Shown here: in pieces, positions 1 through 31,369 of the stretch
How the letters are laid out: every line of letters starts with the position of its first letter
How positions within the stretch are numbered: position 1 is the first letter of the stretch
From: a virus
DNA length: 31,369 nucleotides
IMG/VR virus record: IMGVR_UViG_3300030101_003517
Location: 1-31,369 of that record
Direction: 5' to 3' (one strand)
The notes under the pieces: generated by a model
The model's database searches: none
Told to the model about the DNA's origin: nothing
The model's input: the letters and a program-made list of their open reading frames with translations, nothing else
Program-made: the position numbers and the translations under genes

Positions 1-1
1 T

Positions 2-2356
2 CAAGTGGCAGTAGAGATAAATGGTATACTAGCAGACGACGTAGGTCAAGAGGTAACCGCCCAAGCAACGGCTACGGTAGACCTCTATCAGCCTCAACAA
101 CTTGTGAATTGGGGGCAACCAATCAACAGTGGTGGCGGAGTCAATACTGTCCCTGTATCTTCATCTTTCAACAGCGGATTTACTTCTACTGGTATAGGTA
201 ACACTGGTTCGTTTGGTTCTTCTTCTTCAGGATTTGGCGGCTCATTGGGCACGCCTTCGACTGATTTCAAAGATTTAGGAAATAACATTTTACAATATTG
301 GAATGAGCGCTACATAGATTTCCCTGTTGCTTTTTGGGTAGAAGAATCGGGCGCTTTAGGTGTTCCCGTTACAAATGGCTTACAACTGAACTTAAAGTCG
401 GATTCGCTCGCTAGCACTTTATCTCATAATGACTTAGTAACCACTTGGACAGACAGTAGTGGAAACGGTAGGAACGCTACTCAATCTAGCACAGTTGCAA
501 AGCCTAGATACAAAAAGACCTCAGAGTTTGATTCTTATATCCAGTTCGATGGGGCCAATGATTTCTTAACTATATCTAATACACCTTTTCTTAACTCAGA
601 AGAATTTACTTTGATAGTCGCTTGTAAAAACAGTGATTCCAGTGGAGTTCAACCAATAATAACATCTAGTGATGCTTCTAACAGCGGCTATGCTTTGGTG
701 ATAGATAGAGGCAATACTAAGGGTCAGTTCAAGTGGGAAGGGACTTCTTCAAATACATTAGACACCAGCGGAATATCTGTTAGACACGAGCCGCACATAT
801 TTTCTGTGGTTATGAAAGACAGTGATTCTAATGCACAGTCTGATATAGTTACTTTGTTTGTAGATGGAATTTCGACCCAAACCACTTCTACTGACTTTAC
901 ACCTGAAGATAGTTCTGCATTCAACATAGGTAAAGACGCTAGTAACTTTTTACAAGGTGCTTTGTATGAAATATTATTTTACAATAGGGCTTTGACTGAC
1001 AATGAACTTCAAAGCGTAGAGGGCTATCTTTCTCGTAAACATCACATTAAGATTAGAGAAGAAGGGCATGATTATTATGAAAATAGTTCTTACAACTTTA
1101 ATACCAAGCACATCAGAGTGGCTTTTGATAGTAAAATGGTGGGCAGTCAGCAAGAGCCTTACGGCTTCTTGAATCAAAAAAGAGTCATTAGTGGTATGAC
1201 TATTTCTTCACTGAGCACTGATAAAAAGACTATAACTGTAACAGGTGGCAATCCTCAACAGTTTTTTGAGGTTGATGAAACTGAAAGACCTTACTTAATA
1301 TCATTTCAAAGCAGCACAGGTGTTTGGCGCAAGAGCGGCGGTAGAATATACAAAGGGCAGGTTACAGCGGTAACCTCCAATACAATTTCTGTGGAATTTG
1401 TTGACCTTTACGGTAATTCTGCTGTCCATAGCACTGGTGACAGAATATACATAATGCCCATAGATTATGGTATAAGTCGCTTGAAAAGCACGGAATTGAC
1501 ACCCGTTATAATTCTACCAATAAAAAACGCTGATACTTTTGACGAGCAAGCCGCTCCTGAGAAAGCAGTGGGTCCTGAATTTCCTAACCATCAAGATACC
1601 AGCGCTAGAGATAGTGGTGGCAATCTAACTAGGACTGATGAATATATTACCTATTTATTATCAAAGGCGTTGACTGCTAGTTACATAGATTTGAACCGCC
1701 CGGTTGATTTAAGTGGTAACACGACACTAAACAAAGTATTCTCGACTTCTATATCTAATTCTTTTAGTGAACACGCTAGTAGACTAACTATAACTCAGTT
1801 ACATGCTACTTCCCTTGGTAGTCTATCTGATACTATAAACAGCGATTTAGGGTCAGGTCAATTACCTGTCATACAAGGTTTTTCAGGCGGAAGAAGCGGA
1901 AAGCGAGTTAAGAGTGGAGGAGATAAAGCACAAGACCTCATAGGTATACTTTCTAACAGTAACAACTATGCTACCAATCCTGATATGAATTTCGTAACAG
2001 ATGCTTTACAAATAGGGCTTGATTTCTTATCTAATCAAATAGGTGCCGCTGACATGGGTGGTGATTTCATAAGAGGTATACAGATACCTTACAATTCATT
2101 CAATACTAAAGGTAAGAATGTATTAGACGCTGAAGTAGCCCAGCGCAATTTTTTCTTAACAACAGAAGGTAGCACTTCAGACAAACTATCTAGTGCTAAT
2201 ACAGTTCATGCTTCAAGGTCTTTTGTGCATTCAGCCGAAGGTCATTTTAAAAATGGAATAAGCGGACTGGTCACTGATTTGAGTTTGCAGCGAGACGCTG
2301 AAATGAAAGCCTACGATTTCAGTTTGAAATTCATAGCAGCGGATATAATTTTGTGA
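2..2356 (+). CDS. Virion (tail/baseplate-type) protein with LamG-like domain, 5'-partial
   Basis: This is probably a structural protein of the tail or baseplate; the exact role is unknown. The reading frame is open to the left edge. The GTG at position 5 is unlikely to be the true start, because the first residues (VAVEINGILADD) align with an internal segment of the next gene (VTMEINGILTDD, about residue 55), so the N-terminus is missing. Visible parts are a Gly/Ser-rich linker (about 127-265), a concanavalin/LamG-like beta-sandwich (about 374-1050; WTDSSGNGRNAT, IQFDGANDF, LFVDG and FYNRALTDNEL are typical of the fold), a short beta module (1341-1460), and a C-terminal region shared with the next gene (GDKAQDLIG, GIQIPY, RNFFLT). 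The LamG-like part has no counterpart in the paralogue and looks inserted. In virion proteins such domains often bind surface glycans; that is inference here. Confidence 0.8.
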   Translation, partial: QVAVEINGILADDVGQEVTAQATATVDLYQPQQLVNWGQPINSGGGVNTVPVSSSFNSGFTSTGIGNTGSFGSSSSGFGGSLGTPSTDFKDLGNNILQYWNERYIDFPVAFWVEESGALGVPVTNGLQLNLKSDSLASTLSHNDLVTTWTDSSGNGRNATQSSTVAKPRYKKTSEFDSYIQFDGANDFLTISNTPFLNSEEFTLIVACKNSDSSGVQPIITSSDASNSGYALVIDRGNTKGQFKWEGTSSNTLDTSGISVRHEPHIFSVVMKDSDSNAQSDIVTLFVDGISTQTTSTDFTPEDSSAFNIGKDASNFLQGALYEILFYNRALTDNELQSVEGYLSRKHHIKIREEGHDYYENSSYNFNTKHIRVAFDSKMVGSQQEPYGFLNQKRVISGMTISSLSTDKKTITVTGGNPQQFFEVDETERPYLISFQSSTGVWRKSGGRIYKGQVTAVTSNTISVEFVDLYGNSAVHSTGDRIYIMPIDYGISRLKSTELTPVIILPIKNADTFDEQAAPEKAVGPEFPNHQDTSARDSGGNLTRTDEYITYLLSKALTASYIDLNRPVDLSGNTTLNKVFSTSISNSFSEHASRLTITQLHATSLGSLSDTINSDLGSGQLPVIQGFSGGRSGKRVKSGGDKAQDLIGILSNSNNYATNPDMNFVTDALQIGLDFLSNQIGAADMGGDFIRGIQIPYNSFNTKGKNVLDAEVAQRNFFLTTEGSTSDKLSSANTVHASRSFVHSAEGHFKNGISGLVTDLSLQRDAEMKAYDFSLKFIAADIIL

Positions 2357-2365
2357 GATGATGAA

Positions 2366-4390
2366 ATGGCTATTCCAATAAAAATCTTGGCCGGACACGA
2401 TGGTGAAATAGCAGTAGATTTAGAGGCACAAAGTATTGATATGGTGATAGACAGAAACATATCTGCTTTCCCAACCCCTAATAATTTATTGAAACGCATA
2501 GCAGTAGATACTAACATACCTAGAGTTACAATGGAAATCAATGGTATACTAACAGATGATGAAGGTATAGATGTGACACGGGCTTCGGGCGTGGAAGATT
2601 TGGTTTCTGTAACTCCTATGAGAACTTTGATTAATTTCGGGAGCCTCATGCCCACTGAACCTAATTCAAACTTTACACCTGTTAAAAGAGCGCTTGGAAC
2701 TAGACAGCCAAGCATACCTACTCTTGAATTGTCTGTGAAAGAATCTTTTGTTAAAAACTCAATTAATACTATTGAAAATTTAGATGTTCCCGCAAATGAA
2801 AATTTCAACGCCGTGGCCTCGGCCAACGCTGCAACAAGGATAAACACTAATTTGAAATTTACTGGAGCACATAGTGTAGGTGCAACAGGCGCTCTTGCAG
2901 TCAGTGCTAGTATCTCAGGAGTGTCTACTAGTGCAAGTGTTCTCATTAGTAAGGACGATAGGATAGTGAAAAACACAGGAGAATTGATTGGCATAGTGCA
3001 ATCAGTAACTGATACAACTGTTACGTTTACTGCGGGCATCGCTCACTCCATAAGTGCGAATGACAAACTTTTCGCTAGCGCTAAGTGTTTTAATCACAGA
3101 AATGAATTTTTAGGTTATGCTATTAATTTGAAATATAACTTTGGCGGCGGAATACCAGTCCCATCAGTAGAGTCAGTTGATTTAACACTGGATAGAAAAA
3201 TTGAAAGTAACATATTAAGGAGGACTAAAATAACCCTTAACAAAAGTAATGATTCCTTAGAAAATTTATTGCATCATAATTGTATAAAGATAATTCCTTC
3301 TTATTGGCTGGAGGACCCTAGTCGTGGCCCAACTGGTAGTGACCCACGAAGCGATATAGCGTTTAGTAATAATGTGTATCCTAAATACGGTATTAAGTTC
3401 ATATTTGACGCTACCAAAACACCTGACATTGCCGGAGGTAGCGATACGCCCACACTAAATGATACTGGCGTTCAAATATTTGAAAGAACTTCTTTTCATC
3501 AAGGTTATTGCACTCCGCCAGTTCTTGATGCTGCGTATAGGGATTTAGAGATATTGATACCAATCAAAGGTATAACTTCTTTACCCGACAATCAAAGTCC
3601 GGCTGAAGGGTTGGCCTTACTATTATCACAAGCGCTTGCTCTACCGACTATTTTCACAAAGACCGTAAAAAATGATTCGTTTACACTAAATCCAACTGGC
3701 ACATCTACTCTAGCGGCTACATTCAACGTGACCCGCAATAATTCTATTGTATTGATTGAGCAAACATACAAGCCCCAAACGCCAGTAGAGCATCCTGAAA
3801 TCTTCAATGATAGGCTAAAAGAAACTGTAATCATTCAAGCATTTAATTCTATAAGTGCGTTTTCTTCTTTCGGAACTAAGTCTGCTGGAGATAAAGCGCA
3901 GGATTTGATTGGTTTGATTTCCAACTCTAGCACTAACACAGGTGATTTATTCAAAGGTATTCAAATACCATACGATAGTCTAATCACAAGTTCAGGAGTT
4001 ACAGGGGTTGCTCGCAATTTCTTTTTGACTTTTGGAGAAATACCCGCATCAGAAAAAACTTCTCTGAGCAACACTCGTGCAGCATCGGACACTATGTTAG
4101 GGCTGCAATTGACCGGAGATGCTGGCGGAAATAAAACTGACAGAAGCGATAATGAAAAGTCACTTTTAGAAGAATGGTTTGGTAGTGCAGGTGAGGCAAT
4201 TGAATCGTTAGTAGGCTTTGTAACAACGGCTATATCTGATATTTTTATAACACTAAAGAGTGACGCTCATGGTAATGATGGCGGAATACGCATCATACCT
4301 GAAAAACTTCATGTGCGCTATGATGCTGGGAACAACTACTACGCATACAGTTTACTTCTAGTAGCGACAGACTTTGTGATAGGTGTATGA
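2366..4390 (+). CDS. Virion (tail/baseplate-type) protein, paralogue of the preceding gene
   Basis: This 674-aa protein is probably a tail or baseplate component. It starts at ATG nine bases after the previous stop, behind a purine-rich GAGATGATGA. It shares with the upstream protein the EINGIL-[TA]-DD motif (here about residue 55), a middle segment (SYWLEDPS against FWVEESGA; ILIPIKG against ILPIKNA) and the C-terminal GDKAQDLIG, GIQIPY and RNFFLT motifs, so the pair arose by duplication. The roughly 55 residues before the shared N-terminal motif show what the truncated upstream gene is probably missing. Residues about 168-241 form a beta module that also occurs in the giant protein and the hub-like protein. 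No transmembrane segment or enzyme motif was seen. Its place between a LamG protein and a giant adhesin-like gene supports a virion role. Confidence 0.8.
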   Translation: MAIPIKILAGHDGEIAVDLEAQSIDMVIDRNISAFPTPNNLLKRIAVDTNIPRVTMEINGILTDDEGIDVTRASGVEDLVSVTPMRTLINFGSLMPTEPNSNFTPVKRALGTRQPSIPTLELSVKESFVKNSINTIENLDVPANENFNAVASANAATRINTNLKFTGAHSVGATGALAVSASISGVSTSASVLISKDDRIVKNTGELIGIVQSVTDTTVTFTAGIAHSISANDKLFASAKCFNHRNEFLGYAINLKYNFGGGIPVPSVESVDLTLDRKIESNILRRTKITLNKSNDSLENLLHHNCIKIIPSYWLEDPSRGPTGSDPRSDIAFSNNVYPKYGIKFIFDATKTPDIAGGSDTPTLNDTGVQIFERTSFHQGYCTPPVLDAAYRDLEILIPIKGITSLPDNQSPAEGLALLLSQALALPTIFTKTVKNDSFTLNPTGTSTLAATFNVTRNNSIVLIEQTYKPQTPVEHPEIFNDRLKETVIIQAFNSISAFSSFGTKSAGDKAQDLIGLISNSSTNTGDLFKGIQIPYDSLITSSGVTGVARNFFLTFGEIPASEKTSLSNTRAASDTMLGLQLTGDAGGNKTDRSDNEKSLLEEWFGSAGEAIESLVGFVTTAISDIFITLKSDAHGNDGGIRIIPEKLHVRYDAGNNYYAYSLLLVATDFVIGV

Positions 4391-4391
4391 T

Positions 4392-7300
4392 ATGACGTTA
4401 ACAATTGACCCCGGATTTGGAATAAGATTCAACGGTATAAGCGATAGCATATTAGTCCCTGTAAACACTAAACTTATTCACGGAGTTCAAACCGAAGAAC
4501 GTAGAGGATTACCTAAAGCAATAAATTCGTTTACGATAGAAAGTTGGTTTATACCGGATTGTGGAGGAGTAATATTTGAGCAAGAAAATGTCATGCGATT
4601 GACAGTGGGTAGCCCTAGCAGCCCTGCACCCGCCACGTTTGAAGTTCGATTAAGAAATCCTGCAAGTGGTAGAGACGCAGTTTATACTTTATCAACTGCT
4701 AAACCAATTACCAAAGTAAATGGTAGAATTGCATACTATGAAGGTATACAGTTCCCGGTAACAGATTCTCTACATGGTTCTTATTTAGCAACTGATGTTG
4801 ATAGAAACGATGTCACTGCCTTTAATGACGGGGCTAGAGAATTGTTAAATGTAACTGTGATGTTTGATAGAAGAACAATAAGTATGTTCGTGAATGGTGA
4901 TTTAGCCGTATCTCAGGAACTAGAGGAAGAACATGAGTTAGTGACTCAACAGAATAGCATTTATCTTGGAGGTAGAGGCGGTGATTTCAGAGGAACATTA
5001 GAAGCCATACATTGGTCAAAAGGTGCGTTAACTTCAGGCTATCAACAGTATGCTCCTATGAAAAGTGACAACACTATTGGACTTTGGAGGTTTGAAGAAC
5101 CAGTGAATCCTATAACGCTGATTACTACAACTCCTTCTATCTCTGCATCTACTTCGGCTACTTCTTCGATTAATATAGGGTCATCTGCGGCACAGTCTCT
5201 GATAGACGAACTCAGTGGTCAAAGTGGACTTACGTCAATTGATTTCACAGCCAGTCCTTATAGTGGAGGCAGTTACAGCGTCAAGGTTCAATCCGCTTCT
5301 TCATCTGCTACTGTAAGTATACCAAAGGTGCCCTACAATATTTTAGTCAACCCGTTAGGGTATAGTCAAACCACTGGTAAGCCTACTAATAAATCTCCTG
5401 AAAGACTAAGGTTGATGTCGGCAGATTCCAGTGCTGGAACTATAACGGTTGAGTCTATACACCTTGATTTTGCATCTAACGCTAGCAACGGCAGGAGAGG
5501 TGTTTTGTCTAACCACGATGCTGGTAGATTTGTAATTATCACAGGCGATTGTATAATTGATACTGGTAACGGTAACGAATTTCAACCTTATGGCACAGGC
5601 ACACAGTTTTCTCAAAGGCAGGGTCAAGTGATTATAGATGAAAGTGACTTTGTTAATAATGGAATAATGTTTTCTCAGAGCATGGCAATAGACAGTCATG
5701 AATACAACAAATTCTCTGCAAGTTCTGCAAATATGGGCTCTCAGTTTTTAGCAGGTCATTCGGGTAGACACACTCTGAATCATGTAACTAGCCATCCGTT
5801 CATGGGCGTGTTACCTCCCACTGAGAGTCACGTAGTAGAGAAAAAGTTAGACGTAGGCAGTGACGTAATATCGGCTTCATTTCCTTCACAATTTTCTGAC
5901 ATTAGGTCAACTGTCCCTATGAATAGTATAGTTTCCAGTTATGACACTAACGGTAACATCAAAATCAAATCTGTAACGAACCGTGCTGAAATAACTTCTG
6001 TGGTAGAAAATGGAATGTCAGACATCGACGATACGCAAAGAGGCATTTTGGCAGTAGGCGCACTCAATTTTAATGTAGAACCTTTCCTAATAAGGTCTTT
6101 ATCTTCTAATAATGAACTTGATTCTTCTAAACATGCTATTCCTTCTACTAGAAATAGAATAGCAATACTATCTGTTCCTGATTTAGCGACTTACAATTAC
6201 GCTCCGTTCGTGCAATTGCATTACAATGCAGTTGATTTAGACGGAAGTCAGTTTAGGATAGGGGCTACTTCTCGTTTAACGACTAACATAAGTGGTGGTA
6301 ATACTGTTTTAACTTTACAGAGCGTTAAATCGTTTGGATTCGACGGTGAACTTATACCAGCCTCGCTGATAGATATAAACGGCACACCTGCTTCTAGTTT
6401 AAGCGATAACACCGCAGAAATAAATTACTCTGCAAAAACACTGACATTTTCAGCAGCGGCTGACTCTGCTTTCAATACACTGGCTGTAAGTGGTAACATA
6501 GTCAAAAAGTCCGATACCGGGGCTAAGATTTTAGTAACTGATACGCTACCTAAAGTGAGCACGATAGTGACAGGTAGCACGTCCATACTGGACTTGATTA
6601 GAACAGCGTTAGAGGCTAGCCCGTTAGAAATATTCTCTCCCGGTGCAGTTATAGAATTTGACAAACCTGAAATGTTCGGGCTTTCTGACGGTGATTTAGA
6701 AGGAGAAAGTAGCGAAGGGCAGGTAGCCGAAAGTGTCCTTAACAGAGATTTGTCACCTGAAAATTATCTACCGTTAACATCGACTGATTCTCCACAAACT
6801 ACTCCTCAAGCAATTTCGTTGGCTACTTCCGAATTAGTCGAAAGAGGCTCGGTCCTCAATAGAATTTTAATTAGGAGCCATAAGACTAGCATAGGTGACT
6901 TTGAAGAAAATGCAGGCGTTACACTCCAAAAGTCTACTAATGGTATAAGACCTAGAAGTGGTTTAAAGTTGAATAATGGTTCGGGATATGCGGCTTCTAC
7001 CACTGGCGCTATGACAGTTGACGGAGTAGACGCTACTACGGTAATCAATGTAGGAAGTTCTATCTTCAAAGCAAATGGTAAAAACTTAGGAACTGTAACT
7101 GCGGTTACAAGCACTTCTGTTACTGTGGGAGCAGGAACCTCTGATGCTTTAGTAGATGATGAAGAAATATTCACACAGCCTCAAATGGTAGGTAAAGGAA
7201 CTATAAACCAAAGCAGTTGTGTCCATGAATATTTTGACATAATCGAACACAATAGCAATGAGAAAAAGGTCAAGTTAATTATACAACCTAGCGATAATAA

Positions 7301-10300
7301 TCGCTTCAATTTAGGTAGAAGGCTATCAGCATCTGCTAGTTTTGCTAATCGTATAAGTATAGAGAACTTAGTCTCTCGTGGCAGAATCGTTTCTTTTGCT
7401 GATGGCGACGAGGGTAGCACTACCATGAGAGCGCACGGAGTTATAGGTGACTTAGCATCATCCAGTGTTTATGTAAAGGGCTCTGCCTCACCCGACTCTC
7501 ATATCGTGAAAGAAATAATGCCGGGAGCGCCCGTAGTCACTATGACACTAGGTGGCCCCGGACAAGGTGCCATCAATACCAAAGACACTTGGACTCCAAG
7601 TCCGTTATCTAGGATGGCTTGGAATACTCGTAGAGATTGTCAGACTCGTGTAGAATCTACAACCAGCACTACGATAACAGTTGCACCGCTGAACAATCAA
7701 TCTACTGATTTGCAATCTTGGGGCACATATTGTTTTCCTAAAGAAGGTAGAGTGTATTTAGAAATAGAGGGCAATCAGGGCGAGCAAAGACGGTTTGCAA
7801 GTGCCGCTTATGCCAGTAAAACAGGTGATGTTTTCACTTTCACGTCTAGTCCCCCGCTAGGAAGCGGCACTCTTATAGCGGCTGATGGTAGTGAGGTAGA
7901 CACATTTGCCAACTGGATAACATCGACTGGTATAACCGCAGGTAGCGTATTGCACGTTGATGACAAATTTGGAGAAGAATCGATGTGCAATGATGGCACT
8001 ACTATTAACGACAGGTTGTTCCAAACACTTGACACTGTTCAACACGACTATCAATTAGGAACGCAGTATGCAAGCACTCGTGCTTTGGTAGAGATACCGC
8101 TGTTTAACGATTTCTTTTTCGATAATCCTGACAAAGGTATTTTCCCCGGCCCTGATAACAGTATGAAGTTGCACGTAGACGCTACACAAACAGCGCATTC
8201 TTGGAGTCCGAATCCTGTCGGAAGAAGGCCCGAATCTATATCGCCACAGGACCCTGAAGTATTTAGTGCGTTTTCATTTACTATACAAAACGAAACTCAT
8301 CGCACAGGAACAAAGGTAACCCAACCTTACGATTCAAGTAACAACCGAATATATGTAGAAGATATAGGTATATTTCCGAAGGCTTCTGCCCCTCCCATAA
8401 CAGTGGCTAGTTTAGGAGGCTCTGCTAGATACAGAAGGGCTTTCTTAGGTAACGGAGAGTGGGTAGTTTACGACGGTCTACACACCGACGGTTACTTAGA
8501 TTTGGCAGGTTCTTCATCTAGTGGATATATAGCCAGTGCCAACTTCTTTCGTGATTTAAAAGTGGGTGCTCATATATTCCCAGCACCGGGGTATCAAGAT
8601 ATGAGTTATTCAGGTATTGCTGATAACCCCTCTCTAATTAGTGCTGGTTATGAAAATAGACGTTCGTTTTACTTTGACCGTTCTAATGTAATGACTCAAG
8701 GTGGTAATACTGATTACGGGTTAAAGCAATATGTTAGTGCGATAGAACTGAGAGCCGGGCCAACAATAAACCCACATCTCCCTAAGATTATCAGTAAGCG
8801 GCCAAGAGCGAGGGTGATTTCTGTAACCGGAAGTCCTGCAACTTCTTTAACTTTAGACGATGCTAGTCTGTTTCCAATCAGTTCACCTGACTCGGATTAC
8901 AAATTCAGAGTAGCGTTTAGAAATGCAAGTGGCGCTGTCAACCGTGGATTTTACGATAACAGGGCAAATAACGTGCTCACCATAGTCAGTCCTGATAGTG
9001 GCTTCACTCCATCTGTTGGAGATGAGATATATGTCGAAGATTTACATGCCACTGCTTCAGCCACCTACCCTAAAGTGAAAGAGACTTTCTTGAACAGAGC
9101 ATGGTCGCATCCTTATTGCAACGGTGGTCTAAGGCAAGGTGATACGATTTGGATGAACATGCACTACACTAACCCTCATGCCATAGAAGGTTTGTTTTGT
9201 AAAAGTAGAGGCACATTAAACGAGGCTGAAGTAGCCACTGTATTCAACGGTGGAGAGGGCTCTTTTGACCTCAATCCTAGAAATAGCATACCCATGGAAA
9301 ATTTCTTGATTGGAGATACTTGTGTAGAAACGGCTCAGAACTTGATGCAGCATATCAACAAAACAGTATCGTTAAATTATGATGCGATTGGTTTGACAGA
9401 AACTCCTCCAACAATCGCTTACTTAGACCCTTACCAGTGCACTGAAAATTTTGCTAGAGTTTTATTATATGATGTAGAACATGACCGTGAGTTCATTGCA
9501 TTCCAAGATATACACATGCAAGTTCAATCTAGTCCAGCAGCGGCTAGTATTGGTAAAGAAGATACTGGAAAGACCGGATTTATCAACAACTCAGTTACAG
9601 GTTCAGGCTCTTTGCTAGATGTAGCGGCAGGTTTCCCTACTGAAAACAAAAGGCTCAACACTAGTGAGAAATCAGATTTCATAGAGGCATCTTACGCTCA
9701 CAAGTCTACTTGGAACTCAAACGTGACGAATGTAAACTTAGAGCATGTTGTAGGAGGAGTTGACGATACTGCTACTAATGGTTACACAGACCGCACTAAC
9801 AACGCTGTCACTCTAAGTGGCAGTGCCTTGACTAAGCATCAGGAGATAGATTCATCAAGTCGAGAACAGTCTACGTTCTTTGATACACCTGACGGAACTA
9901 GAGTTATACCTGCATTCTTAGCAATGAAAGGTATAAGGAACAGTAAATTGACTTTAGATGATACTAGACTGAACAACCTTGACCAATGGACAGATATGGA
10001 TTTCGTCAGAAGGTTGACGATTGATATGGGAGAAGTCCGCCTTAAAGATGGAGTTACCAACATAGAGTCAGCCGCTAGAGAAGTAGTAAGAATGATTAAT
10101 CAAGCGGGTGCTAAAAACGGTAAGACTCATGCCAAAAAACCTGCTGACCAATATTTAGGTAGAAGTGATAACTTTGACCCCTCCTCTCCTCATAAAAATT
10201 CAGACTTTGCTGCCACAGCATCTACGCACGACCCCTCCCCATTTTGGGATGTAAAGAAAGCATTCTCTAGCCATGACAGAGGCACTCACATGGGCTACGT

Positions 10301-13300
10301 CCGTGCTCACCTTGGTAGAGTGGTAAAGGATGAAGAAGGCGTAGAAGAAGGATTCTCTATTGTAATACACTCTACCGTTCCGGGTGCCGCAGGTCGTAAC
10401 CTTTGCACATGGCTAGACAATAGTAAATCACAGACTACTTACAAGCCCGAATACTTGATTGGGCACGGTGGTAGATTTAGGAATTATTGGTGCCAACCTG
10501 ATGAAATTACTGGAGAAAATATGCACCCGGCTCCTATGCCAATCAATAGATTCGGTAGACCATTTGCTCCTATAACTACTCTGAAAGAATACTTACCGCC
10601 TGAAAGTCCTGACGATGCCTTGTTGAACAATGTCAATTTAGGTGCGGACATAGTAAATAGTTTTGGAGTCATCTCTACTTCTAACACAGAAATGGTAAGT
10701 GGTAGAAATTCTAATACGGTATTGAACGAATCGTTTGAGACAAAAAGTCCCGCATCTGTCCTAGTAGATGGTCTTAGAGTGGGAACTAAAGCGAAGGCTA
10801 GAATCAATTTCGGAGGAATGACTCAGGCCGGAATACCCGGATGGGCCCCTGATGTTTCTAAATGGGGATTCGATAATGATGGGACTACTAACGCAGCAAG
10901 ATATGGCAATGCTAGTAACGCAGCAACCGCAATGACTAACACAACTGAGCAGGCTAGTAGTGACGGTTACATACCGGCAGATGATATGAAAGCAGAAAAC
11001 ATTGGTCAAAGTCCAATTTATGGATTGAGATTTACGGACCATAGAGGTGATAATCACACTATAAGATTACTTTACAGACGGTTTGGAGAAAACTTTGCTA
11101 GTGACAACACTTACTTACCATCTACGCTTGATGAGGAGATAATCATACACTTTGATGATAGAGACGTAGGTCAAGGTGGGTTTACGATTGGTCGTCACAT
11201 GGTGGGAGTGGGAGAGGTATGTGGTGAAAAAACAGGTGGTAACCCCATAGAGTTTAAGGGTAATCTTTGGAACAATTACCCTTCTCCGATAGTAGGTGCT
11301 AAAGTGACCACTAGTTATTCAAGTGGGACTATGACTGTCACGTTTCACGAACCTTATGGTAGTGGTGGTAGTGGGACAGTTCCTTCTACATTACAAACGC
11401 ATCCTGATATTTTGGGATACTTAGGTTTCCCTGAAACGGGCATGTTTCAGTTATCTAAGCATGGAACTGGAGGCTCAAACCACCAAGGGTTACCTTTCTA
11501 CTACACTAGCAGAACGCACGAAAATCACAGCGGAACTCACAAATTCTTTGGAGTGATAGGAGGAGCGGGAAGTCATGCAAATGGTGATTGGCTTTTGAGT
11601 CCAAGAATAAACTTCACATGCTTACTAACTGATGAGGTCATCGCTGCCGCAGTAGAGCACGCAATCAATTTACCTAGTAACGATAGTGATGTCACATTCG
11701 ACTGCACTGATATGTTCGCACCCGATGGGAGAACTCTAAAAGAATGGAACGTCAGTTCTGAGGCTATCCGTATAGTTACAAGGGCCGATAAGAAAACTCC
11801 TATGAGCAAATTCTTTGAGGCTAAAGTTACTAAAGACTGGGGGTTGCAAAATGGAGCAGCAACAGATGCAGCGGTAAGCGGACATCACACTGGAGGATTG
11901 AGTGACAGTGAGAAAGATGCGGGCACTAGATTAGATGTAGGATACATACCTAAAACGGTGCTACATGTAGATACTAAATTCCGTGGAACTAACGCTAACA
12001 CAGCCACTCCTGTATTAGTCGATAGTCAAAATAACATAGTGGACATTACTACTTGGCAAAGAAATCTAAGAGGAGAAAATTTCACTGACGTAGCCGGTGA
12101 CCATATCATACCAAGAGTGGATTCACCTTGCGTCGAAGTAGATTCTTTTTCTGACCCTGACATTAGTGTGGCATCAAACGAATCTTGGGCTTTACTAGGC
12201 AAGCCTGCTAGTGTTGCTAATGGTTGGGGAGAGCCGTTTGTAGTATGGTATAGTGATACTTCTTGGGCAAGGGTTAGAAGTAAAGTCGGAACTACTTCTG
12301 AGATAACGGTTAGTATAGAACATAAGAGTGCAAATCCTGTCGCATTTGCTAACCCTGTGCAACATGATATATTGTGGAAAAGAAATGCTAGTGCTTACAA
12401 GTTTTTAGATGTAGACGGAGTTCGTAGGGCGGGGAGTAAGAACTCTAGTCCTTTCCTTTACTTTAGAGGTGGGCGAGATAGCCCTGACCATTGGGTGCCT
12501 CTTTATTTCGGAGGTGGTTTTAGTGGTGCAGTTGTAGATATAAACGACGGGACTCAAAACGACTACTCTGAGTTTTACACTCATCCTTATTCTTCCGGCC
12601 CCACAGGTAGCGCAGGCTTCCAAAACATAGGAGAGGTGGCGGGCTCATATGCATTATTAGACGCAAATGCTATGCTAGCCATGTTCCCCGGCACACCTTA
12701 TCTTGACCAGCATAGAGGGCAAAACAACCCACCTTATTTCAACCAAGACGCTATATTGCCATTTGATATGGCTAAGGGTTCCAATTCAAAGGTCACAGGG
12801 TTAGTTTATACCGACGGTCAGAACACAGTATCTGTCAACATACCTAGTCCAATCGTCATAAGATTTGCCCATCCTAATGCGAGATACAGCCATACGGGTG
12901 ATAGCGATGACCAAACTACATACATGATATTCGGTCCCGGTCAAGCGTTCCCTCATAACACTGCTTCGTTTGAACCACAAGGAAAAGACATAATTACAGC
13001 AGGTAATGGTTATAGTGCAGTTCCTATCTATATAGACGGCGACCCCGGCTCAGATACTTTGCTTCCTAATCAACTGGCTAACGGTGACATAGCAGAGCAC
13101 AGTGGCCTTAACAGGTTATCTGAGGCTTCTGCTCATTTACCTATGACTACTTTTTTCCAACAAAATAAACGCTCAGGCTACAACTATGTTATGAACTGGG
13201 AGCCTGCCAAAGGATTACCGTCTACTACGGCATCTCTTGCCGGTAAAGTCTACTCCCAAGCCTATAATCATGCATTCTATTACGAAGGCACACCGGGAAC

Positions 13301-16300
13301 CACTGCTAATTTACCTAAGCACTATCATCCTTTCAATGAAATATTCAGCGATATTGGCGGTCAAATAATAGGAACTGGAGCATTCCCTAAGACAAGAAAA
13401 TCAGCAGTAATATGGCACATGGATGGAGGCTATCACCCCGGCGGTCATTTCTTAGATGACCACGTAAATAAGAATCCAAAACAAACTGTTGCTAACGCTA
13501 GAGTGATAAACGGTAGTGGTGCTAAGAAAAACACTACTGTATTCAGACCATGTGGTCTATTATCAAAAGCCTACAAAACAAAGTATGGAGGAGATGGCTC
13601 TACTCAAGATGTAGATGAGAACATAGTAATTGTAGACGCTACTAGATGCCAAAATGCGGAAGAATTGGGCGCTGTAATCAGCGGTGCTATCAATACCTTC
13701 CCCGGCAAAAACCCATTGAAGGCGATAGGTGGGACGTTCATGCCTAGTATGCAGAACGCTCACAAGCAAGATAGGTATGGTTGGGTTCAAGTAGAAATTG
13801 ATTCTTATCAAGCAGAAAACAGTGGGAGCCCAGCCGCTTTGACTGTAAACAGTGTTGCTACCACGTTGCCTGAATATGGGTGGTTGAGAGTGAGTAACGG
13901 TGTTGAGTCAGGCTACGCACCGTATATATCCACCAGTATATCTGCTCCTCACACGGTATTTACGCTTGGTAAAAATGCCACAACTTCAGACACTAATATT
14001 GTGAATCCTGAAACTAGGTCCGCCATAGCACCTGATGCTTCTTTTAAGGCTTTTATTTGGACTAAGGCTGGGACTCATAGATTCAACAACACAACAACTA
14101 GTTCAAGGGACCACATTTGTCAAGTGCATTACAGTGGATTTGTAGACGCAGTAGATAGAACAAAGCCGGTAGGGGCAGTGGGTTGGGCTGGAGAAGCCTA
14201 CTCATACTTCAATTCTTACGAAGCCGATGCCATAGGTGGAGACATTCATCCAGCAGGATTAGGTGCTTGGCATCCTTTCTTAGGTTTCAATCCTTATGGT
14301 GCCGCTGAGACTTGTTTATCAGCCTCCTCTCCAGTGGGTTCAGTTGAAACTCCACTCGCCGCTTTCTATGCAGATTACTGTGTGAACGGATTGTCCAGTA
14401 GACATTTGATTGCTATAACTCATGAAAGTGAGTTACCCTTAATCGCTAAGGCCGATAGAGACGGTATAACTTGTGCGGGTGATTGGCTAAAGGTAGCAGA
14501 AACTGGAACTATAACTCATGCTGGAACTATTGCTTGGGACACTAGCAAAGTGCACAATAAAAGTAGGTATGTGGGACCCGCTACTGCCGGTCCTCATGTT
14601 GAAGCACAAATGCATAGTGGATATTCAAGACCTTCCGCTGCTAGCGATTATCCTAATTCAGGCTCTGCACCAACAGATGGGCAATTGCATAGAGCAATAC
14701 AAAGTGGTGACATGGTTAGGTCGAACGCATGTAGATTTGCCACAGGAGATTTGTTTTGGGATGAAAGTGTAGTCAAACAATCTGCATTCCATGAAGATGC
14801 TGGCACTTACGGTGTAGAGTGTGTGGGTGTGAGTAACCATGACCATTACTTAGACGTAACCGCTACTCCGCATACTGGTTTATTTGGCTATTACGGAGGT
14901 AGACATCCTTCTCGTAATTTTTTACCTGAACATGTAGTTTGGAAAAGAATGGATGGCGGCGGTCTGACTATGCCAGCAGTCAATGCTAGAGGGCTAGGTA
15001 TGGTGCCTTGGGTAAAGCGTAAAGATGGTGGTAGTTACAAGTTAGTAGGCGAAAAGGTGTTAGGTAATGTCAGATTTAGTTTTGAGACAACTAATGCTGC
15101 TATGTTCCCTGTAATACAAGCACAAGAACTGAGTCATCCTCAGTTAGCCGAACAGCATCCAATGAGAGTCACTAACGCTTTACTTATACCAAACGAACAC
15201 ATGCAATTTGAAAGCGTGCAAGTAATAGATGACACAGGTCAAGAACATAGACTAGAGGGAGGTAGCCCTCTAGGAACTGTGATATTAGATTTCAGACACA
15301 TTAGTGATAGAGAAATAGAAGGTTTAGCGCCAGCGTTAGCGGGCGCTGGTGTATCTCCTAACTTGAAAATAAGGTTACCCAACCCTGACGAAATACCCGG
15401 TAACATAGTAGTTAGGTCAGGATTTGATAGAATACAGTCGTATCAAAACGAGACAGTTGGTTCAGGAGGATTGCAGCACCCTGCTCAACAGGTGTCTAAT
15501 ATTAGAGAAATGTTCAACAATGATTACAGCGGCCCTCGTCTTTGGCCTACTTGGGAGAACAACGGGTGGGAACATTTGAGTCAAGATGGCTCTGATATTT
15601 CTACGACTAAAAGTAATAGTCGTTTGAAATTCCCAGCATCTACCAACGAAGGATGGTCAGATTACACTGACAATGCGCCACTAGATTCGGCTTACGAGCC
15701 TCATGATAGAAGTCTATACTTCCATGTTACACGGATGGGTGTAAGTATGACTCACCGTTATGATGTAGATGAATTGTCATTCAGCGGATATGACGAAACT
15801 AACAGTGAGATTGACGTTACCTCTACTCCTGAGTCAGGCACTTGGACTGATACTAGCGAGCAGAGTGGAGGTAGGTATTTCCTAAGAGTGTATGACCCTA
15901 CAACTGACAAAGGAGTATTGGCCTCATACACAGGGGTAGGCACGAATAAATTCACAGGAGTGGTCATATCTCCCGATTTCAAGTCCTTTATCAACGGTAA
16001 GACTGGATTGAAAGTAGTTCCTAGTTACTACATGCCTGCTGGCAGCACTCGCATGTTTGCAGCAAGAAGATTACGTGACCATAGTGAATATAGTGGCGCA
16101 AGTCCTGATATGAAAAAGATAGATTGGTTTTCGATGTTTGGTAATTTACCAACGTCTACCGGGGCTATGGTAAATCCGTCACAAGCCCATATAGCACTGT
16201 CTAAGCCCAAGATGACACCTATGCCTATACCTCGTATGGGTCACCATTACATTACACCTACAATGGCACTCATGCCCGGACATTATGCACATCCTGCATA

Positions 16301-19300
16301 CCAAAGAATATACGATTTGAATACTGCTTGTAAGAGTTCAAATCATGAACCAATGTCTAATAGTTTGGTAGGAACTTTAGAAACAGCAAGGACTAGTGGC
16401 ACTAATACTTTAGATAATCAAGGGTTTGGGCGTGACCCACTTGTATGGTTCTCTACACCAACAGCAGCATTCTCTCCTAGCGACATACATGGTGGTGCGT
16501 TTACTTTATTGACAGAAACTAAAGTCAAGTATGAAGGATATGGTATAGCGGCTAGTTCAGGTAGTAATGCAGGGACAATAAACGCTTCAGGCGGACACAC
16601 CTTGGTATTAGAGGCGGCTGCATCTTACACACTTAACAACCATTTCCCTGACCCACTAGAAGTAGGCGCTTATCAAATCATCATTCAACCTAATTTGTTT
16701 AAACAGCAGTTGAAAGGATTTCACGCAAACGGACCTGCTACTAATGTTCCTGACGGTAGTGTAGTAGAACTAACTGGGCAACAAGTCAATACTGTGATTG
16801 CAATAGAGAAAAACGTCAATACAAGAGGGGCTTATGCTCTTATTTTAGCAGAGGCTACAATGGCAGATGTTCGGGGTTGTGAAGTAATATTGAACGAAGT
16901 TATACTGGACATAGAACCTGACGCAGGTAGTCAATTCACTAACCTCCCACCACTTGCTTTATACAATCCGTTAGGAGTTCAAGAAAGCACAAGCCCTTCC
17001 TTTACAAGGAGAAGTCTACCGTATAGACCGGGAATGTTCGTTAGTTCAACGCCGGGCAGAACTCTAACTATACCTTGGTGGGGTATACTTCACAAAGACG
17101 GCGCTAGTGCCACAGGTGCTAGTAAGTTCAGACACCTTGAATGGCATAAGCCCGACAATTACTACGAACTTTGTAGAGCAAACTTCGGATGTGTGGGGGC
17201 GCAGATTACTCTAGCAGGTTACCCTACATCTTTCCTCGACATTTACGAAACTCATAAGCGACTAAGAAGTATGAATCCAAATTGTGTAGTTTTGTCTGAC
17301 AATCAAAGTGGTAGCACTATAACAGTTGACAATAACGACTTATTCCCTGTCACTCCGTATTACGGAGAAGTGTTAGAATACACCAAAGATGGTGTAAGAT
17401 ATACCGCTACTTATTCAAATAGAACTGGAACTTTAGCACACGCTACTCTAGGGGCTTCTACTACTTTCTCAGGTGTATCAGGTAGTGCAGCGTTTTGGGC
17501 CAATCTGAATGGTGACGCTGACGCAGGAGACAATACAATTCTTAGATTAAGCAGACCTTATGACAATGGTGTATCTGACGACTTGTTCACTGACCTCAAG
17601 ACTAGTATAATGACGAGAAACTTAGAGGACCTCGCTAACGGAACTAGAGACACTAACTCGCTTAATACAGCAGATTCTTTCTTGTGTATGTGGCATCCTA
17701 ACTTAGGTAGACCGTTTACTTGGTATAGCGATACGGCAGATGGGGGAAGCAGGGCCTTCTATACTAACGCTGGCACAGCCGATACACCTGTTGACCAAAA
17801 GGGATACAACCACATACCTGAACACTTTGAAACTATACACTATCAAGATTACAACTATGTTGCGAGCAAAGGTCCATTTGGCTTAGCGATGAAATGGGTG
17901 GTGCCACCGCACGACCATGATAATAATGCAGGCACTGCATTAAGTCATGACGGCACCTTACAAACCGCTGCACAAATCGATGCCAAAGTAGATGGCTCAG
18001 GGACCCTCAACCATCAGGGAGGAACTATTAGTTCAAATAAATACAACTTCAACGGGTTTTGGCCGGGCGGCTCACATGGTGGAGGCGCAGTCAGTAGATT
18101 AGAGTCATACGGACACTCTTTGATTGGTTGGGGTAGTGACACATTTGGAATGGATTGCGAGACTTATCAAGACTCAACTGGCGTTGCTACTCTAAGTCTA
18201 CCTAACGACAGGAACAGGTGCTTTGGTTACCGCATGGCTGTTAGGCAGTTGTATAATCGACCTCGGTGGTCACCTTACATTCGTGGTTGGTTAGAAGTCG
18301 CTAACAGTAATGCTATGTTAGGTTATTACCATGGACCACTTATACAACATGATTCTAAAACAAATGGATGGGACTATGTAGGTTCGGATGGCACACAAAG
18401 TGACAAAACATTTGACGCTATGTATGTAGGTATTCTTGAAAGAATAACACAAGTGTCTAGTTTATTAGGTCAAGACCAAATAGGTAGACAAGTAAGATAC
18501 AGTGACGGAAGAAGAATGACTGGCTCATTTGGTTGCCCTGTAAGAACTTTAAGAAACGCTTCAACCACTACACGCCTTTATCCTAATGACGAGGTAGGTC
18601 AAGGTATAGAGGAATTAGCAAGAGCACACCGTCACTACATGGTAGATTGGTGGGGCAATACTCGTGGTGAAGATGTCAGGCGTTTCCCCGTTAGAGGATT
18701 CGGTTTGCGCCCATGCTGGGACCCCGAAGATGCATACAAAGACACCAACGTGACTCACAGACCAGCAGCGCATGATTTGTTTGGTGGAGACGGGACAGAC
18801 AGATATAGTGGATATGATAATTCTGCGAACAATGCTGCAAGTAATATGGGAACCTCTGACTGGTTTAATCCAGCCAGTGCTCTGAGAGTAGGTGACCGAG
18901 GCGATGGTCGTGGAGTTAGATGGCCTACTGTATTCAATGAAAGTTTACTCATGGCAGTCAGTGAAAATCATGATGCCACAGGACTAGTCCTATCTCATAG
19001 CACAGCAGAACCTATACTAGGACAGGGATTGGTTAGACCAAGCAACGATGTTCTACAAAGTGGAGAAATAGAACGAGGTATAAGTGACAGAGTAGATTTG
19101 AACTCAGATGACGGTTTACTAAAACCTAGTGCACATGTAGGAGAAGCGACTGAAACAGTAAACGCTGACACAAGAGGAGCAGAGCCTGTATCGAGAAATG
19201 ATGTCAGATTAGGGTTAGATGTAGATACAATGGCAGAATTAAACGATGGTGTCAGTCGTGAATATGTAGTTATGTCAACAGAAGCAGCGAGTCTGCATAC

Positions 19301-20093
19301 AGACAGAGAAGTCGGTCAAAGAACTAACATTAGAGGAGCATACAATGTAGGTAGTCGCACTCTCAAAGATTTAGACATGACTGCTTTGAATTGGAGTGCT
19401 CAACCAGTCACAGGTGTGGTTAAGCACTCTAACGCTCATGCAATGTGGTCATTAGGTGGAACTTATGTCATGGAGTGGAGTAAGCACGCTGGTAACTTGG
19501 ATGTGAAAGGTTGGGGTAAGACCAGCGTTTCTTCTTCATCTAATCCCTACCAAGACGCTAATCATGACCCTATATTTGAAAACATAAACTACACGGATAG
19601 CACTATACAATTCCTATACAGACCAACACACATTCTTGATTACAAACATAGTCAAATGTTTAGGGCATATACTACTTTGAAAGGAAGCAGCCCCCAAGAA
19701 AACGCCAACTTTTACAGAGCGACAGCAGGCGGTAAATATGGACTATTTACAAGCGATGCACCATCTGCACGCACAGGAACTCCGAGTGCACCACCTTATG
19801 CTCCAGTATACACAATAGTGCCCGGTTCAAGTGTAACAGCCCCCGATAGCCAAGGGCCTAAAATACAAGGTGTAGATGTGACTGGCTATGACAAAACTGA
19901 CATACGCTCTCCAGTAGCAAGAGTAGTTATGTCAGAGAACACACTTGAGCACTTTAGAGCAGACGCTAGTAGAAAATCAGTAGATGATGGAGAGGGTGAT
20001 TATAGTGTCCAACCAAGGTATAGTCAGACACTTCATCCGAAAGGCAGTAAGGGCGATGCATCTTATAACACAGGGGACCATAGCGGGGAGTGA
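4392..20093 (+). CDS. Giant (about 5,233 aa) virion protein, putative adhesin or tail fibre/tail-surface protein
   Basis: One uninterrupted frame of 15.7 kb, half of the window. I prefer ATG 4392, one base after the upstream stop; an in-frame GTG at 4383 would add three residues. Residues 1 to about 240 form a LamG/concanavalin-like domain (GIRFNG, FTIESWF, RTISMFVNGD, IYLGGRGGDFRGTLEAIHWS, GLWRFEEP), followed by a Ser/Thr-rich stretch to about residue 310. Recurrent small beta modules lie near residues 864-932, 1087-1161, 1474-1555, 3145-3203 and 4298-4366. Two resemble the T-[IL]-T-[VL]-D-x-x-x-LFP repeats common in phage tail proteins. The rest is beta- and loop-rich and high in Gly, Asn, Ser, Trp and His; the last ~75 residues are polar. 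I saw no signal peptide, transmembrane helix, protease or lysozyme motif. Position among tail genes and size favour a host-contact or long tail structure; a tape measure is unlikely because coiled-coil helix is lacking. Confidence 0.85.
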   Translation: MTLTIDPGFGIRFNGISDSILVPVNTKLIHGVQTEERRGLPKAINSFTIESWFIPDCGGVIFEQENVMRLTVGSPSSPAPATFEVRLRNPASGRDAVYTLSTAKPITKVNGRIAYYEGIQFPVTDSLHGSYLATDVDRNDVTAFNDGARELLNVTVMFDRRTISMFVNGDLAVSQELEEEHELVTQQNSIYLGGRGGDFRGTLEAIHWSKGALTSGYQQYAPMKSDNTIGLWRFEEPVNPITLITTTPSISASTSATSSINIGSSAAQSLIDELSGQSGLTSIDFTASPYSGGSYSVKVQSASSSATVSIPKVPYNILVNPLGYSQTTGKPTNKSPERLRLMSADSSAGTITVESIHLDFASNASNGRRGVLSNHDAGRFVIITGDCIIDTGNGNEFQPYGTGTQFSQRQGQVIIDESDFVNNGIMFSQSMAIDSHEYNKFSASSANMGSQFLAGHSGRHTLNHVTSHPFMGVLPPTESHVVEKKLDVGSDVISASFPSQFSDIRSTVPMNSIVSSYDTNGNIKIKSVTNRAEITSVVENGMSDIDDTQRGILAVGALNFNVEPFLIRSLSSNNELDSSKHAIPSTRNRIAILSVPDLATYNYAPFVQLHYNAVDLDGSQFRIGATSRLTTNISGGNTVLTLQSVKSFGFDGELIPASLIDINGTPASSLSDNTAEINYSAKTLTFSAAADSAFNTLAVSGNIVKKSDTGAKILVTDTLPKVSTIVTGSTSILDLIRTALEASPLEIFSPGAVIEFDKPEMFGLSDGDLEGESSEGQVAESVLNRDLSPENYLPLTSTDSPQTTPQAISLATSELVERGSVLNRILIRSHKTSIGDFEENAGVTLQKSTNGIRPRSGLKLNNGSGYAASTTGAMTVDGVDATTVINVGSSIFKANGKNLGTVTAVTSTSVTVGAGTSDALVDDEEIFTQPQMVGKGTINQSSCVHEYFDIIEHNSNEKKVKLIIQPSDNNRFNLGRRLSASASFANRISIENLVSRGRIVSFADGDEGSTTMRAHGVIGDLASSSVYVKGSASPDSHIVKEIMPGAPVVTMTLGGPGQGAINTKDTWTPSPLSRMAWNTRRDCQTRVESTTSTTITVAPLNNQSTDLQSWGTYCFPKEGRVYLEIEGNQGEQRRFASAAYASKTGDVFTFTSSPPLGSGTLIAADGSEVDTFANWITSTGITAGSVLHVDDKFGEESMCNDGTTINDRLFQTLDTVQHDYQLGTQYASTRALVEIPLFNDFFFDNPDKGIFPGPDNSMKLHVDATQTAHSWSPNPVGRRPESISPQDPEVFSAFSFTIQNETHRTGTKVTQPYDSSNNRIYVEDIGIFPKASAPPITVASLGGSARYRRAFLGNGEWVVYDGLHTDGYLDLAGSSSSGYIASANFFRDLKVGAHIFPAPGYQDMSYSGIADNPSLISAGYENRRSFYFDRSNVMTQGGNTDYGLKQYVSAIELRAGPTINPHLPKIISKRPRARVISVTGSPATSLTLDDASLFPISSPDSDYKFRVAFRNASGAVNRGFYDNRANNVLTIVSPDSGFTPSVGDEIYVEDLHATASATYPKVKETFLNRAWSHPYCNGGLRQGDTIWMNMHYTNPHAIEGLFCKSRGTLNEAEVATVFNGGEGSFDLNPRNSIPMENFLIGDTCVETAQNLMQHINKTVSLNYDAIGLTETPPTIAYLDPYQCTENFARVLLYDVEHDREFIAFQDIHMQVQSSPAAASIGKEDTGKTGFINNSVTGSGSLLDVAAGFPTENKRLNTSEKSDFIEASYAHKSTWNSNVTNVNLEHVVGGVDDTATNGYTDRTNNAVTLSGSALTKHQEIDSSSREQSTFFDTPDGTRVIPAFLAMKGIRNSKLTLDDTRLNNLDQWTDMDFVRRLTIDMGEVRLKDGVTNIESAAREVVRMINQAGAKNGKTHAKKPADQYLGRSDNFDPSSPHKNSDFAATASTHDPSPFWDVKKAFSSHDRGTHMGYVRAHLGRVVKDEEGVEEGFSIVIHSTVPGAAGRNLCTWLDNSKSQTTYKPEYLIGHGGRFRNYWCQPDEITGENMHPAPMPINRFGRPFAPITTLKEYLPPESPDDALLNNVNLGADIVNSFGVISTSNTEMVSGRNSNTVLNESFETKSPASVLVDGLRVGTKAKARINFGGMTQAGIPGWAPDVSKWGFDNDGTTNAARYGNASNAATAMTNTTEQASSDGYIPADDMKAENIGQSPIYGLRFTDHRGDNHTIRLLYRRFGENFASDNTYLPSTLDEEIIIHFDDRDVGQGGFTIGRHMVGVGEVCGEKTGGNPIEFKGNLWNNYPSPIVGAKVTTSYSSGTMTVTFHEPYGSGGSGTVPSTLQTHPDILGYLGFPETGMFQLSKHGTGGSNHQGLPFYYTSRTHENHSGTHKFFGVIGGAGSHANGDWLLSPRINFTCLLTDEVIAAAVEHAINLPSNDSDVTFDCTDMFAPDGRTLKEWNVSSEAIRIVTRADKKTPMSKFFEAKVTKDWGLQNGAATDAAVSGHHTGGLSDSEKDAGTRLDVGYIPKTVLHVDTKFRGTNANTATPVLVDSQNNIVDITTWQRNLRGENFTDVAGDHIIPRVDSPCVEVDSFSDPDISVASNESWALLGKPASVANGWGEPFVVWYSDTSWARVRSKVGTTSEITVSIEHKSANPVAFANPVQHDILWKRNASAYKFLDVDGVRRAGSKNSSPFLYFRGGRDSPDHWVPLYFGGGFSGAVVDINDGTQNDYSEFYTHPYSSGPTGSAGFQNIGEVAGSYALLDANAMLAMFPGTPYLDQHRGQNNPPYFNQDAILPFDMAKGSNSKVTGLVYTDGQNTVSVNIPSPIVIRFAHPNARYSHTGDSDDQTTYMIFGPGQAFPHNTASFEPQGKDIITAGNGYSAVPIYIDGDPGSDTLLPNQLANGDIAEHSGLNRLSEASAHLPMTTFFQQNKRSGYNYVMNWEPAKGLPSTTASLAGKVYSQAYNHAFYYEGTPGTTANLPKHYHPFNEIFSDIGGQIIGTGAFPKTRKSAVIWHMDGGYHPGGHFLDDHVNKNPKQTVANARVINGSGAKKNTTVFRPCGLLSKAYKTKYGGDGSTQDVDENIVIVDATRCQNAEELGAVISGAINTFPGKNPLKAIGGTFMPSMQNAHKQDRYGWVQVEIDSYQAENSGSPAALTVNSVATTLPEYGWLRVSNGVESGYAPYISTSISAPHTVFTLGKNATTSDTNIVNPETRSAIAPDASFKAFIWTKAGTHRFNNTTTSSRDHICQVHYSGFVDAVDRTKPVGAVGWAGEAYSYFNSYEADAIGGDIHPAGLGAWHPFLGFNPYGAAETCLSASSPVGSVETPLAAFYADYCVNGLSSRHLIAITHESELPLIAKADRDGITCAGDWLKVAETGTITHAGTIAWDTSKVHNKSRYVGPATAGPHVEAQMHSGYSRPSAASDYPNSGSAPTDGQLHRAIQSGDMVRSNACRFATGDLFWDESVVKQSAFHEDAGTYGVECVGVSNHDHYLDVTATPHTGLFGYYGGRHPSRNFLPEHVVWKRMDGGGLTMPAVNARGLGMVPWVKRKDGGSYKLVGEKVLGNVRFSFETTNAAMFPVIQAQELSHPQLAEQHPMRVTNALLIPNEHMQFESVQVIDDTGQEHRLEGGSPLGTVILDFRHISDREIEGLAPALAGAGVSPNLKIRLPNPDEIPGNIVVRSGFDRIQSYQNETVGSGGLQHPAQQVSNIREMFNNDYSGPRLWPTWENNGWEHLSQDGSDISTTKSNSRLKFPASTNEGWSDYTDNAPLDSAYEPHDRSLYFHVTRMGVSMTHRYDVDELSFSGYDETNSEIDVTSTPESGTWTDTSEQSGGRYFLRVYDPTTDKGVLASYTGVGTNKFTGVVISPDFKSFINGKTGLKVVPSYYMPAGSTRMFAARRLRDHSEYSGASPDMKKIDWFSMFGNLPTSTGAMVNPSQAHIALSKPKMTPMPIPRMGHHYITPTMALMPGHYAHPAYQRIYDLNTACKSSNHEPMSNSLVGTLETARTSGTNTLDNQGFGRDPLVWFSTPTAAFSPSDIHGGAFTLLTETKVKYEGYGIAASSGSNAGTINASGGHTLVLEAAASYTLNNHFPDPLEVGAYQIIIQPNLFKQQLKGFHANGPATNVPDGSVVELTGQQVNTVIAIEKNVNTRGAYALILAEATMADVRGCEVILNEVILDIEPDAGSQFTNLPPLALYNPLGVQESTSPSFTRRSLPYRPGMFVSSTPGRTLTIPWWGILHKDGASATGASKFRHLEWHKPDNYYELCRANFGCVGAQITLAGYPTSFLDIYETHKRLRSMNPNCVVLSDNQSGSTITVDNNDLFPVTPYYGEVLEYTKDGVRYTATYSNRTGTLAHATLGASTTFSGVSGSAAFWANLNGDADAGDNTILRLSRPYDNGVSDDLFTDLKTSIMTRNLEDLANGTRDTNSLNTADSFLCMWHPNLGRPFTWYSDTADGGSRAFYTNAGTADTPVDQKGYNHIPEHFETIHYQDYNYVASKGPFGLAMKWVVPPHDHDNNAGTALSHDGTLQTAAQIDAKVDGSGTLNHQGGTISSNKYNFNGFWPGGSHGGGAVSRLESYGHSLIGWGSDTFGMDCETYQDSTGVATLSLPNDRNRCFGYRMAVRQLYNRPRWSPYIRGWLEVANSNAMLGYYHGPLIQHDSKTNGWDYVGSDGTQSDKTFDAMYVGILERITQVSSLLGQDQIGRQVRYSDGRRMTGSFGCPVRTLRNASTTTRLYPNDEVGQGIEELARAHRHYMVDWWGNTRGEDVRRFPVRGFGLRPCWDPEDAYKDTNVTHRPAAHDLFGGDGTDRYSGYDNSANNAASNMGTSDWFNPASALRVGDRGDGRGVRWPTVFNESLLMAVSENHDATGLVLSHSTAEPILGQGLVRPSNDVLQSGEIERGISDRVDLNSDDGLLKPSAHVGEATETVNADTRGAEPVSRNDVRLGLDVDTMAELNDGVSREYVVMSTEAASLHTDREVGQRTNIRGAYNVGSRTLKDLDMTALNWSAQPVTGVVKHSNAHAMWSLGGTYVMEWSKHAGNLDVKGWGKTSVSSSSNPYQDANHDPIFENINYTDSTIQFLYRPTHILDYKHSQMFRAYTTLKGSSPQENANFYRATAGGKYGLFTSDAPSARTGTPSAPPYAPVYTIVPGSSVTAPDSQGPKIQGVDVTGYDKTDIRSPVARVVMSENTLEHFRADASRKSVDDGEGDYSVQPRYSQTLHPKGSKGDASYNTGDHSGE

Positions 20094-20098
20094 GTGAC

Positions 20099-20596
20099 AT
20101 GATACCGATGGATGAGGCTTGGATGATACTAAAGCAATCCCAGTCACATAAGTTTGATTTCTTAGGTTACAGTTACAGCCAAGAGCCTTTTGGTATAGTC
20201 ACAATAAAGTCTTCAAAAGGAGAAAGGAAAATACCATTTTACCAACGAAGTGGCGGAGGCTCGGCATACGACTTTGAAACCGGACAGACTGAGTATGAAG
20301 AAGGTGAGCCGCAAGCAGGTCAATGGGTTCCTTTTCTTGGATACGATACTGACATGCATTATGGCGATTCAGCACAACCTTATCTGATTAAGCCATATCA
20401 TGTTTTTAGAAAAGACAAAAATGTGCACAAAAGATACGCTGTTCCTCAACTCAAAGAAGCGGGAGAATGGTTAGACCGTAATCATGATGTGAAACCCTTT
20501 GACCCTAACACACATGATGAAATTGATTGGGAAGATGCTAATCGGATGATGTTAGAACAAGGGGCGCATTTAGCAGAACCTTACAGGGGAGATTAA
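20099..20596 (+). CDS. Conserved-looking hypothetical protein in the tail module
   Basis: A 165-aa soluble protein I do not recognise. ATG 20099 is preferred over GTG 20090 because GGGGAG (20085-20090) sits eight bases upstream, good Shine-Dalgarno spacing; the GTG would overlap that site. The protein is acidic and rich in Trp, Tyr and His, with a Gly-rich turn (RSGGGSAYDF) and a PYLIKPYHVFRKDK segment in the middle, and an EW/DW-rich C-terminus. There are no cysteine knuckles, signal peptide or membrane helix. It lies directly after the giant gene's stop and just before the hub-like gene. It may be a small tail connector, assembly factor or chaperone for its neighbours, but nothing in the sequence decides this. 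Confidence 0.75.
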   Translation: MIPMDEAWMILKQSQSHKFDFLGYSYSQEPFGIVTIKSSKGERKIPFYQRSGGGSAYDFETGQTEYEEGEPQAGQWVPFLGYDTDMHYGDSAQPYLIKPYHVFRKDKNVHKRYAVPQLKEAGEWLDRNHDVKPFDPNTHDEIDWEDANRMMLEQGAHLAEPYRGD

Positions 20597-20598
20597 GG

Positions 20599-22254
20599 AT
20601 GGCGCTAGGTAAGAATCTCGCAACTGGTCGCTTTGATGCCGACCAAAACGCTGTAATGAAAGTAGTGCGTAAGCCACGATTTGTAGACAACGCTGTGAGA
20701 CATGGAGAATACACCAAAGTAAAAGCAGGTTTTGCAGTCAACAAACCAACTGGAAGCGACTTCATACCTACCACTGAAAAAAGATACAAACTGATTGAAG
20801 AAGAAGATACTATTCGTTTACTTCACAATCCTACAAGTAGCGTAACTTATGAAGGAGCGTTATTTTTTGACAATGATAAAGTAACAACTACGAGCACCAT
20901 ACCGGCTTTGGTAGTAGGTGCAGACAACCATAATCAGTTGCTTGCTTTGTCAGAAATAAAAGACGCTCCCAAAGGGACTAGATACGGGTTAGAGAACATG
21001 AAAGGGCGAACTTTACAGGACATAGGGTTCACCGATAAAGTCATCCATTTCGCTCAGAAAGTAGGAGTAGGCTTGCGAACTTCTGATTTGGCTGCTAGGG
21101 TTGCTAAGGCTAATACTAGTTCTATCAATGGCGTTAGAGCAAATTCACCTAGTTCTACATTTATCGCTCAAGATTTCTATGGTGTAGAGGCATTCAGTGC
21201 TCTAAGGTATTTAGCCAAACATGATGGTTACAGTCCTAAAGGAGATAGGTTTGGCAACCTCTGCTATCTACCTCAGAATCATATAGAACGAGAATATTTA
21301 CTTACAGAAAGTAGAGTGCTAGGTGGCACTACTGATGACAGTAGTGAAACTACTCCAAACAGAGTCGTAGTAAGAGGAAAACCGAGGGCTAACAATCACA
21401 ACAATGTTATACAAGTTGATGACTTTGGCCGTCAAGAAACAGGCATAGTAGAAGTGCCCGGAGGTATACACGCTCCAACCGCAGTAACTAAAGCGAGTGC
21501 TAAATTGATAGGGCAAAGAATGTTGAAGATTGCCAAAAACGCATCAGGTTCACGTAAGTTATCTGACGTTTTAGCAGTCACTCACGTTCATCCGGGTGAT
21601 ATGGTATCTTACAAATCAAGAACCGATAACGAAAGATATGTTGTCTTAGGAACAACATTAGACTTAAACTCAAGAATAAGCAAGTTACATGTCAATTCAG
21701 TCGATGTAACTTTAGAAGATGTGTTACAGAGGTTTCAAGAAATCGATGTGAGTGGTAATCTTAACGATAATCAAGAGAGAAACAGACAGTTTGCTACTGA
21801 AGAATTTTCTACGTCTTTTGGTTTCAAGGTCAAAGTGTCATATCAAATATCTGAGAGAGTTGATATGAACAGAGGTGTCGGTTACACTCTAGGCATGACA
21901 AGGCGTAATTCAATCAACGGTAGCCTCGTGTTAGAAAGCACTGGTGTGTTTATCAATAATGGCGGTGGTCATGCCATAGGCACTACCAGTTTCACTACTG
22001 ATGGGACTGGTGCTAACTCTGTATTCACTGTTGACAATCAACCAGTATTCACTACTAACGGTAACAAATTAGGTCATATCAACGCAAGTTCTGTTGGACC
22101 TAATACGGTAGTTTTGAAATCTGCTAGCGTGCACCCTATCTTAGACAACGAAGAACTGTTTATTTTATCTACACAGGCATTCCCCGAAACACGTAATCAG
22201 TCTCTGAAGATTGGTATGGTGCATAGTAGTTATCTGAAAACAAGGAGAGGATGA
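20599..22254 (+). CDS. Baseplate hub-like tail protein
   Basis: A 551-aa protein probably located at the tail tip. It starts at ATG 20599, behind GGGAGATTAAGG two bases after the upstream stop. Residues about 147-230 (LRTSDLAARVAKAN, then SALRYLAKHDGYSPKGDRFG) resemble the hub domain of phage gpD/gp27-type proteins, in which a short helix addressing a local residue 'LA..+G' precedes a description of the next layer. It continues with RVVVRGKPRANN and VIQVDD (about 255-275), AKLIGQRMLKIAK, then VHPGDMVSYKSRTDNERYVVLG, the usual 'PGD.V......Y.V' barrel strand order of hub proteins. Residues about 455-528 carry the beta module also seen in the giant protein and the 674-aa protein (LDNEELF end). 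The hub call rests on motif order and gene position, not on a search; a different baseplate role is possible. Confidence 0.75.
   Translation: MALGKNLATGRFDADQNAVMKVVRKPRFVDNAVRHGEYTKVKAGFAVNKPTGSDFIPTTEKRYKLIEEEDTIRLLHNPTSSVTYEGALFFDNDKVTTTSTIPALVVGADNHNQLLALSEIKDAPKGTRYGLENMKGRTLQDIGFTDKVIHFAQKVGVGLRTSDLAARVAKANTSSINGVRANSPSSTFIAQDFYGVEAFSALRYLAKHDGYSPKGDRFGNLCYLPQNHIEREYLLTESRVLGGTTDDSSETTPNRVVVRGKPRANNHNNVIQVDDFGRQETGIVEVPGGIHAPTAVTKASAKLIGQRMLKIAKNASGSRKLSDVLAVTHVHPGDMVSYKSRTDNERYVVLGTTLDLNSRISKLHVNSVDVTLEDVLQRFQEIDVSGNLNDNQERNRQFATEEFSTSFGFKVKVSYQISERVDMNRGVGYTLGMTRRNSINGSLVLESTGVFINNGGGHAIGTTSFTTDGTGANSVFTVDNQPVFTTNGNKLGHINASSVGPNTVVLKSASVHPILDNEELFILSTQAFPETRNQSLKIGMVHSSYLKTRRG
22243..22250 (+). 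promoter_or_regulatory. Shine-Dalgarno site selecting a TTG start
   Basis: AGGAGAGG ends five bases before TTG 22256 (eight from GGAG). With no nearby in-frame ATG it decides the start of the 118-aa tail-type gene. Confidence 0.6.
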
Positions 22255-22255
22255 T

Positions 22256-22612
22256 TTGCCGTTATTAAATGAAGGAACTAGGTATTTAATTGATACACTA
22301 AAAAGTAGAATAAACGAAGTGGTATTTGGGTTCGATGGGACCATTGCTACTCAAGAAGATGGAGGTATAGGTAATCCTGCTACGGTAGTTACTCCCAATA
22401 TAAGAGTGGTAGATGATAACACATTGATAGTGGAAGCGAAACTAGCATTAGATACTTCTTTTACCCGACCTTTGAGGGAAGTGGTTATACGTTACAAAAA
22501 TCCGTCAGATTCAACAGATACAACTGATTTCATGCGCTACACTTACAATTCGATTCAGAAAAACAACAACAATGAAATAGTATTTTCAGCAGTGATAGAG
22601 GTGACAGCATGA
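22256..22612 (+). CDS. Small tail/fibre-assembly type protein (TTG start)
   Basis: A 118-aa protein starting at TTG 22256, one base after the hub stop. The start is fixed by AGGAGAGG (22243-22250) eight bases upstream and by the absence of an ATG before the conserved-looking region. The pattern 'FGFDGTIATQEDGGIGNPA', then a beta-rich stretch, 'LREVVIRYKN' and 'MRYTYNSIQKNNNNEIVFS', follows a layout often seen in small phage tail or fibre N-terminal proteins (GT-x-GT…D…LGN, then EVGLF, then R-x-x-F-x-x-I-x-K). The first gene product in tail-fibre clusters often has this form, and here it precedes a fibre-like protein with which it overlaps by ATGA. The specific role is inferred and uncertain. 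Confidence 0.75.
   Translation: MPLLNEGTRYLIDTLKSRINEVVFGFDGTIATQEDGGIGNPATVVTPNIRVVDDNTLIVEAKLALDTSFTRPLREVVIRYKNPSDSTDTTDFMRYTYNSIQKNNNNEIVFSAVIEVTA
22598..22604 (+). promoter_or_regulatory. Shine-Dalgarno site of the fibre-like gene
   Basis: GAGGTGA lies four bases before ATG 22609 and close to the full complement of the archaeal 16S 3' end. It overlaps the end of the previous gene. Confidence 0.6.
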
Positions 22613-23802
22613 CTAATCCGAAAGCAGGCCATACAAGTGCAAGTGGTATGACAGTCGATTCTCAAGGTCTAAGAGATGGAGACGGTTTGACTAGTCCTAG
22701 TTTGACTAATTTATACGAAGCAATACATGGCAATGGTATACTGAGGTTAGGCGACGGAGCAAAAGGTGATGGTAATAGAAATAGCATAATCGCTAATACT
22801 CCGGGTTTCATAGAAATGACTGCTACTCAAGGTGAAGTAAAGGTCTATGGTGGATACTGTGTATTAGATGGGGTGATGTATAAATTCGCTAACGGGCCGG
22901 GCAACCACGAGACATTTATCATAGGCACAACTGGTTCAGGGGCTAACCATAGTGGTGACTTACCCAGCGTTCCCTCTAGTAACAGTGATGTATTTGTTAC
23001 TGTATTTTTAGTGGGTAGAGAAACGCCCGAAGCGCACCTTATGTATGAAATGGGAACTCCTGCCGCACCATCAACTGGCACTCCACTGATACCTAATCGT
23101 TTCTTATCGAATCCCAGTATAACTGGAAATACTGATGCTAACCACCAAACTACTGTATTGGCAGTTCTTAGGTATCAGATGACAGGCGGTGCAGGTAGTG
23201 TAACTTCTTCTTTGAATACCAGCCCTGTTATACACGACAGGAGAGCGTTCATTCGCACATCACCTCTTTATCTCACACCTATGACAAAAGGGGCGATAGG
23301 TAACGTAGACGCTAGTAACATAGTAGACGACCCTGACGGCTTTTTTACTTCACCTGAAGATGGAGACTTTAGCGGTAGCACTTTTGGCTCTATATGGCAA
23401 ACTCATGCCTTAGACCAAAGCGGTAACAAGCATGGTGTAATAATGGCAGGCATACCTAGAAATTTAAACTCCAGTCCGGCGGCTAGCACTCATGTTCTTG
23501 GTCCTGACAGACTAGCAGTGGTTACTACCACTGGCAATGTGACGTTCAAATTCCACGACTCTAATGTTTGGATTGTTACCACCGATAATAATAGAACTAT
23601 AAATCCAACAGGGACGTTTGCAGCCGGTCATATAGTAGAGATTTATCACAAGGCTGGTAGTCACACTTTGCATTTCGATTCTACCAGTGGCGGTCACAGC
23701 ACTAGTAGTAAAATCAACGTAGATGTAGCCATTAATCAATATGGTAAATTTATTTACGACGGTGCCAACTGGCACAAACTCGACTTACATACGGTGAGTT
23801 GA
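22609..23802 (+). CDS. Tail fibre-like protein
   Basis: A 397-aa protein starting at ATG 22609, overlapping the previous stop by ATGA and preceded by GAGGTGA (22598-22604). The N-terminal part carries 'VYGGYCVLDGVMYKF', a strand pattern seen in tail fibres where the fibre attaches to the baseplate. The last ~80 residues (GNVTFKFHDSNVWIVTTDNN, then GHIVEIYHKAG, then INQYGKFIYDGANWHKL) resemble the C-terminal beta-rich head of many phage fibres, where a 'Y.+ +G..W' end is frequent. It is rich in Gly, Ser, Thr and Asn and has no membrane segment or enzyme motif. It is a good candidate for receptor binding together with the LamG-bearing proteins upstream. Fibre assignment is moderate; a decoration protein is the alternative. 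Confidence 0.78.
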   Translation: MTNPKAGHTSASGMTVDSQGLRDGDGLTSPSLTNLYEAIHGNGILRLGDGAKGDGNRNSIIANTPGFIEMTATQGEVKVYGGYCVLDGVMYKFANGPGNHETFIIGTTGSGANHSGDLPSVPSSNSDVFVTVFLVGRETPEAHLMYEMGTPAAPSTGTPLIPNRFLSNPSITGNTDANHQTTVLAVLRYQMTGGAGSVTSSLNTSPVIHDRRAFIRTSPLYLTPMTKGAIGNVDASNIVDDPDGFFTSPEDGDFSGSTFGSIWQTHALDQSGNKHGVIMAGIPRNLNSSPAASTHVLGPDRLAVVTTTGNVTFKFHDSNVWIVTTDNNRTINPTGTFAAGHIVEIYHKAGSHTLHFDSTSGGHSTSSKINVDVAINQYGKFIYDGANWHKLDLHTVS

Positions 23803-24053
23803 TGGGTAGATTAATTGATATGCTCAAACAAAAATGTGAAAACTGCAATCGTATTTCTCTACCTCTTTCTATATCAGGTAAATACATCAGCGGTGAAGTA
23901 GCCGTATTGCACGAATGTTCATTCTGCGGATACATTAGATTTCACGGACAACTGGGTTTCAAAGGTAAGCGAAAACGCAAAGCCGAACCTATCTCAAAGA
24001 AGGCTGGTGGCAGACTTTCACGTTATCTGAGAAAGCGGGCTGAAAGGTATTAA
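23802..24053 (+). CDS. Small zinc-ribbon protein with basic tail
   Basis: An 83-aa protein. ATG 23802 overlaps the previous stop as TGATG and has GGTGA (23793-23797) four bases upstream; a TTG at 23799 would add one residue. Two CxxC knuckles (C12/C15 and C39/C42; CENC and CSFC) should bind one zinc as a ribbon. The C-terminal half is strongly basic (KGKRKRK, then [13 protein letters not shown]), which suggests nucleic-acid binding. It is the last gene of the plus-strand block and its stop overlaps the chaperonin stop on the other strand. Being encoded with tail genes yet looking like a regulator or nucleic-acid protein is odd; a late transcription factor or packaging helper would fit, without proof. 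Confidence 0.8.
   Translation: MGRLIDMLKQKCENCNRISLPLSISGKYISGEVAVLHECSFCGYIRFHGQLGFKGKRKRKAEPISKKAGGRLSRYLRKRAERY
24050..24053. other. Convergent-gene overlap (TTAA)
   Basis: The stop of the plus-strand zinc-ribbon gene (TAA, 24051-24053) and the stop of the chaperonin on the minus strand (TAA read on the complement of 24050-24052) share bases. There is no spacer and no T-run or hairpin that would act as a terminator for either transcript, so each must run into the other's coding region or use an unrecognised signal. Confidence 0.8.
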
Positions 24054-25546
24054 TCGCCACGCTTACCGATGATGTCATCTATGCGTAGGATACTGATAGT
24101 AACCTCGCTAGCAGATTGAATCGCCTGCTTGACCAAATCAAGAGGCTCCCAAACATCTGCATCTTCCATTGAGCAAGCACCACCATTTTCTATGTCAGGA
24201 CCAGCGCTGGTTGCACCAGCAATGTGTTCATTCCTTAGAGTTAGAATGGTGTCAAGAGGGTCATGCCCTGCGTTCTCTGCAATAGAAGCCGGTATAGACT
24301 CTAACGCATCAGCAAAGGCATCGATAGCCATTTGTTCACGACCACCTGCTTCTGCTGCACGAGAGCGTAAATAAAGCGCAGCGTTCAGATAAGAAGAACC
24401 TCCTCCCGAAACCACTTTACCACTTTCGTATGCTAAACAGACTACACCTAGTGCATCTTCAAACCCACGCTCAGTTTCGTCTAATGTTTGTTTAGTTGCC
24501 CCTCTTAGAATTAGAGTAGTAACTTCGCCGTTACCTTTAACCACTACATACTTCATATCACCGATAGTCTTACACTCAACATCACAGTCTACTGGCTCTA
24601 CTAAATCTTCAGCGCCATGTGCTACGGTAGTATTCAGTAATTTTGAAAGCGCTGTCATATCGCTTTCAGGTATACGTTGAACCACCGATATACCTTGTCT
24701 AGCAAGTGTGGCTGCTACGACTTCATTCACAGTATCTCTGACAAATACCACTCCGCCTTCAGGTAATAGTTCCATGATAGACTGTGCTTTTTCAACCCAA
24801 TTGTCTCTACTGGACTGGCGCTTGTATTGTTGATATTCAGCGGCAGAACCTAGATTCAATTGCACATTGTCATTAGACTGGTTGTCACTTAGCCCAGTAT
24901 TGATGAGCAATGCTCTTGGAATAGGTGTGAGCGGCATGGCTGGTAGCATGAACTCTTTGTGCAGAATCACACCACTAAAACAAGAAGAATCATCTAATGA
25001 GCCGCCCGGTTGACAAAGAACTCTTATTCTGTCATAGTCTCCCTTAGCGTTATTGACTGCTTCTACACACAAACCACTTACATGGTCCATACTAGATTCT
25101 AGTGTCTTTCCTGTAATCGAGGTCTTTGCCACATCTGCTAATTTAGTATCAACTGGCTGACTGAGTTTTTCGATATGCTCCGTTGCCCATTTGGACGCTT
25201 TTCTGTAACCTTTGCAGATTATATTAGCATGTAACCCTTTATTGAATAATAGTTCACTGTTACCAAGTAATTCACCCGCTAACACTACTGTGCTAGTGGT
25301 TCCGTCATAACACATGTTTTCTTGCGTATTTGCTGCTTCTACTACCATTTTAGCCGCTGGATGAGTAATGTCAAGTTGTTGCAGGATAGTTGCACCATCA
25401 TTTGTTACAATGACATTGCCACCACCGTCAACCATCATCTTGTCCATACCCATAGGACCAAGTGTCGTCTTTACCGTAGAAACGGCTCTTTTTGCTGCTC
25501 TTATATTGTGCACTACTGCACTTGTGTTGCTTTCGTTTTCGTTCAT
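24050..25546 (-). CDS. Group II chaperonin (thermosome subunit-like)
   Basis: An ATP-driven protein-folding chaperonin of the archaeal/CCT type, expected to form a double-ring cage. The 498 residues carry the family landmarks in order: GPMGMDKM (30-37), VTNDGATIL (47-55), DGTTS (81-85), an apical domain of near-normal length including a helical protrusion region (about 170-320), ERGFEDAL (360-366, with the Asp taken as the catalytic one), GGG (381-383) and ILRIDDII near the end. Differences from cellular thermosomes (about 540-550 aa): roughly 25 N-terminal residues and the Gly/Met-rich C-terminal tail are missing, and Tyr80 replaces the Gly of the usual GDGTT loop. ATG 25546 follows AAGGAGAGGG. 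It is the last gene of the minus-strand operon, 24 bases after the exonuclease. A likely use is folding the virus's own very large proteins. Confidence 0.95.
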
Positions 25547-25550
25547 TTTT

Positions 25551-25560
25551 CCCTCTCCTT
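25551..25560 (-). promoter_or_regulatory. Shine-Dalgarno site of the chaperonin gene
   Basis: On the minus strand this reads AAGGAGAGGG, eight bases (counted from GGAG) before ATG 25546. It is a strong site within a 24-base gap, so chaperonin translation can begin independently of the upstream exonuclease gene. Confidence 0.7.
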
Positions 25561-25570
25561 ATTTTTGATG

Positions 25571-26170
25571 TCACCAGTCTACTTCGTATTCTTTTACATC
25601 ACCAGTATGTCTACATCTCGCTTTGACAAATCCCTCATTCACACCGTGTTCCCACAGTTCGTAAACTAGTTCAGCGTCTTTTAAACAATATTCTGCGACT
25701 TTACTATAATTACCCTTACGCCACTCTATGGGCGCATCGTGACTGTTCATCAGTTTACCTTTTTCCAAAGTGTGGTAACAGGCATCCGATAAAGGAACTG
25801 CGTGACCTACTATACTCTTTAATAGAGCAGATGTGTCAAACACTTGCTCCTCTGATTTAGCCATAATGTCACCGGCTGTCCAACAGTCTAGTGCATCCCT
25901 AATGATGGGTAAATCGAATTGCTTGAGGTTGTGACCTAACACCATACCTCCTTCGGACACATGCTTAGCCAAATCTTCACCTAGAACTTTAGGATGTAGT
26001 TTCTTTACATTAGTGCCTTCAGGAAGATATTTAGAAACTGATTCGTTAGCATAAACAGTTCCATTCTGACCATCCCAAGTGGCTACTACTGATGGTTCAA
26101 ACAAATGGCTTTTACCCCACCCGCCTATTTCATGAGAGAAGTTGGCAGTTTCGATGTCTAGTGCTAACAT
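25571..26170 (-). CDS. DEDDy-type 3'-5' exonuclease
   Basis: A 199-aa RNase H-fold exonuclease. Motif Exo I is LALDIET (D5, E7), Exo II GHNLKQFDLPII (N81, D86), an internal FDTSALL (D112), and Exo III YCLKD (Y161, D165), i.e. the DEDDy class found in proofreading domains and stand-alone nucleases. I start it at ATG 26170, which overlaps the stop of the small zinc-ribbon gene (ATGTTAG) and places the catalytic strand at the N-terminus, as is common in this family; a TTG at 26215 in the same frame would add 15 residues. GGAGG lies 16 bases upstream, rather far, so translation is probably coupled. It may trim DNA ends or proofread for a polymerase encoded elsewhere. Substrate (DNA or RNA) cannot be read from the sequence. 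Confidence 0.88.
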   Translation of the reverse strand: MLALDIETANFSHEIGGWGKSHLFEPSVVATWDGQNGTVYANESVSKYLPEGTNVKKLHPKVLGEDLAKHVSEGGMVLGHNLKQFDLPIIRDALDCWTAGDIMAKSEEQVFDTSALLKSIVGHAVPLSDACYHTLEKGKLMNSHDAPIEWRKGNYSKVAEYCLKDAELVYELWEHGVNEGFVKARCRHTGDVKEYEVDW

Positions 26171-26307
26171 TTTGGCGATATTAAGTCCTCCATACACATC
26201 TTGCACCAGTCGCAAATTATAACAGGATTTCTATGGTGCATGCCCATATAGTGCCCCCCTATGTTATCTCCAATTTTGGTGTCACATATTATACATTCGG
26301 CGGTCAT
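26164..26307 (-). CDS. 47-aa zinc-ribbon protein
   Basis: A short gene. Translation gives 47 residues beginning MTAECIICDTKIGDN and ending DWCKMCMEDLISPKC, with CxxC pairs at C5/C8 and C32/C35 and an extra C38, the layout of a small treble-clef or zinc ribbon. Support: its ATG overlaps the ATPase stop as ATGA (26304-26307), a perfect GGAGGT (26313-26318) sits five bases upstream, and its stop overlaps the exonuclease start. A protein with a single small zinc site between nuclease and ATPase genes is often a nucleic-acid-binding or protein-partner module. The function is unknown. Confidence 0.75.
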   Translation of the reverse strand: MTAECIICDTKIGDNIGGHYMGMHHRNPVIICDWCKMCMEDLISPKC

Positions 26308-27731
26308 ACTTGACCTCCTTTTGACATGAACTCTTTACGAAGTTTGACATATACTCTGACTCCTTCCCTAGTGTCTTTGAACATTTCAGAAGCATACATG
26401 TTAAACTTACTATTTATCGACGCATGGCTGTTGAAATTAGCCAGTTTACCGAATACATCCATGACTTCTTTCTTCTTAGCCCAACCTGTGCCACGATGGT
26501 CGTCAAAGTCAAACAATTCACTTTTTGAGAATGCTTTCTTCCAAAGACCTTGCATTTTATTCTTCTCACTAGCACCAGCACCTATGTTAACCTCTGATTC
26601 AAGCCACTGTATGAGGTTCTGATACAAGTCAAACAGAATCTCCTTAGCCATGTCAATATGGTCACCTCTTACCACCCATGTGCCTTCAATCATAGCCATG
26701 TGATGTGCTAAGATGTTGGTATAGTTCTGTAAACCCATAATGAAAGAAGCACATATACCCTGTTTGTCAGGACTCATCTTTTCTACAATACTGTAATACT
26801 CATCTATTGCTGAAATCAAAGCAGGTCTATACGCCTCGTCAGGTCTAAACATGACTTTCATTAACTTCATCACCACTTCTTCTCTTTCATCCTCCGTCAT
26901 CTCATTCCATTCCAGCGGAGGAATGTCAGTTAAATTCAAAACTCTCCTTTTCAATGCTTTTTGGCTTTCTTTGAAGAAATCTACTACTTCTCCAAAAGAT
27001 ACTTCCATCACATCATCAGAGTATACTCCGTCAGCCAATTCGTGGTTGACAGCCTTTTTCATTTCAAGTGTCCATTGCCGCCAGTAGGTCAAAACACGCT
27101 GAAATATACCCTTGTCAAGAACGTGTTCCTTGATACCCTTTGGAGGATAAGTAGTAATCCACAAAGAAACTTCAGACTTGACTCTAAAACTATCTCTAGC
27201 CATGTGCTTTGTCAAGTAGTTTCTACCAGTTCCAGCGGAGTTCAATGCTGATTGTAAGAATAAAGTGGTGTTCTCATTATGCTGACCAGTTTTGAGAATG
27301 ACACTCCCCTCATCGAAATTCAAACCTTTTCTTCCAGCCAATATACCCTCTCTTACTATCATTGTAGGGTTCCTAGCGTCTTCTGATTCAGGGTCAGGCA
27401 CTAATGTCCCAACCAATGCAGCGTCATTACCTGAATTGTAATCTTGAGAGTTGAGGCCCGATTCTTTGAGTATCTTTTCAATTATCTGATAGGCCGCTGA
27501 CTTACCTGTCCTAGTATCTTGAATCCAAAACATGTTCACTCTTGGGTCGAGATTACTACCTTTGATTGGTATTCTCACGAATGGCACAGCCACTTGCCCT
27601 AAAATGAAGAAAAATGAAATCAAACCCGGTATTTCATTGTTGATACTCACTTGCTTGAAGTGTTCTAAGTAACCTCTTAGAATAGGGTATTTTTTCACGC
27701 ATTCATAATCACTAGCCTTGTGCTCCATCAT
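26304..27731 (-). CDS. P-loop ATPase, putative replicative helicase-like
   Basis: A 475-aa protein with an AAA+/P-loop core: a Walker A-like QDTRTGKS (71-78, with Asp-Thr in place of the usual leading glycine), a Walker B-like LNFDE (137-141), a sensor-like strand LWITTYPP (190-197) and a GIFQRVL segment (about 208-214) whose Arg could be the finger. The ~60 residues before the Walker A and the helical C-terminal half fit the DUF3987-like helicase/primase-associated ATPases, but I cannot confirm the family. Two ATGs follow each other (27731 and 27728), behind GAGGGAT; the start overlaps the end of the ERCC4 gene by about 20 bases. Its position in the primase/nuclease operon suggests DNA unwinding or loading. 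The divergent P-loop is the odd feature. Confidence 0.8.
   Translation of the reverse strand: MMEHKASDYECVKKYPILRGYLEHFKQVSINNEIPGLISFFFILGQVAVPFVRIPIKGSNLDPRVNMFWIQDTRTGKSAAYQIIEKILKESGLNSQDYNSGNDAALVGTLVPDPESEDARNPTMIVREGILAGRKGLNFDEGSVILKTGQHNENTTLFLQSALNSAGTGRNYLTKHMARDSFRVKSEVSLWITTYPPKGIKEHVLDKGIFQRVLTYWRQWTLEMKKAVNHELADGVYSDDVMEVSFGEVVDFFKESQKALKRRVLNLTDIPPLEWNEMTEDEREEVVMKLMKVMFRPDEAYRPALISAIDEYYSIVEKMSPDKQGICASFIMGLQNYTNILAHHMAMIEGTWVVRGDHIDMAKEILFDLYQNLIQWLESEVNIGAGASEKNKMQGLWKKAFSKSELFDFDDHRGTGWAKKKEVMDVFGKLANFNSHASINSKFNMYASEMFKDTREGVRVYVKLRKEFMSKGGQV
26313..26318 (-). promoter_or_regulatory. Shine-Dalgarno site revealing the 47-aa gene
   Basis: The minus strand reads AAAAGGAGGTCAAGT before ATG 26307. 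The full GGAGGT core at five-base spacing makes this one of the best ribosome-binding sites in the window. The nearest start codon belongs to the 47-aa gene, not to the exonuclease. Confidence 0.7.
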
Positions 27732-28440
27732 AATTTATCCCTCTCTTACTGTATGTCTTTTTGACTGTTATAGGTTCCTCTGATGTCAATACATCGAGTA
27801 ATCTTTTCCTCAATGTGCTACCCATCCCCTTTACTTGCTTCAATGACTCAGGAAAAAGCATTTCTTCTATTGAGCCACACCTGTCAAGTAATTTACCTAC
27901 TAACTCAGGGCCGAATCCCGGCACTGCTATCAACATATCGGCTCTCACATCATTGGTGCTGACTCTTGTAACTGCTCTAGCGCCATGGCGACTAGCAGGT
28001 TTGTGTAACTTTGAATGTAATTTAGCGATGAACATAGCGGCTTCGTTGTAATCCTTAGCCCTATAAATATGGCAATCGAAGTCTGCTGTAATTCTAGCAA
28101 ATGTTCCGAGTAGTTGATTCATAACTTTAGAGTATGAGACGTTCCTGCCTTGTTTTTTAGAAATAGACACATATTTAGCAATGTCACCGTGAACCACTAG
28201 AAACACCCTTTCGCAGTTAGCATCTAAGTTATCCATTTGCCTCATCAGGTGCCCGCTGTGACTTGATTGGAATAAATCAGATAGACTTTTACACTCAATA
28301 TGTGCATTACCAGCCTTGTAGTCTCCCATGCCTTGTAAGTGCTCTATTTTAGTAGTAAAGCCCTCTCTTTCAGCCGCCCTCACAACAGCATCCTTCAGAG
28401 AGCCTCTTTCGTTACTATCTATTGTCAACGCTTCTTTCAT
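27712..28440 (-). CDS. ERCC4-type (XPF/Hef-like) structure-specific nuclease
   Basis: A 242-aa protein with an XPF-family nuclease domain followed by two helix-hairpin-helix units, the arrangement of archaeal XPF/Hef nucleases that cut branched DNA at replication forks and flaps. Seen directly: IDSNER (8-12), MGDYKAG (about 38-44), IECKS (48-52; the cellular form is usually V-E-R-K, so the Arg is replaced by Cys) and the following SDLFQSS and LMRQMDNL helices; then the HhH segment (about 168-215) with VPGFGPELVGKLL and VKGMGSTLRKRLL. ATG 28440 is preceded by AAGGTGATG and overlaps the stop of a 36-aa gene as ATGA. No helicase domain is fused. Expected role: processing of replication or recombination intermediates with the neighbouring primase and ATPase. 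Confidence 0.92.
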   Translation of the reverse strand: MKEALTIDSNERGSLKDAVVRAAEREGFTTKIEHLQGMGDYKAGNAHIECKSLSDLFQSSHSGHLMRQMDNLDANCERVFLVVHGDIAKYVSISKKQGRNVSYSKVMNQLLGTFARITADFDCHIYRAKDYNEAAMFIAKLHSKLHKPASRHGARAVTRVSTNDVRADMLIAVPGFGPELVGKLLDRCGSIEEMLFPESLKQVKGMGSTLRKRLLDVLTSEEPITVKKTYSKRGINYDGAQG

Positions 28441-28547
28441 TTCATCACCTTCTCGTTAAACCAATGCAAAGGGTATAGTATAATCAATGCTGGAATCAGC
28501 ACGATGATAGTTCCTACCGCCTTTATCAATTCAAATACAGTTTTCAT
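28437..28547 (-). CDS. 36-aa single-transmembrane peptide
   Basis: A short gene. It reads MKTVFELIKAVGTIIVLIPA, then LIILYPLHWFNEKVMK. About 20 uncharged residues (roughly 9-28) would span a membrane, with basic residues at both ends. Both junctions are ATGA overlaps: its start with the stop of the winged-helix-like gene (28544-28547), its stop with the start of the ERCC4 nuclease (28437-28440). AGAGGATA lies upstream. Such double coupling is hard to get by chance. It could be a holin-like, anchoring or defence-related peptide, but a replication operon is an unusual place; the role is unknown. Confidence 0.65.
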   Translation of the reverse strand: MKTVFELIKAVGTIIVLIPALIILYPLHWFNEKVMK

Positions 28548-28828
28548 AACTTATCCTCTGCTAATTTCCATATTGCTACTGTCGAACTTCCATTAATGTA
28601 TGGCTGCTTTCGTGTCCCCATCCTTTCAAAATAAGGGTATTTGCACAGATATTGACTTACTTTACCTTTGGCTGGCTGATTGGTGTATACCGAACCTCTA
28701 CAATCCGTTTGTTCATTTAAAAAATCCATAATGTCCATAGTGCTCAGTCCGTCACCATGCTCATTGAATACTCTAATTATCCGATTTATGTGTCTACCCT
28801 TTTTGAAATACAATTTGTTTTCTTTCAT
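28544..28828 (-). CDS. Small winged-helix-like DNA-binding protein
   Basis: A 94-aa protein. The ATG at 28828 overlaps the primase stop as ATGA (28825-28828), so I prefer it to the longer in-frame start at 28900, which would run through the primase C-terminus. Helix STMDIMDFLNEQ (about 29-40), the KGKVSQYLCKYPYFERMG helix/turn (about 54-71) and the final TVAIWKLAED strand fit a winged helix-turn-helix (helix, recognition helix, beta wing). The N-terminus is basic (KENKLYFKKGRHINRIIR). Such small proteins in viral operons are often regulators or origin-binding factors; I give this as inference. The ribosome-binding site (GGGGCGAT) is weak, in line with coupled translation. Confidence 0.7.
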   Translation of the reverse strand: MKENKLYFKKGRHINRIIRVFNEHGDGLSTMDIMDFLNEQTDCRGSVYTNQPAKGKVSQYLCKYPYFERMGTRKQPYINGSSTVAIWKLAEDKL

Positions 28829-29919
28829 TCTATCGCCCCTGTTTTGTCCCAATAACGACATTTGCCTAAGCACATACCCTTCTTGTGAAGCATAGAGCAT
28901 GTTTGTGGATACTCTGTGCTTACAATCGTGCTTATCTGATAGCGGGTAGTGTTTTCGTCAAAGTCAGCCCATTGAAGCGAACGAATGTAATTTACAATCA
29001 TTTCGGTATGCTCTGTTAAGTTTTCTTTAGGTATTCTTTCAACGGGTATGAAATTTCTCAAACGCTTTGATAGGTATTTCACTAGTTGAACCCTAGCGTC
29101 ATGGCTCGGATTACTGCCTAATCTACAAGCAGCCGAATTTAAGCAAGGTAATATTATCACACCTTGCATTGAAACTGTGGGTAAATCTATTGGTTGAGTG
29201 TTGGGATTGAATACACCTTTTTTCCTGTCTGTCTTTATGACATTTAGGACAAGCCCCTTTTCGCCATACGGTATCATTCCTGACTTGGGGTCTAGTGCTT
29301 TTTCCATAATGAAATCAAGCCCTCTCTCCATGTCATTAGTGCACAGCGGTATAGACCATAAACCACGCTTTGAATTATAGGAATTAGGTATACGAATCAT
29401 ACCACTAGTATCGAAAGGAACAGCCGGGTCAGAGCAAAATAAATCTAATTCATTTATCCAGTCACTAACAATTATCATACCAGCCTCTCTAATATCTGAA
29501 AGGTTACTCTCGTTACTGGGCATGTAGGGTTTGTCTAATGCTACCCAAATGTGAAACCCACCGCCACTATACCAAACTGAGTGAGTTATATCCTTATCTA
29601 ACAAATAATGATGCAACTTCAAAGCCTGAGAAAGTGCCACTTCAGGTTCTACATCAGGTCTATCACGTTGAGTAAAGTTCTTCGGGTCGAAGTCCATTAC
29701 AAAATGTCTTATTATAGGCGTTTTGAGATTGACTCTTTTGTTGTAAGGAGGTATAGTAGCCCTATAACCGTAGACAGTCATGTATGCGTTTGATACGCCG
29801 TTTTTACCAGCCCAGTATCTCTCTAGGTCACCACTGTTTCTGACTATCTTTCTGTATCCTCTGCCCTTCTCTGTTCCAAGTTCCATTACTTCCCTTGGAA
29901 AGTCAAAGGTCAACTTCAA
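28825..29919 (-). CDS. Archaeo-eukaryotic primase with PriL-like Fe-S domain (PriS-PriL fusion)
   Basis: Makes primers for DNA replication. The 364 residues hold an AEP catalytic core: FVMDFDPKN (D76, D78), YSGGGFHIWV (118-126, H123) and PFDTSGMIRIPNSYNSK (third Asp D170, basic residues R175/K184). The C-terminal third resembles the Fe-S domain of PriL: ILPCLN (C259), HDARVQLVKYL, and a closing C341, C350, C354 cluster (QTCSMLHKKGMCLGKC); the C259-C341 distance (82) matches the first spacing known in eukaryotic/archaeal PriL, but the last spacings are shorter. Cellular archaea use separate PriS and PriL. TTG 29919 is the start: no in-frame ATG precedes the fold, and GGAAGTGAT, one mismatch from the full anti-SD complement, lies just upstream. 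It sits four bases after the 85-aa gene. Confidence 0.88.
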   Translation of the reverse strand: MKLTFDFPREVMELGTEKGRGYRKIVRNSGDLERYWAGKNGVSNAYMTVYGYRATIPPYNKRVNLKTPIIRHFVMDFDPKNFTQRDRPDVEPEVALSQALKLHHYLLDKDITHSVWYSGGGFHIWVALDKPYMPSNESNLSDIREAGMIIVSDWINELDLFCSDPAVPFDTSGMIRIPNSYNSKRGLWSIPLCTNDMERGLDFIMEKALDPKSGMIPYGEKGLVLNVIKTDRKKGVFNPNTQPIDLPTVSMQGVIILPCLNSAACRLGSNPSHDARVQLVKYLSKRLRNFIPVERIPKENLTEHTEMIVNYIRSLQWADFDENTTRYQISTIVSTEYPQTCSMLHKKGMCLGKCRYWDKTGAIE

Positions 29920-29923
29920 ATCA

Positions 29924-30181
29924 TCACTTCCTATAATCGTCTACTATCTTCTTCAAAACTCTTAGAACTTCACCAGTGTCCTGTAACAGATAGTTATTCA
30001 GAGAAATATACATTGGTCCTTTTGGACCGCTTACATTCTCATCAAACTCATACAGTGTTGTCTGTATAGATACTGAATAATCTTTACCTTGGCCTAACCT
30101 TGTAAACGTCACTTCAACATCCCTACCCACTATTTCTGACAGAAGCACTTCTAACGCTCTACCCAACATTGCTTTGTTCAT
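29924..30181 (-). CDS. Hypothetical 85-aa protein in the replication operon
   Basis: A small soluble protein that I do not recognise. The start ATG 30181 overlaps the RecB-like stop as ATGA, and GGAGGT (30188-30193) sits six bases upstream, so the gene is well supported. The sequence is an alpha/beta mix: an amphipathic N-terminal helix (NKAMLGRALEVLLSEIVG), two beta strands (VEVTFTRLG, DYSVSIQTTLYEF), a GPKGP turn, then a C-terminal helix (TGEVLRVLKKIVDDYRK). No cysteines, membrane helix or enzyme motif. Being just upstream of the primase, it may be an accessory replication factor. Confidence 0.75.
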   Translation of the reverse strand: MNKAMLGRALEVLLSEIVGRDVEVTFTRLGQGKDYSVSIQTTLYEFDENVSGPKGPMYISLNNYLLQDTGEVLRVLKKIVDDYRK

Positions 30182-31179
30182 CTTTTTACCTCCTCGTAAT
30201 TGTCTAAGTATTCTTGGGGGTCATCACTACCTTCCCAAGAAGGACATATTGATTTGAAATTGCACCAAGCACACTTACCAGCACTAGGTGCAGGAGCAAA
30301 GTGTTCAGAAAGATAAGCAGTGAGTAATGCCACTTTTAATTTATCAATCCTCTTTTCATAATCGGTGTTTCTACGACCTGTGCATGGTTCGTAGAATATT
30401 TTATTGATGCCTCTTTGCTCTTGTCCGTATTTGTTGAGGGGCTGTAATTTAGATTCATTACCTGAAGGATAAACCCACCCCCAATGAGTTACATCTTGTA
30501 ACGGATGGTTTGCCATTTTGAGGAGTTTCTTGTAAAATGCCATTTCTGTCCTCATGGATTTAACTTTGAAATTGGAATCTTGCCATTCACCTTGACGGTT
30601 TTTAGTTTGAACCCATTTGCCTGTTTTCAATTCCATAAGTGAAACTGTTCCATCTTCAGTCTCATACCCTCTATCTATGCTTCCAGCAAAATGAATAGGA
30701 ATCTTGTATATTTCACCATTGAACTCTATTTCTTCTTCAACAAAAGCATGGACTTCTAGTTCATTTATAACTGGTAAGTATTTATCTTTACCAACATCAC
30801 GTAATCGTAGCAAATCCCATGTAATTCTTCTGTCTATTGACCGTTCTTCGCCCAACACATAATCTTCTTCAGGCATGATGCTCAGTGCGAGTTGTTTAGC
30901 CTCCTCCATTTTATCTCTTAGAACTAGAGTGTGCAATTCCTCTAAGACAGGTAATACGTTGTTGTAGTATGCCTCAATTGCGTTGTGAATATTAGTTCCT
31001 TTTGTCATAGCGTCAGTAGACGGCTCAGGAAGCCTGTGTATACGCTTGTATTCGTATTGCTTTGGGCAGAAGTCGAAGTCTGATGTTAGGCTTGTCTTTG
31101 TCATCCTTAGCATTTTATCATGACCGGGCTTCCAAGCGTATGTGGATTTGGCGTATGCACTCCAGTCTCTGTCACTCAT
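30178..31179 (-). CDS. RecB/Cas4-like PD-(D/E)XK nuclease with Fe-S cluster cysteines
   Basis: A 333-aa single-domain nuclease of the AddB/Cas4/RecB type. The N-terminal SLTSDFDFCPKQYEY (first Cys, C38) and KGTNIHNAIEAYY (G61, H65) are followed by the active centre, GSIDRG (D169) and LMELKTGK (E183, K185), the helix TEMAFYKKLL (Tyr216 in the QxxxY position), and the C-terminal CAWCNFKSIC (C303, C306, C312), which with C38 makes the four ligands of the [4Fe-4S] cluster typical of this family. ATG 31179 has GGAGGAG (31185-31191) five bases upstream and overlaps the 45-aa gene's stop as ATGA. Likely use: DNA end resection or recombination-linked replication. No cas1/cas2 or repeat is nearby, so a CRISPR role is not suggested. 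Confidence 0.92.
   Translation of the reverse strand: MSDRDWSAYAKSTYAWKPGHDKMLRMTKTSLTSDFDFCPKQYEYKRIHRLPEPSTDAMTKGTNIHNAIEAYYNNVLPVLEELHTLVLRDKMEEAKQLALSIMPEEDYVLGEERSIDRRITWDLLRLRDVGKDKYLPVINELEVHAFVEEEIEFNGEIYKIPIHFAGSIDRGYETEDGTVSLMELKTGKWVQTKNRQGEWQDSNFKVKSMRTEMAFYKKLLKMANHPLQDVTHWGWVYPSGNESKLQPLNKYGQEQRGINKIFYEPCTGRRNTDYEKRIDKLKVALLTAYLSEHFAPAPSAGKCAWCNFKSICPSWEGSDDPQEYLDNYEEVKR
30188..30193 (-). promoter_or_regulatory. Shine-Dalgarno site of the 85-aa gene
   Basis: Minus strand GGAGGT six bases before ATG 30181, inside the end of the RecB-like gene. It confirms the ATGA-overlapping start. Confidence 0.6.
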
Positions 31180-31313
31180 TCGCTCTCCTCCTTTAACTTT
31201 ACAGGCTTGGGTATATTCTTTGCAAATCGCTCATTACAACAAGCGCAGGTGATTGATGGATGGTATCTAAGGCTCGCCCAATCAAGAGGAGTCCAATGAG
31301 AACGGTCACTCAT
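31176..31313 (-). CDS. 45-aa Cys-containing small protein
   Basis: A short gene. It reads MSDRSHWTPLDWASLRYHPS and continues ITCACCNERFAKNIPKPVKL to a Lys/Glu end. Its ATG overlaps the stop of the preceding partial gene (ATGA, 31310-31313) and its stop overlaps the RecB-like ATG (ATGA, 31176-31179). The CACCNERF knuckle resembles one half of a zinc finger. The first four residues (MSDR) match the start of the RecB-like protein, which may be chance. Function unknown. Confidence 0.65.
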   Translation of the reverse strand: MSDRSHWTPLDWASLRYHPSITCACCNERFAKNIPKPVKLKEESE

Positions 31314-31369
31314 TCTACCATCCCCAACAACTTTTCAATATACACAGTAGCATCCATCAATTCCTCTTG
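31310..31369 (-). CDS. C-terminal end of an unknown gene (partial at the window edge)
   Basis: The frame is open from the right edge of the window to a TGA at 31310, which overlaps the next start as ATGA. Only 19 residues are visible (QEELMDATVYIEKLLGMVE). The EL-x-DA-x-VY-[IL] pattern is reminiscent of the last helix of MazG-like all-alpha NTP pyrophosphatases, but so short a stretch cannot settle it. An internal ATG at 31357 with AGAGGA before it might also start a tiny peptide. Confidence 0.45.
   Translation of the reverse strand, partial: QEELMDATVYIEKLLGMVE

Follow-up and report, generated by a model that had tools for sequence, protein, structure and literature searches.

HFTV1, an archaeal tailed virus, has a trimeric connector (gp41), hub (gp44) and fibres (gp42), with a carbohydrate-binding domain predicted in the hub and the fibre gene lying between those of the connector and the hub (PMC12494034). 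Magroviruses form one clade with Druskaviridae on the basis of their major capsid proteins (MCPs) (Liu et al, PMC8651126), and have been described as a group that may rank third in abundance among the viruses of the marine plankton (PMC10160649). No magrovirus is in culture, and so their attachment is uncharacterised.

The window described here, by which we mean the whole 31,369-nucleotide stretch of viral DNA that was analysed, has in the slot matching that of the HFTV1 fibre gene (PMC12494034) a frame for a single giant protein. The original prediction, made from the DNA alone, took it for a very large adhesin or tail-surface structure. We consider it reasonably likely that it is a conserved tail-tip or baseplate scaffold that displays exchangeable lectin-type modules.

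Results

An intact frame of 5,233 codons

The tail-module genes of the window that are referred to below are as follows.

2 to 2356, plus strand: LamG839, a tail protein that is variable except at its conserved ends and contains a Laminin_G_3 domain; its 5' end lies outside the window
2366 to 4390, plus strand: p674, the most variable neighbour, with a dN/dS of 0.43 in its N-terminal half
4392 to 20093, plus strand: the giant frame, 5,233 aa, predicted mass 567 kDa; would form the conserved scaffold of a tail tip
20599 to 22254, plus strand: p551, hub-like, with a weak match to the annotated baseplate hub of HVTV-2
22256 to 22612, plus strand: p118, a small conserved tail-module protein
22609 to 23802, plus strand: p397, the last large tail-module gene, fibre-like by eye but without a family match

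The giant frame is free of stops from the ATG at 4392, which lies one base past the stop of the preceding gene, in agreement with the single uninterrupted gene of 15.7 kb and about 5,230 residues originally proposed. An in-frame GTG at 4383 is a possible alternative start; the orthologue consensus at the N-terminus, M(S/T)LxIDPG, begins at the ATG at 4392 and so the start first proposed is right. Twenty-two relatives with complete frames, of 5,162-5,727 aa and 44-98% identity, align with the giant from end to end, and one other relative reaches 6,140 aa. Against its near-twin in contig G001 the dN/dS is 0.10, with values for 500-aa blocks of 0.02-0.22 and none above this. The gene is genuine, and selection on it is purifying. 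A chance frame or an assembly chimera, the latter raised in the original prediction as what might undo it, is ruled out by the many independent contigs, the 22 relatives aligned over their full length and the low dN/dS. Two contigs (G005 and G028) have the frame broken, at positions that differ between them. Tandem Repeats Finder detected no tandem repeats in the giant, and when its profile was compared with itself by hhalign no duplication stood out convincingly, the best pair having a probability of 37%.

The gene does occupy half of the window. As the window is a fragment, and relatives reach 95-109 kb, it would take up only about 15% of a genome of about 100 kb, and the earlier remark that such a length is rare in a virus of this size mistook the 31-kb fragment for the genome.

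Distribution

Scans with different parts of the giant recovered 185-218 contigs, with residues 1101-2200 encoded by 218 and the N-terminal 1,150 aa by 196; the C-terminal 1,233 aa are encoded by 88. A scan with the MCP recovered at least 545. The giant was found in 21 of the 26 MCP-bearing contigs tested, the other five ending soon after the MCP gene, with too little sequence downstream for it to be expected. The gene would seem to belong to the core set of the tested clade. A tblastn search of the INPHARED phage records with each half of the protein gave no match, and we found no mention of it in the literature searched, the Magrovirales texts PMC10768690 and PMC12999244 included. A search of genome contigs returned just three with fragments of the gene (L359, L360 and L361), in bacterial metagenome-assembled genomes labelled Cytophagaceae and Maricaulis; these are probably binning errors.

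Genome context

The wider gene order can be seen in G001, a contig of 80 kb whose giant is 98% identical to that of the window. The head part runs TerL, portal, a 2,009-aa protein, S78 protease, HK97-type MCP, connector-like protein and terminator-like protein, followed in the tail part by the tail tube, the tail-chaperone slot, the tape-measure slot, which is occupied by a coiled-coil-type protein of 159 aa, and then LamG839 and p674. Then come the giant, p551, p118, p397 and p84, and finally the opposed replication genes, which include a thermosome, an ERCC4 nuclease, PolB and an AAA clamp-loader-like ATPase. LamG839 and p674 are paralogous. Matches in Druskaviridae exist for the MCP, connector, terminator and tube, and this family has the nearest MCP among the records compared, a set that does not include magrovirus references. 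With the giant among tail genes and these Druskaviridae-like proteins alongside, the setting originally proposed, the virion or tail module of an archaeal tailed virus, is borne out. The giant is encoded near the hub-like p551, as would be expected of a baseplate protein in Caudoviricetes, though the hub match is weak: it comes from hmmsearch (E 0.0011 against the annotated HVTV-2 hub), with no confirmation by hhalign.

From its gene content the virus would seem to be a magrovirus-like head-tailed virus of marine archaea, since both the size of the relatives, 95-109 kb, and the archaeal genes agree with Magrovirales. Placing it in group A (Apasviridae) is a guess, made because a sub-threshold DNA-ligase match beside the protease recalls a group A magrovirus contig (PMC7318539).

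Several other features of these genomes are worth recording. The 2,009-aa protein (G001, L109:127-6156) is a second giant located between the portal and the prohead protease; it diverges fast (30-45% identity) and has the sub-threshold match, to an ATP-dependent DNA ligase, near its C-terminus. In Druskaviridae the same slot holds a protein annotated as 'zeta toxin/ADP-ribosyltransferase'. The gene in the chaperone slot of G001, p121 (L109:15129-15660), is followed by an overlapping second frame, read by eye, as expected for a programmed frameshift. In the window p168 (20090-20596) lies between the giant and the hub gene; it is absent from this position in the 98%-identical G001 and in the other genomes compared, which suggests a recent gain or loss. 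The thermosome is a full-length group II chaperonin (24050-25546 of the window, minus strand; Pfam E 1e-127; relatives 41-82% identical) and could help in folding giant proteins. A short motif, P(M/I)(D/N/E)xAWxxL(M/K)K, for example PMDEAWMILK, is shared by numerous proteins of these viruses that are otherwise unrelated, and often lies close to one end of the chain, whereas about 0.06 occurrences would be expected in G001 by shuffling. It is present at the N-terminus of p168, in L110 (162-512, 3703-4668, 9493-10857, where it occurs twice, and 12782-14377) and in L102, L103, L107 and L108, and could be a capsid-targeting or assembly tag.

Predicted fold of the giant

Three parts of the protein were considered.

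4392 to 5111, plus strand: residues 1-240, a LamG/ConA-like jelly roll (weak Pfam match; AlphaFold2 model and Foldseek)
4392 to 7841, plus strand: residues 1-1150, compact and all-beta in a model with pLDDT 84 and pTM 0.81
16992 to 20090, plus strand: residues 4201-5233, the C-terminal third, among the most conserved parts, with a model pLDDT of 41

The model of residues 1-1150 contains about 40% strand and 9% helix and begins with the jelly roll, which is modelled with a pLDDT of about 90 and has a Foldseek probability of 1.00 to the LamG domains of PAPP-A and neurexin. The LamG-like N-terminus that was originally proposed is therefore upheld by the predicted fold, while the Laminin_G_3 match itself (16 bits, E 0.014) falls under the curated Pfam cut-off of 27.6 bits. 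Matches to the binding domains of clostridial neurotoxins reflect only the common ConA-like jelly roll, and Foldseek found no named fold beyond it in residues 1-1150. The composition of the model agrees with the earlier view that the protein is not a helical tape measure, and no enzyme domain was found in the giant, also as first suggested. Of the recurring beta modules that had been noted, it is mobile inserts that are seen rather than internal duplications.

Segment-wise structure prediction was thus confident at the N-terminus and failed for residues 4201-5233, for which AlphaFold2 gave no usable model despite their high conservation. This may point to an intertwined or partner-dependent fold, or simply to a shallow alignment. 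Profile searches with five segments of the giant gave nothing significant in the PDB, and the weak matches to antibodies and enzymes were taken as chance. The scaffold has no match in the PDB, Pfam, PHROGs, HVTV-2 or HCTV-16, and homology to a known baseplate protein was not found in these.

Conservation and exchangeable cassettes

When segments of the giant were compared across seven relatives they were conserved to about the same degree as the tail tube and distinctly more so than LamG839 and p674; the C-terminus was again among the most conserved parts. With a dN/dS of 0.10 the scaffold is not the hypervariable, diversifying sequence that would mark a host-range adhesin, and only the inserts vary. 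Because of this conservation the backbone looks structural, judging from the alignments, and LamG839 and p674 look like fast-changing tail proteins. The idea of a very large adhesin or tail-surface structure is then supported as to the tail module and the lectin-type modules, but the backbone itself does not evolve as a fast-changing adhesin would. Contact with the host surface would more plausibly be the task of the exchangeable inserts, and perhaps also of LamG839 and p674.

The suggested comparison of lengths among relatives was informative, as the differences are due to domain-sized inserts at fixed sites. The mobile elements, with cassettes counted from alignments of 65 non-redundant relatives, are as follows.

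7002 to 7181, plus strand: mobile beta module of about 60 aa, residues 871-930, also in p674, p551 and p208 of G001
17907 to 17912, plus strand: insert site 1, which follows residue 4506 and is unoccupied in the window; a propeller-like insert of about 300 aa in 9/65 relatives
19515 to 19520, plus strand: insert site 2, which follows residue 5042 and is likewise unoccupied in the window; a LamG insert of about 240 aa in 8/65 relatives

The small module thus occurs in four different proteins, one of them encoded beside the capsid gene, and in extra copies in the giants of some relatives. Site 1 carries an insert of any kind in 11 of the 65 relatives, the nine long ones being propeller-like. This description comes from one sub-threshold Pfam match (24.4 bits against a propeller-family cut-off of 90, in one of the nine members) and from visible repeats of D-G-T/S-K, which resemble blades. 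The site 2 insert is a Laminin_G_3 domain, matched by seven of eight members with a best score of 38.7 bits against the cut-off of 27.6.

The identity between inserts is not coupled to that between the scaffolds that carry them. The correlation is 0.15 at site 1 (n=9) and -0.07 at site 2 (n=8), whereas a control segment of the scaffold from the same viruses gives 0.98 and 0.93, respectively. Pairs with scaffolds 60-63% identical have propeller-like inserts that are 78-85% identical, so fast divergence is no explanation, and pairs with scaffolds 96-98% identical have inserts only 30-44% identical. Horizontal exchange of cassettes would be the simplest cause of this uncoupling, though the samples are small (nine and eight inserts); at the LamG site most of the case comes from the unlike inserts on near-identical scaffolds.

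Length of the tail

The protein in the tape-measure slot has 159 aa in G001 (L109:15854-16333), and its counterparts in five relatives, all with complete frames, have 136-160 aa, compared with 480 and 620 aa for the tape measures of the Druskaviridae HVTV-2 and HCTV-16. Scaling from HFTV1, in which 341 aa correspond to 56 nm, suggests a tail of about 26 nm if this protein is the tape measure. The tip would then rival the tube in mass, and a tail so short would make an unusual virion shape, recognisable by microscopy.

Discussion

We propose that one very long chain forms a mostly beta scaffold between the tail tube and the hub-like p551. On it would be displayed the N-terminal LamG domain, the small mobile beta module and, at the two fixed sites, LamG or propeller-like cassettes, all of lectin type. 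The scaffold would evolve slowly because it must assemble, while gain, loss and trading of cassettes between viruses would change the surface glycans or proteins that the tip touches. Presence in the virion, location at the tip, glycan binding and an effect on host range are all inferred from the features above, and by analogy with HFTV1 there may be three or six copies. A more specific form of the proposal, in which this one chain takes the place of a multi-protein baseplate to give a stubby tail with a multi-megadalton tip of 567-kDa protein and fixed docking sites for cassettes, is put forward tentatively.

The giant could instead be a true adhesin or tail fibre, an extended protein that binds a receptor and serves mainly to recognise the host, as originally suggested. 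The LamG N-terminus, the LamG and propeller-like inserts and the gene slot shared with the HFTV1 fibre would all suit this. We nevertheless think it unlikely, though less so than the other alternatives, given that the whole backbone, and the C-terminus especially, is conserved like the tail tube, that the first 1,150 residues are modelled as compact rather than fibrous and that the repeats typical of long fibres are lacking.

Tail proteins are not usual substrates of S78 proteases. Cleavage of the giant as a polyprotein into separate virion proteins, for instance by the S78 prohead protease that these viruses encode, would mean an unusual tail substrate, and no repeated junction motif was seen; the frame is in two pieces in two contigs, but the breaks differ in position and look like sequence errors, making this quite improbable. 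We give a similarly small chance to a capsid decoration, a turret or head fibre binding glycans in the manner of the HFTV1 turret protein: HFTV1 turrets do have glycan-binding domains and the small mobile module recurs in the protein encoded beside the MCP, yet the giant sits among the tail genes, downstream of the tube and the tape-measure slot. Length is all that speaks for a tape measure or an assembly artefact, together a very remote prospect, the artefact being already refuted by intact frames in more than 20 independent contigs and the tape measure nearly so by the strand-rich model, the lack of any hydrophobic segment above KD 1.3 and a longest G/P-free run of 38 residues.

In the tested clade all contigs of sufficient length have the giant, and it offers a sequence-level marker, readable from metagenomes, of candidate receptor-binding variation. 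Its conserved frame with swappable lectin-type cassettes makes a clear structural target, and the trading of cassettes could serve related viruses as a means of tuning their adhesion.

The genome resembles those of Magrovirales (Aoguangviridae and Apasviridae), which are about 90-110 kb and in which the replication and morphogenesis modules are opposed and archaeal replication genes and a chaperonin are present (PMC10768690, PMC12999244). HVTV-2 (MZ334523) and HCTV-16 (MZ334524) have a homologous MCP, connector, terminator and tube in the same order, and HVTV-2 also has a LamG tail protein, but neither encodes a homologue of the giant. HFTV1 is likewise an archaeal tailed virus with large tail-tip genes between tape measure and hub and a carbohydrate-binding domain at the tip; there, however, separate proteins of ordinary size are used, while the giant has no sequence match to any solved structure. 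Large structural proteins of marine phage virions, phrog_18802 (3,007 positions), phrog_697 (2,079) and phrog_10356, have the inserted modules in common with it (LamG and G-x-G-Y repeats), though not the scaffold. The best viral match by structure, BFVD A0A1B1IU10, has the same fold over about 1,200 columns (TM 0.71, 28% identity) and, on the strength of the models, would be a distant homologue of the giant that is already deposited.
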